This document shows, piece after piece, positions 1-62,883 of a stretch of 62,883 bases of DNA (the first letter of the stretch is position 1; every line of letters begins with the position of its first letter). Under the pieces are notes generated by a model that was not told the DNA's origin, ran no database searches, and was given only the letters and a program-made list of their open reading frames with translations. Source of the stretch: Acidobacteriota bacterium (GTDB taxonomy: Bacteria > Acidobacteriota > UBA6911); contig JAFGIY010000058.1 in the NCBI GenBank assembly GCA_016929335.1, forward strand, positions 1 through 62,883, written 5' to 3'. Both the position numbers and the translations under genes were made by a program.

Positions 1-87
1 GGCCTGGTGGCCGGCCTGGACTTCAAATCCAGTTGTGGTTCACCGGAAGGTGGGCTGGGTGGGTTCGATTCCCATGCACCTCCGCCA
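1..87 (+). tRNA. selC: tRNA-Sec (UCA), 5'-truncated by the window edge
   Basis: The sequence reads as the 3' three quarters of a selenocysteine tRNA. The anticodon stem CTGGA/TCCAG (16-20 and 28-32) encloses loop CTTCAAA with anticodon TCA at 23-25. The D arm GGCC-TGGT-GGCC opens the window. A long variable arm of about nine pairs, several of them wobble, is capped by GGAA at 45-48. The T arm holds GGTTCGATTCC and the gene ends with an encoded CCA at 85-87. A UCA anticodon with a long extra arm is diagnostic of tRNA-Sec, which reads UGA with SelB. The 5' acceptor strand lies outside the window. Confidence 0.93.
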
Positions 88-93
88 AGTCAA

Positions 94-128
94 TTGACGA
101 TTGACGAATTACGATTGACGAATGATAA
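94..128. repeat. Heptamer tandem array (TTGACGA type), five units
   Basis: Five 7-bp units run TTGACGA, TTGACGA, ATTACGA, TTGACGA, ATGATAA, starting seven bases after the tRNA-Sec CCA end. The same word family returns at 52203-52258. It is a short tandemly repeated intergenic element with no sign of coding. Confidence 0.8.
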
Positions 129-430
129 GCCCCAGAGCCTTTTATTATTGACCCATCATTGACCATTCAATGGGTTGCATCGTTCGCTTCATTGGACTTC
201 TCTTCTCCGTTTTGCTCAGAACCGTTACCATGATGGCCAGATTGTGCCCAAATTGTGCCCAAACTTTTGCCTGGATGATGCTCCACTTTGGCTGAGGTAA
301 TCTGCGGAGGCGACAACTATCCCACAATTGCCGGGCGGAAAACATTTCATCCAACAAGGCTTTTCTGACGAAGAATCCAATATCTGCGAAGCAACGCAGA
401 CCGCAGGATCCGGCATCTGGAGAATTGGAT
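129..430. other. Intergenic stretch without a recognisable gene
   Basis: About 300 bases between the heptamer array and the next gene. Open frames here are short and overlap one another on the minus strand without ribosome binding sites. I see no further tRNA, hairpin terminator or convincing promoter. Confidence 0.5.
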
Positions 431-1402
431 ATGAATGACACTGCTCAGAAAGAAAACATGACAAAAGCGGCGGCCGCGGCCCTTCACTCGCTCAACGGAT
501 TTCTTTCTGCATTGCAGCGCGGTTCACCGGACGAGGCATTCGAATACTTCAGCACTGAACAACGGATGGATACGCCTGTCACGGAATTCGTTGAGGGCTA
601 TCGCGCAGGCCTGATCAGGCTGGTGAATTTTAATCTCGAAGGCGCAGAGGAAGCCGATCCCGATGCAGAGGGATTGGGAAAGATCCAACAATCCGTTCTC
701 ATCCCGAAGGGGACCCTTCATCTGGAAGTGACGGCAGAAGATTATGGCCTGCATGCTCCCGGCGCCCGGATCCGGAAGGAAGTACCGCTCAGTTGGATTT
801 TACTCATCCGGGAAAATGGAGTCTGGCGAATTCAGAGCAAAGGATGGGGTCCGCTTCATACGGTTCGATTCTTCGGCAGGCCCAAAACGATCATCGACAA
901 GACTCCGAACGCACCCCCTGTCCAGTTCATGCGCTATGAAGACGATCATCGCAAGTACCGGATTGCCCTGATCGAGAACTGGGAAGACTTCTCAGGGATT
1001 CCGTCGCTCAAGACTCCGGCGGCTCGGCTCGGCACAAAGGTCATTGGTTTCATCAAGAGAACGGGATCGGCGCCCATGCCGAATATTACGATCCAGACAT
1101 ACGATATTTCCAATCGTCCATCAGTGCAGACGGCAATGGATTATGTGGAATTGGCGCGCAACAGCGGGCAGGGGAAGGAGCTCTCCTCTCCTGCCGGATT
1201 CTCACACAACGGGCCGACCGGCGTGCGCTGGGAATATGAACTCGTGCATGGGCGGCGCGGTCGATCGGTCACCGATTACTACCTGCATGGGCGAACGTTG
1301 ATTATGGTGTCCGCTGTCGGCGATCCCGGTCAGTTCGAAAGCGATAGGAAAGAACTGATCTCTATTCTTGACTCATTCCGTTTCGAAGAGAAAAAGCTAT
1401 AA
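431..1402 (+). CDS. Uncharacterised two-domain protein
   Basis: A 323-residue protein that I cannot assign to a named family. The first 165 residues have the look of an NTF2/SnoaL-like fold: helices around LNGFLSALQRGSPDEAF, then strands ending in a WRIQSKGWGP-type segment. The last 150 residues are a second alpha/beta part (ENWEDFSGIP to the C-terminus) that resembles DcrB/PsbP-like surface domains. No signal peptide, membrane segment or catalytic motif is visible. ATG at 431 is preferred because GGAG lies nine bases upstream; an in-frame TTG at 425 would add two residues. It stands alone, convergent with the next gene. Function unknown. Confidence 0.7.
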   Translation: MNDTAQKENMTKAAAAALHSLNGFLSALQRGSPDEAFEYFSTEQRMDTPVTEFVEGYRAGLIRLVNFNLEGAEEADPDAEGLGKIQQSVLIPKGTLHLEVTAEDYGLHAPGARIRKEVPLSWILLIRENGVWRIQSKGWGPLHTVRFFGRPKTIIDKTPNAPPVQFMRYEDDHRKYRIALIENWEDFSGIPSLKTPAARLGTKVIGFIKRTGSAPMPNITIQTYDISNRPSVQTAMDYVELARNSGQGKELSSPAGFSHNGPTGVRWEYELVHGRRGRSVTDYYLHGRTLIMVSAVGDPGQFESDRKELISILDSFRFEEKKL

Positions 1403-1452
1403 GCGAAGAAAGCGCAGATCTGAATCGGTTTGCCGCGGCAATCAGATGCTGC

Positions 1453-2505
1453 TCAGTGCAGGCTGTTTTTCAGCAGATCGAGCTTTTGTGCGTACAGGAG
1501 CTTATTGTCGGGATCCACGGCATATTTCTTTGCGAGCTGCAGATTGGATTCCATCTTTTTCCTGTCGCCGAGCAACGCATGTATCCGGGCGACGGCAAAA
1601 TAGAAGGTGTGATCGTCGGGATTCAGCTTGATTGCACGTTTCAGGTGGGCAAGAGCCTCGGAATGGTTGCCCTGTTCCCAATATCCCAATCCCAGGCTGA
1701 AATGATAATAGGGATTCCTATCGCGGAACTTCTTCACTTTCTTCTGAAGACGGGCTGCTTCTTTGAATTTGCCGGTCTTTTCATAAACGGCTGCCAGGCT
1801 GGACATGGCGGCATAATTGTTCGAGTTTAGTTCCAGCGCTTTGCGATAATGCTGTTCAGCTTCAAGCAACCGGCCGGTCCTCGCCCGCACCCCACCGAGA
1901 TTCACATAAACTCCGTCCATAGTCGGATCAACCTGCAGGGCTGCGGCAAAATTCAGCTCCGCGAGCTCGTAATCGGCATGGCCGAGTTCATCCACCCCCA
2001 TATTATTGAAGAAGTGCGCAAAGCCTCTTTGATCCGCAACAATCCGGCCTCCGCTCTGGATGGGGACAATTTGCGGGAAAACGTCGATGGTATAGACCTC
2101 TCCATCGATAAACACGGCAACATTAAGATGCTGTCGCAGGATCACAAAGGAGCCGTGCTTTGTGAAAAGCGGAGGGATATCCACTTCGCGGAATCGCGCA
2201 TCCAGATCGAGGTGCCTTGCCATGGCAATCAGCATAAGGGTGAAGGAAAGGCAATTGCCGTTGCGGCTGTCGAATGTCTCAAGGGCGGTCCGGGAGGCCG
2301 GAGAGTATGTAAAACCGAGCTCATCGCGCCTGAAAACCACGTCGATCAACGCATCCAGCCGCTTCATGGGCGGCAGCGCGCGGCTGACTCTCTCATCAAG
2401 GAATTGCTCGATTTCCGGGCTCAGTTTCAGCGGATCCACGATCCGGTTGCTTTCCTCCGGAATAGGGAGTGCCAGCAGCATACCAATTAAAGCCATGGCA
2501 ATCAT
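1453..2505 (-). CDS. Transglutaminase-like/TPR-repeat protein, probably exported
   Basis: A 350-residue protein. It begins with a hydrophobic segment (MIAMALIGMLLALPIP) that could be a signal peptide. Residues 20-180 contain a transglutaminase-like core in which Cys of SRNGNCLSFTLML and His of LNVAVFIDGE are plausible catalytic-dyad members. At least four TPR repeats follow (residues 180-345; for example YVNLGGVRARTGRLLEAEQH). Such proteins usually scaffold cell-envelope assemblies; whether this one is enzymatic is unclear. The start at 2505 is chosen over the longer frame because AAGGAG sits six bases before the ATG and the 36 residues upstream are atypical. It ends 50 bases from the convergent upstream gene. 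Confidence 0.8.
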   Translation of the reverse strand: MIAMALIGMLLALPIPEESNRIVDPLKLSPEIEQFLDERVSRALPPMKRLDALIDVVFRRDELGFTYSPASRTALETFDSRNGNCLSFTLMLIAMARHLDLDARFREVDIPPLFTKHGSFVILRQHLNVAVFIDGEVYTIDVFPQIVPIQSGGRIVADQRGFAHFFNNMGVDELGHADYELAELNFAAALQVDPTMDGVYVNLGGVRARTGRLLEAEQHYRKALELNSNNYAAMSSLAAVYEKTGKFKEAARLQKKVKKFRDRNPYYHFSLGLGYWEQGNHSEALAHLKRAIKLNPDDHTFYFAVARIHALLGDRKKMESNLQLAKKYAVDPDNKLLYAQKLDLLKNSLH

Positions 2506-2756
2506 GAAAGGCTCCTTTTCAGCCGGGGGGGCGACTCGATACATGATTGGGAACTGCTTCTGTCGAATCGGCTCCCAATAACTAAATGATACCGGCAAAA
2601 AGGCCCGGAGCAAAATTTTTACGCTATTGCAGGCCCGGATTATTCTCTCGCAAGCTGCCGGAATCCGAATCTATAGGCCGATGATTCGCTTTTGGAGTAA
2701 ACCTGCAATTCTGCCCTATTGTCCCATCTCATGCGGCGGGGGTGCGGGCTTCGGAA

Positions 2757-2777
2757 GCTGTCTCAAAACTCTACAAC
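2757..2777 (+). repeat. Dispersed CTGTCTCAAAACTC word, copy 1
   Basis: A 21-base word starting GCTGTCTCAAAACTC. It recurs at 42494-42514 with one mismatch and, in the reverse orientation and shorter, at 10406-10421. All three copies are intergenic. Confidence 0.6.
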
Positions 2778-2831
2778 AGGCATAAAACCGTAGCGGCGAT
2801 GACGCAATCCAAAAATTCAAGCCACCACGCG

Positions 2832-2914
2832 CGATTAATCCTATGTGCGAGAAATACTTATGCCTGATTTTCTGTTTTCAAGGACGTGTCGCGACTGAAG
2901 CCGCGACCCACATG
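2832..2914. repeat. REPIN-like element, one-armed copy
   Basis: A 49-base spacer segment (2832-2880) is followed by the 27-base palindromic arm GTCGCGACTGAAGCCGCGAC-CCACATG (2888-2914). The arm matches the right arm of the element at 10271-10383 with one mismatch. The spacer matches that element's spacer only when reverse-complemented. Sequence to the right (GCATGCCT, TTGAATCG) is also shared. The other arm is absent here. Confidence 0.7.
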
Positions 2915-2977
2915 ATTCACCGCATGCCTCCTTGAATCGGCACCCCGCTTCAATTTGCTCAACGAGTTTTGAAACCG

Positions 2978-3574
2978 TCACTTCAGCTCTTTTTGGAGGA
3001 TGCTGACCACTTCGGATCCTCGGAAGGCTGTTTTCCCGACGGTCATCCCCACAAGATAGTAGCCGGCTTCGCCTGCTTCCCGGAGCTCTTTCTGCATTGT
3101 TGAGGTTTTTGATGTGGCAAGCAACTTGTACTGCATCCTCCTGGAGTGTTTGCCCATATCGCGTTCCATGATCACGCACACCTCCTGACCTCCAAACGTA
3201 GTTTTAAATACGGTCTGACCTTTGTATTCGAATCCCTCGTCGGCCAGTTCCTGCATTTCTCTCTGCATCGTGCCGGTTTTGGAGGTCGCCAACAGCTTGT
3301 AAACGCGCCTTTGCTCGGCGCTCCTCGCGTCATCCTTCACCATAATCACTACGGCTTCATCTCCCCCGAATGCCGTCTCTCCTCCCATGGCAGCCGAAAA
3401 AATAAATCCGACCTCGGCGGCTTCGTTCATTTCTTTTTCCATGGTGGATGTTTTGTTTGTCGCCAGAACACGATAGGTGTACGGGATTTCTTGAGAGAAC
3501 ACTTGCGGCAAAAAGAGCTGTACCATCAGCATGCAAACGCTCAGAAGCACCATCCACCCGGCTCGATGCATCAT
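2978..3574 (-). CDS. Secreted protein of three tandem repeats (unknown function)
   Basis: A 198-residue protein with an N-terminal hydrophobic signal (GWMVLLSVCMLMVQLFL) and a likely cleavage after VFSQ. The mature part is three consecutive copies of a unit of about 50 residues. Each begins Y(R/K)(V/L)LAT(N/S)KT-x-TM and continues with an acidic helix, G(F/Y), then TAFGG or a near variant, then a V-I-M-like strand. Unit length and spacing suggest a DUF4177-like fold repeated three times; this is inference. No cysteine pair or catalytic motif is conserved between units. GGAGG lies seven bases before the chosen ATG at 3574, whereas the longer frame lacks a ribosome site. It is divergent from the CheD-HDOD gene. 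Confidence 0.75.
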   Translation of the reverse strand: MMHRAGWMVLLSVCMLMVQLFLPQVFSQEIPYTYRVLATNKTSTMEKEMNEAAEVGFIFSAAMGGETAFGGDEAVVIMVKDDARSAEQRRVYKLLATSKTGTMQREMQELADEGFEYKGQTVFKTTFGGQEVCVIMERDMGKHSRRMQYKLLATSKTSTMQKELREAGEAGYYLVGMTVGKTAFRGSEVVSILQKELK

Positions 3575-3714
3575 TTGACGCCTCCATTGATATTGAGCAA
3601 ACACTGGAAAACCTGACAACGCCGCGCTCTTCCCATTGGGAAGGAGGGCGGAAAATCCGAAATGTTAGACACTAAAATGCAGCGCAAGGTTCATGTCAAG
3701 GAGCATCCTGCGGA

Positions 3715-5133
3715 ATGCCGGACGGCGCAGGAAATCTAAATGAATTGCCCGGTGAAAATTGTGCCGATATGAGCATTGAATTGAATATGAACCCGATCAT
3801 CATCCCTTCAGGAAGTTTTAGAGTTAACAAGTCAAATCACGAAGCACTGATCGCTCATCTTGGCACATGCGTTGGCGTTTCCATCGTCGACCGGCAAGCG
3901 GGAGTCGGCGGTCTGTATCACATTCTTCTTCCGGAAACCCTGTCCGGCATTGACGATCCATCGGATGACACCTATGCCCGCTCAGGAATGCCGAAATTTC
4001 TCAGTACTCTCATTGAATCGGGCTGCCGTCCGCATCATATGGAAGCCACTCTGGCCGGCGGGGCTTTGATCGGGAATATATCCAACCTCGATCTCAGCCT
4101 GGATGTCGGAGGCAGGATTTTAGAAATCGTTCATGGATTGCTGACAGAAGCCTCCATTCGGATAATCAATTCTGAATGCGGCGGGTGCTACGGCAGGAAA
4201 CTGGTCCTCAATTGCCGGACGCTGGATTGCAGCATCGAGCCAAGTTTTCCGGCTGCTCAAGGAAAGGTCGCACCCATCCGGCATCCGAATGCCAGGGAAC
4301 TTGAAAGGACAATTGCGCAAATAAAGCCTATCCCGCAGGTCGTACTCACGATTATGCGCATGATCCATTCCAAGGATTACAATTCGAAGGATATCGCCAA
4401 GGAAGTGCAAAAGGACCAGGTACTGTCCGCGAGAGTAATTAACATCTGCAATTCCACTTTTGTTAGTCCCCGGCAAGAGATCCGATCCGTCAACCAGGCC
4501 CTGGTAATGCTCGGAGAACGTTTTATCGCCCAGATCATACTCTCACTCTATTTAAGCAACTTTCTAAACGGATACAATCAGGGGTATTCCATGGCTATGG
4601 GCGGTCTCTATCACCATTCCATATCCGCGGCTGTAGTTGGTGAACGAATTGCCAGATTAACCAATAAAACCGATCCGGATATAGCCTATCTTGCCGGACT
4701 GACGCATGACATCGGCAAGGTTGTCCTGGATCAATATGTGGCTCCGGCCCTGCCGCATTTCTACAGGATGATATACCAGGACGGCATGGATCTGCTGACG
4801 GCGGAAAAATCCATTCTCGGAATAACACACACGGAGGTCGGCGGCCGCCTCGCTGAGCTGTGGGCACTTCCTCCCTATCTCCTGGATACGATCGCCTATC
4901 ATAGCCGGCCGGAAAATGCGCGCTGTGATAAGATACTCACATACACCATCTACCTGGCCAACCTGCTGAATGTCCGCTTTTGTGTCGGTTCGGCGCTGGA
5001 AAGCATCGGCGTCGAAGATCTGAGTGCCTGCCTGAGTCACCTGGGCATTAATATGACACGCCTGAATCGACTGATCTCCCAATTCTCCGGAGAACAGGGC
5101 ATACAGGCAGAGGATTCTGCCCTGCAGTTTTAA
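3715..5133 (+). CDS. CheD-like deamidase fused to an HDOD domain
   Basis: A 472-residue two-domain protein. Residues 25-185 resemble CheD, the chemoreceptor glutamine deamidase: LGTCVGVSI places the nucleophile at Cys52 and GGLYHILLP places the partner His at 69, the family's 17-residue spacing. The Thr expected six residues before the Cys is Ile46. Residues 200-430 form an HDOD domain (IPQVVLTIMRMI, ARVINICNS, LAGLTHDIGKVVLD), a fold linked to regulatory and second-messenger signalling. The joint suggests a regulator that borrows the CheD fold, since no chemotaxis gene is near. AAGGAG lies twelve bases before ATG 3715; Met19 is an alternative start. Confidence 0.85.
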   Translation: MPDGAGNLNELPGENCADMSIELNMNPIIIPSGSFRVNKSNHEALIAHLGTCVGVSIVDRQAGVGGLYHILLPETLSGIDDPSDDTYARSGMPKFLSTLIESGCRPHHMEATLAGGALIGNISNLDLSLDVGGRILEIVHGLLTEASIRIINSECGGCYGRKLVLNCRTLDCSIEPSFPAAQGKVAPIRHPNARELERTIAQIKPIPQVVLTIMRMIHSKDYNSKDIAKEVQKDQVLSARVINICNSTFVSPRQEIRSVNQALVMLGERFIAQIILSLYLSNFLNGYNQGYSMAMGGLYHHSISAAVVGERIARLTNKTDPDIAYLAGLTHDIGKVVLDQYVAPALPHFYRMIYQDGMDLLTAEKSILGITHTEVGGRLAELWALPPYLLDTIAYHSRPENARCDKILTYTIYLANLLNVRFCVGSALESIGVEDLSACLSHLGINMTRLNRLISQFSGEQGIQAEDSALQF

Positions 5134-5751
5134 AACACACCATTTGCTCATTCCCGAATATGCGCGGCGCGTCCCTTGAAAGCCCGGCGCCGGCTAAGTC
5201 GCTCCGACATGCCATTGACATGGGAAAGCTTTTTCGGGGTCGGGGTCGGGGTCGGTATCGGGGTCGAATTGGAAATGGTATTAAATGCGACCAAAATGGA
5301 TATGGTCCCTGGCTGAAAGCCGACCCCGATACCGACTCCGACCCCGACCCCGAGATATTCCATATTTATCCCGCTGCGCGGGGAAATTTTAGCCACGCCA
5401 CCCAGGCGAGGTCGATTACGGATTCAATTGCATAGATTATCGTTGTTTTACTTGATCCGGCCCGAGCCGGATAACCTGATAAATCACGTTATTCTATGCG
5501 GTTAGCATTATTCATGATAAAATCAAAATTAATTAGCAGTAATCGGTCTCGGTACTTACCTTCATGAGACTTGATATGTATTTCGGCATCCGGGCTTCCT
5601 CGAGAATATCTGAAACAGATCAAATAGGGGACATGCTACTTGCAGGCATTGCCGGCATAGCAGGATCTGACAATAAACCGGTGTGAAGTGGTAATTACCG
5701 GCCGGCAGAGGGTCGGGACAATGTCGCTCCAGGCGGGGAGGTAAAAAGCCA
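5134..5751. other. Intergenic region with a long hexamer inverted repeat
   Basis: About 620 bases between two plus-strand signalling genes. The large inverted repeat at 5234-5353 is described separately. The AT-rich remainder (5440-5700) probably carries the promoter of the histidine kinase, but I could not pick a convincing -35/-10 pair. No coding frame has a ribosome site. Confidence 0.5.
5234..5353. repeat. 33-nt inverted repeat made of GGGGTC hexamers
   Basis: The left arm (5234-5266) is TCGGGG repeated with a single TATCGG interruption. The right arm (5321-5353) is its reverse complement with one mismatch in 33. The arms flank a 54-base AT-richer loop. The period is six bases. A partial copy of the right arm lies at 21466-21492. 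As RNA it would fold into a very stable hairpin downstream of the CheD-HDOD gene. Confidence 0.85.
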
Positions 5752-8088
5752 ATGAAAAAACAACAAACCTTGCAGAATCGAATTCTGGAACTGGAGAAAA
5801 AATGCAGCGAGCTTGAAAAAAACCTGCGCCATAGCGAAGACCGGTTCAGCACGCTCTTCCATGCCGCATCCAATCCGATGACGATCATCTCCTTTAAAGA
5901 AGACCGGATGGTTGACGCGAACGAGGCCTGCGCCCGCCTGAGCGGCTATAAGCGGGAGGAATTGATCGGAACTCTCTCCTCCGAACGCACCATGTGGGCC
6001 GACGCGAAGCAACGAGACATACTGATTCAGAAGATACGTGAAGAGGGAAGCGTTCATAATATTGAAGCACCGCTGATAACAAGGGCAGGCGAATTGAAGA
6101 AGGTCCTTTTTTCGGCAGATCCGGTCAATATGAATGGAGAACCGTGCCTGCTGGGTATTCTGGTGGATATCACTGCGCGTGAGAAGGCAGCAGAAACCCT
6201 GAGGAAATCCGAAGAAAAATACCGGATGCTGGTTGAAAATTCATTGCAGGGACTGGCCGTAGTTCAGAATGATCAGCTGAAGTTCTGCAATAAGGCCTAT
6301 GCCGAGATGACCGGATATTCCGTTGAGGAACTCCTGTCTTTTGCGGATTCCAGAAGATTAATACATCCGGAGGATCGCGAGTTCGTGCTGAACCGCTCTC
6401 GTAAGCGATTATCCGGGGAACCTGTTCCCACCCATTACGAGCACCGCATCATCAGGAAAAATGGCGAAATCCGCTGGCACGAAATACGCCCGGCCGTCGT
6501 CGAATTTGAAGGAGAGCCCGCCACACAGGTGGCCTGCATTGATATCACGGAGCGCAAAAATGCCGAGGAGGCTATCAAAGAATCCCATGAATATTTGAAC
6601 CGCATCCTTAATGCCACAAGCGATGGCATTTTTGTCAAAGACAACGAATACAAGCTTGTGCTCGTCAATGATTCTTTTTGCGCTTTTAGAGACAAGCGGC
6701 GAGAAGATCTGCTTGGGAAAACAGGTATGGAAGAGCTTCCTGAAGAAATGGCAAAAATCATAATGCAGCAGGAAGAGGAGGTATTAAAAACAGGCAGAGA
6801 ACAACTCGGCGAAGAAATCTTCCCCAACGCACAAGGGAATCGTCCCAGTATCCTGATGGTAAAAAGATCTCTTTTGACGGATAGAAAGGGCAATAGACAG
6901 ATTGTAACTGTAGGGCGGGATATTACTCAGTATAAGCAACTTGAAGCTCAATTCCTCCAGGCCCAGAAGATGGAAGCCATCGGGGCTCTGGCGGGTGGAG
7001 TAGCCCACGATTTCAACAATCTGCTCAACGTGATCAATGGATACAGCGAACTCGTACTGGAAACCCTCGAGCCGGACAATCCAATTCGCGAAGATATCGG
7101 ACATATCAGGACGGCCGCTCAAAACGCAGCGTCGCTGACAACCCAACTCCTGGCCTTCAGCAGAAAGCAGATACTGCAGCCGGAGATCCTGGATTTGAAT
7201 GAAACTATAACGCAAATGAGCACAATGCTGCGCCGGGTGATCGGTGAAGATATTGAAATTGCCGCAGTCACTCAACCGGACCTGGGACTGGTGAATGCCG
7301 ATCCGGGACAGATCCAGCAGATCATCATGAATCTGGCAATCAACGCGCGGGATGCAATGCCCCGCGGGGGAAAACTGACCATAGAAACCGCTAATTTCGA
7401 TTGCGATGAGGATTATGTCAAGGATCATCCAGCGGTCAAAGCCGGTCCTTACGTGATGCTGGCGATTACTGATAACGGAATCGGGATGGATGAGGAAACG
7501 AAAACTCATTTGTTTGAGCCTTTTTTCACAACGAAGGCGAAGGGCAAGGGAACAGGATTGGGATTATCCACCATTTACGGAATTGTCAAACAAAGCAATG
7601 GTTTTATCTGGGTCTACAGCGAGCTCGGTAAGGGGACTACCTTCAAGGTATATTTCCCGCGCGCGCAGGATACTGTCGTCAAAACCACGGCCAAAGCCAA
7701 GGCAGAACCCGAATCCGGAGGATCTGAAACCGTGCTCGTCGTCGAAGATGAGGCATCGGTGCGAGAGCTTGCATGCCGGATTCTCAAAGAGCGGGGCTAT
7801 ACAATCCTTGAGGCATCCAATCCAAAAGATGCCGAAGCACTCGCGGAAACATATGAAGGCAAGATACACCTCGTGCTCACGGATGTGGTTATGCCCGGCA
7901 TGAGCGGCAAAGAGCTTGTCTGCAGGTTGAAATCCATAAGACCGGACATAAAGGCGCTCTTCACCTCCGGTTATACAGATAATTCCATCACTCACCAGGG
8001 CATTCTGGATCCCGGCGTCGCCTTTCTTCAAAAACCCTTCACCGTAAAGGACATGATAAGTAAGGTCCGGGAAGTGATTGATTCGTAG
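5752..8088 (+). CDS. Hybrid sensor histidine kinase with three PAS domains and a receiver
   Basis: A 778-residue cytoplasmic hybrid kinase with no transmembrane segment. It has a short coiled coil (1-30) and PAS domains at about 30-145, 155-275 and 280-395, the last two closed by DITER and DITQY-type PAC endings. The HisKA box is GGVAHDFNNLLN with phospho-acceptor His419. The ATPase motifs are NLAINARDAMPRGG (N), DNGIGMDEE (G1) and GKGTGLGLSTIYG (G2). A C-terminal receiver (VLVVEDEASVREL) has phospho-acceptor Asp711 in LVLTDVVMPGMSG and Lys in FLQKPF. GGGGAGG precedes the ATG by about ten bases. The signal is unknown; no partner regulator is adjacent, though a sigma-54 regulator lies 5 kb downstream. 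Confidence 0.95.
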   Translation: MKKQQTLQNRILELEKKCSELEKNLRHSEDRFSTLFHAASNPMTIISFKEDRMVDANEACARLSGYKREELIGTLSSERTMWADAKQRDILIQKIREEGSVHNIEAPLITRAGELKKVLFSADPVNMNGEPCLLGILVDITAREKAAETLRKSEEKYRMLVENSLQGLAVVQNDQLKFCNKAYAEMTGYSVEELLSFADSRRLIHPEDREFVLNRSRKRLSGEPVPTHYEHRIIRKNGEIRWHEIRPAVVEFEGEPATQVACIDITERKNAEEAIKESHEYLNRILNATSDGIFVKDNEYKLVLVNDSFCAFRDKRREDLLGKTGMEELPEEMAKIIMQQEEEVLKTGREQLGEEIFPNAQGNRPSILMVKRSLLTDRKGNRQIVTVGRDITQYKQLEAQFLQAQKMEAIGALAGGVAHDFNNLLNVINGYSELVLETLEPDNPIREDIGHIRTAAQNAASLTTQLLAFSRKQILQPEILDLNETITQMSTMLRRVIGEDIEIAAVTQPDLGLVNADPGQIQQIIMNLAINARDAMPRGGKLTIETANFDCDEDYVKDHPAVKAGPYVMLAITDNGIGMDEETKTHLFEPFFTTKAKGKGTGLGLSTIYGIVKQSNGFIWVYSELGKGTTFKVYFPRAQDTVVKTTAKAKAEPESGGSETVLVVEDEASVRELACRILKERGYTILEASNPKDAEALAETYEGKIHLVLTDVVMPGMSGKELVCRLKSIRPDIKALFTSGYTDNSITHQGILDPGVAFLQKPFTVKDMISKVREVIDS

Positions 8089-8282
8089 AGACGAAGTCGG
8101 AAAACAGCATCAACAGGTTCGCCCATTCGAGCGATTCGTGGCTTCCAAGGGCTAATACGCGCCTCCGGCCATTGGAACCTCTTCTCCAGAAGCGAGTCAC
8201 AGGATCCCGGGTGATTCATAGCTTAATCTCTGCTATATTTTCCCAGCAATGAATTGAACCCCCTCCGCAGGGAAAACAGCCT

Positions 8283-10253
8283 ATGAAATCAGCAGATCAG
8301 GCACGGTCTATTTTGGTTATCAGCGGGAATTCGACCTTATCCGATTGGGTCCGCAAGGCAGTCGATCAAGCAATAGCCGTCGACCATGCGGCAAACGAAG
8401 CCGAAGGACTCGGCAAATTGACCAAGTCGCGGCCTGACGTAATAATCCTGGGGCCTCTGAATTCCACTGAATCGGTATTAGCCCTCTATCGTCATCTGCG
8501 GGAAGGCTGGATTTCTCATCACGCCTCCATGCTCATCGTCGAGATTTCCGATGCCGCAAACACATTCCGGATATTGAGCGACGAAAATCTGAACATGAGC
8601 ATCGGCGAACATGTTTTTGCCGCAGGCTCCGCCAGCCCGATCCTGTCTGTCGAAGAGATTGTGCCTACGCTGGCCGAAGCGATCGACCGGGAGCTGAAGG
8701 CGCGCGAAAACCGCTTTAAAAATTCAATGCTGGATCCGGACAAGTTCTGCCTTGTCTGGGAACAGATTCCAGGCCCCGGCGCGTTTGAGATGCGCCAGGA
8801 AACCGTACTGGTTAATGCCCGGCTCGCCGCACGGAGCGGCAGAGTATGCGCGATCAGCATCACGGACAATCCCGGAGGAAATCCCGCGATCGCCACCGAT
8901 ATCCTATGCGCCGAAATACTCAAAGCGGGGATCGAGCCGCTGGTGCACATTGCGATGCGCGACAAAAGCCGGAATCAGGCTGAAAGTCTCCTGTTTCAAC
9001 TGGCGGCCCTGGGTATCCACAACGTATTGATTTTAACCGGAGACTATCCGTCCAATCTTGGTTTCACCGGAAAATCAAAACCCGTCTTCGACCTGGATTC
9101 CGTCAACGGCCTCCGGCTGGTAGCGGAAATGAATCGCGGCATGGAGCGCGAGATCATGCGGAAACCTGTCCGACTGGCTGCTACAAACTTCTTCGCCGGC
9201 GTGGCCTTTTCGCCGTTCAAGCAGATGGAAGCGGAGATGATGGGGCAGTTTTATAAAATGCGGAAGAAAATGGAATCCGGAGCGGATTTCGCCATCACGC
9301 AAGTGGGCTATGACGCGCGAAAATTGCACGAGTTTCAGATGTGGCTCAAAATGACGGGCTGTCAAATTCCGGCTCTGGCTAGCATCTACGTGCTCTCCTT
9401 TCCGGTGGCCAGAACCATGCACGAGAACCATGTGCCGGGTTGTGTCGTTACAAACAAACTGCTGAACCGGATCGCGGCTGAGTCCGAAAGCAAGGACAAA
9501 GGCAAACAGGCCCGCCTCGACAGAGCAGCGAAGATGTTCGCCATCGTCAAAGGAATGGGATACAAGGGAGCCTATATCAGCGGTCAGGGTTTGCCGTTCG
9601 AGAGCATTGATTACATTATTGCGAAGGGGAACGAACTCGCCGGCTCATGGATGGATTTGTTGCCGGAGTTCGAATATCCGCAGGAAAACGGTTTCTATTT
9701 CTTTGAACGGGATGCCGTGAACGGCCTGAACACGGCAACGCCTGCTCGAAAAACACAGAAGCCTAAACAGCCTTGCGTTTATTTATTGTCGCGCTTTGTC
9801 CATACGCTGATTTTTGAACCCGGCAGCCTGTTTTTTAAACCGATGCAGAAACTCATGCGATTCATAGACAAATCGCGCTTTCGGTCCAAAGTCTTCCATT
9901 TCATCGAACGCTGCAGCAAGACTACGCTATACAGCTGCAAGGATTGCGGCGACTGCGCCTTATTCGATGCAGCGTATCTGTGCCCCGTATCGCAGTGTCC
10001 AAAGGATCAGCGGAATGCACCCTGCGGCGGCAGCTTTCAAGGCTGGTGCGAGGTTTATCCAAATAAACAGCTGTGCATCTGGGTACAGGCGTATCTGCGG
10101 CTGAAGGCGCAACATAAGGAAGACGACATCGCGAAATACATCGTGCCTCCGTGCAATTGGGAGCTCTGGCAGACCTCCTCCTGGATCAACTACTTTCTCG
10201 GCAGAGACCACAGCGCAAAACTGCGAGGCATCCGGCCGCCGGCATCGAAATAG
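8283..10253 (+). CDS. metF: Pseudo-receiver/methylenetetrahydrofolate reductase/MetV-like fusion
   Basis: A 656-residue three-part protein. Residues 9-145 have the layout of a response-regulator receiver, but the phospho-acceptor position in PDVIILGP is Gly57 and the N-terminal acidic pair is missing, so it is degenerate. Residues 150-460 are a MetF-type flavoprotein domain (ISITDNPGGNP, LTGDYPSNLG, FAITQVGYD), which interconverts methylene- and methyl-tetrahydrofolate. Residues 500-656 carry the cysteine-rich MetV/MTHFR C-terminal signature (CKDCGDCALFDAAYLCP, QCPKDQRNAPCGG). MetV is normally a separate subunit in acetogen-type reductases; here it is fused. It fits with the corrinoid methyltransferase genes at 32-35 kb. 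No electron-transfer partner is adjacent. Confidence 0.88.
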   Translation: MKSADQARSILVISGNSTLSDWVRKAVDQAIAVDHAANEAEGLGKLTKSRPDVIILGPLNSTESVLALYRHLREGWISHHASMLIVEISDAANTFRILSDENLNMSIGEHVFAAGSASPILSVEEIVPTLAEAIDRELKARENRFKNSMLDPDKFCLVWEQIPGPGAFEMRQETVLVNARLAARSGRVCAISITDNPGGNPAIATDILCAEILKAGIEPLVHIAMRDKSRNQAESLLFQLAALGIHNVLILTGDYPSNLGFTGKSKPVFDLDSVNGLRLVAEMNRGMEREIMRKPVRLAATNFFAGVAFSPFKQMEAEMMGQFYKMRKKMESGADFAITQVGYDARKLHEFQMWLKMTGCQIPALASIYVLSFPVARTMHENHVPGCVVTNKLLNRIAAESESKDKGKQARLDRAAKMFAIVKGMGYKGAYISGQGLPFESIDYIIAKGNELAGSWMDLLPEFEYPQENGFYFFERDAVNGLNTATPARKTQKPKQPCVYLLSRFVHTLIFEPGSLFFKPMQKLMRFIDKSRFRSKVFHFIERCSKTTLYSCKDCGDCALFDAAYLCPVSQCPKDQRNAPCGGSFQGWCEVYPNKQLCIWVQAYLRLKAQHKEDDIAKYIVPPCNWELWQTSSWINYFLGRDHSAKLRGIRPPASK

Positions 10254-10270
10254 ATCATTCCCGCAAAATT

Positions 10271-10383
10271 CATGTGGGTCACGGCTTCAGCCGCGACCTG
10301 TTGGTGCAAACAGAAGATCAGGCATAAATATCTCTTACACATGGGATTTATGGCGCGTCGCGGCTGAAGCCGCGACCCACATG
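10271..10383. repeat. REPIN-like element, complete two-armed copy
   Basis: Two 27-base arms, 10271-10297 and 10357-10383, are inverted copies of each other with one mismatch. Each arm contains the imperfect palindrome GTCGCGGCT-GA-AGCCGCGAC next to CCACATG. They flank a 59-base spacer. The spacer and right arm recur at 2832-2914 with the spacer inverted. The layout is that of a REPIN (two REP palindromes in opposite orientation). It sits just after the MetF-like gene. Confidence 0.8.
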
Positions 10384-10405
10384 GTTCAAGGCATGCCTAA
10401 TTGAA

Positions 10406-10421
10406 TCGAGTTTCGAGACAG
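10406..10421 (-). repeat. Dispersed CTGTCTCAAAACTC word, copy 2 (reverse)
   Basis: On the minus strand this reads CTGTCTCGAAACTCGA, 15 of 16 identical to the copy at 42494. It lies immediately right of the REPIN-like element. Confidence 0.5.
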
Positions 10422-10490
10422 TTTCGGCGTCCCGCCGGCACTCCCGGCAAGCAGCCGAGGAACAGGCTGTGGTGTGTTGGCCTCAGCCGA

Positions 10491-11501
10491 TCAGCGGCCG
10501 GAGCCGATGGTCCAGCCGTTCCCCAATCCGTAAGGTTGCGTGACGAAAGGAAACGCTTCGACATGGCGGATCAGGCCGCCGCGAATTGCGAATGTTTCCA
10601 TCGTTACCAGATTGAGCAGCATGCTTGGAGGCGCGCCAGGCTTGGCGGTCCGACTGGTCCCGTCATGGACGAACAACGGGAATGTGGCAACCAATCCCTT
10701 CTGCTCATCGATGATCAGCGCGCGCCGCGGACGGATCCGTTTCATATGAGCAAAGGTTTTGGTGTCGATCTGCTGTGCGCAAGTCAGCATGCTGAACTTC
10801 AACATCTCGCGGCCCTGCGGGGTGTCGGCTGTGGGGATAAAGGGAGCCGGCATCATGCGGCCGCCGGGAGGCGGATTATTGACGGTCCGATATCCGTTCT
10901 CATGGCGCACGCAATCATCGCCAAACGCTCCGATCTTCCCATTATCGCCCTCCAAAGCATCAAAATAGGAATTGGCGGCACGGTAGAGAATATCTCGGGA
11001 AGTCCGCTCCGCCGGAGGAATGTCGGCGGTCAGCAAAGGCACGGGCGTGGTGAGAAGAGGGATCGCGGCAGCATCGATGTCCTGGGCATAGAGCTGCTCG
11101 ATTTCCTGGATTTTTCCGCGATCCACCTTCAGGCGAACAGCGACCAGCGCATCCCGGCCGCCAATTTTCAGCCGCGCCTGCTGGGCGACCTGTCCCGCAA
11201 TCGGATCGGCAACATAGATCTTAAAGCTCGTCGGTTCCACCTTGTTCCGCCAGAGAACACCCTCGCCGACGGTCATTTCGCCGGTGTTTTCAGTCATCCG
11301 CACCTCAACCGACAGCGGCGGTACGGCGGCAGGATCGTGTTTGAATAGCGCATCCATGTAGCCATCCATGATCCCGACCAGGCAGGTTCGATCACACTCC
11401 TTGAGCGCAGCCGGATTCCACTCAGGCTCACCTGCAAACACTCCGCCAACCGCACAACCAGCCAACAGAAAGGTTATCGCCGACACGAGAAGCTTTTTCA
11501 T
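10491..11501 (-). CDS. Predicted lipoprotein of unknown function
   Basis: A 336-residue protein with a lipoprotein signal: charged MKK, a hydrophobic stretch and the lipobox LLAGC, so Cys16 would be lipidated. The mature part has two weakly similar alpha/beta halves (about 35-160 and 165-330). Both begin with a helix around a YMDALFKHDP or YFDALEGDNGK pattern, which suggests a duplicated NTF2/SnoaL-like fold. Cysteine pairs (CDRTC and others) may form disulfides in the periplasm. I do not recognise a characterised family. It is transcribed alone, and an antisense open frame over it is a shadow. Confidence 0.75.
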   Translation of the reverse strand: MKKLLVSAITFLLAGCAVGGVFAGEPEWNPAALKECDRTCLVGIMDGYMDALFKHDPAAVPPLSVEVRMTENTGEMTVGEGVLWRNKVEPTSFKIYVADPIAGQVAQQARLKIGGRDALVAVRLKVDRGKIQEIEQLYAQDIDAAAIPLLTTPVPLLTADIPPAERTSRDILYRAANSYFDALEGDNGKIGAFGDDCVRHENGYRTVNNPPPGGRMMPAPFIPTADTPQGREMLKFSMLTCAQQIDTKTFAHMKRIRPRRALIIDEQKGLVATFPLFVHDGTSRTAKPGAPPSMLLNLVTMETFAIRGGLIRHVEAFPFVTQPYGLGNGWTIGSGR

Positions 11502-11664
11502 GGTTTCATTCCCCTCTCAAAATTTTTGGAGATTTTGCCAACGAGCGGTGAGGATGTCCCGCCGTGCGAATAGCTAACCTTAAGAATGGGGATATCAACC
11601 GCGCGCCCGCTGGATCTTAATTGTCCAGGATCCACATCGGGATCGGTCTAATCAACAGTTATTC

Positions 11665-11717
11665 AAAAAAAACGGCACATCCGCTCTGCCTTTTTAAACA
11701 GCATTGCGGATGTGCCG
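11665..11717 (-). terminator. Rho-independent terminator after the leuB-like gene
   Basis: On the minus strand a 12-bp stem (CGGCACATCCGC with its complement, arms 11706-11717 and 11673-11684) is followed by eight T residues (complement of 11665-11672). It begins 13 bases after the stop codon of the leuB-like gene. Confidence 0.88.
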
Positions 11718-11729
11718 GCAGATATTCTG

Positions 11730-12809
11730 TTATTCTGCGACCTTCTCCGCTACCAGGTCGCCCACCTGCGACGTGGAATAACCCATGCGTCCTGCCGCAA
11801 GCGATTTGAGCTTATTAGCCGTAATGTACCGGACGGCGGCATCGATCTTGTCGGCCGCCTTCTGTTCGCCGAGCGTTTCAAGCATCATTTGCGCCGAACA
11901 AATCGCCGCCAGAGGATTGATCACTCCCATACCGGTATATTTCGGAGCGCTGCCTCCGATAGGCTCAAACATGCTGACGCCTTCGGGATTGAGGTTCCCG
12001 CCGGCTGCAATACCCATGCCGCCCTGGATCATGGCGCCCAGATCGGTGATGATGTCGCCGAACATGTTGCCGGTTACAATCACGTCGAACCATTCAGGAT
12101 TCTTGACGAACCACATACAGGTTGCATCAACGTGGTAATACTCTCTCTCGATATCCGGAAATTCTTTCTGCCCCATTTCATGGAAGGCCCGTTCCCAGAG
12201 GTCGTAAACGTACGTCAGAACGTTCGTTTTGCCGCACAGAGCCAGCGTGTTCTTGGAGCCCTTGCCGCGGGCCTTTTTCCCGTATTTGCGGGTATAGTAG
12301 AAAGCATAGCGAAGGCAACGATCCACCTGGAAACGAGTATAGACGGCAGACTGAACGGCCACTTCATGCGGAGTCCCCTTCATCGTGATTCCGCCCGTGC
12401 CCGTGTACAGATCGCCTGAGTTTTCGCGCACCACGGTAAAATCGATATGCTCCGGTCCTTTGTCTTTCAGGGGTGTCTCCACGCCGGGAAAGAGTTTGAC
12501 CGGCCGGAGGTTGATATACTGATCCAGTGCGAAGCGAGCCTTGAGCAGAATACCCTTCTCCAGGATGCCCGGGGCTACATCGGGGTGGCCGATGGCACCC
12601 AGCAATATCGCCTGGAATTTCCTGAGCTCATCAATGGCGCTGTCCGGCAGCGTCTCTCCTGTTCGTTTATATCGCTCACCTCCGAAATCAAATTCGGTCA
12701 GCTCCACTTTGAAGCCGAACTTGTCCGCTGCTGCTTTGAGGACTTTCACGGCTTCAGCCGTCACTTCTGGTCCAGTCCCGTCACCGGGCATAACTGCTAT
12801 CTTGTACAC
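11730..12809 (-). CDS. leuB: 3-isopropylmalate dehydrogenase-family decarboxylating dehydrogenase
   Basis: A 359-residue beta-decarboxylating dehydrogenase. Visible signatures are the N-terminal MPGDGTGPEV, the substrate loop LKARFALDQYINLRPVKLFPG, the Tyr of RENSGDLYTG, the metal-binding segment VTGNMFGDIITDLGAMIQGGMG and the NAD-binding EPIGGSAPKYTG. Length fits LeuB (about 350-370). It oxidises 2-alkylmalates of the leucine pathway, but tartrate or isohomocitrate dehydrogenase activity cannot be excluded because no leuA, leuC or leuD is nearby. It is a single-gene transcript with its own terminator, divergent from the sigma-54 regulator. Confidence 0.85.
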   Translation of the reverse strand: MYKIAVMPGDGTGPEVTAEAVKVLKAAADKFGFKVELTEFDFGGERYKRTGETLPDSAIDELRKFQAILLGAIGHPDVAPGILEKGILLKARFALDQYINLRPVKLFPGVETPLKDKGPEHIDFTVVRENSGDLYTGTGGITMKGTPHEVAVQSAVYTRFQVDRCLRYAFYYTRKYGKKARGKGSKNTLALCGKTNVLTYVYDLWERAFHEMGQKEFPDIEREYYHVDATCMWFVKNPEWFDVIVTGNMFGDIITDLGAMIQGGMGIAAGGNLNPEGVSMFEPIGGSAPKYTGMGVINPLAAICSAQMMLETLGEQKAADKIDAAVRYITANKLKSLAAGRMGYSTSQVGDLVAEKVAE

Positions 12810-13146
12810 TTATTTCCTCCCGTGGAATTCACACCATGCAATTAATTCGTACAACGCTTTTCCGCTCCGCCCGGCGCTTGAATTGGTCCTATCATACCTG
12901 CGCATTTGCCCGGCCGGCTCAAAGAGCGAGAAGGAATTTTTATACGGGAAGGCGTTGAGTGCAAGCAAAATGATATGATACCTTGTATATCTTGGCGTGG
13001 CCCGAGGCTGCGGTCACGTTCCCGACGATTACGGGAAGCCGCGCGCTTTCAGCCTTCAGGTCACGGCGCTCAGCTTCATCGCATAGCTCAAAGAAGTCGC
13101 AGACAGAGAATTTTCAGCTTCATTCAAGATTCGGATGCTCGGATCC
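12810..13146. other. Divergent intergenic region
   Basis: About 340 bases between the leuB-like gene and the sigma-54 regulator. It must hold both promoters, but I cannot single out convincing boxes. A degenerate heptamer array lies at 13045-13079. Confidence 0.5.
13045..13079. repeat. Degenerate heptamer array (GCTTTCA type)
   Basis: Five 7-bp units: GCTTTCA, GCCTTCA, GGTCACG, GCGCTCA, GCTTCAT. On the minus strand the words (TGAAGGC, TGAAAGC) match the array at 50112-50139, so these two are probably one family in opposite orientations. Confidence 0.55.
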
Positions 13147-14556
13147 ATGGCAAACGTCCTGGTTATTGATGACGATAAAATTCTGAACGAATTCCTCTGC
13201 AATATGGTTGCGGGCATGGGGCATCAATCCAGTCACGCCGAGAACAGGCAGGAGGGACTGAAGCTCGCAAAGGAATTGCTGCCGGATATCATTTATCTGG
13301 ACGTACATTTGCCGGATGGCAGCGGATTGGGAATCCTGCCGAGCCTTCGCGAGATATCTTCAGAACCTGAAATCATTATTATCACCGGCACGGGGGATCC
13401 CGACTCGGCAGAACTGGCAATCAAAAACGGGGCATGGGATTACATCGTTAAGCCCGCTTCCCTTCAGGATATTTCCCTTCCGCTTATACGGGCTCTTCAA
13501 TATCGCTCCGCCAAACAAAACCGCAATCCCCTGGCTGTGATCAAGAGGGAAGGCATCGTCGGCGACAGTCCGTCCATGAAACAATGCCTCGATTCGCTTG
13601 CGCGGGCCGCGACAAGTGACATCAGCGTGCTGATTACGGGCGAGACAGGCACGGGAAAAGAGCTTTTCGCCAGGGCCATTCACAACAACAGCTCACGCGC
13701 AGAATCCGGCTTTGTCATTGTTGACTGCACGGCTCTTCCGGAAACGCTTGTGGAAAGCATTCTCTTCGGCCACCAGCGGGGAGCCTTCACCGGAGCCGAC
13801 AAGACCACAGAGGGATTAATCAAACAGGCTGATGGAGGGACTCTGTTTCTCGACGAAGCCGGAGAACTGCCCCTGCCGCTGCAGAAAGCCTTCCTCCGTG
13901 TCCTGCAGGAACACCGCGTTCGCCCACTGGGCAGCGGCGAGGAATATGAAAGCAACTTCAGACTTATTTCAGCAACCAACCGGGATTTGGATCGCATGGT
14001 CGAAGAAGGGGCTTTTAGAAGAGACCTTCTATTCAGGCTTCGCGCTTTTCAACTGGACCTTCCCCCCCTTCGCGAACATCTGCAGGACATCAAACAACTT
14101 GCCATTCATCACGTCTTCAAGATTTGCGAACGCTATGGTGAAATAACAAAAGCCATCTCCCCCGAATTTTTCTCTGCTCTGATGGAATATGACTGGCCGG
14201 GCAATATACGCGAATTGGTGCAAACTATTGAAAGCGCAATCGTTGCATCCGACGGAGAGCCGGTCCTTTTCCCCCACCACCTTCCGGTCTCCCACAGAGT
14301 GCGCCTTGCGCAATCCTCCATCGGGAAATCCGATTCAGGCTCTACTGCCAGGCAGTCACCCTCCAAAACCCAGCCTACCTTCCCCGGCCATAAGAGCTTT
14401 CGCGCCGAAGTGTTCGCGTCGGCGGAAAAGCAATACCTGCAGGAACTGCTGCGGCTCTCCGAAGGCGATTTTCAAAGAGCCTGCACCCTGTCCGGCCTTT
14501 CAAGAGCCCGGTTGTATGCCCTGTTGAGCAAATACCGGATTTCACGCAAGCAGTAG
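13147..14556 (+). CDS. NtrC-family sigma-54-dependent response regulator
   Basis: A 469-residue activator. The receiver (1-120) has the acidic pocket IDDD, phospho-acceptor Asp52 and Lys in YIVKPA. The AAA+ domain (135-370) has Walker A GETGTGKE (165-172), the sigma-54 contact loop GAFTGA (212-217) and Walker B GGTLFLDEAGE. A Fis-type helix-turn-helix (QRACTLSGLSRARLYALLSKY) ends the protein. When phosphorylated it should drive sigma-54 promoters. ATG 13147 puts the receiver at the usual distance from the N-terminus; an in-frame ATG at 13135 adds four residues. No kinase is adjacent, so it is an orphan; the hybrid kinase at 5.8-8.1 kb is a candidate partner by proximity only. Confidence 0.94.
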   Translation: MANVLVIDDDKILNEFLCNMVAGMGHQSSHAENRQEGLKLAKELLPDIIYLDVHLPDGSGLGILPSLREISSEPEIIIITGTGDPDSAELAIKNGAWDYIVKPASLQDISLPLIRALQYRSAKQNRNPLAVIKREGIVGDSPSMKQCLDSLARAATSDISVLITGETGTGKELFARAIHNNSSRAESGFVIVDCTALPETLVESILFGHQRGAFTGADKTTEGLIKQADGGTLFLDEAGELPLPLQKAFLRVLQEHRVRPLGSGEEYESNFRLISATNRDLDRMVEEGAFRRDLLFRLRAFQLDLPPLREHLQDIKQLAIHHVFKICERYGEITKAISPEFFSALMEYDWPGNIRELVQTIESAIVASDGEPVLFPHHLPVSHRVRLAQSSIGKSDSGSTARQSPSKTQPTFPGHKSFRAEVFASAEKQYLQELLRLSEGDFQRACTLSGLSRARLYALLSKYRISRKQ

Positions 14557-14603
14557 CATCGCCTACATTTTTCCCATTACTGAAGAGAGCGTCTCAAATT
14601 ATG

Positions 14604-14636
14604 AGAATTTGTCTTGTCCGGCAAGACAAATATTCT
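14604..14636. other. Hairpin downstream of the sigma-54 regulator
   Basis: ATTTGTCTTG and CAAGACAAAT form a perfect 10-bp stem around a five-base loop, TCCGG. It lies about 50 bases after the regulator's stop and could protect or end its transcript, though no T run follows. Confidence 0.5.
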
Positions 14637-15072
14637 TCGGCGAATCGTTATCTGCCTGCGGGCAAGCTCCGCAGATCCGGGCGTCCAGGATTGATCCGGT
14701 GGGCGGCTACAACCCGGGAATTTGCCAAATTATTCAATATTCATAATGCCTTGCATGTCCAGAACAAGCGGCCGGCTGTCAATAATATGGGTGTCCATAA
14801 TTATTTAAATCCTGCGGCTCGGAGCTTGGGAGAAATGGGCACGATATTTGCACTACTGAATTGCGTCGGTAGTATGAAGTCGACAGGAGTCATGGCGTTT
14901 GGCACAAGCTCTACCCTGTCTTGTGTATTTTTGCGGGATGAGACAACGGAAGGGCATGTGAGGTGTGTAGGTAGGGTTCAAACGTCTTTCTCCGGAATTT
15001 CTTGTTCTTTGCATTACGGCTTATGCGATTGGATCAGCTGTCAATTCCAATCCAAAGCCGGGTTTTGCAGCA

Positions 15073-15115
15073 CCGGCTGCCTCAGGGTTTTATCAGCAGT
15101 CTGAAGGAAGCCGGC
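15073..15115. repeat. Hairpin unit 1 of a 90-bp-spaced direct repeat
   Basis: CCGGCT (15073-15078) pairs with AGCCGG (15109-15114). Its right half, starting TCAGCAGTCTGA, matches the second unit at 15183 in 22 of 24 positions. Confidence 0.55.
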
Positions 15116-15158
15116 GTTGGTTGTAAAAGGTGATTTGTTTTTTGAAAGCGTGCTTTAC

Positions 15159-15217
15159 GGCGCCGGTTTCCCCAGGAATTATTCAGCAGTCTGACGGAAC
15201 CCGGCGCCGATTTTTTT
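15159..15217 (+). terminator. Terminator-like hairpin with T run
   Basis: GGCGCCGG-TTTCC (15159-15171) pairs with GGAA-CCCGGCGCC (15196-15208): 12 pairs with one mismatch and a 24-base loop. Seven T residues follow at 15211-15217. No protein gene on the plus strand ends within 600 bases upstream, so what it would terminate is unclear. Confidence 0.5.
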
Positions 15218-15374
15218 GGGCCCATGAAATCCGCAGCATAATTCTCCCCCTTCCGCTCGACTCCGGACAAAGCTTTTTCAATTCATGCCGGTTCGTGGCT
15301 TGCTCTTCATTATTAAGCTCGTGAGCCGCAGCATGCTATATTATGAATCTCCTATTGATTAAGAGGCGTTGTTC

Positions 15375-16472
15375 ATGAGAATTGTGATCAAACTCGGCAC
15401 ATCGACGCTAACCAACAGCACTCCTTATCTGGCGCCGCCGCTGCTTGTCGAGCTTGCGCGACAGGCTTCTCAGCTTCAGGCCGACGGCCATCAGGTCATG
15501 CTGGTATCATCCGGAGCAATCGCTATCGGGCGGGAACGTCTCGGCTTCCCGCAGCTCCCGAAAGACATACCGGCGAAACAAATGCTGGCCGCTGTCGGAC
15601 AGCCGCGCCTGATGGCGCTCTATGAACAGATTTTCGGACTCTATGGCGTAACGGTGGCGCAGATTCTGCTCACGCGCATGGATCTGGCCAGCAGGCGTCG
15701 TTATCTGAATGCCCGAAATACGCTGATCGCCCTGATTGAGCATAAAGTCATACCGATTGTGAACGAAAACGACACCGTAGGGACAGAAGAGATCCGAGTG
15801 GGAGATAATGACAATCTCTCCGCCCTGGTTGCCAATCTTGTAGATGCCAACTGGCTGATCCTTCTGACAGATCAGCCCGGGTTATACACGGCCGACCCAC
15901 GCACCAATCCTGATGCGCAACTTGTGGCAGAGGTCTCCACTCGAGAAATCTCGCCGGAAATCTGGCAGGCCGCCGGCGGCAGCGAAACGGGATTGGGCAC
16001 AGGGGGGATGATTACCAAATTGCAGGCCGCCGATCTGGCAAGGCGCTCGGGCGCCGGCTGCATTATCGCTTCCGGAAAAGAATCCAACATATTGTTGCGT
16101 ATCATTGAAGGAGAAAAGCCCGGCACATATTTTTCGCCGATTGCCACTTCTCTTGAGAGCCGAAAGCGATACATCCTGTCTGCCCGAAAAGCTCCAGGCT
16201 TGCTCAGTGTAGACGACGGGGCAGTTCAAGCCCTGAAGAGAGGCGGGAGCCTTCTGCCGATCGGCATGACGAGTGTGGAAGGGACTTTTGAGCGGGGAGA
16301 CACCGTTCGCATTGCGAATCCGAATGGGAGCGAAATCGCCCGCGGAATCGTTAATTACGGCAGTCGGGATCTTGCCAGGATCGTGCGGTGCCCTTCCGAG
16401 GAAATCGAATCCATCCTTGGATACCACTTCGGCGATGAGGTAATTCACCGTAACGACCTGGTTTTGCTGTAG
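15375..16472 (+). CDS. proB: Glutamate 5-kinase
   Basis: A 365-residue enzyme that phosphorylates glutamate, the first step of proline synthesis. The amino-acid-kinase domain (1-235) shows IKLGTSTL, VSSGAIAIGRERLG, the FGLYGVTVAQILLT segment, NENDTVGTEEIRVGDND and the GLGTGGMITKLQAA nucleotide region. A C-terminal PUA domain (about 265-350; ALKRGGSLLPIGMTSVEGTFERGD) follows, as in full-length ProB. ATG 15375 puts the kinase motif at the normal position; an upstream TTG adds two residues. proA follows after 48 bases, forming the usual proBA operon with msrB downstream. Confidence 0.97.
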   Translation: MRIVIKLGTSTLTNSTPYLAPPLLVELARQASQLQADGHQVMLVSSGAIAIGRERLGFPQLPKDIPAKQMLAAVGQPRLMALYEQIFGLYGVTVAQILLTRMDLASRRRYLNARNTLIALIEHKVIPIVNENDTVGTEEIRVGDNDNLSALVANLVDANWLILLTDQPGLYTADPRTNPDAQLVAEVSTREISPEIWQAAGGSETGLGTGGMITKLQAADLARRSGAGCIIASGKESNILLRIIEGEKPGTYFSPIATSLESRKRYILSARKAPGLLSVDDGAVQALKRGGSLLPIGMTSVEGTFERGDTVRIANPNGSEIARGIVNYGSRDLARIVRCPSEEIESILGYHFGDEVIHRNDLVLL

Positions 16473-16520
16473 GGAGCAGGTACCAGCGAAGAGAAGACAG
16501 AATGAAATGAGGATGCATTT

Positions 16521-17795
16521 ATGCTGACTGAAATGGGACGTATGGCCCGCGATGCATTCCGACAGATGGCGAATGCGGGGACCAGATCAAAAAACCGGGC
16601 TTTGCAGGCTTTGGCGGCTCTGCTCGATCAAGCTCAACCGGACATTCTGGAAGCAAATAAAGCCGATATTCAAGCCGGCCGGGATTCGGGCATGAGCGAT
16701 GCCCTGATCGACAGGCTGACTCTGACCGAAACCCGTCTAAAGGGCATGTCGGCAGATTTGCGTCGATTGGTTGAATTGCCCGATCCGGTCGGCGAACGCT
16801 TCGATGAAACGGTTTTGCCCAATGGATTGAAGCTATGGAGGCAACGCGTCCCGCTTGGAGTGATGGCCGTGATATACGAGTCCCGCCCCAATGTCACGAT
16901 TGATGTCTCGGGATTGGCAATCAAAACCGGCAACGCCGCGATTCTGCGCGGAGGCAAAGAGACAATTCATTCCAACCGCATCCTTGTCGAACTGGTGCAG
17001 AAGGCCCTCGAACAGAGCCGGCTGCCCGCTAATGCCGTGCAGTTTATGGATAATCCCGACCGCGCCCTGGTCATGGAACTGCTTCGGCTGCACCAATATG
17101 TTGACATCATTATTCCCCGAGGCGGCGAAGGACTGCATCGTTTTTGCAGGGAGAACGGCCAGATTCCGGTTATCACGGGCGGGATCGGCATCTGCCATAT
17201 TTTCGTTGATGAGTCCGCCGATTTGCAGAAGGCACTCAGGGTGATGCACAACGCTAAAACTCAGCGCCCGTCTGTGTGCAATGCATTGGATACGGTGCTT
17301 GTACACCGCACAATCGCGGCAGAAGCCCTGCCCCGCATCGTCAGATATCTCTCTCCCGCCGGAGTTTCTTTCCGTGCAGACGAATCTGCGATGCCGTTTT
17401 TGGTACAGGATAAGAACGAGAATACACCCTTCTCCGTCCCGGTCACCCCTGCAGGCCCGGACGACTTCGACACAGAATGGATGTCTCTGGTGCTCGGGCT
17501 GAAAGTTGTGGACGGAATTGATGAGGCAATTGCTCATACGAATGCCCATAGCATGGGCCACTCCGATTCGATTCTGACTGAAAATGCTGCCAATGCCGCC
17601 CGCTGGATTAATGAAGTCGACTCTGCAGCCGTGTATGTAAACGCCTCAACGCGTTTTACCGATGGCGGACAATTCGGCCTGGGGGCGGAAGTGGCGATAT
17701 CCACTCAGCGTCTGCATGCCCGCGGCCCAATGGGTCTGCGCGAGCTTACGACCTATAAATGGGTAGCCGAGGGAAACTATCATATAAGAGAGTAG
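16521..17795 (+). CDS. proA: Gamma-glutamyl phosphate reductase
   Basis: A 424-residue NADPH-dependent aldehyde-dehydrogenase-fold enzyme that reduces glutamyl 5-phosphate to glutamate semialdehyde. Visible family signatures are VPLGVMAVIYESRPNVT, the nucleotide loop LRGGKETIHSNR, PRGGEGLHRF, the catalytic cysteine in QRPSVCNALDTVLVH and the C-terminal TRFTDGGQFGLGAEVAISTQ. Length fits ProA (about 415-430). GAGG lies ahead of ATG 16521. It is the second gene of the proBA pair. Confidence 0.97.
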   Translation: MLTEMGRMARDAFRQMANAGTRSKNRALQALAALLDQAQPDILEANKADIQAGRDSGMSDALIDRLTLTETRLKGMSADLRRLVELPDPVGERFDETVLPNGLKLWRQRVPLGVMAVIYESRPNVTIDVSGLAIKTGNAAILRGGKETIHSNRILVELVQKALEQSRLPANAVQFMDNPDRALVMELLRLHQYVDIIIPRGGEGLHRFCRENGQIPVITGGIGICHIFVDESADLQKALRVMHNAKTQRPSVCNALDTVLVHRTIAAEALPRIVRYLSPAGVSFRADESAMPFLVQDKNENTPFSVPVTPAGPDDFDTEWMSLVLGLKVVDGIDEAIAHTNAHSMGHSDSILTENAANAARWINEVDSAAVYVNASTRFTDGGQFGLGAEVAISTQRLHARGPMGLRELTTYKWVAEGNYHIRE

Positions 17796-17839
17796 AATCC
17801 CGGGCCTGAAGCCAAACAATCAAAAGAGCATAGGAACCA

Positions 17840-18232
17840 ATGGCGAAGAAGAAAATTTCCAAATCCGATGCGGAATGGCAAAGGATTTTGTCACCCGATC
17901 AATACAGGATTATGAGACTCAAGGAAACAGAACCCGCCTTCACCGGAGAGTATTGGGACCATCACGAAAAAGGCGTGTATCGGTGCGCCGGTTGCGGCAT
18001 AGAGCTATTCAGCTCCGAATCCAAATACGATTCGGGCTCCGGCTGGCCAAGTTTCTTTGCCGCCGTTTCGGATAATAATATTCGCAAAGAAGAAGACAAC
18101 AGCCTCTCGATGCAGCGTGTGGAGTTGATGTGCGACCGCTGCGGCGCACATCTGGGACACCTCTTCGAAGATGGGCCGGAGCCCACAGGCCTGCGTTTTT
18201 GCATTAACTCCGCATCGCTTAGGTTTACTTAA
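17840..18232 (+). CDS. msrB: Peptide-methionine (R)-S-oxide reductase
   Basis: A 130-residue MsrB that repairs the R form of methionine sulfoxide in proteins. The structural zinc site is CAGC (Cys49, Cys52) and CDRC (Cys98, Cys101), and the catalytic residue is Cys121 in LRFCINSASLRF. Some relatives use selenocysteine at this position; here the codon is a plain cysteine codon although the genome has tRNA-Sec. It lies 44 bases after proA and may be co-transcribed. Confidence 0.96.
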   Translation: MAKKKISKSDAEWQRILSPDQYRIMRLKETEPAFTGEYWDHHEKGVYRCAGCGIELFSSESKYDSGSGWPSFFAAVSDNNIRKEEDNSLSMQRVELMCDRCGAHLGHLFEDGPEPTGLRFCINSASLRFT

Positions 18233-18382
18233 TTCCAATAAATTCCCATCTTTTTAATCTAATTTTCATTCCCAGCTTAACTTTTTTGGCCGGAATGCCG
18301 ATCTGGATAGCTGAATAGGTAACAAATGTCCGTCCGAGATCTGCAGACCGGAAGGGCAGTCCATACTGACAGTGAAGGTGTC

Positions 18383-18850
18383 ATGCCTAAGCCTAAGCGC
18401 AATAATAATCAGGAACGAAGAGCCGCCAGGCGGCTGCCGGTTTCGCAGATAATTCCGAAACCGGTTGCCCGGCTGAATACAGGGCAGGAGGTAGAACTGG
18501 TTAACGTCGGCCTGAACGGCACTGTTCTTGTTAAAACCAGGATCATGCTGCATCCCGGCTCCTTTGTCCGTCTGAGGCTCAAAATGCCAAATGAGATGAT
18601 CAATTTGGACGGGCGCGTGCAACGCAGCAGGGTTATAGGTGTGAAACAGACGAAAATAATGTATGAGGCCGCAGTCATTCTTGACAAAGGACTTCCTCAA
18701 TCGCTGGCTGATATTGTTCAGCGAATGGATGAGCCCTCTTCTCCTGCAGAGCAATCCTCCGATCAGGAACCGAATCCGGCTTTGACGAACTTATCTGAAT
18801 CCGCTCAGATCTGGGTCTTAAATACCCCGTCATCCGGAGCCGAAGCCTGA
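18383..18850 (+). CDS. PilZ-like domain protein
   Basis: A 155-residue small protein. An RRAARR motif near residue 12 and NVGLNGTVL near residue 45 match the RxxxR and (D/N)xSxxG elements of cyclic-di-GMP-binding PilZ domains; the Ser is replaced by Leu, so ligand binding is uncertain. A beta barrel (VRLRLKMP, INLDGRVQRSR) follows and the last 45 residues look disordered. ATG 18383 is chosen because GAAGG lies six bases upstream and the motif starts close to the N-terminus; an ATG at 18326 would add 19 residues. Confidence 0.75.
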   Translation: MPKPKRNNNQERRAARRLPVSQIIPKPVARLNTGQEVELVNVGLNGTVLVKTRIMLHPGSFVRLRLKMPNEMINLDGRVQRSRVIGVKQTKIMYEAAVILDKGLPQSLADIVQRMDEPSSPAEQSSDQEPNPALTNLSESAQIWVLNTPSSGAEA

Positions 18851-18935
18851 ATACCCGATACCGCGAATAATCAAGAGTTAAGGATCTGTTAAAAAATCCA
18901 TGCCTGCCTGGACATCATTCTTAAACAAACCGGAG

Positions 18936-19541
18936 TCACTTTCCTGCCGATGTTTGCGGCTGAATGAATGCAAGATCCAGTTCTACCTGCACTTCGTTGC
19001 CCACCGCTAAACCGCCAGCCTCCAGCACCCGGTTGTACTTGACGCCGAAATCCTGTCGATTCAGTTTGGTTGTAGCTAAAGCCCCTATGCGCAATTCTTT
19101 ATTCATCCCTTTCACAATGGGCGTTGCCTCGACATCAAGCACCAGCTCTTTGGTTACTCCTCTCATGGTGAGATCTCCGACAAGCTGAAATTTGTTTCCC
19201 TTTATATTTTGAACCCGCTTTGACTTGAAAGTGATTGTCGGATGATTGGCGGCGTCAAAGAAATCGGAACTGCGCAGATGCTCGTCCCGCTTCGGGACGC
19301 GCGTATTGATGGAAGCGACCTGAATCACAGCCTCCGCTTTTACCGTCGAATAGTCCTTGCCGTCGAACATGACTTTCCCCGACATGTTTCCGAATTCTCC
19401 GCGCACATTTGTGATCATCATGTGTTTCACCTGAAAATGAGCCGCAGAATGCGCGGAATCCATTTCCCAGGCGGACTGCGCCGCGACCGGCAGTATCGCG
19501 ACTGAAACTGCTGCAAAAAGCATCAATGTCTTTTGAATCAT
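18936..19541 (-). CDS. YceI-family periplasmic protein
   Basis: A 201-residue protein with a signal peptide (MIQKTLMLFAAVSVAILPVAAQ). The mature part is a YceI lipocalin-like barrel: WEMDSAHSAAHFQVKHM at the start, VRGEFGNMSGKVMFDGKD, KRDEHLRSSDFFDAANHPTI and GDLTMRGVTKELVLDVE. The family binds long isoprenoid or amphiphilic molecules in the periplasm; the physiological ligand here is unknown. It is monocistronic, between the PilZ gene and the divergent DUF523 gene. Confidence 0.92.
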   Translation of the reverse strand: MIQKTLMLFAAVSVAILPVAAQSAWEMDSAHSAAHFQVKHMMITNVRGEFGNMSGKVMFDGKDYSTVKAEAVIQVASINTRVPKRDEHLRSSDFFDAANHPTITFKSKRVQNIKGNKFQLVGDLTMRGVTKELVLDVEATPIVKGMNKELRIGALATTKLNRQDFGVKYNRVLEAGGLAVGNEVQVELDLAFIQPQTSAGK

Positions 19542-19766
19542 GCTGGTTTCTCCTTGTGTCTATTCAGGAATTGAATTGCAGGCCCGATCCCGCATCGCTT
19601 CCCGGCTTCGGGCGGATATTCGGAATACTCTGACTGCACCGCACAAAACAGCCTATAATGATAAATATTTAGCAGCTTTGCGACGGGCTTTCAATTGCCG
19701 GCCCGTAGTAATGCAGCAGACAAATCATTCAAACTCAGGAGATTCGCCGAAGGGGAGGAATTTCAG

Positions 19767-20717
19767 ATGGAAACAAAGATCCGGCTTGGCATCAGCGCCT
19801 GTCTTTTAGGAAAGGCCGTTCGATACGACGGAGGCCATAAGCTGGACCGATTTTTGACTGAGACTTTGGGACAATATGTGGAATACGTGCCCGTATGCCC
19901 TGAGGTGGAATGCGGGATGCCTGTTCCCAGAGAATCGATGCGACTGGAAGGCAATCCGGAGTCTCCCCGGCTCATCACCACCCGGACCAGGATTGATAAG
20001 ACTGAACAGATGGCAAGTTGGGCCGGACGCCGCGTAGTCGAACTGGAAAGAGAGAATCTCATGGGATTCATTTTCAAAAGCGACTCTCCCAGCAGCGGAA
20101 TGGAACGCGTCAAAGTTTACAACGAAAAAAATATGGCTTCACGGACCGGGGCAGGCATGTTTGCCCGGGCTTTTATGAATCGTTTTCCGCTTCTTCCCGT
20201 GGAAGAAGAAGGACGCCTTCATGATCCCGTGCTGCGCGAAAATTTCATTGAGCGTATTTTCGTTCTTGCCCGCTGGAGAGAAATCCTCTCGGGAAACAGA
20301 AGCCGCGCAAGCCTCATCGCATTCCACACGAAACACAAGCTGCTCATCCTCTCCCACAGCACCCGGCACTATCAGGAAATGGGAAGGCTGGTCGCCCGCG
20401 CAAAGCAGATTTCGCCGCAGAGGCTTATGGAAGAATATGAACAACAGCTGATGGAAGGATTGAAGCTGAAAGCTACGCCGAAGAAAAACTCAAACGTGTT
20501 GATGCATATGGCCGGCTATTTTAAAGACCGGCTCACTTCAGACGAAAAAGCGGAATTGCTCGATATAATCGACCGGTATCGATCCGGACAGATGCCTTTA
20601 ATTGTTCCGATAACGCTTGTTAATCATTATGTCCGCAAATATGACGAGCCGTATCTGAAAGATCAATATTACCTCAAGCCCCATCCCATCGAGCTGCAGT
20701 TGCGCAATCATGTGTAA
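19767..20717 (+). CDS. DUF523/DUF1722 (YbgA-type) protein
   Basis: A 316-residue protein with two domains. Residues 5-150 are DUF523 (LGISACLLGKAVRYDGGHK, VPVCPEVECGMPVPRESM, GFIFKSDSPSSG). Residues 185-300 are DUF1722 (FHTKHKLLILSHS, YEQQLMEGLKLKATPKKNSNV). Clustered cysteines in DUF523 hint at metal or iron-sulfur binding. YbgA-type proteins are sometimes found near photolyase or thiouridine genes, but no biochemical role is firm. GGGGAGG lies seven bases before ATG 19767, which is preferred over the longer frame. Confidence 0.88.
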   Translation: METKIRLGISACLLGKAVRYDGGHKLDRFLTETLGQYVEYVPVCPEVECGMPVPRESMRLEGNPESPRLITTRTRIDKTEQMASWAGRRVVELERENLMGFIFKSDSPSSGMERVKVYNEKNMASRTGAGMFARAFMNRFPLLPVEEEGRLHDPVLRENFIERIFVLARWREILSGNRSRASLIAFHTKHKLLILSHSTRHYQEMGRLVARAKQISPQRLMEEYEQQLMEGLKLKATPKKNSNVLMHMAGYFKDRLTSDEKAELLDIIDRYRSGQMPLIVPITLVNHYVRKYDEPYLKDQYYLKPHPIELQLRNHV

Positions 20718-20737
20718 ATCCGGCAATCGGCCTGCCT

Positions 20738-21046
20738 TCACTGGACCGTCGTGCCGCTGGAGGGCTTGCCGCCCCCAATCTGTTTGTTCCTCTGTGCCTG
20801 GAGCGCCTGAATCAGGCCGTCCACAATCTGTGTTGGTATGGCAATAACAGCCTTTACGGGCGCCGGGAGAACTCCTGTCTTTTGCATCTTCAAGGCTTCT
20901 TCCTCACTCTGAGGGCCGACAACATCGCAAAAGGTCAGGGTGCAGTCAATGGGCGAAACGCTGACTTGAACATAGTTGGCATAAATTCTGGAAGAAGTCA
21001 GTGCATGGTCGGCAATTATCTGTACGGGCCTTTCCTCGTTTGCCAT
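20738..21046 (-). CDS. DUF3467-like small protein
   Basis: A 102-residue protein whose core (SRIYANYVQVSVSPIDCTLTFCDVVGP) matches the pattern of DUF3467, a small family with a Y-x-N-x-x-x-V start and a D-x-x-L-x-F strand. The last 20 residues are Gly/Ser-rich. No function is established. It is transcribed after the HIT-family gene, 24 bases downstream on the minus strand, and converges with the DUF523 gene. Confidence 0.7.
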   Translation of the reverse strand: MANEERPVQIIADHALTSSRIYANYVQVSVSPIDCTLTFCDVVGPQSEEEALKMQKTGVLPAPVKAVIAIPTQIVDGLIQALQAQRNKQIGGGKPSSGTTVQ

Positions 21047-21070
21047 TTTTTCCTCTTTTCATTAATAGGA

Positions 21071-21421
21071 CTAGCCGGGAGGCCAGCGCAGGATTCTTCC
21101 ACCCAAAATGTGAATGTGTAGATGAAATACCGACTGGCCGGCTTCGGCGTTGGTGTTGATTACGGTTCGATATCCCGTGCCATCAATGCCCTGTTCCCTG
21201 GCCATACGTCCCACAACAGTCATCATGTGGCCCAGAAGCTCCTTGTCCTCATCGAGATTATCGTTGAGCGAAGTGATGTGTTTGCGCGGGATGACCAGCA
21301 GATGAACAGGAGCCTTCGGGCTGGAGTCCTGAAAAACAATGCATCGCTCGTCTTCAAAAAGTATTTTAGCCGGCGCTTCGTGCGCAGCTACACGGCAGAA
21401 AATGCATCCGGATGTTTTCAT
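21071..21421 (-). CDS. HIT-family nucleotide hydrolase/transferase
   Basis: A 116-residue histidine-triad protein of the Hint branch. It has CIFCRVAAHEAPA at the N-terminus (first Zn-ligand pair), FQDSSPKAPVHLLVIPRKHI, and the triad HLHIHILGGR near the end. Such enzymes hydrolyse nucleoside phosphoramidates such as AMP-lysine. It lies downstream of murA in the minus-strand housekeeping run, separated by about 100 bases that carry a piece of the GGGGTC repeat. Confidence 0.95.
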   Translation of the reverse strand: MKTSGCIFCRVAAHEAPAKILFEDERCIVFQDSSPKAPVHLLVIPRKHITSLNDNLDEDKELLGHMMTVVGRMAREQGIDGTGYRTVINTNAEAGQSVFHLHIHILGGRILRWPPG

Positions 21422-21465
21422 TAAACCTCTATCTCGTCAGGATCGGGTTCCTAATCCTGATTTTT

Positions 21466-21492
21466 CGATCCCGATACCGATTCCGACCCCGA
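21466..21492. repeat. Partial second copy of the GGGGTC hexamer element
   Basis: This 27-base segment matches 25 of 27 positions of the right arm of the inverted repeat at 5321-5347. The left arm is absent. It lies between the murA and HIT genes. Confidence 0.65.
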
Positions 21493-21522
21493 AAAGATTT
21501 GCAATTTCGCCTCATCTTCGTT

Positions 21523-22776
21523 TCAGGGGACTCTTTCAATATTCGCTCCCAGCGCGGCGAGTTTTTCCTCGATATGAAAATAGCCGCGATCCAGGTGGTA
21601 CACGCGATCGATCCATGTCTCTCCACTGGCGACAAGGCCGGCCAAAATCAGAGATGCGCTTGCTCTCAGATCCGACGCCAGCACCCGGGCGCCGGTCAGG
21701 CTTCTCCCGCCTTTTACCACCGCCTGTCTGCCTTCTACGGCAATATCTGCGCCCATTCGAATCATCTCAAGGGCATGCATAAAGCGATTCTCGAAGATGG
21801 TTTCCGTGATAACGGCAATGCCGTCTCCCTGAGTCATCAGCGCCATGTATTGTGCTTGCATATCGGTCGGGAACGCCGGGTATGGGTACGTCGTAACATT
21901 CCTGGATAAAACAGGATCCCGACCCTTCACCCGAAAGGAAGCGGGGCCGATGTCTACTTCCGCTCCTGTCTGGCTCAGCTGGGTGAGAACGGCGGTTAAT
22001 TGGTGAGGCCGGCAATTTGCGATTTCGATGTCTCCGCGCGTAATCGCCGCTGCAATCGCAAAGGTTCCGGCTTCGATTCGATCCGGGATGATCCGATGCC
22101 GGCATCCTCGCAGCTTCCTGACTCCGCTGATCCGGATGGTTCGAGTGCCATCCCCTTCAATTTGCGCGCCCATACCGCGCAGCAAATCGGCAAGATCGCT
22201 CACTTCGGGTTCGCAGGCCGCATTATCCAAAATCGTTTCTCCCTCGGCGAGCGTTGCAGCCATCATCAGGTTTTCGGTTCCTGTGACTGTCACGGTTTCC
22301 ATCAGGATATAGGCGCCATGAAGGCCTTCGGTTGAGGCTTCGATATATCCATGTACAACTTCACATTTTGCGCCCATACGCTCCAGGCCCATCAGGTGCA
22401 GGTTTACAGGACGCGCGCCGATAGCACATCCGCCAGGCAGAGAGACTCGCGCTTTTTTGAATCTGCCGACAAGCGGGCCGAGAACAAGAATGGATGCGCG
22501 CATGGTTTTGACCAGTTCATAGGGAGCTTCAAACGAATGCAGTTCCGCCGCGCGCAAAGTCGCCGTTCCGTCTTTCCGGACTTCGGCCTCAGATCCCATT
22601 TCCCGGAGCAGGTTGCGGGTTGTCAGGATATCCCTTACATACGGTATGTTTTCCAGATGGATTGTATCCGCGGTAAGAAGCGATGCTGCCATCGCCGGCA
22701 GTGCGGCATTTTTGGCTCCGCTGATCTCTACCCGTCCCGCCAAGGCGTTGCCGCCCACTATTCGAATTTTATCCAT
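21523..22776 (-). CDS. murA: UDP-N-acetylglucosamine 1-carboxyvinyltransferase
   Basis: A 417-residue enzyme for the first committed step of peptidoglycan synthesis, transferring enolpyruvate from PEP to UDP-GlcNAc. It has the N-terminal GAKNAALP motif with the conserved Lys22, and catalytic Cys117 in LPGGCAIGARPV, so it should be fosfomycin-sensitive by family rule (Asp there gives resistance). TYPYPAFPTDMQAQ, VTETIFENRFMH-type and LRASASLILAGL segments follow. Its ATG overlaps the prmC stop by one base (TAATG), implying translational coupling. Confidence 0.97.
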   Translation of the reverse strand: MDKIRIVGGNALAGRVEISGAKNAALPAMAASLLTADTIHLENIPYVRDILTTRNLLREMGSEAEVRKDGTATLRAAELHSFEAPYELVKTMRASILVLGPLVGRFKKARVSLPGGCAIGARPVNLHLMGLERMGAKCEVVHGYIEASTEGLHGAYILMETVTVTGTENLMMAATLAEGETILDNAACEPEVSDLADLLRGMGAQIEGDGTRTIRISGVRKLRGCRHRIIPDRIEAGTFAIAAAITRGDIEIANCRPHQLTAVLTQLSQTGAEVDIGPASFRVKGRDPVLSRNVTTYPYPAFPTDMQAQYMALMTQGDGIAVITETIFENRFMHALEMIRMGADIAVEGRQAVVKGGRSLTGARVLASDLRASASLILAGLVASGETWIDRVYHLDRGYFHIEEKLAALGANIERVP

Positions 22777-23645
22777 TATTTCTCCCGGGATGTCTTTTGC
22801 GCGACGAGACAGCGCGCAATTCCCTGCAAGTCATTCAATGCCTCCCGGAGGCGCAGTCCTGCGCCAACGACAAGCTCCCCGACCCGCTGGGCCTGTCCGG
22901 CTCCCACTTCCAGCAACAAATAGCCTCCTGCGTTCAACCGCGGTGACACTTCCGGAACAAGCCGGCGATAGATTTCCAGCCCGCTTTCGCCTCCAAATAA
23001 TGCTTTGTGAGGCTCGTGGTTTTTAACTTCGGGGGGCAGACTATCACACTCATTGAGGGCAATATAGGGAGGATTGCATAAAACAAAATCGAGGCATGGT
23101 TTTTGAGGAAACCCGTCCAGAAGGTTGGATTGGACAAAAAGAATACGCTCCGCGACTCCATGCCGGACGGCATTTTCGCGGGCTATTTGAAGCGCTGAGG
23201 CCGAAACATCAACTGCAAATCCGGAGGAGGAAGGCACTTCATGAGCGATTGAAACAGCGATGCAACCTGAACCCGCACCAATATCGGCGAAGCGGATACT
23301 CGAGGGATAATTGCCGCGGATCAGATCCAGCGCTTTTTCGACGAGGATTTCCGTTTCCGGACGCGGGATCAGGACTTCGGGCGTCACCCGAAAAGCCAAT
23401 CCGAAAAATTCCTGCTCACCTGTCAGATACTGAAGAGGCTCCCCGTTCGCTCGCCGGAGGACTAAACGGCGCAGGCGATCCCATGTTTCATCCGAAACCT
23501 GCTGTTCGCCATGGCTCAGGATACGAACTCTATCCCAGCCGATCAAGAAACCGAGCAGAAGATCCGCTGTGAGTACCGGCGAATCCACGCGCGCCCGCCT
23601 CAACTCTTCCGAAGCCCATGATCGAATGTCGGCAATGGTATGCAT
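22776..23645 (-). CDS. prmC: Release factor glutamine methyltransferase
   Basis: A 289-residue SAM-dependent methyltransferase that modifies the GGQ glutamine of release factors. An N-terminal helical domain (LTADLLLGFLIGWDR) is followed by the Rossmann part with the SAM loop FADIGAGSGCIAVSIA and the catalytic NPPYIAL motif, which holds the substrate glutamine. Its target gene prfA lies immediately upstream in the same operon, and murA follows with a one-base overlap. Confidence 0.96.
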   Translation of the reverse strand: MHTIADIRSWASEELRRARVDSPVLTADLLLGFLIGWDRVRILSHGEQQVSDETWDRLRRLVLRRANGEPLQYLTGEQEFFGLAFRVTPEVLIPRPETEILVEKALDLIRGNYPSSIRFADIGAGSGCIAVSIAHEVPSSSGFAVDVSASALQIARENAVRHGVAERILFVQSNLLDGFPQKPCLDFVLCNPPYIALNECDSLPPEVKNHEPHKALFGGESGLEIYRRLVPEVSPRLNAGGYLLLEVGAGQAQRVGELVVGAGLRLREALNDLQGIARCLVAQKTSREK

Positions 23646-23757
23646 GAGAAAGGTCCATTCATATACGGCTATTTACAGAGCAACGCAACAGCATAGCTGC
23701 ACTCGGATTCTATTGGTTGCAGCCGCATTCTGCGCTGAAAAATCCGCAGTTGATATG

Positions 23758-24825
23758 TCAGACCGCGTCCTTAAGCCTTTCCGCCTGATAATGGGTGAAC
23801 AAGGCATCGATCACGGGACTGATATCTCCATCCATGAAACCCGACAGGTTATGGACAGTCAGTCCGATGCGGTGGTCCGTGACGCGGTTCTGAGGGAAAT
23901 TATAGGTCCGGATTTTTTCGCTTCGGTCGCCCGAACCGACCATGCTGCGCCGGCTGTCTGCAATGGATTTCTGCTGTTCCTGCAGTGCAATATCATAAAG
24001 ACGGGACCTTAATACCCGCATGGCTTTTGCCCGGTTCTTTATCTGTGATTTTTCGTCCTGGCAGGACACAACCAGGCCGGTCGGTATGTGGGTGATCCTC
24101 ACGGCTGAGTAGGTTGTATTGACCGATTGCCCTCCGGGCCCTGAAGAGCAGAAAGTGTCGATGCGAATGTCCTTGGGGTCCACAACCACCTCGACATCAT
24201 CCGCTTCCGGCAAAACCGCCACCGTAACAGCCGAGGTGTGAATACGGCCGTTGGCTTCGGTGGCAGGCACGCGCTGTACTCGATGCACTCCGCTTTCGTA
24301 TTTGAATTTGCTGTAAACTCGATCCCCTTCAATAATGGCAATAATCTCCTTATATCCGCCCACCTCCGACGGATGCTCCTCCATAATTTCGACCCGCCAT
24401 CCAACGCGTTCGGTAAATCTGGAATACATGCGGAAGAGTTCCGCCGCAAACAGAGTCGCTTCGTTTCCACCGGTTCCGGCACGGATTTCCAGAAGCACGT
24501 TCTTCTCGTCATTGGGATCCTTGGGCATCAGCAGATATTTAAGATCCTTCTGGCATTCGGCTTCGCGCTCCTGAAGCACAACCAATTCGTCATCAGCGAG
24601 CTTGCGGATATCGGGATCGGTCTCCGATGAACTGAGCGCCTTGCTCTCCTCTATGCCCTTCAGAATGCCTTTATATTCGCGGAACTTCTCCACGACATCG
24701 CGCAGGTCCCGATGAGCTTTTGCGAGCCTCTGGTAGTTGGCCTGATCCGCAAACACCGCCGGATCTGCAAGCTGTGCGTTCAAATCTTCAAATTTCTTTT
24801 CAATCGCATTGAGTTTATCAATCAT
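23758..24825 (-). CDS. prfA: Peptide chain release factor 1
   Basis: A 355-residue class I release factor. The GGQ motif that triggers peptidyl-tRNA hydrolysis is at 231-233 ([12 protein letters not shown]). The stop-codon recognition tripeptide is PAT at 187-189, which marks RF1 (UAA/UAG) and not RF2. The helical N-terminal domain (1-100) is complete. The cluster rpmE-DUF1385-prfA-prmC is a familiar bacterial order. Confidence 0.97.
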
Positions 24826-24878
24826 AGGACGTCCAAATCATCAATTGGGAGAGAATGTCAGGGATGCGGGCGGACCCG

Positions 24879-25847
24879 CTAAGCAGCCGTCTGCGCTTCG
24901 CGAGCTTTGATGCTTTCAAGGTCGAGGGCTTCCTGTAAAGCTCGGATGGAGACTTCAATCTGGTCATCCGACGGTTCTTTTGTCGTGATCCTTTGGAGAG
25001 CAAGACCGGGAAGCACGATCAGGCGGAAAAAACCCTTCCGGCAGCGCGGCGCCGACAGGCGGATGAGTTCGTAAGACAGACCGGATACTACAGGTATGAG
25101 TACCAGGCGCGATAGAAAGATCGCCCAGAAACCGTTAAATTTGAAAAGAGAGAAGACGATGATGCTGACCACCATCACAAACATCAGAAAGCTGGTACCG
25201 CATCGTGGATGTAAAGTCGTTTTTCCCCGGACATTCTCAACTGTAAGTTCCTCGCCGGCTTCCCATGTATGCACGACCTTATGCTCTGCGCCGTGATACT
25301 GGAACACGCGTCGGATGTCTTTCATCAGACTTACGAGAATGATATAGCCCAGGAAAAATATGACGCGAATCACGCCGTCGACCAGATTAAAAACCACCCA
25401 GTTGTGAACTGCCGGAACATATCCTCTCAGCCAGCTGGTAATCCACAGCGGGAGCAGAATGAACAGGCCGATGGCCATTGCAAAGCCCAAAACCATAGGA
25501 ATAGCAACTGGCAGGATCCTGCTCTCCTTTTTGGCTTTCTTGGTCTTCTTCGGCTTCTCGTTTTCCTCCAGATCCAGCAATGAGATATTGATGGAGTAAT
25601 TCAGAGTGCGGAGCCCCAGAATCAGGGCTTGAATCAGGACGGCAAAACCGCGGATAACCACCCAGGAAAGAGGCTTCCAGTAATCGGATAAGCGTTTTAC
25701 CGGCTCCCGCTTTGTTTCAATGGAACCATTCGCACGCCGAACCGCTACGGCGTAGGCACGAGGGGTGCGCATCATAACACCCTCGATAACGGCCTGCCCC
25801 CCTACCAGTATATCTTCCGGAGATGATTTGGAATTGGTATCCGCCAT
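24879..25847 (-). CDS. DUF1385 (YqhQ-type) membrane protein
   Basis: A 322-residue integral membrane protein. The N-terminal GGQAVIEGVMMRTP and the central YHGAEHKVVHTWE, TTLHPRCGTSFLMFVM segments are the DUF1385 signatures. At least four hydrophobic segments are visible (around 75-95, 110-135, 150-170, 215-245). The conserved His/Glu/Cys set could bind metal. Biochemical function is not established; the gene often sits between rpmE and prfA, as here. Acidic and Lys-rich stretches (EENEKPKKTKKAKKE) lie between the first two membrane segments. Confidence 0.93.
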   Translation of the reverse strand: MADTNSKSSPEDILVGGQAVIEGVMMRTPRAYAVAVRRANGSIETKREPVKRLSDYWKPLSWVVIRGFAVLIQALILGLRTLNYSINISLLDLEENEKPKKTKKAKKESRILPVAIPMVLGFAMAIGLFILLPLWITSWLRGYVPAVHNWVVFNLVDGVIRVIFFLGYIILVSLMKDIRRVFQYHGAEHKVVHTWEAGEELTVENVRGKTTLHPRCGTSFLMFVMVVSIIVFSLFKFNGFWAIFLSRLVLIPVVSGLSYELIRLSAPRCRKGFFRLIVLPGLALQRITTKEPSDDQIEVSIRALQEALDLESIKAREAQTAA

Positions 25848-25855
25848 TAAATATC

Positions 25856-26080
25856 TCAGTTTTTGGAAACCTTCTCGGTCTTGCTCTTACCATATCGCCG
25901 CTCGAAGCGTTCAATCCTTCCTGCCGTATCAATCAGCTTTTGCTTTCCCGTAAAGAATGGATGGCAGGCAGAGCACATTTCCAGCCTGATCTCCGGCTTG
26001 GTAGAGCGAGTCTCAAATTTATTTCCGCAGGCGCAGGTTACAAGCACTTTATGGTATTTGGGATGTATCTTCTCTTTCAT
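25856..26080 (-). CDS. rpmE: 50S ribosomal protein L31
   Basis: A 74-residue L31 of the zinc-binding (C+) type: CACG near residue 16 and CSACHPFF near residue 36 supply the ligands, followed by [24 protein letters not shown] 26080 is preferred (AGGTTGATA just upstream); the longer frame adds four residues. An extended -10-like TGGTATAAC lies on the minus strand at 26116-26124 and may start the housekeeping operon. It ends 8 bases before the DUF1385 gene. Confidence 0.95.
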
Positions 26081-26287
26081 TATCAACCTCATTCTTAGGG
26101 CACACTCCCATCGGAGTTATACCAAATAAGCGTAATAGTATACCATCGACAATTCCCCCCGGCCAGCCAAATTTCCTCCTATCGCCGGCCCTGAAAAATT
26201 GAAATATGGGGGGCAGTGTGGTAGTGTGATCCATTCTTTTGGCCCCCCGGCTGCGCCAAGCTCGGCCTTTTATTGATCCGGAATCCT

Positions 26288-27247
26288 ATGGGAAAAATGA
26301 AGATATATTTTCACAATAATTGCTTTGATGGCCTGGCTTCTGCAGCCGTTTTCAGCAACTTCTATTTGAATGCAATCAAAAAGAATTGCCAATTTGTATA
26401 CCAGGGATTAGCCCATCGTGCCGGCCAGCTGTTCCTGGATGTTCAGTTTGACGGAGATGAGAATGCAATCGTGGATTTTAAATATTCCAGCGATCCGCGT
26501 CTGAATTGGTGGTTTGATCATCACCAGAGCGCATTCCTGAGCCGCGAGGATGAGCTTCACTTCAAAGCGGACAGAAGCGGACAAAAATTCCATGACCCTG
26601 CCTATCGCTCATGCACAAAATTCATCCACGATATGCTTAAGGAGCATTTCGGATTCGACTCAGGCAGGCTTATGGATTTGATTCAATGGGCGGACATCAT
26701 CGATGGTGCCCAGTTCCGTAGCGCCCAAGCGGCCGTTGAGCTTCAGGAGTCGGCAATGAAACTCATGATGGTCATAGAGGGCGTCCGGGATCATGACAAA
26801 ATCTGCCGTCTCATTACGGAATTTCAACAAAAGCCGCTGGATGAAATCATAGAGATACCCTGGGTACAGGATGCTTTCCGTCCGCTCTACGAACGGCATC
26901 TCTTATCCATTGACATTATCCGCCGTAATGCGCAATACGCGGATGGGACGATCTTCTTCGATGTCAGCGGCCACGATCTGGAGGGGTATAACAAGTTTAT
27001 ACCCTATTACCTGTTTCCTCAGGCCACTTATTGCGTCGGAGTGAGTCTTTCAAGCTACAGGGCAAAAATTTCCGTTGGCTCTAATCCCTGGAGCCCCAAT
27101 CCGCGCACTCACAATCTTGCTGTGATATGCGAACGCCATGGCGGAGGAGGGCATCCGGTCGTAGGTGCAATTTCTTTTGCGCCTGAAGAGATTGAGGAAG
27201 CGCGCAGCATTGCCCGGAAAATCGCGGGAGAGCTTCGCAGCAGCTAA
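26288..27247 (+). CDS. DHH-superfamily phosphoesterase-like protein
   Basis: A 319-residue protein. The DHH core shows HNNCFDGLASAAVF, VDFKYSS and the namesake FDHHQSAF. The C-terminal DHHA1 half ends in ERHGGGGHPVVGAISF, the substrate-binding glycine loop. This family includes oligoribonucleases and cyclic-dinucleotide or bisphosphate nucleotide hydrolases, but the N-terminal motif HNNCFDG departs from the usual (D/H)xDxD pattern, so activity on nucleotides is uncertain. Its TAA overlaps the ATG of the following Memo-family gene by one base, so the two are translationally coupled. ATG 26288 has no strong ribosome site; 26297 is an alternative. Confidence 0.82.
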   Translation: MGKMKIYFHNNCFDGLASAAVFSNFYLNAIKKNCQFVYQGLAHRAGQLFLDVQFDGDENAIVDFKYSSDPRLNWWFDHHQSAFLSREDELHFKADRSGQKFHDPAYRSCTKFIHDMLKEHFGFDSGRLMDLIQWADIIDGAQFRSAQAAVELQESAMKLMMVIEGVRDHDKICRLITEFQQKPLDEIIEIPWVQDAFRPLYERHLLSIDIIRRNAQYADGTIFFDVSGHDLEGYNKFIPYYLFPQATYCVGVSLSSYRAKISVGSNPWSPNPRTHNLAVICERHGGGGHPVVGAISFAPEEIEEARSIARKIAGELRSS

Positions 27248-28497
27248 TGAGTTCTATGCCGGAAAAAGATACCCTCAAACATCCCCGAATCCGGCCGGTG
27301 GAAGCCTTCCCGGTCAATATGAATAACCAAGACCTTATCTGTCTGCGCGATCCGGAAGGCTTCGCCGAACAACCCGTATTTCTCAATCAGACGCTCCTGT
27401 TTCTTGTCTCAAGGATGGACGGCAATCATTCTCTTCGTGACATCCAGGCCGATTTTTACAGGGCTGCCGGAGAGATTCTGCCGATCGAGGAACTCGAAGG
27501 ATTGGTGCGACAGCTGGATGAGCAGCGATATTTGGATAGCCCCGGTTTCGAGAGCTTTTATCAATCGCTCATAAAGGAGTTCCGGAATTCCCCTCGCCGG
27601 CCCGCACACCATGCAGGCTCCGCCTATGAGAAAAATCGTGAAGGACTGAAATCACAGATCCGAGGTTTTTTTGATTCACCGGAAGGCCCTGGAAACCATT
27701 TTCTCCCGGACCATTCCAAGGCGTTGCGCGGCTTGATCGCGCCCCACATTGACTTCTTGCGCGGTGGTCCTACCTATGCTCATGCATATAAGGCTCTGGT
27801 GGAACATCCGGGCGCCGATACTTTTATCGTGTTTGGTACCTGCCATACTTCCATGCCGCAGCGATTCTCCATCACCGGCAAAGACTTTGAAACCCCTCTG
27901 GGAACGGTGAAAACCGACAAGGATTTTGTCGCCCGCCTCTCGGATAAGCATCGGGGGCAATATTCGGATGACTTTTGCCATAGAATGGAACACTCCATCG
28001 AATTTCAGGCCGTTTGTCTGCAGTATTTGCTTGGAGGCAAGCAGGACTTCCGAATCATCCCCATCCTGATAGGCTCTTTCCATGACATCCATTCCGAGGG
28101 CAAGACAGCTGCCGAAAACCCGGAAATTCAGGCTATGGTCCAAACCGTCAGAGAGACTATCCGGGAAACAGCGGGGAATGTATGCATTATTGCGGGAGCC
28201 GATCTGGCACATGTCGGACAGCGTTTCGGCGATGCGTCGGGACCCACCGAGCACTCACTTCGCGAAGTGGAGCGCGAGGACAGAGCCTTTCTGGATCTTG
28301 CCGCAGCAGGAAACGCGGAAGGCCTGTTCCAATCCATCGCGGCCGATAATGACCGCCGCAGAGTCTGCGGATATCCCTCCATTTATATGACTTTGCGATG
28401 CATCGATCAGCCTGATGGGAAGCTTCTGCAATACCGCCAGTGGTCCGATCTAAGTGGTGGAGCCGCAGTCACTTACGCTGCCATGGCCATTTATTGA
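27247..28497 (+). CDS. Memo-family protein (AmmeMemoRadiSam B) with an N-terminal PqqD-like domain
   Basis: A 416-residue protein. Residues 150-416 are a Memo domain with the expected ligand segments: APHIDFLRGGPTYAHAY, FGTCHTSM, CHRMEHSIEFQAVCLQYLL and GADLAHVGQRFG, whose His/Asp/Cys residues line an iron-type site related to extradiol dioxygenases. Residues 10-100 form a separate winged-helix-like unit (LICLRDPEGFAEQPVFLNQ, LRDIQADF, LEGLVRQLDEQRYLDSP) that resembles PqqD/SPASM-associated peptide-binding domains. Family members often act with an AMMECR1 protein and a radical SAM enzyme; neither is here. It is coupled to the DHH gene by TAATG. Confidence 0.85.
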   Translation: MSSMPEKDTLKHPRIRPVEAFPVNMNNQDLICLRDPEGFAEQPVFLNQTLLFLVSRMDGNHSLRDIQADFYRAAGEILPIEELEGLVRQLDEQRYLDSPGFESFYQSLIKEFRNSPRRPAHHAGSAYEKNREGLKSQIRGFFDSPEGPGNHFLPDHSKALRGLIAPHIDFLRGGPTYAHAYKALVEHPGADTFIVFGTCHTSMPQRFSITGKDFETPLGTVKTDKDFVARLSDKHRGQYSDDFCHRMEHSIEFQAVCLQYLLGGKQDFRIIPILIGSFHDIHSEGKTAAENPEIQAMVQTVRETIRETAGNVCIIAGADLAHVGQRFGDASGPTEHSLREVEREDRAFLDLAAAGNAEGLFQSIAADNDRRRVCGYPSIYMTLRCIDQPDGKLLQYRQWSDLSGGAAVTYAAMAIY

Positions 28498-28606
28498 AAT
28501 CAATCCGGGCATCAACATTTGCGAAATTCACGGCTGATTCCGGATGTCCTGCCGTAACGAATCGGTGGAACGCAGGGCGGGTTTGAAGTACAGTGGGAAA
28601 CCGATC

Positions 28607-29749
28607 ATGCCCGAAGAAACCATTCTGGTAGTCGACGATGAAATAGCCAATCTTCAGAAGCTTCAACGTACGCTCATAAACCGCTATTCTGTTCTGACAG
28701 CGAGTTCCGGCTATGAAGCCCTGAATCTTGTCAGACAGAATGATTCAATTGCCGTGATGATTGTCGATCAACGCATGCCGGACATGACCGGAGTGGATTT
28801 TCTCAGGCAGACTTTGGATATTGCTCCCCACGCCGTTCGCATCATCCTGACGGGTTTCACGGATGCAGATGTCCTCATGGAAGCCATCAACAGCTGCAAG
28901 GTCTATCGCTACATTGTCAAGCCCTGGGATCCTCCCGACCTGTTGATAACCGTAGAACGCGGGCTGGAGGCACATCGGCTGGCAAGGGAAAACGAGCAAT
29001 TCCGGAAAGAGCTGATTCGGCGTGAGCGCCTTGCACGTGAATTGGAGATTGCAGGTGAGATCCAGCGGTATATTCTGCCGCCGCACTGTCCCGGCATCGA
29101 CGGATATGAGATGAGTGTTGAATACCATCCGGCCCGTGAAGTCGGCGGTGATCTTTATGATTTCGAATATGGCGCCGGCCTGCTCCAGATTGTCATCGGC
29201 GACGTTTCCGGAAAGTCCATTCCGGCGGCACTTTACGGCGCGGTTTTCAGCGGGCAATTGCGCACTCTGTTCTCCGGTATGCCGGCGCCTGCGAAGGCTC
29301 TGAGATTGTTGAACGAAAACCTTCTTGCACGCTATCAGTCGAATAACTATATTGCGGTAGCTTATTGCCGCATCGATCTGGCAAGTGGGACAGGAATACT
29401 GGCAAACGGCGGGATGCCTTTCCCCTTTCTGGATCAGGACGGATCTCTTACCCGCCTGGAAGTGCGCGGCGTGCCTTTGGGACTGATGGAAGTGACCGAC
29501 TACGAAGAACTGGAATTCCGGATGCATCCCGGCGACACCCTGGTTCTGGCCAGCGACGGAGTCATGGATGCACAGGAGGCAAATGGCGAATTTTATGGCG
29601 AGAGAAGATTTGCCGACTCCATCCGACAAAATTCAGGCAAAGAAGTCCCCGATTTTTTAAAATGTGTACACTCGGATGTGTGCCGCTTTATCAACGGCTC
29701 GGAATTAAGCGATGACATTACAACCATTGCCCTAAGACGCAAAAGGTAG
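28607..29749 (+). CDS. Response regulator with PP2C/SpoIIE (RsbU-type) phosphatase domain
   Basis: A 380-residue protein. The receiver (3-125) has the VVDDE pocket, Asp54 in MIVDQRMPDMTG and Lys in YIVKPWDPP. A charged linker helix (RRERLARELEIAGEIQRYILPP) follows, then a SpoIIE-type phosphatase (165-380) with metal-ligand aspartates in REVGGDLYDF, GDVSGKSIPAAL, LASDGVMDAQ and SDDITTIAL. By family precedent it dephosphorylates an anti-anti-sigma factor, but no anti-sigma or STAS gene is adjacent. Start 28607 places the receiver at the N-terminus; 28544 is an alternative. hutI starts five bases after its stop. Confidence 0.92.
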   Translation: MPEETILVVDDEIANLQKLQRTLINRYSVLTASSGYEALNLVRQNDSIAVMIVDQRMPDMTGVDFLRQTLDIAPHAVRIILTGFTDADVLMEAINSCKVYRYIVKPWDPPDLLITVERGLEAHRLARENEQFRKELIRRERLARELEIAGEIQRYILPPHCPGIDGYEMSVEYHPAREVGGDLYDFEYGAGLLQIVIGDVSGKSIPAALYGAVFSGQLRTLFSGMPAPAKALRLLNENLLARYQSNNYIAVAYCRIDLASGTGILANGGMPFPFLDQDGSLTRLEVRGVPLGLMEVTDYEELEFRMHPGDTLVLASDGVMDAQEANGEFYGERRFADSIRQNSGKEVPDFLKCVHSDVCRFINGSELSDDITTIALRRKR

Positions 29750-29754
29750 GAAAC

Positions 29755-31020
29755 ATGCTGCTCTTGAGAAACATAGCTCAAATCGTGACCCTCCGTGGAG
29801 GTCCGATCCCAAGAGTTGGCGCTTCCATGTCCGATCTGGGAATCATCGAAAACGGAGCGCTTCTCATTCACGGCGACAGGATTGTATGGGTAGGATCAAC
29901 TAAAGATATTCCGGTGCGCGATACGAGTACCCGATATCAGACACTGGATGGCGTCGGGTTGGGACTGGTGGCCATGCCCGGTTTTGTAGACTCGCACACT
30001 CACCCGATTTTTGCCGGAACGCACACCGAAGACTATGATCTTCGCCTCCAGGGAAAAAGCAGCGAAGAAATAGCGGCTGCCGGGGGAGGGATTACGGCCG
30101 GAATTGCATTGCTGCGCACAGTGACGGCCAATAAGCTGCTGGAGGGCGTCGAGCGAAATTTCAGGCACTTTCTGTCTCATGGCACAACAACTATAGAAGC
30201 CAAAAGCGGCTTCGGTTTATGCTGGGAAGAGGAGATCAAAAACCTGCAACTGCTGGCCGCGCTTCGCAGCCGCAACCGTCTGGAGATCATCCCTACCTTT
30301 CTGGGAGCTCGCGCCTTTTCTGAGGAACTCGTAAACTCCCGGGCCGACTATATCCGCGAAATTATCGAGGACATGATTCCCAGAGCAGCACAGGAAGAGC
30401 TGGCGCAGTTTTGCGATGTTTTCTGCGAAGAAAATCATTTTACCATTGAAGAATCGCGGTCCATTCTGCTCGCGGCCCGAAAAGCCGGGCTGGGATTGAG
30501 AATTCATGCCGAGAAAAACATGCACTCCGGCGGCGCAAAGCTCGCAGCAGAACTCGGCGCGCGCAGCGCGGATCATCTGGGATGGATTGATGACGCCGAC
30601 ATCGAAGCGCTGAAGCGTGCCGGAACCGTTGCGACGCTTCTTCCCGGAACAACCTTTAACCTGGGAACCAGGCAATACGCGCCCGCACGCAAGCTCATAT
30701 CTGCAGGCGTTCCAGTGGCGCTCGCCAGCAATTTTAATCCGCTTTCCTGCTTTACCATGAATATGCAGATCATCCTGGCAATCGCTTGTACTCAGATGAA
30801 GATGAGTCCGGCGGAAGCCATCACCGCCGCAACCATCAACAGCGCCTTCTCGCTGGGAGTGTCGGACAGGTTGGGCACGCTCGAGGAGGACAAGCAGGCG
30901 GATATTGTTCTGATGGATATCTCCGATTACCGTGAGTTGCCTTATTTCTTCGGAGTCAATCATTGCGTGGTCACGATCAAAAAGGGGAACATTGTCATCA
31001 ACCGGCTGGAACAGCCCTGA
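29755..31020 (+). CDS. hutI: Imidazolonepropionase
   Basis: A 421-residue amidohydrolase of histidine degradation that opens 4-imidazolone-5-propionate to formiminoglutamate. Metal ligands appear in PGFVDSHTHPIFAG, LRIHAEKNMHSGG (strand 5 His) and ADHLGWI (strand 6 His). The substrate-side motif EIAAAGGGITAG is present. Length matches HutI (about 400-420). TAGGAAAC precedes the ATG. fchA, the next gene, uses the one-carbon unit released later in the same pathway. Confidence 0.94.
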   Translation: MLLLRNIAQIVTLRGGPIPRVGASMSDLGIIENGALLIHGDRIVWVGSTKDIPVRDTSTRYQTLDGVGLGLVAMPGFVDSHTHPIFAGTHTEDYDLRLQGKSSEEIAAAGGGITAGIALLRTVTANKLLEGVERNFRHFLSHGTTTIEAKSGFGLCWEEEIKNLQLLAALRSRNRLEIIPTFLGARAFSEELVNSRADYIREIIEDMIPRAAQEELAQFCDVFCEENHFTIEESRSILLAARKAGLGLRIHAEKNMHSGGAKLAAELGARSADHLGWIDDADIEALKRAGTVATLLPGTTFNLGTRQYAPARKLISAGVPVALASNFNPLSCFTMNMQIILAIACTQMKMSPAEAITAATINSAFSLGVSDRLGTLEEDKQADIVLMDISDYRELPYFFGVNHCVVTIKKGNIVINRLEQP

Positions 31021-31067
31021 CCTCCATCCAATCTAGATATCGCGGAATCAGCGCCGGGAGAAAACCG

Positions 31068-31679
31068 ATGCAGGAGATCGACGGATTCCTATCAGCCCTG
31101 GCCGCAGCCAAGCCACTTCCAGGAGGGGGGAGTGCCGCTGCACTTGCAGGAGCTCTCGCAGCAGCCCTTGGGGAGATGATGGCGGGACTGACGGAAGGAA
31201 GGGATAATTTTGAATCCATTCGGTCTCAGGTGCTGGAAATCCATGCAGAAATGGCCGGTTGCCGCAACGAGCTCAAGTCTCTTGTAGAGGAGGATGCCCT
31301 TGCTTATCAGTCCCTTCTGGACGCGATACGGATGCCCAGGGGAACGGGAGAGCAGATGGTTGCACGAAAAGATGCGATGGAGAAAGCCGTCCGGAGCGCA
31401 ACCGATACTCCCCTGCGGACGGCCCGGGTGGCGGTCAGGATACTGGAAGGGCTTAAAACCCTTATTGAAATCGGCATTCCCAGTGCAAAGAGTGATGCTG
31501 CCGTCGGAGTGCAACTCGCCTATGCATGCCTAAAGGGCGGACAGTACAATGTGCTGGCCAACATCCGCAGGATGGCAGACACGTCTTTTGCCGGAAGATG
31601 CCGGACCGAAATCACGGATCTCGTTCAGAAAGGCCACGAAATCCTTCGGCAAATCGATAGGCAGATAACAGCTCGGTAA
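31068..31679 (+). CDS. fchA: Formiminotetrahydrofolate cyclodeaminase
   Basis: A 203-residue all-helical protein of the cyclodeaminase family. Key segments are PLPGGGSAAALAGALAAALGEMMAGLT (folate/tunnel region) and SAKSDAAVGVQLAYACLKGGQYNV. It releases ammonia from 5-formimino-THF to give methenyl-THF, carrying the histidine-derived carbon into the folate pool. The single-domain form is typical of bacteria. GGGAG lies seven bases before ATG 31068; the longer open frame overlapping hutI is rejected. It forms a pair with hutI. Confidence 0.93.
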   Translation: MQEIDGFLSALAAAKPLPGGGSAAALAGALAAALGEMMAGLTEGRDNFESIRSQVLEIHAEMAGCRNELKSLVEEDALAYQSLLDAIRMPRGTGEQMVARKDAMEKAVRSATDTPLRTARVAVRILEGLKTLIEIGIPSAKSDAAVGVQLAYACLKGGQYNVLANIRRMADTSFAGRCRTEITDLVQKGHEILRQIDRQITAR

Positions 31680-31721
31680 ACCAGCAAGACACGCATTGCA
31701 CGAACGAATCAGCAGGTCTAG

Positions 31722-31898
31722 TTAGCTTTTTTCTTCCTTGGCCGGAGGTTCTTCTTTGGCGGCCTTGAGCGAAGATTTGAAATTCCGGATGCCTTCGCCC
31801 AATCCTTTGCCCAGCTGAGGGATCTTGTTAACGCCAAAAATGAGTATGACGATCACAAGTATGACAATTAGCTCTGTCGTTCCAAGATGTGGAATCAT
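31722..31898 (-). CDS. tatA: Short TatA-type twin-arginine translocase subunit
   Basis: A 58-residue protein: a short N-terminus (MIPHLGTTE), one transmembrane helix ([12 protein letters not shown]), the FG hinge, an amphipathic helix ([17 protein letters not shown]) and a Lys/Glu tail ending KEEKS. These are the TatA/E features; the protein forms the pore for folded exports. AGAGGA lies six bases before the ATG. No tatB or tatC is adjacent, and it converges with fchA. A clear Tat substrate is encoded at 60103-60786. Confidence 0.92.
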
Positions 31899-32321
31899 AG
31901 GTTCCTCTCAATGATTGCTCTTCAATCAGGGGAGAATACTTTATCGAATGCCATGAAGTCAACGGGATGGTGCCGTTATCAGAGCCGACGGAGGCCGGAT
32001 GCGATCCCCGATCCGGAGTGTTTCCCCGGCAACAGATTCGCAATAAAATCGCTTGTGTAGAAGACCGAAATGTCCTATAAATCAACACGCTGTAGGCATT
32101 TTGGCAAAGGTAACCTCGGGTTCAGGCAAGGTTTTCAAGTGTACTTGATCATGTTTTCATTCTCCCTCGAAAGCTTTTCATGATCCCGGGTACTTGCTAT
32201 GTTTGTACATTTACGGCAAGTGCACTTAATCCCTGCTTTGATTTGCCAGGAGAAAAGCGCTAGAGTAGGAGTTTATTTATAAAGGCAGGAAGCAGGAGAT
32301 TCCGCGGAAAGGAGCAGTTCT
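31899..32321. other. Upstream region of the methyltransferase operon
   Basis: About 420 bases between divergent tatA and the methyltransferase operon. A weak sigma-70-like pair (TTGATT, 17 bases, TAGAGT) lies at about 32237-32265, but both boxes match only four of six positions. I looked for a cobalamin riboswitch B12 box and saw none. Confidence 0.4.
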
Positions 32322-33122
32322 TTGAAGATAATTGGTGAAAAGATAAATGGGACGCGAAAGCGGGTAAAACAGGCCATAGAGGAACGTGATGCGGCCTTCA
32401 TACAGAATTTGGCCAAGGAACAAGCGTCAGCCGGCGCCGATTGGCTCGATGCCAACGCAGGTACGGCCCCGCAGCGTGAGCCGGACGATCTGATCTGGCT
32501 CGTCGAGAATATTCAGGCGGCGGTCGAAACGCCGATCTGCCTCGACAGTGCCAATCCCAAGGCATTGGAAACGGCGATCAAGGCCGTCAACAAAACCCCG
32601 ATGATCAACTCGATCAGCATGGAACCCAATCGACTGGAAGGCGTGCTGCCGATCGTGGCCGCCAATAAGTGTCCCGCCGTTGCACTCGCAATGGATGAAA
32701 AGGGCATTCCCAAAACAAAGGGTGAGCGAATCGCCATCATCGGGCGCATGCTCGAGAGGACCCGAGCCCTGGGGATTCCGGATGGTGACCTGTATTTTGA
32801 CCCGCTGGCCATGACCATTGCGACGGGCAACGAAAACGGATTGATCTTTTTCGATACCATTCGTGAAATCCGCAAGCAGTTTCCTGATGTCCACATGACA
32901 TGCGGATTAAGCAATATTTCATTCGGAATGCCGGCCCGATCCTTTATCAACCGCGTATTTCTCGCATATTCCATGCAGGCGGGGCTGGATTGCGCCATTT
33001 GCGATCCGAACAACCAGGATATTAAAACCACGATGTTGGCAGCCGAGCTTTTGTTGGGACAGGATAAACATTGTCTGAAGTTCACTCGCGCATTTCGCGC
33101 GGGAGCCTTTGAGAAAAAATAA
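32322..33122 (+). CDS. Methyltetrahydrofolate:corrinoid methyltransferase (MeTr/AcsE-like)
   Basis: A 266-residue TIM-barrel enzyme, the length of acetogen MeTr. Pterin-binding motifs are visible: KIIGEKINGTRK at the start, WLDANAGT, ICLDSANPKALE, MINSISMEPNR, LYFDPLAMTIATGNENG and CGLSNISFGMPAR. It transfers a methyl group between the corrinoid protein and tetrahydrofolate. The start is TTG at 32322 with GAAAGGAG eight bases upstream; no ATG fits. It heads an operon with a corrinoid protein and a URO-D-like methyltransferase, so it is probably the second methyltransferase (MT-II) of an O-demethylase-type system. Confidence 0.92.
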   Translation: MKIIGEKINGTRKRVKQAIEERDAAFIQNLAKEQASAGADWLDANAGTAPQREPDDLIWLVENIQAAVETPICLDSANPKALETAIKAVNKTPMINSISMEPNRLEGVLPIVAANKCPAVALAMDEKGIPKTKGERIAIIGRMLERTRALGIPDGDLYFDPLAMTIATGNENGLIFFDTIREIRKQFPDVHMTCGLSNISFGMPARSFINRVFLAYSMQAGLDCAICDPNNQDIKTTMLAAELLLGQDKHCLKFTRAFRAGAFEKK

Positions 33123-33191
33123 CATCCCGTTCAAGAATGCATTCGTATTCCTGAATAACATTTACCTATAGGAAGTAAAAAAGGAGAGCAT

Positions 33192-33830
33192 ATGTCGAAA
33201 GAATTAATCGATGCCGTCGTTGATATGCGCGAGGAAGACGCAGTAAAAATTGCTGAAAGATTGCTGAACGAAGGTGCAGCGCCTCTTGGCCTTCTGGATG
33301 ATTGCCGTGAAGCCCTCGGCATCATCGGAGACCGGTTTGCGGCAGGCGAATGCTTCGTCCCCGAACTGATCCTGGCCGGAGAAATGCTGCGGCAGATCGG
33401 TGCGATGGTAAAACCGAGAATCTCAGGGACCGGTGGCGCCGCCCAGAAAAAGATCGGCAAGATCGTTTTCGGTACAGTAGAGGGCGACATCCATGACATC
33501 GCGAAGGATATCGTGGTGTTCATGCTGGACGTCAATGGCTTTGACGTGATGGATCTCGGCGTGGATGTTCCGGCCGCAAAGTTTGTCGAAGCGGTCAAGA
33601 GCTTCAAGCCCCAGGTCGTCGGACTCAGCGGATTCCTGACACTGGCCTACGATCCGATGAAAAATACTGTCCAGGCATTGAAGGATGCAGGCCTGCGTGA
33701 CAGCGTGAAGATCATGATCGGCGGCGGACAGATGGATGACCAGGTCGCAGCCTATGCCAAAGCGGACGCTTATGGCAAGGACGCCATGGCGGCCGTCAAC
33801 CTGTCCAAAGGATGGGTAGGAGCGAAATAG
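33192..33830 (+). CDS. Corrinoid (cobalamin-binding) protein
   Basis: A 212-residue corrinoid protein of the MtbC/MtaC-like family. The N-terminal helical cap (1-85) precedes a Rossmann-like B12 domain. The base-off motif, usually DxHxxG, reads D99-I-H101-D-I-A104: the axial His is kept but the Gly is Ala. LSGFLTLAYDPM and KIMIGGGQ supply the other B12-contact segments. It carries the methyl group between the two methyltransferases on either side. AAAGGAG lies seven bases before the ATG. The end of the gene contains the ribosome site of the next one. Confidence 0.94.
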   Translation: MSKELIDAVVDMREEDAVKIAERLLNEGAAPLGLLDDCREALGIIGDRFAAGECFVPELILAGEMLRQIGAMVKPRISGTGGAAQKKIGKIVFGTVEGDIHDIAKDIVVFMLDVNGFDVMDLGVDVPAAKFVEAVKSFKPQVVGLSGFLTLAYDPMKNTVQALKDAGLRDSVKIMIGGGQMDDQVAAYAKADAYGKDAMAAVNLSKGWVGAK

Positions 33831-33832
33831 CC

Positions 33833-35176
33833 ATGCCAAAACCGGAAAATTTCGACAAATTAACTCCCGATCAGAAGCGTCAAGCGCGCCTGGAAGCCTG
33901 GATAAACCACGAAGGACTCGAATTCAAGAATCCGGAGGCGGAAAAAGGCTATCGGGAACGCGCCCAGATGTTTGCCGACGTCTTTCTGATGAAGAAGCCC
34001 AAGCGGGTGCCTGTGGCAGTCGCGACGGGTTTCTACCCGTTCCTGTATGCCGGGTATACTTGCGAAGACGCAATGTACGATTATGAAAAACTCGGCAATG
34101 CAATGAAAAAATTCCACGCCGATTTCTTGCCCGATGCCGCAGCATCTGCAGGGCTTTATATACCAGGAAAAGTCTTGGAAATCCTGGACTATAAGCTCTA
34201 TCACTGGCCGGGTCACGGCGTTCCGGTCAATGTTTCCTATCAATGTGCTGAAGCGGAATATATGAAGCCGGAAGACTATCCTGCATACCTGGGTGATCCC
34301 AGCGATTACTTCATTCACACTTACCTGCCTCGGGTAATGGGAGCTTTGGCCCCCTGGAAAGATCTTCCTACTTTCACCGACCTTCTCGAATTGCCGTTTA
34401 TCCCTTGGGCCATGATCCCCTTTGGCTTGCCGCACGTTCAGGAAACGTTCAAAAAGCTGATGAAGGCCGGCGAAATTTCGCTTGAATGGGCCGGCAAAGT
34501 CGCCGAAATCGACAATGCCTCCATTCAGAATCTGGGGCTGGTGAAATATCAGGGAGGATTCTCGAAGGCTCCATATGATGTAATTGCAGACACCATGCGC
34601 GGCAGCCGGGCGATAATGCTCGACACATTCCGCAAAAAGAAAGAGATCCTGGAAGCTTGCGACATGAATGTGCCCTATATGACGAAAATGCCGTATGGAG
34701 CTTACAGCTGGGGCGCAGCTCCGACTGTATTCTTCCCTCTGCATAAGGGTGCGGACCCATTCATGTCTCCGAAGACCTTCAAGGAATTGTACTGGCCGTC
34801 CTTCAAAGCCGTCATGCTCAATCTGATCAAGGACGGCATGATTCCATTCCTTTTTGTTGAAGGAAGCTACAACCAGCGGCTGGATATCATCACCGATCCC
34901 GACATCCCGGCCGGAAGCACCATCTGGTACTTCGACAAGACGGACATGAAGGAAGTCAAGAAGCATCTCCAGGGCTGGGCATGCTTCTCCGGCAACTTCC
35001 CCTCCTCGCTCCTGAAAACCGGAACGGTCGATCAAGTCAAAGATCATACCAGGCAGCTGCTGGATGACCTGGCCGGCGATGGAGGTTATTACATGGTTAA
35101 TGGCGCGGTGCTGGATGAAGCAGATGCGGACAACCTGCACGCGTTCATCGACACCACCAAAGCATACAATCTTTAG
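33833..35176 (+). CDS. URO-D-fold methyltransferase (substrate:corrinoid, MT-I-like)
   Basis: A 447-residue protein of the uroporphyrinogen-decarboxylase-like superfamily, the length of MT-I enzymes of O-demethylases and longer than heme-pathway HemE (about 350). C-terminal segments FKAVMLNLIKDGMIPFLFVEGSYNQRLDII and CFSGNFPSSLLKTGT are diagnostic. At the strand where MtaA/MtbA carry the zinc ligands H-x-C-G this protein has FVEGSYNQ, so the metal site differs. Operon position suggests it moves a methyl group from an unknown donor to the corrinoid protein. ATG 33833 uses AGGAG eleven bases upstream, inside the previous gene. Confidence 0.88.
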   Translation: MPKPENFDKLTPDQKRQARLEAWINHEGLEFKNPEAEKGYRERAQMFADVFLMKKPKRVPVAVATGFYPFLYAGYTCEDAMYDYEKLGNAMKKFHADFLPDAAASAGLYIPGKVLEILDYKLYHWPGHGVPVNVSYQCAEAEYMKPEDYPAYLGDPSDYFIHTYLPRVMGALAPWKDLPTFTDLLELPFIPWAMIPFGLPHVQETFKKLMKAGEISLEWAGKVAEIDNASIQNLGLVKYQGGFSKAPYDVIADTMRGSRAIMLDTFRKKKEILEACDMNVPYMTKMPYGAYSWGAAPTVFFPLHKGADPFMSPKTFKELYWPSFKAVMLNLIKDGMIPFLFVEGSYNQRLDIITDPDIPAGSTIWYFDKTDMKEVKKHLQGWACFSGNFPSSLLKTGTVDQVKDHTRQLLDDLAGDGGYYMVNGAVLDEADADNLHAFIDTTKAYNL

Positions 35177-35201
35177 CTTCGACTGAAATCAAGTCCACTG
35201 A

Positions 35202-35239
35202 AAGCCCGGGGATGAGTTCTTCATCCTCGGGCTTTTTTT
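35202..35239 (+). terminator. Rho-independent terminator of the methyltransferase operon
   Basis: AAGCCCGGGGATGA pairs with TCATCC-TCGGGCTT around a five-base loop and is followed by a run of seven T residues ending at 35239. It starts 26 bases after the stop of the URO-D-like gene. Confidence 0.92.
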
Positions 35240-35260
35240 ATCTATTTTGATCGGCAATCG

Positions 35261-35770
35261 CTACCTGCCCGATTTCCTGTCTTCTTCATCCTGGAAAACA
35301 ATCTTCTTTCCCGAGCGGGATTCAAGAATGTGCAGTGTGGGAATGACGATATCTTTACCCAATTCGAAAACGGCTATCTGTTCTTTACTCTCTTCGTCAA
35401 AATATCCGATCGTTATGTAATGATTCCGCTTCTTCGATAGCTTTTTAAAGAGATTTACAGGGCTGTACAGGATCGTCGTTGTAACCGAGTCATTAACCCT
35501 TCGCCCGGCCCTTTGTCCATATTCAATATCAATAAATTGCTTATATGATATGGAATAGGTCCTGTTCCTTTCGTTAAGGTTATATTCAAACCTCAACTCA
35601 GTTTCATTTTCGGTGACAAGATAGCCTTCAACCGCTTTCTTGGCCCCCGGAAAATCCCTCTCCTTTGTGGTGCCGCCCTGATAGGCAGCCTTCCTGCTTC
35701 CGACACCTGCGATCGCGGCAGAAGTCACACTAAACAGAAGAATCAGGCTGGCAACGAACGCCTTTTTCAT
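35261..35770 (-). CDS. Secreted protein of unknown function at the end of the kinase operon
   Basis: A 169-residue protein with a signal peptide (MKKAFVASLILLFSVTSAAIAG). The mature part is beta-rich with alternating charged strands (LRFEYNLNERNRTYSISYKQF, HYITIGYFDEESKEQIAVFELG). I recognise no family. It follows the first kinase gene after 21 bases on the minus strand, so it is probably the last gene of that operon and may be an output or partner of the signalling system. Confidence 0.72.
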   Translation of the reverse strand: MKKAFVASLILLFSVTSAAIAGVGSRKAAYQGGTTKERDFPGAKKAVEGYLVTENETELRFEYNLNERNRTYSISYKQFIDIEYGQRAGRRVNDSVTTTILYSPVNLFKKLSKKRNHYITIGYFDEESKEQIAVFELGKDIVIPTLHILESRSGKKIVFQDEEDRKSGR

Positions 35771-35791
35771 CGGAACTCCCCTCCGGCTCTG

Positions 35792-37543
35792 TTAATAATT
35801 CATTTTCTTTTTCAGATCCTCGATCAGCCGTTCTGCAATCTTTTTGGATCCGCCTCGCTTTGCGATCCCGAACAGCGAAGACTTGTCCCCCGCCTCCGCT
35901 TTCCAAAGTACCACGTTCCCCTTTAAATCCATAAGGATTGCCGAGCCGATATTTGCATCCGCAGAATTTTCGATATCTCCCTGAAAAACGGCGTCTGCAT
36001 CTTCCCTGCGGGCAGCGAGCCTTACGCGCCCCCAAAGCTGTTTTTCAATTTCCGATTTAACATATTCATCCAGTTGGTTCGGCATCCTAGCCACGAAAAT
36101 TCTCCGGATATCCTGCAACGTTTTTGCTTCTTTGGATATTGGGGCAGAGACTTCGGATTCAACCTTTTTCGCGGGCAAAGGGTCCGCGGTTCCGGGAGGC
36201 TCAGGAACCGCCGTATCGAGCAGCGGAGGAGTCGACGGAGTCGTTCCAGCTTCCGTCGGAGGTTCAGGCTCAATGGCAGTTCCCGGTACGATTACATCTT
36301 TGGGAACATTCATATTGTTTCGCTTTTCTTTCGGACCGGTCCGCAGAGGCTCACGAGGAATTTCTGAAACGGGTTTATTCTGGAATAATTCCAGCGGCAG
36401 GGTAATTCCGGTATCAGCCGGCGCTGCTTGTTTTTTTGGTTCTGCAGGGGGAAGCGGTTCCGGGGCCGTCGGTGTTGGCTGCGGCGAGGAAGCAACCATT
36501 GTCTGGGTCTCAGTCTGAGCGGAACGGTAGGATTGGATGATAAGAAACAATCCCAGCAAGACAACCAGCGCTCCGGCAGCCAATGCGATTGGTTTAAGCG
36601 GAAGCTTTTTATTCAGAGGAACCGTTGTCGGCTCGCTGGATACGCCTGCCTGAGAAGAAGAGGCTTCCCGCTGGATTGGATTAAATCGGGCAGAAGAAAC
36701 CGTTGCCGTCACCCCCGGATGTGAGATCGGATGAGAGGCGACGGCGGCAAGGGTATCACGGAATTCCTCGGCAGATTGAAAGCGCTCATCCCGTGATTTT
36801 GCCAAAGCCCTGCTTAAAACCGTATGAACCCAGCCAGGGCATTGGAGGCCCTGACTCAGCAGCGAAGGCGGCGGCTGATTCAAGTGGGCCTGCATCAGGT
36901 CATAATCGGTATCGGCCGTAAACGGAAGCCGGCCGGATATCGCCTCATACATCACGACTCCAACCGAATACAGATCGGAGCGGATATCCGCTTCCTCTCC
37001 CCGAATTCTCTCCGGCGCCAGATATTCCAGAGTGCCGATGATCCTTCCGTCCCGCGTCATTCTCGAAGATCCCAGGACACGCGCGATTCCGAAATCGGTT
37101 ACTTTCACCCGCCCTTCAGTGGTGATCATGATGTTCGCGGGTTTGATATCTCGATGCAGGACTCCCATCGAATGCGCATGCGCCATTCCATCGAGAGTCT
37201 GGGCCAGGATCTCTGCGGTATATTCGGGCGCCAGCCTTCCCGAACGGCGAATCATGTTTTCCAGAGTATCGCCCCGTACAAACTCCATCACCATATAGTA
37301 GTTTTCTCCTTCCCGGAAAAAACTATATAGAGTGGCGATGCAGGGATGATTAAGCCTGGCAAGTGTTACGGCCTCCACACGAAAGCGCTCAATCACCTCG
37401 GGATTCCGGGCGATTTCAGCCCGCAGCATTTTAACGGCGACCGGCCGTTCCACCATGACATCGATTCCTTCATACACCGCCCCCATTCCGCCCTGGCCCA
37501 GCTCGCGCACAATTCGATAATTCCCAATGACAGTTCCTATCAT
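35792..37543 (-). CDS. Transmembrane Ser/Thr protein kinase
   Basis: A 583-residue Hanks-type kinase. The kinase domain (10-270) has GQGGMGAVYEG, the ATP-binding Lys38, catalytic HRDIKPANI (Asp132), DFGIAR and the GTLEYLAPE activation segment end. A single transmembrane helix (about 317-339) is followed by a long Pro-rich linker and an external C-terminal domain (490-583; IRRIFVARMPNQLDEYVKSEIEKQLW). That domain resembles periplasmic lipoprotein-type sensor folds and is otherwise unknown. Its ATG overlaps the end of the PP2C gene by four bases, so kinase and phosphatase are coupled. Confidence 0.94.
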   Translation of the reverse strand: MIGTVIGNYRIVRELGQGGMGAVYEGIDVMVERPVAVKMLRAEIARNPEVIERFRVEAVTLARLNHPCIATLYSFFREGENYYMVMEFVRGDTLENMIRRSGRLAPEYTAEILAQTLDGMAHAHSMGVLHRDIKPANIMITTEGRVKVTDFGIARVLGSSRMTRDGRIIGTLEYLAPERIRGEEADIRSDLYSVGVVMYEAISGRLPFTADTDYDLMQAHLNQPPPSLLSQGLQCPGWVHTVLSRALAKSRDERFQSAEEFRDTLAAVASHPISHPGVTATVSSARFNPIQREASSSQAGVSSEPTTVPLNKKLPLKPIALAAGALVVLLGLFLIIQSYRSAQTETQTMVASSPQPTPTAPEPLPPAEPKKQAAPADTGITLPLELFQNKPVSEIPREPLRTGPKEKRNNMNVPKDVIVPGTAIEPEPPTEAGTTPSTPPLLDTAVPEPPGTADPLPAKKVESEVSAPISKEAKTLQDIRRIFVARMPNQLDEYVKSEIEKQLWGRVRLAARREDADAVFQGDIENSADANIGSAILMDLKGNVVLWKAEAGDKSSLFGIAKRGGSKKIAERLIEDLKKKMNY

Positions 37544-38406
37544 CCGCTCACCCCATATTGTCCGGTCTCTTTTAACGACGAAATGCAGTCGCTAATCGGA
37601 GGGACCGCAACTACAACCAGGCTGATATTGTCATAGCCGCCACGGGCGCAGGCTGAACTGACAAGATTATTACAGGCACTGTACGGATCAGAATCCCATA
37701 CCATTTCGCCGATTTCTCTATCCGCAACCAGATCATGCAATCCATCGGAACATAACACAAATACATCGCGCGGTTTGACGGCCATCGGTTCAGGCCACTT
37801 CATCAATACCAGCTCCGGACGTGTTCCCATTGCGTGGGTTAATACACTCCGGTCGGCGTGCTGCCTGGCTTCCGCCAGGGTCATGATTCCCTTCCGCACC
37901 ATTTCCATGCACTGCGTATGGTCTTCCGAAAGTTGGTAAATTTCCCTCTCTCTCACCAGATAAAGCCGGCTGTCTCCCACATGCACCGCCCATGCCTGCC
38001 ATCCCACGATGGCTATCGCGGTACAGGTGGTCCCCATACCTGCCATTTGGGCGTTGTCCTGCGCGAGTCTCAGGATAGACTGATGCGCTGAGCGAAAAGC
38101 CTTTTCAAGTGCTTCTCCCGGAGTTCCCGGCAGCTTCAGATATTCTCTTTCAATTGTCTCCACTGCCGTCCGGCTGGCTACTTCGCCTGCCTGATGCCCG
38201 CCCATGCCATCCGCTACGACTGCAAGAAAGCCGCGATCAGCCCGGCGGGCGGCCCCGGCACGAACAATGCAAACGCTATCCTCATTCAGCTCCCGGCGCA
38301 ATCCCATATCGGTGAGCATACAAGCCAGAGGCTCTTCCATCCTCGCGGGATCTATCGCCGCCGAGGAAACAGTAGATTCGCGGTTTCTTTTGCGATGCCA
38401 GAACAT
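37540..38406 (-). CDS. PP2C-type Ser/Thr protein phosphatase
   Basis: A 288-residue soluble phosphatase. Metal-binding aspartates sit in NEDSVCIV, VVADGMGGHQAGEVAS, LCSDGLHDLVAD and GGYDNISLVVV, the bacterial PstP/PrpC pattern. It would reverse phosphorylation by the two neighbouring kinases. It begins immediately after the stop of the upstream kinase (TGA-ATG with no gap) and overlaps the downstream kinase by four bases, so all three genes are translationally coupled. Confidence 0.95.
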   Translation of the reverse strand: MFWHRKRNRESTVSSAAIDPARMEEPLACMLTDMGLRRELNEDSVCIVRAGAARRADRGFLAVVADGMGGHQAGEVASRTAVETIEREYLKLPGTPGEALEKAFRSAHQSILRLAQDNAQMAGMGTTCTAIAIVGWQAWAVHVGDSRLYLVREREIYQLSEDHTQCMEMVRKGIMTLAEARQHADRSVLTHAMGTRPELVLMKWPEPMAVKPRDVFVLCSDGLHDLVADREIGEMVWDSDPYSACNNLVSSACARGGYDNISLVVVAVPPISDCISSLKETGQYGVSG

Positions 38407-39645
38407 TCAGCGATCCTTTATGGGCATCAGGGTGTAGGTATAAAAGTAACGCTCACTCACATCGAATTGAACCGGGAGATCCTTAAACCCGTCGCGACGC
38501 AAAATGATATTAACCTTGTCTCCCACGCGGGCCTTTATCTTAAAAGGCGTCGCGCCGACAGCCTTCTCTCCCTGAAAAACCTGAGCCGCTCCGTCCATTG
38601 TATCCACCGTAATAACCTTTATGGAAGCTTCGGCGCCGGAGGAACCGCTGGCCGCCTCCGCATTTTGATTGGCAACAATTGCGCCGCCGCCCCTCTCGCC
38701 GCTGTCATTCTGATCCCTCATTTGCAGGCTGATGATCGCTGCGATCGCAAACAGCAGAAAGGCAGGCACACCCCAGGCCCAGGCCGGACGAAAACGATGG
38801 AGCTTCACTGTCTGCGCTATAGCGGAGGACTTATCCCAGGAAGATAGAGCCTGATAGAGCTCGGAGGCTGAAGGATAGCGCCGCGAAGGCTCCTTTTGCA
38901 GGCAACGCGACACAATTTGACCGATCGAATCAGGGACGTCCGGCCGCAACCGCCGGATTGGGATAAAATCCCCGGAGAGGATCCGGAGGTAGATCTCGTG
39001 AGTCGTGGCTGCCTGAAAGGGCAAGTGCCCGGCAAGCAGTTCATAAAATAGCACACCCAGCTGCCATACATCCGTGGCAAACCCTGCAGGTTCCCCGCGC
39101 ACTTGCTCAGGCGCCATGTATTCCGTGGTCCCCACAACCGCTCCAAGGCGGGTTAAACGGTCGGCACGCTGGTGACGCGCAATGCCGAAGTCAAGAATCT
39201 TGACCTGACCGGAGGAAGTGATTTTGATATTGCCCGTTTTTATATCCCGGTGAACGACTCCCTGGGCATGGAAATGGGCGATGGCGGCGGTGATCTCTTG
39301 CTGGATTTTCAAAGCCTCGTCTGCCGGCAGAGCTCCCCGCCGCTGGATGACAGCTGCCAGCGTTTCTCCGTCAACGTATTCCATCAAAATGCACGGGCGC
39401 CCCTGATACTCATAAAATCCCAGATACTCAGCCACACTCGGGTGTTTCAGGCTGGCCTGAATATCGGCTTCATTATAAAACCGCTGCAGAGCCGGCCCGT
39501 CGGTCAAACCGGGCGAAAGAACTTTGACCGCGATGACCCGGCCGAGATGAGTGTGTACGGCTTTGTACACCTCTCCCATCCCGCCGGCGCCCAGCGACTC
39601 CGTCAGGAGGTATTCTCCGATCAGGGCATTGGTCAGCAAAGACAT
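38407..39645 (-). CDS. Ser/Thr protein kinase with C-terminal PEGA domain
   Basis: A 412-residue kinase. The kinase domain (10-270) has GAGGMGEVYKA, Lys41, HRDIKTGNI (Asp134) and DFGIAR; the position after HRDIK is Thr-Gly instead of the common Pro-Ala. A transmembrane helix lies at about 288-307. The C-terminal 65 residues form a PEGA-like domain (AQVFQGEKAVGATPFKIKARVGDKVNIILRRDGF) placed outside the membrane. It follows the FHA-protease gene by 25 bases in the same operon. Confidence 0.94.
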   Translation of the reverse strand: MSLLTNALIGEYLLTESLGAGGMGEVYKAVHTHLGRVIAVKVLSPGLTDGPALQRFYNEADIQASLKHPSVAEYLGFYEYQGRPCILMEYVDGETLAAVIQRRGALPADEALKIQQEITAAIAHFHAQGVVHRDIKTGNIKITSSGQVKILDFGIARHQRADRLTRLGAVVGTTEYMAPEQVRGEPAGFATDVWQLGVLFYELLAGHLPFQAATTHEIYLRILSGDFIPIRRLRPDVPDSIGQIVSRCLQKEPSRRYPSASELYQALSSWDKSSAIAQTVKLHRFRPAWAWGVPAFLLFAIAAIISLQMRDQNDSGERGGGAIVANQNAEAASGSSGAEASIKVITVDTMDGAAQVFQGEKAVGATPFKIKARVGDKVNIILRRDGFKDLPVQFDVSERYFYTYTLMPIKDR

Positions 39646-39670
39646 ACTCTGCAGCCTTTAAAGCTCCGCC

Positions 39671-41386
39671 TTATCGTGATGCGGGCTGTACGCCCATCAA
39701 TTCAATCCCGTAACGGATAGGAACGGCGCCGCTTGCATTCGCGTCGTCACGAATGCCCAGCGTATAAATACCGACCACTTTCCCTTGATCATCAAACATG
39801 GGGCCGCCGCTGTTGCCTCCTCCCGTTGAATTGATGGTCAGCTGATAATAGTCGCCTGCGAAGACGGCCGCTTCGGTTAATCCCGCATGTCCTCTTAGAA
39901 TCCGGCCGATGTTACCGGCAGACAAGGTGGGGTCGGGGATTTCCTTTACGCTGATCTGTTGGTTCAATATATCGCGGGATGCCACTACTCCGAGTACTTT
40001 CTGGGAAAAGCCCGGATATCCTAGGACAACGACGGGATCTCCGACTTTGATCGAATCGTAATTGTCGTTCAGTTCCACCTTTTTCAAGGTCTGGGGGATA
40101 TCGATCTTTACCATAGCGACATCGTTGCGGTCTGAGATTCGGGCCAATTTGGCCGGGATCCGGATCCGATTTTTCGCAAAGGTTACATCCAGATAATCGT
40201 TGCGGCCTTCCAGGGCTTTGCCTCGCGGAACAATGGCCGGAAGCGATCGCAATGTCGCCAGGTTGAGAGAGGTTGAAGTTACAATTTTGGCCTGGGAAGG
40301 AATCCATGCGGGGAATTCCTCGCGGGAAATAACCTTGACCTGCACCTTGCCTTTCTCATTCCCTACAAGAACCACTCCGGCAACTGCAGGAAAGTCGTAT
40401 TTCGCGTGCCAGGCTGCTGCAACATGACGGTTGGTCAGGATAAATCCGTCGTTGCTGACCACAAAGCCGCTTCCGGAATGATTCCCCCCGATGGAAGGAT
40501 TCTTGCCTTCTTTCTCATCCGTAGACAATAAGGGCTCATATTCATCGTCTACGACCAAAAATACCGGAAGCATTACGTCTCCCGCCCCCGGATACAATTG
40601 AGATTCCCTTTGCTTCCCGTCCTCTCCTTTCACACTCTGTATATTTGAAACCGATACATGATAGAGCTGTTTCCCGGTAACCGTATCCACCAGTTTCCAT
40701 CCCACTTCAAACAATACCGTCGCATCGGTATTCTGCTGCGCGATCTGCGTCGGAGTAAGTCCGCTCGGAGAGAGCTTCTGCTCGATTTTCTGGACAACAA
40801 CAGTGGATTCGGGACGGGAGAAGTAGAGCCATCCGGCCACAATCGCCAAAATCACGAGGATCGCGCCGACAGCCCAATACATGGTTTTCTGTCCCTGCGC
40901 TTTGGTTTCATGAATCATCCGCTCCACCGTGGCCTTGCCGACCGTTGGCGGAGAAGCAACCGAAGGCGTGGCTTCCCGCGTCGGCGATACGCCGGTTGAA
41001 GGAGTCACGACCGGGCTGTCAGCCAGCCGGGTCGGCTTCACCATGCTTGCCGGACGAGGCGTAAGATCAAATTCAAATTCCGGTCCGCCGGGGCCGAGGC
41101 GAATCAGATCGCCGCAATTCAATTTGACAGGACCAAAAATCCGCTGATTGTTTACAAAAGTCCCGTTGCGGCTGCCCAGGTCCTCAATTGTGTAGTCCGC
41201 CGGATCAGCAGGGGATGCCGTGATTCTGGCATGACGGCGACTGACCAGATCATTGTTAGGATCAAATTTCAAATCACAGGAAGGATCACGACCGATAGTG
41301 AGTTCCCGCTTCTGCGTCACGGGGAATTCCTCCACTTGCCCTGACTTTGCTGCATGCAAATGCTTCACAAGAATGCGCGATTCCAT
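39671..41386 (-). CDS. FHA domain/transmembrane/trypsin-like protease
   Basis: A 571-residue protein. A cytoplasmic FHA phosphothreonine-binding domain (1-105; IGRDPSCDLKF, VSRRHARI, GSRNGTFVNN) is joined by a Pro/Ser linker to one transmembrane helix (169-190). The external part is a trypsin/DegP-type protease with candidate triad His321 (ILTNRHVAAAW), Asp422 (DRNDVAMVKI) and Ser526 (TGGGNSGGPMF). Phosphorylation in the cytoplasm by the operon's kinases could recruit or tune an external protease. It is the first gene of the operon; the region upstream is AT-rich but no promoter was identified. Confidence 0.93.
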   Translation of the reverse strand: MESRILVKHLHAAKSGQVEEFPVTQKRELTIGRDPSCDLKFDPNNDLVSRRHARITASPADPADYTIEDLGSRNGTFVNNQRIFGPVKLNCGDLIRLGPGGPEFEFDLTPRPASMVKPTRLADSPVVTPSTGVSPTREATPSVASPPTVGKATVERMIHETKAQGQKTMYWAVGAILVILAIVAGWLYFSRPESTVVVQKIEQKLSPSGLTPTQIAQQNTDATVLFEVGWKLVDTVTGKQLYHVSVSNIQSVKGEDGKQRESQLYPGAGDVMLPVFLVVDDEYEPLLSTDEKEGKNPSIGGNHSGSGFVVSNDGFILTNRHVAAAWHAKYDFPAVAGVVLVGNEKGKVQVKVISREEFPAWIPSQAKIVTSTSLNLATLRSLPAIVPRGKALEGRNDYLDVTFAKNRIRIPAKLARISDRNDVAMVKIDIPQTLKKVELNDNYDSIKVGDPVVVLGYPGFSQKVLGVVASRDILNQQISVKEIPDPTLSAGNIGRILRGHAGLTEAAVFAGDYYQLTINSTGGGNSGGPMFDDQGKVVGIYTLGIRDDANASGAVPIRYGIELMGVQPASR

Positions 41387-41567
41387 GGGACCTCCTCGCC
41401 GGTATTCTGATGGCTGAGAATTGAAAAAATGCGGAACTTCTGCATCTTAAAACCTGCTGAAACTGATAGCCAATTGGAACTTGTCGATTGATTTGCGGTA
41501 ACGAATATACAGCAATTTCTTCTGCAAAGCAAAGCCTGGCCGGATCCGGATAATTCGCCCTTCAAGA

Positions 41568-42404
41568 TCATTTCCTGCCATTTTGCCTTAAAGCCTGCAG
41601 ACAACGCAGAGTGATGGAAATCAGGACAATTATTCCTCCGACAATGGCCCATTTCCCCGGGCTCTCGCCAAGCAGCAGAAAGACCCAGACCGGATTGAGA
41701 ATGGGTTCAATAATGGGGATCAGAATGCCTTCAAGCGCCGTTACATGCTTTAAAGCTTCCGCATACAGAATGTAAGAGCAGCCCAATTGAAAAACACCCA
41801 GCAGAATCAGGCCGAGCCATCCGGCTGCTCCCGGAGAAGACTGCAGTATAAAGGGAAATCCAACCAGGAATGCGATGATATTGCCCAGGAAAACAGACCC
41901 GATCGGCGAACTGTCTTTCTGCTTTCGCAAAAACAAAGCCGTGCCTGCGAAGGCAATTCCGCTCAATATGGCGACAGCATTCCCCAGAATTCCGCCCCTG
42001 GACAAGTCATCGAGGAAGAAGAGAGTCATGCCTCCTATAGTTGCCGCAATGGCGGCGATGTCCCATTTGCCGATCCGCTCTCTCAATAGCCAGTAACTGA
42101 GCAGTGCCACATAAATCGGGGCCGTATACTGCAGCAGAATTGCGTTGGCGGCCGTTGTCCATTTGTTGGCCAGTACGAAGAGGATCACCGTGCCCGCATA
42201 GCATACCGCTCCGCCCAGTTGTGCGGGGCTCCATGTAAGACGCTGCTTCCGCCGGAATGTCAATATCACCGCAGCCGCGATAATGCTTCGCGTTCCCGCG
42301 ATGGCAAGCGCATTCCATGCTACCAGCTTAATCAGGAGTCCGCCGGAACTCCACAAAACAGCAGCAAGGATCAGAAATAAAACCGCCCGCGACTTTGTCT
42401 GCAT
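41568..42404 (-). CDS. EamA/DMT-family transporter
   Basis: A 278-residue membrane protein with ten predicted helices in two five-helix EamA repeats (SSGGLLIKLVAWNALAIAGTRS in the first, GSVFLGNIIAFLVGFPFIL to PILNPVWVFLLLGESPG in the second). The motif near the end is the usual EamA signature. These carriers export metabolites or amino acids; the substrate cannot be read from sequence. ATG 42404 is chosen because the 81 residues upstream in the long frame are not protein-like and run through the CTGTCTC repeat. Confidence 0.88.
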   Translation of the reverse strand: MQTKSRAVLFLILAAVLWSSGGLLIKLVAWNALAIAGTRSIIAAAVILTFRRKQRLTWSPAQLGGAVCYAGTVILFVLANKWTTAANAILLQYTAPIYVALLSYWLLRERIGKWDIAAIAATIGGMTLFFLDDLSRGGILGNAVAILSGIAFAGTALFLRKQKDSSPIGSVFLGNIIAFLVGFPFILQSSPGAAGWLGLILLGVFQLGCSYILYAEALKHVTALEGILIPIIEPILNPVWVFLLLGESPGKWAIVGGIIVLISITLRCLQALRQNGRK

Positions 42405-42493
42405 TCTTCCGACTTTAACACACACATGCGATTTGAGCAGTGACGATGTGGTTTCGCACAATAATAATGCTTCTGTGGGGGAGGGCTTCCCAG

Positions 42494-42514
42494 GCTGTCT
42501 CAAAACTCGACAAC
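42494..42514 (+). repeat. Dispersed CTGTCTCAAAACTC word, copy 3
   Basis: The same word as 2757-2777 with one difference. Here it is closed by GGGACAGCC, so GGCTGTC and GACAGCC form a seven-pair hairpin. Confidence 0.6.
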
Positions 42515-42604
42515 CGTGGGACAGCCTCCGAAGCTGCGACGCACATAGAAGATGAATATGTAAATAAGTCGGGGAACGTGGTGCGGCTTTGTTGATTTTC
42601 TGCT

Positions 42605-42645
42605 GAAAAGGGGGAAGCAACTTTTGCGGTTTCCTCCCCCTTTTC
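42605..42645 (-). terminator. Terminator hairpin after the TonB receptor
   Basis: GAAAAGGGGGA and TCCCCCTTTTC form an 11-bp stem with a 19-base loop, 17 bases beyond the receptor's stop codon on the minus strand. The U-tract is the stem's own TTTT, so it could work in both directions. Confidence 0.75.
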
Positions 42646-42662
42646 ATCCTGCTGCAGCGAGA

Positions 42663-45600
42663 TCAGAAGATAAACTTCAGGCTCATCTGTACGGTCCGGC
42701 TGCCGCCGCTGAACTGGCTGGCATCCAGGAACTGAAGAGCGGAAACATAAGCGTAAGTGCCGCTGAGAGCGTTATCCAGAGACTGCTCGTACGAAGGCAG
42801 GCCGAGGCTGTATTGGCGATGGTTGAACGCATTGAAGAACTCCGCACGCAACTGGAGCTCTCTGGACTCATCAAACTTGAAGCCTTTGAAGACCGAGAGA
42901 TTCCAGTTGTTCAATCCGAGCGTACGAATGGTATTGCGCCCGACGCGTTTACCATCATCCGGAGTCCCCGGCATGGCGACGACGAACCGCGCATTAGGAT
43001 TGGCTGCCACATAACCCACAACCCGGGAATCCTGGCTGCCGTATTCATCAATCTCGGAAACAATGGACGTTGCACCGGTGTCGGGATTGCGCAATACATA
43101 ATTCACTCGTGTGCCCGTCATGCCGGATCCATTCGGATTATAAAGCGCCCGATCCCCCGCAGCATCAAAATCACCGTTTGCATCCTGGCCGGAAAGCGCC
43201 GTAATGGGTTGCCCGCTCTGGGCCAGATAGGTTCCGTTGAACTGCCATCCGTCCAGAAACCTTCCGGCGAGACCATTCCTGTGGAAAAACAGAGGCAATT
43301 CATAGGTCCAGGAAAGAGAAAATTTATGAGGCATGTCGAGCGCCGATAATCCACGCTCATTCCTCAAATTGTAAGGATCTTGCGGGCGGCGCGCATTCAC
43401 AAGACTCGAGTAGAGCTCGTTTGTAGAATCATCGATCGTCCGGCTCCACGTATAGTTCGCAAGCATGAACAAGCCCTTTGAGAACCGGCGCCGAAGCTCA
43501 GCCGATCCTGCGTGGTAAATGGAATTGCCGACGGCCGGGAAGGCGGTAACCAGTCCCAGGAAACCGTCCGCCGAATATCGAAGATCCTGGGCAAGGTAGA
43601 AATCTTCCAGGCTGGGCGCCGTCAACGGCATGCCGGCCGGCACTGCCGAATTGGCAAAATAGGTCGGCAGCGCCAGTTCGGGATGCCGTTCGAACACCGT
43701 AATGGCATTCAGGCGCGCCTGCAGCGGAAGACTCAGACCGCGCGTGCCCAGGTAGCGGAGTTCCAGCACATAATTGCCGGCGAGCTCCCGCTGTAAGCTC
43801 AGCGTCCAGGTATAGGTTTTTGGAGCGACCTGGTCCACGATCAATGATCCCGTTGAAGCCCGCGCATCCTCTTGTGTCACGGGAGGGACATTAACCTGGA
43901 GCAGGCCGCCCCCTGCCAGAAATCCAGCGCCCGTGGCACACCAGGAAGGAGGAGTGGCAGATGCACACGTGATCGTTGGATTCTGTTCTGTCTGCAGCTG
44001 TGGGGGCAGCTGCAGAGAAACCAGATTCTGGAAGTTCACATCGTAAGCTATGGCAAATCCTCCGCGTATGGATGACCTGCCGGATGAGCCGAACACTTTC
44101 TTCAGAAAGCCGTCGGTGAAATCGGGAGAATAAGCAAATCCAAAACGAGGGCCGAAGTTGTTTTTATCCGTTTTGGGTTTCCCAAATTCGAATACGCCGG
44201 GAAGACTTGCGACGGAATTAAGAGTCTGAAGATTCGCATCCCGAGGATTGGTTGTGTATTCATACCGGAGCCCAAGATTGAGAGTCAGATTTTTGGCGAC
44301 CTTTACATCATCCTGGAAAAACCAGTACAGCGAATGCTGATTGCCGGCAAAAAAACCGGATCCTGCACCGCGCAAGGCTCCGTTATATCCATTCGGGACA
44401 AGGTCGTTGATGAATTCGCTCAAGGTCGAGTAATCCCATTCGCCGCGGCCCCGCGGCAGAAAATCACCCGGAGTAATAATGTTGCGGTATTCAATCCCGC
44501 CTTTGATCTGATGGCGGCCGAGGACATAACTCAGGTTATTAAGCACCTGGTAGCTGTTCTGAGTGGTGCTTTGCGGCGAATTTTCTTCAGGCCCGATATT
44601 CAAACCAAGTTCATCGATCTTAACGGTCGGAAAGTTGACAAAGGTTCCCGGGACGCTGTACCCCAGGAAATTCCGCGAGTAGGAAAGCCGGAAATCATTT
44701 GCCAGCCTGGATGTGATCGCCCAGATATCGGTGAGCGCCACCTTGCGTCCGTCACGGGCTAAATCACCCGTGAATTGAGTCAGCGGCAACGACGGATTCA
44801 AGTTAGGTTGCCGCAACCGGTCATACAAAAACCGCCCGCGCAATTGATGCTTGCCGACGTTGTAGTCGATGTTGATCTGGAAATCATGCTGGTTCTCAAA
44901 ATCCGGCGCGAAAAACTGCACATCTCCTATGGGGATTGTCTGCCCGCTCACGACAATAGAATCCGATGCACTGGACGCCGTCGGGAATTGCTGCAGGATA
45001 TTTGTGACTGCGGTATTGGCCGCGAGGCTGTTCAGGGCGCTCATTCCTTCCGCTGTAGGGCTGAGAACTGTAACGCCCGTTGCCGCCTCTCCGCGCGTGC
45101 GGTACTCATAGGCGCCGAAGAAGAACAGCTTGTCTTTCATTATAGGGCCGCCGAACGTTCCTCCGAGACGGGCATAATCGAAACGCGGTTTCTTGTCGAT
45201 GTCTCCGGATTTGAGAGCAGCCTTGGTCAGATTATCCATGGCATTCAGATGGCGGTTCTGACCGTAATAAAAAGCGCTTCCATGATATTCGTTGGTACCG
45301 GACTTGGTAATGATATTGAACTGTCCTGCCGTGGAATGGCCGTATTCGGCGCTGAACTGGTTGCTGATGAGATTGAATTCAGCAACGGCGTCCTGAATGA
45401 CCGGCTGAAGCGATCCCGTGAGGGCAACATCGTTATTGTCGACCCCGTCAATAGTGAAATTGTTATTTCGGGGCCTGTTGCCGCCGATCGATCCGCCTTC
45501 GCCCAGGACTCCTCCCGCCTGCGTTGTGGTATTCGGCAGCAACACCGCCAGATTCAGCGGGCTTCCGCCAAGAACGGCATTGGGTATATCTCGAACAGTT

Positions 45601-46040
45601 TTCTCCTCGATCGTCGCTCCCAACTGCGAAGTGGTCAGCGATAGCAGCTCGGCTCCGCCCACGACTTCGATGGTAGTGGAAACTTCTCCTATCTCTAAGA
45701 CCGTATCCGCATCAGTGATTTGATTGGCGGATACCGCAACATCCTTCCGGACCGTTTTCTTGAATCCGGTGTGTTCAACCGAGACCGAGTAGCTGCCGAC
45801 TAAAAGGTTGGGAAAGGAATAGAGTCCCGCGCTGCTGGTTACCGTGACGAATTTTGCGCCTGTCGCCTCATTTGTCGCCGTAACAACTGCCTCCGGAACC
45901 ACAGCTCCCGTGCTGTCTTTGACCGTTCCGCGCAAAGTTCCGCCTGTAGCCTGGCCGACAGCCGGCCGGCTTGATCCGGCAGCAATCATTGCCAGGACGA
46001 ACAGGTAAACTGCCAGTTTGGGAAATGCCTTTGTCTGCAT
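42663..46040 (-). CDS. TonB-dependent receptor with N-terminal carboxypeptidase-regulatory-like domain
   Basis: A 1125-residue outer-membrane protein. A signal peptide (1-29) precedes a carboxypeptidase-regulatory-like beta sandwich (32-115; GTLRGTVKDSTGAVVPEAVVTATN). A plug domain (about 120-270) with NNNFTIDGVDNNDV and GQFNIITKSGTNEYHGSAFYYG follows, then a long barrel. This architecture is greatly expanded in Acidobacteriota. It should import large ligands such as glycan or peptide fragments with TonB energy; the ligand is unknown and no susD-like or hydrolase partner is adjacent. AAGGAGGATT precedes the ATG. A terminator follows, so it is transcribed alone. Confidence 0.93.
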   Translation of the reverse strand: MQTKAFPKLAVYLFVLAMIAAGSSRPAVGQATGGTLRGTVKDSTGAVVPEAVVTATNEATGAKFVTVTSSAGLYSFPNLLVGSYSVSVEHTGFKKTVRKDVAVSANQITDADTVLEIGEVSTTIEVVGGAELLSLTTSQLGATIEEKTVRDIPNAVLGGSPLNLAVLLPNTTTQAGGVLGEGGSIGGNRPRNNNFTIDGVDNNDVALTGSLQPVIQDAVAEFNLISNQFSAEYGHSTAGQFNIITKSGTNEYHGSAFYYGQNRHLNAMDNLTKAALKSGDIDKKPRFDYARLGGTFGGPIMKDKLFFFGAYEYRTRGEAATGVTVLSPTAEGMSALNSLAANTAVTNILQQFPTASSASDSIVVSGQTIPIGDVQFFAPDFENQHDFQINIDYNVGKHQLRGRFLYDRLRQPNLNPSLPLTQFTGDLARDGRKVALTDIWAITSRLANDFRLSYSRNFLGYSVPGTFVNFPTVKIDELGLNIGPEENSPQSTTQNSYQVLNNLSYVLGRHQIKGGIEYRNIITPGDFLPRGRGEWDYSTLSEFINDLVPNGYNGALRGAGSGFFAGNQHSLYWFFQDDVKVAKNLTLNLGLRYEYTTNPRDANLQTLNSVASLPGVFEFGKPKTDKNNFGPRFGFAYSPDFTDGFLKKVFGSSGRSSIRGGFAIAYDVNFQNLVSLQLPPQLQTEQNPTITCASATPPSWCATGAGFLAGGGLLQVNVPPVTQEDARASTGSLIVDQVAPKTYTWTLSLQRELAGNYVLELRYLGTRGLSLPLQARLNAITVFERHPELALPTYFANSAVPAGMPLTAPSLEDFYLAQDLRYSADGFLGLVTAFPAVGNSIYHAGSAELRRRFSKGLFMLANYTWSRTIDDSTNELYSSLVNARRPQDPYNLRNERGLSALDMPHKFSLSWTYELPLFFHRNGLAGRFLDGWQFNGTYLAQSGQPITALSGQDANGDFDAAGDRALYNPNGSGMTGTRVNYVLRNPDTGATSIVSEIDEYGSQDSRVVGYVAANPNARFVVAMPGTPDDGKRVGRNTIRTLGLNNWNLSVFKGFKFDESRELQLRAEFFNAFNHRQYSLGLPSYEQSLDNALSGTYAYVSALQFLDASQFSGGSRTVQMSLKFIF

Positions 46041-46189
46041 AATCCTCCTTCCAGGAATTGCATAGGAATCATGAAATGTGGCGTTCGGACAACGGTTCCA
46101 TTTTGCTTATAAAGGGATTAGCCGGATGTGAGGAAATTGTCAGGAAGTTGTTAGGACCGCGGAGAGAAACGGATTGATCGAAAGAAAAA

Positions 46190-46238
46190 GCACGCCGCGA
46201 ATTGCACGAATAAATTGTTCGTGCAATTCGCGGCGTGC
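46190..46238. promoter_or_regulatory. Perfect 21-bp inverted repeat between the TonB receptor and alr
   Basis: Arms 46190-46210 and 46218-46238 (GCACGCCGCG... and its exact complement) enclose a seven-base loop, TAAATTG. No T run follows either side, and it lies between divergent genes, so a terminator is unlikely. It may be an operator, an mRNA leader structure ahead of alr, or a repeat. Confidence 0.8.
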
Positions 46239-46301
46239 ATTTCGCTTTCACCACCCAACCTGCATTACAAAAGTCTGCGCAATTCAGGTAGAATAGCTGC
46301 C

Positions 46302-47447
46302 ATGCAAATCAACCGGTCTGTCATTGCAGTCCATGACGGGGTGCGCGCTACCTGGGCTGAGGTCAACTTGACGCGATTGGAGCACAACCTCGCCGCTATC
46401 AGGCAGAGAGTTGCTCCGGCCAAAGTGATGCTCATCGTGAAAGCAAATGCCTATGGACACGGTCTGGTGGAAGTATCCAGGGCTCTTGCAGGCAAAACCG
46501 ACTATGTCGGAGTGGCGGTACTGGAAGAGGGCATACTGCTGCGCGAATTAGGCATCACGGCGCCAATCATTGTTTTAGGCGGGATATGGCGTGACCAGAT
46601 CGGGCATTACCTTCAGCATGATCTTACTCTGACCGCTTCGTCGGTTGAGCGGCTGGAGCAGATTGACGCCGCAGCCGGCGAAATGGGCGTCAAAGCCAGG
46701 GTTCATCTGAAAATCGATACCGGGATGGAGCGCATTGGCATTCATTATTACAGCGCCAACCTCCTTCAGGAAGCTGCTTTGAGATGCAGGCACGTGGAAA
46801 TTGAGGGGATTTTCTCGCACTTTGCCAACGCCGACAGCCGCGATCCGGCTCATGCGCGCCTGCAGCTGGAGCGCTTCAATGAAGTACTTCGCTTTTACGA
46901 ACGGCGCAGCCTGCCCATGCCGATTCGTCATATGGCAAATTCAGCCGCGATACTGCAGCTCCCGGAAAGCTGCATGGATATGGTGCGCCCCGGCATCCTG
47001 CTTTACGGCGTTTATCCTTCGCCTGTGGCGCCCCATGCGGTGGAGGTCCAACCTGCTCTGGCCTGGAAATCGCGCGTGGTTTATTTCAAGGTGGTTAAAC
47101 CAGGGCACCCTGTCAGCTATGGTTCCACGTGGCAGTCGGATCACGAGGTTCGTATCGTCACGGTTCCGGTCGGCTATGGAGACGGCTATTTCCGCAGTAT
47201 GTCCAACCGGGCGAATGTGATCATCCGCGGCAAAAAATATCCGCAGGTCGGCACAGTCTGCATGGACCAGATGATGGTCAATATCGAATGGGATTCCGCC
47301 TACAACGGTGACGAGGTAATCCTCCTTGGGGAAGAGGGAAGCATGCGTATTACTGTCGAGGATCTGGCCGAATGGGCCGGCACCATTCCTTATGAAATCC
47401 TGACCAACATCAACACTCGCGTCCCGAGAGTGTACATTGCGGATTAG
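46302..47447 (+). CDS. alr: Alanine racemase
   Basis: A 381-residue PLP enzyme making D-alanine for peptidoglycan. The PLP Lys is Lys47 in IVKANAYGHG, the HLKIDTGMERIG segment lies in the barrel, and the second catalytic base is the Tyr in HPVSYGSTWQ. MRPGILLYG-type (MVRPGILLYGVYP) and VGYGDGYFR motifs are present. ATG 46302 gives the normal N-terminus; the longer frame starts inside the hairpin. It is divergent from the TonB receptor. Confidence 0.96.
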   Translation: MQINRSVIAVHDGVRATWAEVNLTRLEHNLAAIRQRVAPAKVMLIVKANAYGHGLVEVSRALAGKTDYVGVAVLEEGILLRELGITAPIIVLGGIWRDQIGHYLQHDLTLTASSVERLEQIDAAAGEMGVKARVHLKIDTGMERIGIHYYSANLLQEAALRCRHVEIEGIFSHFANADSRDPAHARLQLERFNEVLRFYERRSLPMPIRHMANSAAILQLPESCMDMVRPGILLYGVYPSPVAPHAVEVQPALAWKSRVVYFKVVKPGHPVSYGSTWQSDHEVRIVTVPVGYGDGYFRSMSNRANVIIRGKKYPQVGTVCMDQMMVNIEWDSAYNGDEVILLGEEGSMRITVEDLAEWAGTIPYEILTNINTRVPRVYIAD

Positions 47448-47636
47448 CTGTTTTTTAAAATGGAGCCACGAATTTCACGAATTCCAATACACACATTTGC
47501 CAAATTTGCGGTCGACACACGCCTCAATTTCACTTTTTAAGATGCCGGCTTTGGAATATGATCGGCCCAGCGTCCGATCCATATGTTCAGCATCTGCCGG
47601 GGACATGAATGTATGCAGAAAGAGCGGGGGGGCAAG

Positions 47637-48749
47637 ATGGAATCCCTAAAAATCCGAATTGATGATCAAGAAATCGAGGTTGCCGAGGGAATGACGATTC
47701 TTCAGGCTGCGGAAAAGGCCGGCATCAAGATTCCCACACTTTGCCATCACCGTGATTTCTCTCCCAGCGGGTCCTGCCGCATTTGCGTGGTCGAACTCGA
47801 GGGATCCAGCCGGTTGGTGGGATCCTGTCATACTCCTGTTGCTAAGGGCATGGTGGTGCATACCCGCTCTCCAAAAGTGCTTTTCGCGCGGAAAGCGACC
47901 GTCGAGCTTCTGCTTGCGGGACATACCGGACCTTGCGTGATGGATTTCAGGGCTGCCCAATGTGAACTGCACACAATCGCATCGGATCTGGAGGTGGCTC
48001 CTCCCAGATTCAACATACAAAGGCCCCGCTTTTATCCGATCGAAAATGTGAGCCCGTATGTCCACCGGGATCTGTCGAAATGCATTTTGTGCTCCCGGTG
48101 CATCAGCGCATGCAGTGACATTGCGGGACAGTATCTGTTCAATACGGGCTACAGGTCTTTTCATACCAAGATCGTCGTAGACAACGATATCGCCCTCGAT
48201 AATGACGTCTGCAAAGACTGCTATGTCTGCGTGGAGTATTGCCCCACCACTGCACTCAGCAGGGCCAAACATCCCGAAGATAAGAAAAGAGGAAAGAAGA
48301 TGGAGTCCCGTACGCCTCAGCCTCAGGCTCGGGAAGCACACTGCGGGAACCTTCTCTCCATGATAAAGAAGGCGCAGGACAAATCCCGCCATGTCTCGCC
48401 GAAATTCATGACCGAGACCGCCGATTCCTGCAATCTTTCCATCAGCGAGGTGTTCGGGGTTTCAACCTTCTACTCTTACATTTCAACCAAACCGCTCGGG
48501 AAGAATGTGATAAGGGTTTGCAGAAGTGTCCCTTGCTACCTGCAGGGATCTCAGATGATCCTGAAAAGTATTGAAGATGAACTCGGAATCAAGCCGGGCG
48601 AAACGACCCGCGACAGGAAGTTTTCTCTGGAGCTGGCTAATTGTATCGGCGCCTGCGATCAGGCCCCCGCTATGCTGATCAACCGGGATGTGCATGGTTG
48701 CCTGACGCCGCAAAAAATTTCCAGGATTCTGCAAAAATATTATTTCTGA
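47637..48749 (+). CDS. Iron-sulfur protein: NuoG N-terminal part fused to a NuoE-like domain
   Basis: A 370-residue fusion. Residues 1-90 are a [2Fe-2S] ferredoxin (Cys36, 47, 50, 64). His96/Cys100/Cys109 resemble the NuoG/HydA His-Cys cluster but lack one Cys. Residues 140-205 carry two [4Fe-4S] sites (Cys149/152/155/159 and 192/195/198/202). Residues 235-370 are a thioredoxin-like NuoE domain with [2Fe-2S] ligands Cys295, 300, 336 and 340. It should pass electrons from the NuoF-like partner, 19 bases downstream. AGAGGAAAGAAG followed by ATG at 48300 sits exactly at the domain junction, so a free NuoE piece could also be made. GGGGGGG precedes ATG 47637. Confidence 0.9.
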   Translation: MESLKIRIDDQEIEVAEGMTILQAAEKAGIKIPTLCHHRDFSPSGSCRICVVELEGSSRLVGSCHTPVAKGMVVHTRSPKVLFARKATVELLLAGHTGPCVMDFRAAQCELHTIASDLEVAPPRFNIQRPRFYPIENVSPYVHRDLSKCILCSRCISACSDIAGQYLFNTGYRSFHTKIVVDNDIALDNDVCKDCYVCVEYCPTTALSRAKHPEDKKRGKKMESRTPQPQAREAHCGNLLSMIKKAQDKSRHVSPKFMTETADSCNLSISEVFGVSTFYSYISTKPLGKNVIRVCRSVPCYLQGSQMILKSIEDELGIKPGETTRDRKFSLELANCIGACDQAPAMLINRDVHGCLTPQKISRILQKYYF

Positions 48750-48768
48750 GCCCTGGAGGAGAACCGCT

Positions 48769-49992
48769 GTGCAAAAAAGAGTGGTTTTAAAAAATTGTGG
48801 GCAAGTGGATCCCAGGAGCATTCATTCTTATATAAAAAAGGGCGGCTTCAAGGCTCTTGAAAAGGCGAAGAAACGGATGACGCCCGACAGCATCATCGAG
48901 GAAGTGATTGCATCCGGGCTGCTGGGCCGGGGCGGCGCCGGTTTTTCCTGCGGGCTGAAATGGAAACTGGCACGGGCGCACGAAGCCGATCAGAAATTCA
49001 TCATATGCAATGCGGATGAAGGTGAAGTCGGCACATTCAAGGACCGGTATATACTGCAACACGATCCGTTCACTCTGATTGAAGCACTCGCCATCGCAGG
49101 CTGGGCAATCGGGGCCGGCAAAGCATTCATTTACCTCCGCGCCGAATACCATTTTCTTTCCGGACTGATTCTGAATGCCGTCAGCCAGGCAAAAGACAAA
49201 GGTTTTCTCAAACATCTGGATATCGAGCTTCGCGAGGGAGCCGGATCATATATGTGCGGCGAAGAATCAGGGCTTATGAATTCCATCGAGGGGCTCAGGG
49301 GTGAAGCCCGCTATAAACCGCCATTCCCGCCGCAAAAAGGACTATGGGGAAAACCCACCATCATCAACAATGTCGAAACACTAATGAATATTCCGCAGAT
49401 CATCCTGAAAGGCAGCTCCTGGTTTCAAAGCATGGGAACCGAGCGCAGCAAGGGGACCAAAGTGTTTTCCGTCAGCGGAGATGTTGCGGCGCCCGGAGTG
49501 TACGAACTGGAGCTTGGAAGCAGTCTTTCCGAGCTGATCCTGAAGCTGGCTTCCGCCAGAGACATAAAAATGGTCCAGGTCGGCGGAGCCTGTGGAAGAA
49601 TCATACCCGCAGATGGAATCGATATTCCTCTGGCCTATGAAACTGTCCTGGGCTCAGGCGCCATCCTTGTGTTTAACCGGACCCGGGACGTGATCGATGC
49701 GATGTACCGGAACATGGAATTCCTGGCCGACGAGTCCTGTGGCCGATGCACGCCGTGCCGGGATGGATGTGAGGCAATGCTGGATATTCTGGGAAGGCTG
49801 GCCGCGGGAGAAGGAGCCGCCGAAGATATCGGCGCACTGGAGGATCTGTCGCAGGTGATGTCCCTGTCTGCTATGTGCGGCCTCGGCCAGAGCGCTTCTC
49901 TTCCTCTCATGGACACGTTGAAATATTTCCGGAAGGACTATGAAAACCGGATTGCGCAATCGGTGTATTTGAGGTCTCTCCGGCAAGCATAA
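48769..49992 (+). CDS. NuoF-like NAD(P)H-binding flavoprotein
   Basis: A 407-residue diaphorase subunit. FMN/NADH motifs are LGRGGAGFSCGLKW, CNADEGEVGTFKDR and GAGSYMCGEESGLMNSIEG. An SLBB-type domain follows (VYELELGSSLSELI), and the [4Fe-4S] ligands are Cys324, 327, 330 and 370 (SCGRCTPCRDGC, SAMCGLGQS). It lacks extra ferredoxin domains. With the preceding NuoG-NuoE fusion it forms an NAD(P)H-oxidising or -reducing module as found in electron-bifurcating enzymes and NAD-linked formate dehydrogenases. The start is GTG with GGAGGAG eight bases upstream. Confidence 0.93.
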   Translation: MQKRVVLKNCGQVDPRSIHSYIKKGGFKALEKAKKRMTPDSIIEEVIASGLLGRGGAGFSCGLKWKLARAHEADQKFIICNADEGEVGTFKDRYILQHDPFTLIEALAIAGWAIGAGKAFIYLRAEYHFLSGLILNAVSQAKDKGFLKHLDIELREGAGSYMCGEESGLMNSIEGLRGEARYKPPFPPQKGLWGKPTIINNVETLMNIPQIILKGSSWFQSMGTERSKGTKVFSVSGDVAAPGVYELELGSSLSELILKLASARDIKMVQVGGACGRIIPADGIDIPLAYETVLGSGAILVFNRTRDVIDAMYRNMEFLADESCGRCTPCRDGCEAMLDILGRLAAGEGAAEDIGALEDLSQVMSLSAMCGLGQSASLPLMDTLKYFRKDYENRIAQSVYLRSLRQA

Positions 49993-50111
49993 TGCCGCAT
50001 TCTTATCAACAGCGGCCGAAAGGGTAGAGTCTTTATCGATGACTTTTTCGTTTTATGCAAAGAGGTTTTGCCCTCTAAAACAGCTGAAGCCAATCGCCAC
50101 GGACAAAGAAG

Positions 50112-50139
50112 CTTACAGCTGAGAGCTGAAGGCCGACAG
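50112..50139. repeat. Heptamer tandem array (CTGAAGG type), four units
   Basis: CTTACAG, CTGAGAG, CTGAAGG and CCGACAG run with a seven-base period in the 212-base gap between the NuoF-like gene and the following [2Fe-2S] gene. Confidence 0.6.
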
Positions 50140-50204
50140 CGCGCGGCCTCCATGATTCTTCGAAAATTTGGCTGCGGCTACAGGCCGCGCCAGGAGTAAA
50201 TACG

Positions 50205-50828
50205 ATGCCCAAGAAAGCAATGAAAGCAGCCGCTGTTAAACTGACACGATACGCATGCCCTTATTGTCAAAACACATTTGAATCATTTGAGGAAATAAAA
50301 TCTCACATCCTGGCCGCCCATGCTGCAGATGAACTGCCCGAACCCGAGGGAAACATCCATGTCGTCATTAACGGTCAAAAGCACGGTTTTCGGGTCGAGC
50401 CGGATTGGACACTGCATTATCTCATTCACGATGTACTCGGCCTGACGGGAACCAAGTTGATGTGCGACCACGGCGCATGCGGTTCGTGCACTGTCATTAT
50501 GAACGGACGCCCTATCCTTTCCTGCATGACGCTGGCGATCGAATGCAACGGAAAGCGGATCGAGACCGTCGAAGGCGTTGCCGAGGCCAGGCACCCGCTG
50601 GTTGAAGAATACGTGAAACACCACTGCATGCAATGCGGTTATTGCACTCCCGGATTTGTTGTTACAGCGAAAGCTCTTCTGGACAGGAATTTAAATCCAA
50701 CCGAACAGGAAATCCGTGAAGCCCTGGGCGGCAATCTCTGCCGATGCGGCACCTATCCACAGCATCCAAAAGCAATCCTCTCAGCCGCCAAAATCCTGCG
50801 TGAGGCCTGGCATGACTCGCATCCTTGA
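50205..50828 (+). CDS. Molybdenum-hydroxylase-type [2Fe-2S] subunit with an N-terminal zinc-finger-like extension
   Basis: A 207-residue CoxS/XdhC-type protein. The plant-ferredoxin-like [2Fe-2S] site uses Cys87, 92, 95 and 107 (CDHGACGSC, plus SC), and the second site uses Cys144, 147, 179 and 181 (CGYC, CRC), as in xanthine-dehydrogenase small subunits. Unlike the family norm, residues 15-40 form a Cys18-Cys21-His34-His39 pattern (C-x2-C-x12-H-x4-H) that looks like a C2H2 zinc finger. There is no Tat signal, so it is cytoplasmic. It precedes the FAD subunit by 144 bases and follows NuoF-type genes, suggesting electron exchange with NAD(P)H. Confidence 0.92.
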   Translation: MPKKAMKAAAVKLTRYACPYCQNTFESFEEIKSHILAAHAADELPEPEGNIHVVINGQKHGFRVEPDWTLHYLIHDVLGLTGTKLMCDHGACGSCTVIMNGRPILSCMTLAIECNGKRIETVEGVAEARHPLVEEYVKHHCMQCGYCTPGFVVTAKALLDRNLNPTEQEIREALGGNLCRCGTYPQHPKAILSAAKILREAWHDSHP

Positions 50829-50874
50829 GGAAACATCCGGCAATACCATGAAAGGATTTATAAGCACAAGAGAA

Positions 50875-50940
50875 CAGGAATGCAGAATTCAGGAATCAGA
50901 ATTCAGAATTGTCTGCATCGGGATGCTGATTTCTGAATTC
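50875..50940. repeat. Heptamer array (CAGAATT type) with an inverted partner
   Basis: Five seven-base units (for example TCAGAAT) cover 50875-50909. GAATTCAGGAATCAG (50885-50899) is complemented at 50926-50940 in 14 of 15 positions, so the region can fold into a hairpin between the [2Fe-2S] and FAD genes. Confidence 0.7.
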
Positions 50941-50972
50941 CGTTTTCCGGGTTCTGTCGCGGGAGGGATCCT

Positions 50973-51956
50973 ATGAAAAAGTTTGCGCATATCAGCGCCC
51001 GGACCATCGATGAAGCGGTGTTGGCGCTCAGAAGGCATGGGAATCGGGCAAGCATTATTGCCGGCGGCACAGATCTGCTGGGAAAGATGAAAGATGCAAT
51101 ACTTCCAGGGTATCCCGAAGCACTCATAGACATAAAAAGCATACCTGGTCTGGATTTCTTCAAAGAAGAGCGGGGCGTTTTGCGCATCGGCGCGCTCATG
51201 CGGCTGGAAGACATCGCGAAGGAACCTTTAATACGGGAAAAGTACGCGGCATTGGCTCAGGCCGCCGGAAGGACGGCTTCTCCACATCTCCGGGAAATGG
51301 GCACTCTGGGCGGCAATCTTTGCCAGGATATTCGATGCTGGTATTACCGGAATCCGAATAACCGGTTCCCCTGCCTCAGGAAAGGGGGCGGCCGATGCTA
51401 TGCCATCGATGGAGATAATCGATACCATTCCATTATGGGAGGGAGCGTCGAAGGCGGTTGCTATGCCGTACACCCCAGCGATACGGCTCCTGCGCTGATT
51501 GCATTGAATGCCGGGATAAAGACTTCGAAAAGAACGCTGGACGCCGAGGACCTCTTTCAGGTGGATGTGGCTAAAACAACCGTCCTGGATTCCGACGAAA
51601 TTGTGACCGAAATCTGCGTGCCGGCGCCGAAACCGGGTTCCAGGAGCGCCTTCATTAAATTCGCCATACGCAAATCCATCGACTTCCCAATCGTCAATTG
51701 CGCGGCAATGATCACAATCAAAAGAGGAGTCGTGGCGGGAGCCCGAATCTGCCTTAATGCAATCGCCGTCAAACCATACCGGGCCGACAAGGCGGAAAAG
51801 ATTATTTTAAAGAAGCGTATCGATGAAAGTCTCGCCGAGGCCGCAGGCGCCGCAGCCATGTCGGACGCGAAGCCTCTGGAGCGTAACGGTTATATGGTCC
51901 AGATTGCGAAGGTTCTGATAAAAAGAACTATCCTGGCCTGCGTAGATCCCAATTGA
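50973..51956 (+). CDS. FAD-binding subunit of a molybdenum-hydroxylase-type complex with [4Fe-4S] loop
   Basis: A 327-residue CoxM-type flavoprotein. FAD contacts are IIAGGTDLLGKM and MGTLGGNLCQD. An insertion of about 40 residues holds Cys122, Cys134, Cys142 and Cys163 (CWYYRN, PCLRKGGGRC, GGCYAVHPSD), the arrangement of the extra [4Fe-4S] cluster in the beta subunit of 4-hydroxybenzoyl-CoA reductase. It would pass electrons between the [2Fe-2S] subunit and FAD. The catalytic molybdopterin subunit expected next is absent; instead a MoaD/ThiS-like gene begins one base after the stop codon. Confidence 0.92.
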   Translation: MKKFAHISARTIDEAVLALRRHGNRASIIAGGTDLLGKMKDAILPGYPEALIDIKSIPGLDFFKEERGVLRIGALMRLEDIAKEPLIREKYAALAQAAGRTASPHLREMGTLGGNLCQDIRCWYYRNPNNRFPCLRKGGGRCYAIDGDNRYHSIMGGSVEGGCYAVHPSDTAPALIALNAGIKTSKRTLDAEDLFQVDVAKTTVLDSDEIVTEICVPAPKPGSRSAFIKFAIRKSIDFPIVNCAAMITIKRGVVAGARICLNAIAVKPYRADKAEKIILKKRIDESLAEAAGAAAMSDAKPLERNGYMVQIAKVLIKRTILACVDPN

Positions 51957-51957
51957 T

Positions 51958-52200
51958 ATGCGCATAACGGTTCATATTTACGCCCGCCTCCGCTGCCATC
52001 TTCCTGCAGCAGAAAAGTACTTTAAGGATAGGGAATGGGACGTGCCCAATGGTTCCACCATACAGCACGTCGTAGAAAAGCTGAAATTGCCCAGGGAAAT
52101 CCCTGTTTCCTTTCTTCTTAACAACAACAGCGTAGATCAGATGACACCTCTTAAGGAAGGAGACATCATCCACATATTTCCGCAAATGGGAGGAGGATAA
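51958..52200 (+). CDS. MoaD/ThiS-family small sulfur-carrier-like protein
   Basis: An 80-residue beta-grasp protein. RITVHIYARLRCHLP, a central VEKLKLPREIPV and the strand-turn EGDIIHIFPQMGGG at the C-terminus match the MoaD/ThiS fold; the terminal Gly-Gly is what becomes thiocarboxylated. It could serve molybdopterin synthesis or a dedicated sulfur or tungsten-cofactor role. The ATG starts one base after the FAD-subunit stop, so it belongs to that operon. No moaE or thiF is adjacent. Confidence 0.88.
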   Translation: MRITVHIYARLRCHLPAAEKYFKDREWDVPNGSTIQHVVEKLKLPREIPVSFLLNNNSVDQMTPLKEGDIIHIFPQMGGG

Positions 52201-52202
52201 GA

Positions 52203-52258
52203 GAATTACGAGTTACGAATGACGAATGACGAATGACGAATTACGAAGGGCGAATGAG
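52203..52258. repeat. Heptamer tandem array (GAATGAC type), eight units
   Basis: Eight consecutive seven-base units: GAATTAC, GAGTTAC, three of GAATGAC, GAATTAC, GAAGGGC, GAATGAG. It begins three bases after the MoaD/ThiS-like stop codon. The words match the array beside tRNA-Sec at 94-128. Confidence 0.9.
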
Positions 52259-52540
52259 ATTACAGCGGTCATGATAAGACTGATCGGCGTCAACCGGGAT
52301 GGTGTAGATCCGTTGGAAACAAAACAACAAGGCGGCAGCGAGTTGCAGCACCCTCGTTATCAGTTACACATTTCCGCAGTTGGCAAATATCACTCCGGGA
52401 GAGATCTGAATTATTGATTCATTCGCAGAGAATGCCCGGATGTATAATCCATTTGTAATAGGTCTTTTGATTCCGAGTGCCTTCGGGCCGATCGGCATTC
52501 TGACAACCTTTATCCGATTTGCGCATCATTTGAGAACGTT
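52259..52540. other. Remainder of the gap before the Omp85-like gene
   Basis: With the heptamer array this gap totals 340 bases. The short frames in it lack ribosome sites and family resemblance. I see no clear promoter or terminator. Confidence 0.45.
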
Positions 52541-54607
52541 ATGCTACGCATGCTCCCGGTTTTTTTCGTCTGTTTCTCTGCGGTTCTGCATGCGCAGGAT
52601 GCGGATTCCAATATCAGGATTCGGGTCAAGATAGCCCATGGCTATATGGCCGTGGATGAGATTGTCAATGAGCCCAAAGAAGCATTCTCCGGATTCAGGG
52701 ATCCAATCGCCGCCCGCAGGATTCTCCTCGATGACATGAACCGGGCGTTCCGGGCATTGGGGCGGGTATACTGCGCGGCATTAACCACTATTCCCTGCCC
52801 GGATGAACTGCCTTCATGGGCAACGGGAAATCAATCCTGGGAAAGTTACCGCACGGCGTTTGAAACATTTCAGGCAAATCATCCGGAGGATCTCAAACCC
52901 TTAGACGATATTCTCACAGGAGACTTCCTTTTCAGCGGGCTTCGCCTGATCGACCGTGAAACAGGCTTGTTTTGGGATACAGAACAGGAAATGAATTCCG
53001 ATTGGGAGAGAGGTGAAACCGATTTTGTGATACTGCCGCCGACAGGCAATTGGGTATTTGGAACCGTGGAAAGCGGCTCCGGAGATCCTGTCATAGAAAG
53101 GATTGACGGAAGTCAGGGGCCGCCCGTTGCTACCGATAAAGAATTGCTCGCCATACTCGCTCCCTGGCAGGACCGTGTCTGGCAAGCGTCGGTCATCAAA
53201 ACCCAGGTCGATCAACTTTACGACAGTCATCGCGTGATCAAAGAAGGCAGCTTTTTCACCATCGAAGTCAGCGGCGCCGCTGAAAGCCCGCGTTTTATAA
53301 AGATCAACGAGGGGGCGCGGCTGGCTGAGGTAACCGCTCTTCCTGCATATCCGCTGCCGTCCTCCATCGTTCTTCACCAGACGCTGCCCGACCGCGATTA
53401 TCGGCGTCTTAACGGCGAAACAAAAATTTCTTATCCTTTTGGCATGCGCCCGGTCCTAACCTACGAACGCCTGGCGGCAAATTCCGCTTTGTGGGGGCTC
53501 TCTTACGATTTGCAGCAGTTTATTGAAGAATCGCCGAACGGCCGGCTTGAATCGAAGGCAATGGTGTTCGATCGCATCGATCCGAACGGGTCCCTGGATC
53601 CAAAGCCTCAGTATTCTCTGGGAGGCGGATTTGTCTGGCGTCCGGAACAAGGCTTTCACCTGAAAGGACGCGGAATGGAGCGCGGCCTGATGCGCAATTC
53701 CGGAGGATTCTCCGCAGAAGCGGGAGGCGCCAATGCCGGGCCGATGGGGAAAATGCAGTGGTCTTCGGATTATGTTTTTTTTGGAAAACTCCGGCGGCGC
53801 TTGCAGCTCCATGCGAACGGCTATACCGACATTCAATCCAGGCGAATTATCGGCGGGCAGTTGCTCGACGAGCGCCGCTGGACTGCACAAGCCGGTTTTG
53901 ACTTTGAATGGTTCCGAGATCGTGATGGCGCAGATCTATCCACAAATGTCCAGGCAAGATGGTCCTCGGTGTTTCTCACTGCTCAGGACGACGCTACAAG
54001 CCGGACCAATCTGGCGGTATTCGACATTGCCGCCGGCTATAGATGGGGAAACCGGCGACTTCGTTGGGGACGCAATTTCGCCGCGGATCTTCGGCTTTCG
54101 GCGGCTCCCGGCGTGTTTAACAGGCCGCGCTACACGACCGCGGTTGTTGCATTCAGCTTTGCACAACGGATGCCGCATCGCTTCGAATATCACACATCGG
54201 CCCAACTGGGTCAGGCGACACGGGGCACGCCTCCTGTGGAGCTTTTATCCATGGGCAGCGAAGAAACGGTCCGCGGCTTCCGCTCGGATGAAGCGCTGGC
54301 CCGCCGGCTGGCGGCCTGGCAGAACGAGCTATGGATTCCTCTGCCGATGCCTGCCGTCAAACCGTACCGCCCCCGCAGCAAACTGGCCGGCTATATTCAT
54401 GAAAATATTCTGCTCGCCGTATTCGGCGACTTCGGAGGCGCGTGGCAGACGGTTTCAGGAGTGCCGGGCATCCGAAGCGGCGCCGGAGCCGGCATCCGAT
54501 GGCGCATCCAGCGTTTGATTTCTCTGAAACTCGACTACGGCTTTGGATTCGGCCCCGGTCCGACATTGGGTAGATTCTACCTGGGCGCGGACATTGCCAC
54601 CCGATAA
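52541..54607 (+). CDS. Omp85/surface-antigen-type outer-membrane protein
   Basis: A 688-residue protein with a signal peptide (MLRMLPVFFVCFSAVLHAQ). The N-terminal 300 residues are periplasmic and not clearly assigned; POTRA-like strands are possible near 240-320. The C-terminal half is a beta barrel with the Omp85 signature GSEETVRGFRSDE, the VFGDFGGAW strand and a C-terminal strand KLDYGFGFGPGP to YLGADIATR. The chain ends in Arg, not the aromatic residue typical of Omp85 barrels. Relatives export or insert proteins (BamA, TamA, two-partner transporters). The unknown beta-rich protein 17 bases downstream may be its cargo. Confidence 0.82.
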   Translation: MLRMLPVFFVCFSAVLHAQDADSNIRIRVKIAHGYMAVDEIVNEPKEAFSGFRDPIAARRILLDDMNRAFRALGRVYCAALTTIPCPDELPSWATGNQSWESYRTAFETFQANHPEDLKPLDDILTGDFLFSGLRLIDRETGLFWDTEQEMNSDWERGETDFVILPPTGNWVFGTVESGSGDPVIERIDGSQGPPVATDKELLAILAPWQDRVWQASVIKTQVDQLYDSHRVIKEGSFFTIEVSGAAESPRFIKINEGARLAEVTALPAYPLPSSIVLHQTLPDRDYRRLNGETKISYPFGMRPVLTYERLAANSALWGLSYDLQQFIEESPNGRLESKAMVFDRIDPNGSLDPKPQYSLGGGFVWRPEQGFHLKGRGMERGLMRNSGGFSAEAGGANAGPMGKMQWSSDYVFFGKLRRRLQLHANGYTDIQSRRIIGGQLLDERRWTAQAGFDFEWFRDRDGADLSTNVQARWSSVFLTAQDDATSRTNLAVFDIAAGYRWGNRRLRWGRNFAADLRLSAAPGVFNRPRYTTAVVAFSFAQRMPHRFEYHTSAQLGQATRGTPPVELLSMGSEETVRGFRSDEALARRLAAWQNELWIPLPMPAVKPYRPRSKLAGYIHENILLAVFGDFGGAWQTVSGVPGIRSGAGAGIRWRIQRLISLKLDYGFGFGPGPTLGRFYLGADIATR

Positions 54608-54624
54608 CCTAAGGAGAGGACAGC

Positions 54625-55770
54625 ATGGCTACTTTCGAACTAAGACAGGACTCCGATAAATTCCAGTTCGACACGCTCACCGGAGCGGTCACAAAAAACG
54701 GCGCCGCATTCGGCAAGTGGACGACGGATAACCAGAACCGATTGATCGCGCAGCCGAAGGAAGGGAAAGATGTGCTGTTTACGATGGTGTGGAAATTCAA
54801 TGACGAGAACGAGCTTTGCCTGCTGAACGGCGGAAATCAACTGGTGAACTTTCATGATGATGCCCGTCCAAGCTATTCCGTCGACAAGGCGGTGCTCAAT
54901 GTAAAAACCAGGACCGGAGTCGCCCCGCAGTTCCAGCTGCACGGAGAATGGGATCTGGATGATTCTCTCCGGCTGACATTCACCACTCCCGACAATGTCA
55001 AATCCGTTCTGGAAGGGCGTCTGAATGATCTGCGATCGCGTTTCGTTTACCGCTTCGCAAGCAGAACGCCCGGCCGTGCAAGCCATCAGTCGCTCCTGTT
55101 ATTTGTCGGCACCTGGCGGACCAATCCCGAAGACCAGACTCAGCTGCAGTTCCTGTACAAGCGCGAAAACCTGACCGAGGACATTTTCTCGCTGCCCGGG
55201 ACTTACGCATTCGATGCCGGTGACAACAAACTGATGTACAGCTATGCAGCTGAAGGCCGGGTTCACGATATTGCATTTCTTGGTTATCTCCGCGTCACAC
55301 CCGACTTCCAGATCTGCTATGCGGTGAAAGCCACGATGCGTCAGACCGGTGGAACAATCGCGGCATCGGCGGTGTTCGCGAATCCGAGCTTTAACGGGAC
55401 ACTGCAGTTGGCGGTTGACAGTCCGCGGCTGGGCAAGACCACCTATTCGGTTGCGGGGCATTTCACTCATGTAAGGCAGAGCGGGACAAAGATCGGCGTA
55501 GGATTTGCCATTGCCGGCGGAGGCGGACAGCCGCTGACGCTGATGTTCCAGGGAACATTTGCAGCAAATACAGGCGGCACTCTTGACTTCACATTCACCA
55601 AAAACGCCCAGAATATGACCATCTCTTTCACCGCAAGCCAGATCAAGATCGGTGGAGCAGTCGCCGGAGCGTCGGCAACGATAGAACTGGCGGGAGGAAA
55701 GCTGGTTGGCGTCGAAGCCATGTTCGGCATCACCTTCGGCTCAACCTCTATCGCAGGCGGCAATGCCTGA
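54625..55770 (+). CDS. Beta-rich protein of unknown function
   Basis: A 381-residue protein I do not recognise. It has no signal peptide or membrane segment. The sequence is dominated by short alternating strands. The C-terminal third is rich in Gly, Ala, Thr and Ser (VGFAIAGGGGQPLTLMFQG, TGGTLDFTFTKN), reminiscent of repetitive shell, fibre or passenger proteins. AAGGAGAGGACAGC precedes the ATG. It is in an apparent operon with the Omp85-like gene, but without a Sec signal it is not an ordinary two-partner exoprotein. Confidence 0.78.
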   Translation: MATFELRQDSDKFQFDTLTGAVTKNGAAFGKWTTDNQNRLIAQPKEGKDVLFTMVWKFNDENELCLLNGGNQLVNFHDDARPSYSVDKAVLNVKTRTGVAPQFQLHGEWDLDDSLRLTFTTPDNVKSVLEGRLNDLRSRFVYRFASRTPGRASHQSLLLFVGTWRTNPEDQTQLQFLYKRENLTEDIFSLPGTYAFDAGDNKLMYSYAAEGRVHDIAFLGYLRVTPDFQICYAVKATMRQTGGTIAASAVFANPSFNGTLQLAVDSPRLGKTTYSVAGHFTHVRQSGTKIGVGFAIAGGGGQPLTLMFQGTFAANTGGTLDFTFTKNAQNMTISFTASQIKIGGAVAGASATIELAGGKLVGVEAMFGITFGSTSIAGGNA

Positions 55771-55870
55771 TTCAAGCTTCCCGTTCTCATACACAGGAGC
55801 GCAACGGGCAACCGGAAACGAGAAACCCATATGTGAAGGCAATCTTCAGAACTCCCGGGAATCGGCAGGT

Positions 55871-56686
55871 CTAGCCTGCATTTCCCACAGCCTTGCGGCC
55901 TCCGGCCCGCACGATGCCGTCGGCAAAGCTGGTCGTGAATCCCAGTTGCTCCAATTGAGGCGTGATTACGGTGTGGGCGAAGAATCCCTTTACCGGGTGA
56001 TACGCTGCAATCGCCATCTCGGGATAGGATTTCAGCGTATTCCGCATCCCTTTGAGCGCTTCGACCTCAGCCCCCTCGATGTCCATCTTGATAAAATCCG
56101 CAGCTCCGATCCCGAGGGATTCGAGGATATTGTCCAATGCCTCTGCCTCAACGGGAACCGATTCTCCTGTAGAGCCGTAAAACGCATCGCAAAAAGCACT
56201 ATGCGCGGACCCGTCAGCAGACAAGTACAAGCGCATTGACTGTTTCCCGCTCCAGAGCGCTTTCTGAATCGGAATAACATTATGGAGGCAATTGGCTGTG
56301 ATGTTTTTTTGAAGACAGGCAAAACTCCGGGATTCCGGCTCAATAGCAATAATCCTGCCTGTTTCCCCAACGGCTGCGGAAATTTTTGCTGAGAATGTGC
56401 CGATGCGTGCGCCTGCATCCACGACGATATCGCCGTTCTTGAATGGATAGAGGCCGTCATAGACCGAATTGATAAAGACTGCTTCAATTTCCTTCAAGGT
56501 CGCAAGGAACCGATAATACAGCCGGCGATTTTCCGCCTTCATCAGATCTTCAGGAGGAATGCTTACGGCGGCGGGCAGATCCCGGATCGGAGACAGGTCG
56601 AAAAACCGGATCCCGTTATCCATTTCAACAAGCAGCGTACCATCTGTCTCCAGGCCCAGAGACTTCACCCAATTTTCGCGAGTCAT
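55871..56686 (-). CDS. FkbM-family methyltransferase
   Basis: A 271-residue SAM-dependent methyltransferase. SAM-binding motif I is VVDAGARIGTFSAKIS, the acidic ribose contact is IIAIEPESRSFACL, and the FkbM hallmark is DFIKMDIEGAEVEALKG. FkbM enzymes O-methylate sugars or other hydroxyls. Substrate unknown. It is the last gene of a minus-strand group with the U32-like gene 57 bases upstream, and it converges with the beta-rich protein gene. Confidence 0.92.
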   Translation of the reverse strand: MTRENWVKSLGLETDGTLLVEMDNGIRFFDLSPIRDLPAAVSIPPEDLMKAENRRLYYRFLATLKEIEAVFINSVYDGLYPFKNGDIVVDAGARIGTFSAKISAAVGETGRIIAIEPESRSFACLQKNITANCLHNVIPIQKALWSGKQSMRLYLSADGSAHSAFCDAFYGSTGESVPVEAEALDNILESLGIGAADFIKMDIEGAEVEALKGMRNTLKSYPEMAIAAYHPVKGFFAHTVITPQLEQLGFTTSFADGIVRAGGRKAVGNAG

Positions 56687-56743
56687 GGAGATTCCCGGAG
56701 TAATACGAGCCGCGAATTTGAAACATCGGAAATTTGCGGCCGG

Positions 56744-57808
56744 CTATTTGAGACCCAGATCCCTAATCTTCGCAGGCGTGAATACGCCGCGATGGATCAG
56801 CTTCGCTGCAAGCTCGTTGCAGTAATTGCATTCACCGCATTCCTTATTGCAGGAGGCGACTTTTTTAAAAAATCCGATTGCATCCAGGCTCTTGTTGTCC
56901 AGGTGCATGAGATGGGACATGCCGACGGAATACAGGTTCCCGGCCATCAATTCCAGGAGATCGCCGTCCCAGCTTTCATTGAGGTAGGCCTCAAGGGATC
57001 TGGCTATCATGCTTTTTGAACTGGTTCTGCCCACGAGCTTGAAATAGCCGGTGATCTCCGCGTATTTTGAGGCATCTTCCGGGCGGATCCATCCGGATTT
57101 CAGAAGCTGTGAGGGATCGCTCTTCGACTGCTGAATGCAGTTCAGGCTGAAAACATTATCTTCCGCCTTCACGCCTCCGGCCGTATCCGGTTTTCTCGAT
57201 TTATGCGAGATGTAATTGAAATGGAATTTTCGGAAAGCACATCGGAAAAGACATCCTTCGTTTACCATCAGCTTTATTTCCGCATGCGTTGCTTCCTTGA
57301 TTCTCTTCAAAAGGGCAAGATCGCGATTAATATCGACATCGGGAGTGATCGCATCGGCTCCGGCTTTTCGGAAAATGACGGCTTTCTGAACGCAATCTAT
57401 ATCGCCCAGAACGGAGGCGCAGATTTCAAGATTCGGGAACCGCCTCCGGACTTCCCGGATATAGAGCGGATTGGCAATGGTAACGGCCTCCACTCCGAGA
57501 TCTTCATGAATCCGCGTGAGGTAGTTCATGGTTGATTTCAGCACTTCCGGTGAGTACCAGTCGCTGCCCTCGCAGATTGAGTTGATCAGCAGATTAACCC
57601 GGATCCCCTCATCGTGTATCTTCTCCACCGCGCCTGCAAATGTGCTGAAGTCCAATTCCGGCGTAATCCGCCCCGAGCCGGAGTATTCCTGAGGCCCCGA
57701 CAGATAGACTTCTCGTATGCGATTGCCGTTGTGCGATTTGAAACGGAATATTTCCGCAAGTGTGTCCGGATCATTGTTATAAGGGACCGAAAACTCGAGT
57801 TGCCCCAT
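56744..57808 (-). CDS. U32-peptidase-family iron-sulfur-like protein
   Basis: A 354-residue TIM-barrel protein of the U32 family (IREVYLSGPQEYSG, RVNLLINSICEGSDW, LEICASVLGD, EIKLMVNEGCLFRC). Cysteines group as Cys186, Cys190 and Cys224 plus a C-terminal C-x3-C-x2-C-x2-C at 320-330 (CNKECGECNYC), which suggests iron-sulfur clusters. Characterised relatives (UbiU/UbiV, TrhP, RlhA) support oxygen-independent hydroxylation of ubiquinone precursors or RNA; protease activity is doubtful. It lies between an unknown gene and the FkbM gene in the exported-hydroxylase operon. The 57-base upstream gap keeps it in the same transcript. Confidence 0.85.
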   Translation of the reverse strand: MGQLEFSVPYNNDPDTLAEIFRFKSHNGNRIREVYLSGPQEYSGSGRITPELDFSTFAGAVEKIHDEGIRVNLLINSICEGSDWYSPEVLKSTMNYLTRIHEDLGVEAVTIANPLYIREVRRRFPNLEICASVLGDIDCVQKAVIFRKAGADAITPDVDINRDLALLKRIKEATHAEIKLMVNEGCLFRCAFRKFHFNYISHKSRKPDTAGGVKAEDNVFSLNCIQQSKSDPSQLLKSGWIRPEDASKYAEITGYFKLVGRTSSKSMIARSLEAYLNESWDGDLLELMAGNLYSVGMSHLMHLDNKSLDAIGFFKKVASCNKECGECNYCNELAAKLIHRGVFTPAKIRDLGLK

Positions 57809-57865
57809 ACAATCCTCCCTTCACGCCGGGGTGCGAAATCCGGAAGAGCGTGGAATTTCCTTCCG

Positions 57866-58993
57866 CTATGCGGTTATTGCAGAACCTTTCGTATCGCGCA
57901 GAGCTTCAACGACGGGAATCAGCTGCAAACGGTCGAAGCCGACGTTGAGGATACGAATTCTCGAAGGCATTTCCTCCGCCCTCTCATTCCTGTCGTTTGA
58001 TCCGGCCGGATCGCCGGTGTCCGGCCACAAATCGCCTGCCGCGAGAAAGCTTCCTCCTGCCGGACGGAACAGGCTGTCGGCAAGCTCCATTTTCCCCAGT
58101 GCCTCATTCCGGCTTATAGCCTGAGTATCGACACACCACAGCAGCAGATCGGGCCTGCAGAATTTTTTCACATCCGCTATCAAGGAGATTCTCTCCGGTC
58201 TTTCAGAGACATACAAAAGAGTCAATCCGCTTGCCAGCAGGATTAGATGATCAACACCGAAAGTGTACCACTCGCGGTCGGAACTGGCATTCAAGGCATT
58301 ATAGATGCCCTCTTTGAATTCAGATCGGATCCCTATAAACCGATTCAGTCCGGTTGAATGCAGAATAAAATCCGGGACGGCAAAAATCGATTTGTGAGGT
58401 TGGCTGAAAAAAAAGGAAGTGGATTCCATTGGCGAAGGAACTTCCTCCGTTGGAGCAAAGGCGGATGATTTGGCGCGGTCGGCCGCTTGCAGTTCGCGGA
58501 CAGGGACCCGCAAAGCTTTGTCTGCATCAAGCAGGTTCGCCAGGCTGAGAATCGCCCATTTTTCGTATCCTCCGCGATAGACTGCCGGAAAAACTTCGGT
58601 AATTCGGGCGAGGGCGGTTTCCTCAAAACTACCCAGGCTTTTCCGCTTCTTCAATAAGTCAAAGAGCGGATCAAATAATTCCCTCGCCAGGCTTTCTTCC
58701 GGATCACGGAGATACCTCCGGATGCGATTTACTTCCGGCGTATCTTCCATGGAAAGCAATCCTGCGGCTTCATTCCCAGCTTTACAGTACTCTTGCTGCA
58801 GTCTGCGGGATTTCGAGACAAATTCGGGAAATTTTTCTTCGAGGAAAGCCTTTCTGGCCGCATTGAACCTGTCGTAAAAACCGGGCCGTACTTCCCCGGG
58901 AATACTCGTTACGGACTCCCCGATTTCAATTTCAGGGTTAGCCGAAATGAAATCCGTTAATTCCGAATATGCCCGGAGAAAACTGTCCGACAT
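57866..58993 (-). CDS. Conserved-looking protein of unknown function
   Basis: A 375-residue soluble protein without a recognisable family. It is mostly helical in the first 190 residues (FYDRFNAARKAFLEEKFPEFVSKSRR), then alternating strands and helices. A few Cys residues (Cys69-like in QEYCKAGNEA; CRPDLLLWCVD) are scattered and do not form a cluster motif. GGAG lies eight bases before the ATG at 58993; a GTG three codons upstream is an alternative. It sits 109 bases downstream of the FAD subunit and 57 bases upstream of the U32-like gene, so it probably works with that set. Confidence 0.7.
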   Translation of the reverse strand: MSDSFLRAYSELTDFISANPEIEIGESVTSIPGEVRPGFYDRFNAARKAFLEEKFPEFVSKSRRLQQEYCKAGNEAAGLLSMEDTPEVNRIRRYLRDPEESLARELFDPLFDLLKKRKSLGSFEETALARITEVFPAVYRGGYEKWAILSLANLLDADKALRVPVRELQAADRAKSSAFAPTEEVPSPMESTSFFFSQPHKSIFAVPDFILHSTGLNRFIGIRSEFKEGIYNALNASSDREWYTFGVDHLILLASGLTLLYVSERPERISLIADVKKFCRPDLLLWCVDTQAISRNEALGKMELADSLFRPAGGSFLAAGDLWPDTGDPAGSNDRNERAEEMPSRIRILNVGFDRLQLIPVVEALRDTKGSAITA

Positions 58994-59102
58994 TGAAGTC
59001 ACTCCATCCTTTGCAGCCTTCGGCTATTGGGCTTTGCGGACGAAAGAGGCGGGATTGCAGAATTGCCCGGTGTCGATTTCCGATCGCCGACAGACGAATG
59101 GA

Positions 59103-60065
59103 TTATGCACACGCCAATATGGTTCTTTTCACCATTGTTTTGGCGATTTGTATCTTCCATTTATTCCTGTCGCCTGGGAGCGCCCTCGCGGAAGCCACGG
59201 CGGCGGCGCCGGCAGCATCCGCGATCGATTCATCTACAGATTTTCCTTTGATGACCTCCTCGGCCTTCACTGCCCGATAAGGCTTATTGTATACCGCATT
59301 CAGACAGATGCGGGCGTCGCCATTCCCGATCATTGCCGCGCAGTTCACAATGGGGAAGTCAATGGACTTGCGGATGGCAAATTTGATGAAGGCGCTCCTT
59401 GTATTTGCGGCCGGAGCAGGAACTTGAATCTCGGTAACGATTTCGTCCGCGGCAAGAACCGTGGATCCGGGGATTGTCATATCCCAGAAATTTTCAGCTT
59501 CTATCAATCGCTTGTTGGTTTTAATCCTGGCATTCAGAGCCACGAGCGCCGGCGCCGTATCGCTTGGATTGACGGCGAGACACATTTTCACAGCTCCGAA
59601 TATCGAATGATATCTATTATCTCCTGCCATGGCGAAGCATGTCTTGCCGCCTTTGCGGATACAATTGAACCTGTTATCGGGAATCCGGAAATACCAACAC
59701 CTGTTGAGCTGGCAGATGTTGCCCGCAATGGTGCCCATTTCGCGGATATGAGGAGTGGCAGTCCGATGTGCCCCTTCGGCCAGAGCTGCATATTTCTTTC
59801 GGACAAGATCGCTCTTGGCGATATCTTCGAGTCTGGTCAGGGCGCCGATTTTGAGCACGCCGCCCTCTTCCCTGATGTAGTCCATCTCCGGAATAGTCTT
59901 CAGGTTGACAACCACATCCGGATATGCCGGCAAAATCTCAAATCTCATTGTGCCCAGAAGGTCCGTACCTCCGGAAATCACCGCGGCTTTTCCGGCCCGT
60001 AGAATAGATGCCGCCTCATCAATTGATTTCGCATCTATGTGGGCAAATTTTTTCCATGTCTTCAT
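59103..60065 (-). CDS. Second FAD-binding subunit with [4Fe-4S] loop
   Basis: A 320-residue CoxM-type protein, clearly paralogous to the one at 50973. FAD motifs are VISGGTDLLGTM and MGTIAGNICQL. The [4Fe-4S]-type insertion has Cys123, 135, 143 and 162 (CWYFRIPDNRFNC, KTCFAMAGDN, KMCLAVNPSD). It has no signal peptide of its own; if exported it would ride with the Tat-signal-bearing [2Fe-2S] partner encoded 37 bases upstream. No molybdopterin subunit follows. Confidence 0.92.
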   Translation of the reverse strand: MKTWKKFAHIDAKSIDEAASILRAGKAAVISGGTDLLGTMRFEILPAYPDVVVNLKTIPEMDYIREEGGVLKIGALTRLEDIAKSDLVRKKYAALAEGAHRTATPHIREMGTIAGNICQLNRCWYFRIPDNRFNCIRKGGKTCFAMAGDNRYHSIFGAVKMCLAVNPSDTAPALVALNARIKTNKRLIEAENFWDMTIPGSTVLAADEIVTEIQVPAPAANTRSAFIKFAIRKSIDFPIVNCAAMIGNGDARICLNAVYNKPYRAVKAEEVIKGKSVDESIADAAGAAAVASARALPGDRNKWKIQIAKTMVKRTILACA

Positions 60066-60102
60066 TTCAGGCTCCTGTTTCTCCGAGGGCTTTCAGAATG
60101 CA

Positions 60103-60786
60103 TCAGGCCTTCTGTTTTATATTCCGAGCGGCTTCCAGAACAGCCGGCGGATGCCGCTGATAGGTAGCACAACGGCAAAGGTTGCCTCCCAAAGCGTCCC
60201 GGACGTCCGCTTCGGTCGGATTGCTGTTTTTATCCAAAAGTGCTTTGGCCGTGCAGACAAATCCCGGCGTGCAATATCCGCACTGAAATGCATTGTTGTT
60301 GATATATGCCTGAATAATTGGATGCTTCGCCTTCGCAATGCCTTCCGCAGTTTCTATCGTTGCGCCATTGCACTCACAGGCAAGTGTCAGGCAGGAAAGA
60401 ACCGGCCTGCCGTTCATGATAACGGTGCAGGATCCGCAAGCTCCCTGCCCGCCACACCAGTCCTTGGGTGACGTGAAGCCTATTTCATCGCGCAATAGCT
60501 GCCGCAGGCTCCAATTCGGCTCAACCATATAGCGGTATTTGCCCCCATTGACGGTGAGCTCGACGGCACGCAGTTCGGGCGCAATATCTTGAGCCGACGG
60601 AGAGCCACCTTTTGCCCCGGACGCGCCTGCCTTTGACTGCGCTGCTGCTTCCGTCGAGATGGCAATGGATCCCAAAGTGGGCGCTCCTACAGCCAGTCCC
60701 GCATCCTTTAAAAAATCCCGGCGGGATATGGAGCCGGATCCTTCTTTGTTCTCTTTTTTATTCGGTTTATTTTTATCGTCTGACAT
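60103..60786 (-). CDS. Second [2Fe-2S] subunit with a Tat signal peptide
   Basis: A 227-residue CoxS-type protein. A twin-arginine signal (SRRDFLKDAG, residues 21-30, then a mild hydrophobic stretch ending near AAAQ) shows export of the folded, cluster-loaded protein. [2Fe-2S] ligands follow in WCGGQGACGSC and SCLTLAC, with the second site CGYC and CRC. About 50 residues of linker separate signal and domain. It heads the minus-strand operon with the FAD subunit, an unknown protein, the U32-like protein and FkbM. The tatA at 31.7 kb could serve it. Confidence 0.94.
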   Translation of the reverse strand: MSDDKNKPNKKENKEGSGSISRRDFLKDAGLAVGAPTLGSIAISTEAAAQSKAGASGAKGGSPSAQDIAPELRAVELTVNGGKYRYMVEPNWSLRQLLRDEIGFTSPKDWCGGQGACGSCTVIMNGRPVLSCLTLACECNGATIETAEGIAKAKHPIIQAYINNNAFQCGYCTPGFVCTAKALLDKNSNPTEADVRDALGGNLCRCATYQRHPPAVLEAARNIKQKA

Positions 60787-61090
60787 TTTGCCTCTTCTTC
60801 CTCAGACCTGATTACGTCACGGAACGGCTTAAGGTCCTTGAGCGGTTTGGGATCTATTCCGGTTGATTATGTCCGCAATCCACCAAATCCTGCAATGATT
60901 TTTAATCCGGAATTTCCAGGACAGGGTTCTCCATTATATGATCCCATCATACCGCTTGCGAAACAGCAATAACCGCGCATGCTTCCTGCTCTATCGGATT
61001 CCGCAGATATTCGGCCATTCGGGCGGATGCCGGGAGCAATCATTCAATAAAACAGGGACAATGATGAGAGATGGAGTACTCTGCCTCCGC
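60787..61090. other. Intergenic region, nothing recognised
   Basis: About 300 bases between two minus-strand genes. It presumably holds the promoter of the Tat [2Fe-2S] operon. I see no convincing promoter boxes, repeat or gene. Confidence 0.4.
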
Positions 61091-61606
61091 TCAGATGAAC
61101 ATTTCTTCATCTTGAGCGGACGAATTGGAAGGATTCCTTCGCCGTCGAAAAAGCACATCCAAACCCACCCTGATTGCCCGCACAACAGCAGTAATTTCGC
61201 TTACCGGAGCCAGGACATTTTCTCTTAGCATCTCGATAGCCTCCTCAGCCCGGCGGGAGGCCAATCGGATTGTGTCCTGAATATGCGCCATTTCCTGTCT
61301 TGCCGTACCGGTGATTTCAGCCAGGAAACTGTCAATATCCACAACTCTATTATGTACGATCCGGGTGGCTCCAACTAAGTTCTGCGTAATTGGTTTGATA
61401 CTTTCTGCTGTGCTGTTAATGGTCTTCAGTGCTTCATCTACTCTGCTCGAAATCGTTTGGATATTCCGGAGCAGTTCTTTGCGCCAATCATCCATTTCAT
61501 TGGAAATTCGGCGGATAGCCTTGTAGATTCCAAAGAATAGAAAAGTCTGTAGTGCTACTGCGAGAGTCAATACTCCGGTGAAGACAGTCAGGAGAATGTC
61601 TTGCAT
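61091..61606 (-). CDS. Membrane-anchored coiled-coil protein (DUF948-like)
   Basis: A 171-residue protein with one N-terminal transmembrane helix (ILLTVFTGVLTLAVALQTFLFFGIY). A long amphipathic helix with heptad character follows (residues 30-140) and a basic tail RRRRNPSN. The layout resembles DUF948-type or methyl-accepting-like coiled-coil stress proteins that are often paired with YtxH proteins. It follows the YtxH gene by five bases and is certainly co-transcribed with it. Confidence 0.78.
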   Translation of the reverse strand: MQDILLTVFTGVLTLAVALQTFLFFGIYKAIRRISNEMDDWRKELLRNIQTISSRVDEALKTINSTAESIKPITQNLVGATRIVHNRVVDIDSFLAEITGTARQEMAHIQDTIRLASRRAEEAIEMLRENVLAPVSEITAVVRAIRVGLDVLFRRRRNPSNSSAQDEEMFI

Positions 61607-61611
61607 TAGAT

Positions 61612-61908
61612 CTACGCCTTATCTTTTTCTTCCTTATAGGCTTGTTTGCCTGCCTCGAATGCCGCAGTCAAGGAATCTTTCTGCTGCTGCAGAAGTCCTT
61701 TCCCTCGTCCTATGTATTCAGAGGTTTTGTCCGCAACAGTTTTCGCACGGTTGGATACGACATCTGCGCCATCGCGAGCTTTCGTCATGATCAGCTTACG
61801 AGTTTCCATGCCACTTCTAGGCGCAAGCAGAAGCGCTGTCGCGGCTCCGATCATCGCACCAAGCATAAAATAGAGAGCCTTTTCACCTGCGGAGCTTTGT
61901 TCACTCAT
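61612..61908 (-). CDS. YtxH-domain protein
   Basis: A 98-residue protein. Residues 10-40 match the YtxH signature: a hydrophobic helix with small residues (YFMLGAMIGAATALLLAPRSGMETRK). A charged helical tail follows. YtxH proteins are general-stress-associated membrane proteins of unclear function. AGAGGAGAAAC precedes the ATG, and a good sigma-70-like promoter lies upstream. Confidence 0.9.
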   Translation of the reverse strand: MSEQSSAGEKALYFMLGAMIGAATALLLAPRSGMETRKLIMTKARDGADVVSNRAKTVADKTSEYIGRGKGLLQQQKDSLTAAFEAGKQAYKEEKDKA

Positions 61909-61938
61909 AAGTTTCTCCTCTGTAATGTGTATAAAGTT

Positions 61939-61968
61939 TTGATATCACGCGGGCATAGCGATTGTCAA
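61939..61968 (-). promoter_or_regulatory. Sigma-70-like promoter of the YtxH operon
   Basis: On the minus strand, TTGACA (61963-61968, perfect -35) is followed after 18 bases by TATCAA (61939-61944, four of six at -10). The YtxH start codon lies about 30 bases further on. Confidence 0.5.
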
Positions 61969-62110
61969 ATCCAAATCCAGCCGATAAATATGAGTTTTGC
62001 CAGTTACTTACGCTCCTGAAACAGATCGATCGTTTTGCTTGGGCAAGCGGCCGTTAATCCAGCGGCATATGAAGAATCGACGGGGGAGTGATATATAATG
62101 GCTCTCTATT

Positions 62111-62779
62111 ATGGCCAAGAAAATGAAGTCGATTTCTGCAGAACGGTCGAATCGCATCAAACGGATTTTAGCAAGTCTGGATAGCGCCTTTCCGGATGCT
62201 CAATGCGCGCTCAAGCATGGCAATCCTCTGGAGCTGCTGATTGCCACGATACTTTCGGCTCAATGCACGGATGAAAGAGTCAATCTGATAACCCGGGACC
62301 TTTTTCGGAAATACCATGCGCCTCTGGATTACATCAAAGTATCCCAGGAAGAGCTGGAAGTGGATATCCGTTCGACAGGCTTTTATCACAACAAGGCCAG
62401 GAGCATCCGGGGGGCTTGCGCGTTGATCGCCGAGAGGTTCGGAGGAACAGTCCCTGATTCCATGGAAGAGCTGGTGCAGCTTCCCGGGGTTGCGCGCAAA
62501 ACAGCAAACGTGGTCCTCGGTGTTGCGTTCGGCAAAGCGGAAGGAATCGTCGTGGATACCCACGTTTTCAGGGTAAGCCGGCGCCTGGATCTCAGCCATT
62601 CAGAAACGCCCGAAAATGTTGAACGAGATCTGATGCAAATGATACCGCGGGATCGGTGGATATCATTTTCCCACCAGATGATTCTGCATGGCCGGACTAC
62701 CTGCAAAGCGCGCAAGCCTCTTTGCCTGATCTGCTCCGTCGAAAAGGTCTGCAAATCGGAAGATAAAATCAGTCGTTAG
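62111..62779 (+). CDS. nth: Endonuclease III
   Basis: A 222-residue DNA glycosylase/AP lyase that removes oxidised pyrimidines. The helix-hairpin-helix is LPGVARKTANVVL with catalytic Lys130, the catalytic Asp149 is in VVDTHVFRV, and the C-terminal [4Fe-4S] ligands are Cys198, 205, 208 and 214 (C-x6-C-x2-C-x5-C). Length is normal. The last codons of the gene are also the first unit of a heptamer array, so the C-terminus may have been reshaped by repeat insertion. It is transcribed alone. Confidence 0.96.
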   Translation: MAKKMKSISAERSNRIKRILASLDSAFPDAQCALKHGNPLELLIATILSAQCTDERVNLITRDLFRKYHAPLDYIKVSQEELEVDIRSTGFYHNKARSIRGACALIAERFGGTVPDSMEELVQLPGVARKTANVVLGVAFGKAEGIVVDTHVFRVSRRLDLSHSETPENVERDLMQMIPRDRWISFSHQMILHGRTTCKARKPLCLICSVEKVCKSEDKISR

Positions 62780-62805
62780 TCGGCAGTAGGCAGTCGGCAG
62801 TGAGC
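62771..62805. repeat. Heptamer tandem array (AGTCGGC type), five units
   Basis: AGTCGTT, AGTCGGC, AGTAGGC, AGTCGGC and AGTGAGC run with a seven-base period. The first unit overlaps the last sense codons and the stop codon of nth. Confidence 0.85.
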
Positions 62806-62883
62806 CCTCAAGTTGGGATCCCCCGGCCGATCAGAGGCCGGGTATCCGGCTCCGAAACGTCGGATGATCCTGCGGGTTAACCC

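Follow-up and report, generated by a model that had tools for sequence, protein, structure and literature searches.

The described enzymes closest to the locus reported here are 4-hydroxybenzoyl-CoA reductase (HcrABC of Thauera aromatica, PDB 1rm6), the aldehyde oxidoreductases 5y6q and PaoABC (5g5g), and the urolithin C dehydroxylase Ucdh of Enterocloster bolteae. PaoABC is exported. To our knowledge neither PaoABC nor 5y6q has an NADH dehydrogenase module, and we know of no NuoEFG partner for HcrABC. PMC12771579 states that 4-hydroxybenzoyl-CoA reductase accepts reduced ferredoxin, unlike the NADH feed that we propose below, and reports an NADH-dependent reduction of urolithin C by the purified Ucdh enzyme. 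As for NuoF-type subunits, those that bifurcate electrons carry A/E-F-M, F and GGPSG at three diagnostic sites, according to Losey et al. (PMC7311640).

We analysed a window of 62,883 bp, which is an entire contig (C97) of a 258-contig genome assembly (G000) with an estimated contamination of 6.3%. In its interior lies a five-gene operon that is likely to be the electron-supply half of an NADH-fed molybdenum enzyme, with the catalytic half encoded elsewhere in the genome. The complex would probably use NADH to remove oxygen on carbon compounds or, run backwards, to add it. We believe that the product is likely a distinct Mo-dependent enzyme, linked to NADH and related to 4-hydroxybenzoyl-CoA reductase and the aldehyde oxidoreductases.

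Gene content and a probably displaced large subunit

Pfam and NCBIfam models identified a NuoG/NuoE fusion, NuoF, the small subunit CoxS1, the FAD subunit CoxM1 and a MoaD-like protein on the plus strand at 47637-52200 (Table 1), the same five types of gene that the initial annotation had named. The intergenic gaps are 19, 212, 144 and 1 bp in gene order. A dispersed repeat in the 144-bp gap between CoxS1 and CoxM1, as a sign that a gene had been lost there, was considered and set aside; the best other match in the genome is 81% over 42 bases (E 0.005). By a mechanical scan, a small ORF with a terminal GG begins at most 6.5 kb past CoxM in 11 of 23 related loci.

Table 1. Coordinates of the genes and sites discussed, as positions in the window.
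Feature	Position	Strand	Remarks
NuoG N-terminal module + NuoE, one 370-aa protein	47637..48749	+	Pfam/NCBIfam; 2Fe-2S, two 4Fe-4S, NuoE thioredoxin-like 2Fe-2S motifs
His-Cys3-type cluster site, Asp replacing middle Cys (H96, C100, D103, C109)	47922..47963	+	in NuoG/E fusion
NuoF-like NADH/FMN subunit, 407 aa	48769..49992	+	Pfam/NCBIfam; non-bifurcating signature T89-F-K91, Y161, GGACG 272-276
Mo-hydroxylase small subunit CoxS1, 207 aa	50205..50828	+	Pfam/NCBIfam; two [2Fe-2S] motifs
C2H2-type finger of CoxS1 (C18, C21, H34, H39)	50256..50321	+	Pfam zf-C2H2_4, below cut-off
FAD subunit CoxM1, 327 aa	50973..51956	+	Pfam/NCBIfam
CoxM1 four-Cys loop (C122, C134, C142, C163), predicted [4Fe-4S] site	51336..51461	+
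MoaD/ThiS-like protein, 80 aa, C-terminal GGG	51958..52200	+	Pfam/NCBIfam
Peptidase U32-family protein	56744..57808	-	adjoins CoxM2 in several relatives
ORF378	57866..59002	-	family in 24/80 related loci; no Pfam/NCBIfam match
Second FAD subunit CoxM2	59103..60065	-	63% identity with CoxM1, whose four Cys it shares
Second small subunit CoxS2	60103..60786	-	twin-arginine-type N-terminus (SRRDFL); no finger motif

The operon had been described as having no catalytic subunit. This is true of the 62.9-kb contig, where we found no Mo-hydroxylase large subunit, but not of the operon in relatives, the very outcome that the initial annotation had said would count against its claim. In a scan of named genomes (80 loci kept of 156), NuoF lies on the CoxM strand in 21 of the 80 loci, and in 20 of these 21 the large subunit is inside the operon; the one exception (L095) shares its gene layout with a relative in the genus, G001. 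The complete operon occurs in bacteria of several phyla. The suggestion that the large subunit lies elsewhere in the genome is supported. A genome-wide MoCoBD_1 search gave 20 matches, all outside C97, and our candidate is an 828-aa large subunit on contig C25 that adjoins neither a small nor an FAD subunit. It has the domains PF02738, PF20256 and PF01315 and the active-site Glu motif, which none of the 22 large subunits aligned lacks and which is present in all 120 homologues among the matches listed, and whose Glu we take to be catalytic. With the small and FAD subunits in the window and the large subunit on C25, the enzyme belongs to the xanthine-oxidase (Mo hydroxylase) family.

The two contigs are connected by the distribution of their genes. 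CoxM1 orthologs (at least 70% identity) occur in three of 41 genomes, namely the host itself, G001 (79%) and G008 (73%), and the next match is a fragment at 64%. Orthologs of the C25 large subunit occur in the same three genomes (77% in both G001 and G008); the next matches are at 43% over the full length and at 50% for a 148-aa fragment. In G008, a congener, CoxS1, CoxM1 and the large subunit follow each other directly. In G001, however, the large subunit sits at the beginning of a contig, and its match contains one stop. C25 resembles the window in composition, with a tetranucleotide correlation of 0.964; two stretches of the window itself correlate at 0.975. A quick tree, with SH-aLRT support only, unites the large subunits of C25, G001 and G008 in a clade (100) that adjoins L098, a Desulfobacteraceae locus with the full operon (95). 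The four belong to a group of 16 rows (92), and each of the remaining 12 derives from a NuoF operon. We consider it very probable that the C25 large subunit is the catalytic partner of the operon.

Several points speak against our explanation. The assembly is fragmented, with the estimated contamination given above, and within the genus NuoG/E does not track the remaining genes cleanly. Its orthologs were found in the host, G001 (73%) and G009 (60%). None was found in G008 (93% complete), where the contig begins inside CoxS1, and in G009 (81% complete) NuoG/E-NuoF lies at a contig end and no ortholog of CoxM1 or of the large subunit was found.

Proposed electron route and direction of the reaction

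We propose that NADH would give up its electrons at the FMN of NuoF and that these would enter the Fe-S clusters of the NuoG/NuoE fusion, moving on to the predicted loop cluster and the FAD of CoxM1. CoxS1, with its two [2Fe-2S] clusters, would then relay them to the large subunit encoded on C25, where they would reach the Mo centre. The MoaD-like protein may help to supply the pterin cofactor. By analogy with 4-hydroxybenzoyl-CoA reductase and urolithin C dehydroxylase, our choice for the net reaction is the dehydroxylation of an aromatic or heteroaromatic substrate. What the sequences show is the gene content, the orthology of the large subunit and its place in the operon of relatives, the conserved Cys, finger and Glu motifs and the NuoF signature; that the complex assembles, which cofactors it binds, in which direction it runs and on what substrate are inferred. 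That the complex is linked to NADH we hold with considerable confidence; domain content and operon conservation back the link to NAD(P)H drawn earlier. The explanation as a whole, in which a complex completed by the C25 protein uses a direct, non-bifurcating NADH route for the net reduction of a (hetero)aromatic substrate, seems to us somewhat better than an even proposition.

The four-Cys loop of CoxM1 bears on both the route and the direction. Its cysteines are invariant across seven aligned FAD subunits, and the pattern recurs in 23 of 23 FAD subunits of related NuoF-type loci as well as in L102 and L109. In another FAD subunit of the same group in the host genome, this loop harbours a domain of the GltD-like NAD(P)-binding type, and the G001 and G008 FAD subunits have insertions at the same place. 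Thus, a pyridine-nucleotide dehydrogenase could plausibly connect at the loop. The initial annotation had likened it to the loop of 4-hydroxybenzoyl-CoA reductase, in which electrons flow toward the substrate. The likeness is partial: the reductase (1rm6_B) aligns at three of these cysteines, whereas the aldehyde oxidase 5y6q_B, the best PDB match, and PaoB align at all four. We therefore rejected the loop as proof of reduction, and because it fits the aldehyde oxidoreductases better, we have lowered our estimate of a reductive direction from about even to just short of it.

The same complex could instead oxidise its substrate with water and yield NADH, acting as a hydroxylase or aldehyde dehydrogenase that depends on NAD+, which we regard as a serious, if rather doubtful, possibility. 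The full alignment of the loop with aldehyde-oxidising enzymes is consistent with it, and PMC12771579 describes the majority of enzymes of the xanthine-oxidase family as oxidative. A Liv-type transporter gene set that follows the operon in L103 (three genes scanned) would likewise suit the uptake of a growth substrate. However, among PDB structures the large subunit matches 4-hydroxybenzoyl-CoA reductase best, and hosts of related loci include sulfate reducers, Syntrophaceae and Dehalococcoidia, whose lifestyles speak against oxidation.

A second subunit pair and lone large subunits

The window holds another small/FAD pair, CoxS2/CoxM2 (59103-60786), which the initial annotation did not mention and which is also without a large subunit in the window. 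Next to it, ORF378 was modelled with a mean pLDDT of 87.2, and a PDB search with this fold gave no match at E <= 0.001. In ten genomes of the genus, 33 of 38 related large-subunit entries are on contigs without any FAD subunit. For eight large-subunit genes of the host genome (C25, C173, C102, C119 twice, C127, C241 and C28), BLAST found neither a small nor an FAD subunit in the annotated surroundings, which for C241 reach just about 2 kb upstream. Such orphans would show a genetic uncoupling of catalytic and electron-transfer subunits in this family. We tentatively suggest, at rather less than even confidence, a genus-wide plug-in system in which one or two small/FAD modules that lack a dedicated large subunit serve interchangeable lone large subunits, much as many oxygenases share a reductase. 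One module would be fed by NADH and the other would carry a twin-arginine export signal.

It is unlikely, in our judgement, that NuoG/E-NuoF-CoxS1-CoxM1 is itself a shared power supply on which several large subunits of this genome dock, beyond that of C25. The eight lone genes and the scatter of large-subunit groups across the FAD-subunit tree would fit such sharing, but no large subunit other than that of C25 co-occurs with CoxM1, the C241 flank is short, and the trees of FAD subunits and NuoF have weak resolution, with starred branches that force just one change. Large-subunit swapping was rejected as a formal test because these trees are too poorly resolved.

NuoF signature, metal and comparison with known systems

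We return to a complex completed by the C25 subunit and fed directly by NADH. The NuoF of the window has T-F-K, Y and GGACG, and so is of the non-bifurcating type at each of the three sites that Losey et al. distinguish, and lacks the signature of electron-bifurcating HydABC/FdhABC-type beta-subunits; the confurcation once suggested for this operon is thus unsupported. K and Y are found in 20 of 20 NuoF proteins checked, the first site being T in 16 and A in 4, and GGPSG is absent from all 17 with the third site captured. A complex that bifurcates or confurcates electrons, with both NADH and ferredoxin coupled to the Mo enzyme, is highly improbable given these residues and the length of NuoF, 407 aa against about 600 aa for the best-matched HydB-type chains, although its best PDB matches are hydrogenase, formate dehydrogenase and Nfn-type subunits, among them 8a6t_B, titled electron-bifurcating.

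Past the operon, relatives carry genes for XdhC (L113, L115), a MobA-like protein (L115, L100) and an SBP_bac_11 solute-binding protein (L100), presumably of the molybdate-binding ModA type, and these neighbours point to Mo as the metal. That the partner is instead a tungsten enzyme of the aldehyde:ferredoxin oxidoreductase type, as the MoaD-like gene might hint, is scarcely credible: the genome has 16 AFOR_C matches, of which one lies some 6.4 kb away from the large-subunit gene on C25, but none is on C97, so the operon has no AFOR subunit. In addition, 20 of 21 related loci hold the Mo-hydroxylase large subunit in the operon, and three relatives have the XdhC or MobA-like genes after it.

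Two features likely mark this enzyme as a distinct variant. The first is the Asp at the NuoG cluster site, present in 19 of 19 sites found (window included), where four aligned PDB homologues have Cys. The second is the CoxS1 finger, which scores 20.5 bits against a Pfam cut-off of 27 and whose motif is in 118 of 120 homologues among the matches listed, window included. The initial annotation had not noted the finger. We rejected it as a mark exclusive to the NuoF operon, since 10 of 35 other small subunits (80 loci) carry the motif within 110 residues. If our reading is true, there is a widespread NAD-linked Mo-enzyme subfamily with its own NADH dehydrogenase in sulfate reducers, syntrophs, Dehalococcoidia and Acidobacteriota. 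The finger and the Asp would make it recognisable, so that members from the environment, in a family of which few reductive enzymes are known, could then be tested. In our searches of the open-licence PMC library, no title or displayed abstract among the matches listed described a NuoEFG-linked Mo hydroxylase operon, orphan large subunits or a finger-bearing small subunit.

HcrABC shares the three-subunit architecture of the xanthine-oxidase family with this enzyme. Its FAD-subunit loop also has four cysteines, three of them aligned, and the catalytic Glu region aligns as well, with RGHG in HcrA against RCE[QM] in the large subunits here. All three subunits miss the NCBIfam cut-offs for 4-hydroxybenzoyl-CoA reductase (TIGR03193/03194/03195), with 137.8 bits against 257.8 for the small, 250.9 against 994.55 for the large and 153.7 against 404.55 for the FAD subunit, a further point against our explanation. 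The FAD subunits of 5y6q and PaoABC are homologous, with all loop cysteines aligned; the PaoC and PaoA models scored under their cut-offs. The twin-arginine small subunit of PaoABC resembles CoxS2, whereas CoxS1 has no such motif. Ucdh, of which PMC12771579 describes three subunits, is an NADH-driven, reductive family member by description, as we propose for the enzyme here. Finally, in the NADH-dependent, non-bifurcating [FeFe] hydrogenases HydAB of S. aciditrophicus and Hyd1ABC of S. wolfei, as PMC7311640 describes them, a NuoF-type subunit with the non-bifurcating signature also feeds a catalytic subunit, but the catalytic partner predicted here belongs to the Mo-hydroxylases, and Asp replaces Cys at the NuoG-type site.

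The operon and its probably displaced large subunit

All five genes that the initial annotation had placed at 47637..52200 are present, in the order it gave. It had also reported that no catalytic subunit lies beside them, and a genome-wide search for MoCoBD_1 agrees: none of the 20 matches is on this contig. Because the operon is interior to a 62,883-bp contig, this absence is not due to a contig edge.

Coordinates of the features discussed
Feature	Location	Strand
NuoG-N/NuoE fusion	47637-48749	+
NuoF	48769-49992	+
Small subunit CoxS1	50205-50828	+
FAD subunit CoxM1	50973-51956	+
MoaD-like protein	51958-52200	+
DUF5981 C-terminal domain on methylenetetrahydrofolate reductase domain	8283-10253	+
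Pterin-binding, corrinoid and URO-D methyltransferase genes	32322-35176	+
ORF378	57866-59002	-
CoxS2-CoxM2 pair	60786-59103	-
Large subunit, contig C25 of the same genome (828 aa)	22483-24966	
AFOR_C match, contig C25	31337-32527	
FAD subunit L034, contig C149 of the same genome	6393-8723	-
FAD subunits L049 and L050 (congeners G001 and G008)	8687-11068; 7882-10266	

The suggestion that the large subunit lies elsewhere is upheld by a likely partner, the missing subunit, on contig C25. Among our genome and 40 relatives, its ortholog group (>70% identity) is confined to our genome, G001 and G008, the same three that hold CoxM1 orthologs at this threshold. In G008, the large subunit directly follows CoxS1-CoxM1 on a contig that begins inside CoxS1; no NuoG/E ortholog was found in that genome. 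In our genome and G001 it is unlinked to the operon. The G001 operon is flanked on its contig by ~10 kb on one side and ~5 kb on the other, and the large subunit was found in neither; the G001 match contains one stop. In G009, a further congener, NuoG/E and NuoF (60%) sit at the edge of a contig; CoxM1 and large-subunit orthologs were not found there. The composition of the C25 stretch is like that of the window, which argues against contamination. Our genome has sixteen AFOR_C matches, one of which also lies on C25, ~6.4 kb away from the large subunit.

A CoxM alignment was used to scan named genomes (156 relatives, best 80 kept), and the 80 loci were annotated by BLAST comparison with the window proteins and eight large subunits. 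Among these best 80 of 156, 67 had a large-subunit match and 21 had NuoF on the CoxM strand. The initial annotation had named an ordinary large subunit within the operon of close relatives as evidence against its reading, and a large subunit inside the operon is what 20 of the 21 NuoF loci contain, in the order small-large-FAD, large-small-FAD or large first. L104, L105 and L112 have no called small subunit, and the L099 large subunit is spread over three open frames. The sole NuoF locus without a large subunit, L095 (Acidobacteria MAG nzgw75), is, judged by its layout, the locus of G001. By record titles, hosts include Desulfobacteraceae, Syntrophaceae, Desulfosudis oleivorans, Gracilibacteraceae, and Dehalococcoidia and other Chloroflexi. 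NuoG and NuoE form a single fused protein in 10 of the 21 loci, are separate in 8, and are cut or incomplete in 3. A quick tree was built from 87 large-subunit rows, 83 of them different, with SH-aLRT as its only support measure. In it, the proteins of our genome, G001 and G008 form one clade (100), which Desulfobacteraceae L098 adjoins (95). The other 12 rows of the enclosing 16-row group (92) all come from NuoF operons, and a wider 28-row clade includes five rows from loci without NuoF. On the operon counts and this tree, the operon normally includes the large subunit, which most likely became separated from it in the lineage of the window.

A second pair and orphan large subunits

The CoxS2-CoxM2 pair, which has a twin-arginine-type N-terminus, likewise has no large subunit beside it; ORF378 and then a U32 protein follow. 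CoxM2 orthologs occur in eight of nine congeners, with a fragment in G002, and CoxS2 was called next to CoxM2 in five. A sister-group large subunit adjoins the CoxM2 ortholog in L118, L123 and L143 (the G005 locus). Among the matches listed, ten genomes of the genus hold 38 related large-subunit entries, some partial; for 33 the FAD subunit is absent from the contig, where short contigs may hide partners, for one it is 17.7 kb off and for four within 10 kb. These counts support, without proving, that small/FAD modules plug into separately encoded large subunits. Our genome also holds four complete small/large/FAD sets (C18, C93, C104 and C149).

ORF378 has relatives in 24 of the 80 Mo-hydroxylase loci (best 80 of 156 relatives). 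It had no Pfam or NCBIfam match, and its confident model (pLDDT 87.2) no PDB match at E <= 0.001; ORF378 could have a new fold or be an accessory factor. The pterin-binding/corrinoid/URO-D set lies, whole or in part, near CoxM2-U32 in congeners (L040, L044, L045). Elsewhere, the window encodes the DUF5981 fusion listed in the table.

Sequence features and the direction of electron flow

The CoxS1 N-terminus carries a C2H2-type finger (Pfam match below cut-off; block pLDDT 82-95 in the model). Most of the solved small subunits that it matched have 153-175 aa, with ~150-170 aligned columns. The finger motif is found in 118 of 120 homologues among the matches listed, window protein included, and in 18 of the 20 small subunits called when L102 and L109 are counted with the NuoF loci; the exceptions are L102, truncated where its contig begins, and L115, with Asp replacing one His. 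It is not exclusive to NuoF operons, since 10 of 35 small subunits from the remaining loci carry it. The NuoG part reads His-Cys-Asp-Cys, with Asp at all 19 sites found; this position is Cys in the four PDB homologues with printed alignments.

In relatives, the operon is followed by genes for XdhC (L113, L115), a MobA-like protein (L115, L100) and an SBP_bac_11 solute-binding protein of the molybdate-binding ModA type (L100). These neighbours support an enzyme that would use Mo-cytosine dinucleotide, the cofactor that XdhC serves according to PMC12771579.

The initial annotation had considered electron confurcation plausible. Three residue criteria of Losey et al. (PMC7311640) split bifurcating from non-bifurcating NuoF-type subunits. 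As we placed these sites from our own alignments, the window NuoF is of the non-bifurcating kind at all three (T89/K91, Y161, GGACG 272-276), and confurcation is not supported. All 20 proteins checked have the Lys and the Tyr. At the first site, 16 have Thr and 4 have Ala, a residue that bifurcating enzymes also have there. GGPSG appears in none of the 17 proteins in which the third site was captured.

We tentatively propose that the complex works in the reductive direction, at a little short of an even chance; before the loop cysteines were aligned we held it about even. Reduction is favoured because 4-hydroxybenzoyl-CoA reductase is the nearest match of the large subunit in the PDB and because Ucdh, the urolithin C dehydroxylase, is described in PMC12771579 as an NADH-driven reductive enzyme. 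To an oxidative direction we give a somewhat lower chance; the CoxM1 loop speaks for it. Among PDB entries, CoxM1 matches, in order, the aldehyde oxidase medium subunit 5y6q_B, 4-hydroxybenzoyl-CoA reductase and PaoB; all four loop cysteines align with 5y6q_B and PaoB, but only three with the reductase. Thus, the loop gives no preference for reduction: its likeness to that of the reductase extends to three aligned cysteines, and it does not indicate flow toward the substrate. NAD(P)H dehydrogenases are likely to dock at this loop, because another FAD subunit of the group (L034) has a GltD-like NAD(P)-binding domain inside it and those of G001 and G008 (L049, L050) have insertions at the same position.

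The catalytic Glu motif is retained in all 22 large subunits aligned and in 120 of 120 among the homologues listed, and where 4-hydroxybenzoyl-CoA reductase has RGHG, the large subunits of this group have RCE[QM]. Overall, the five genes represent a distinct, NADH-linked version of an enzyme family that is already known.
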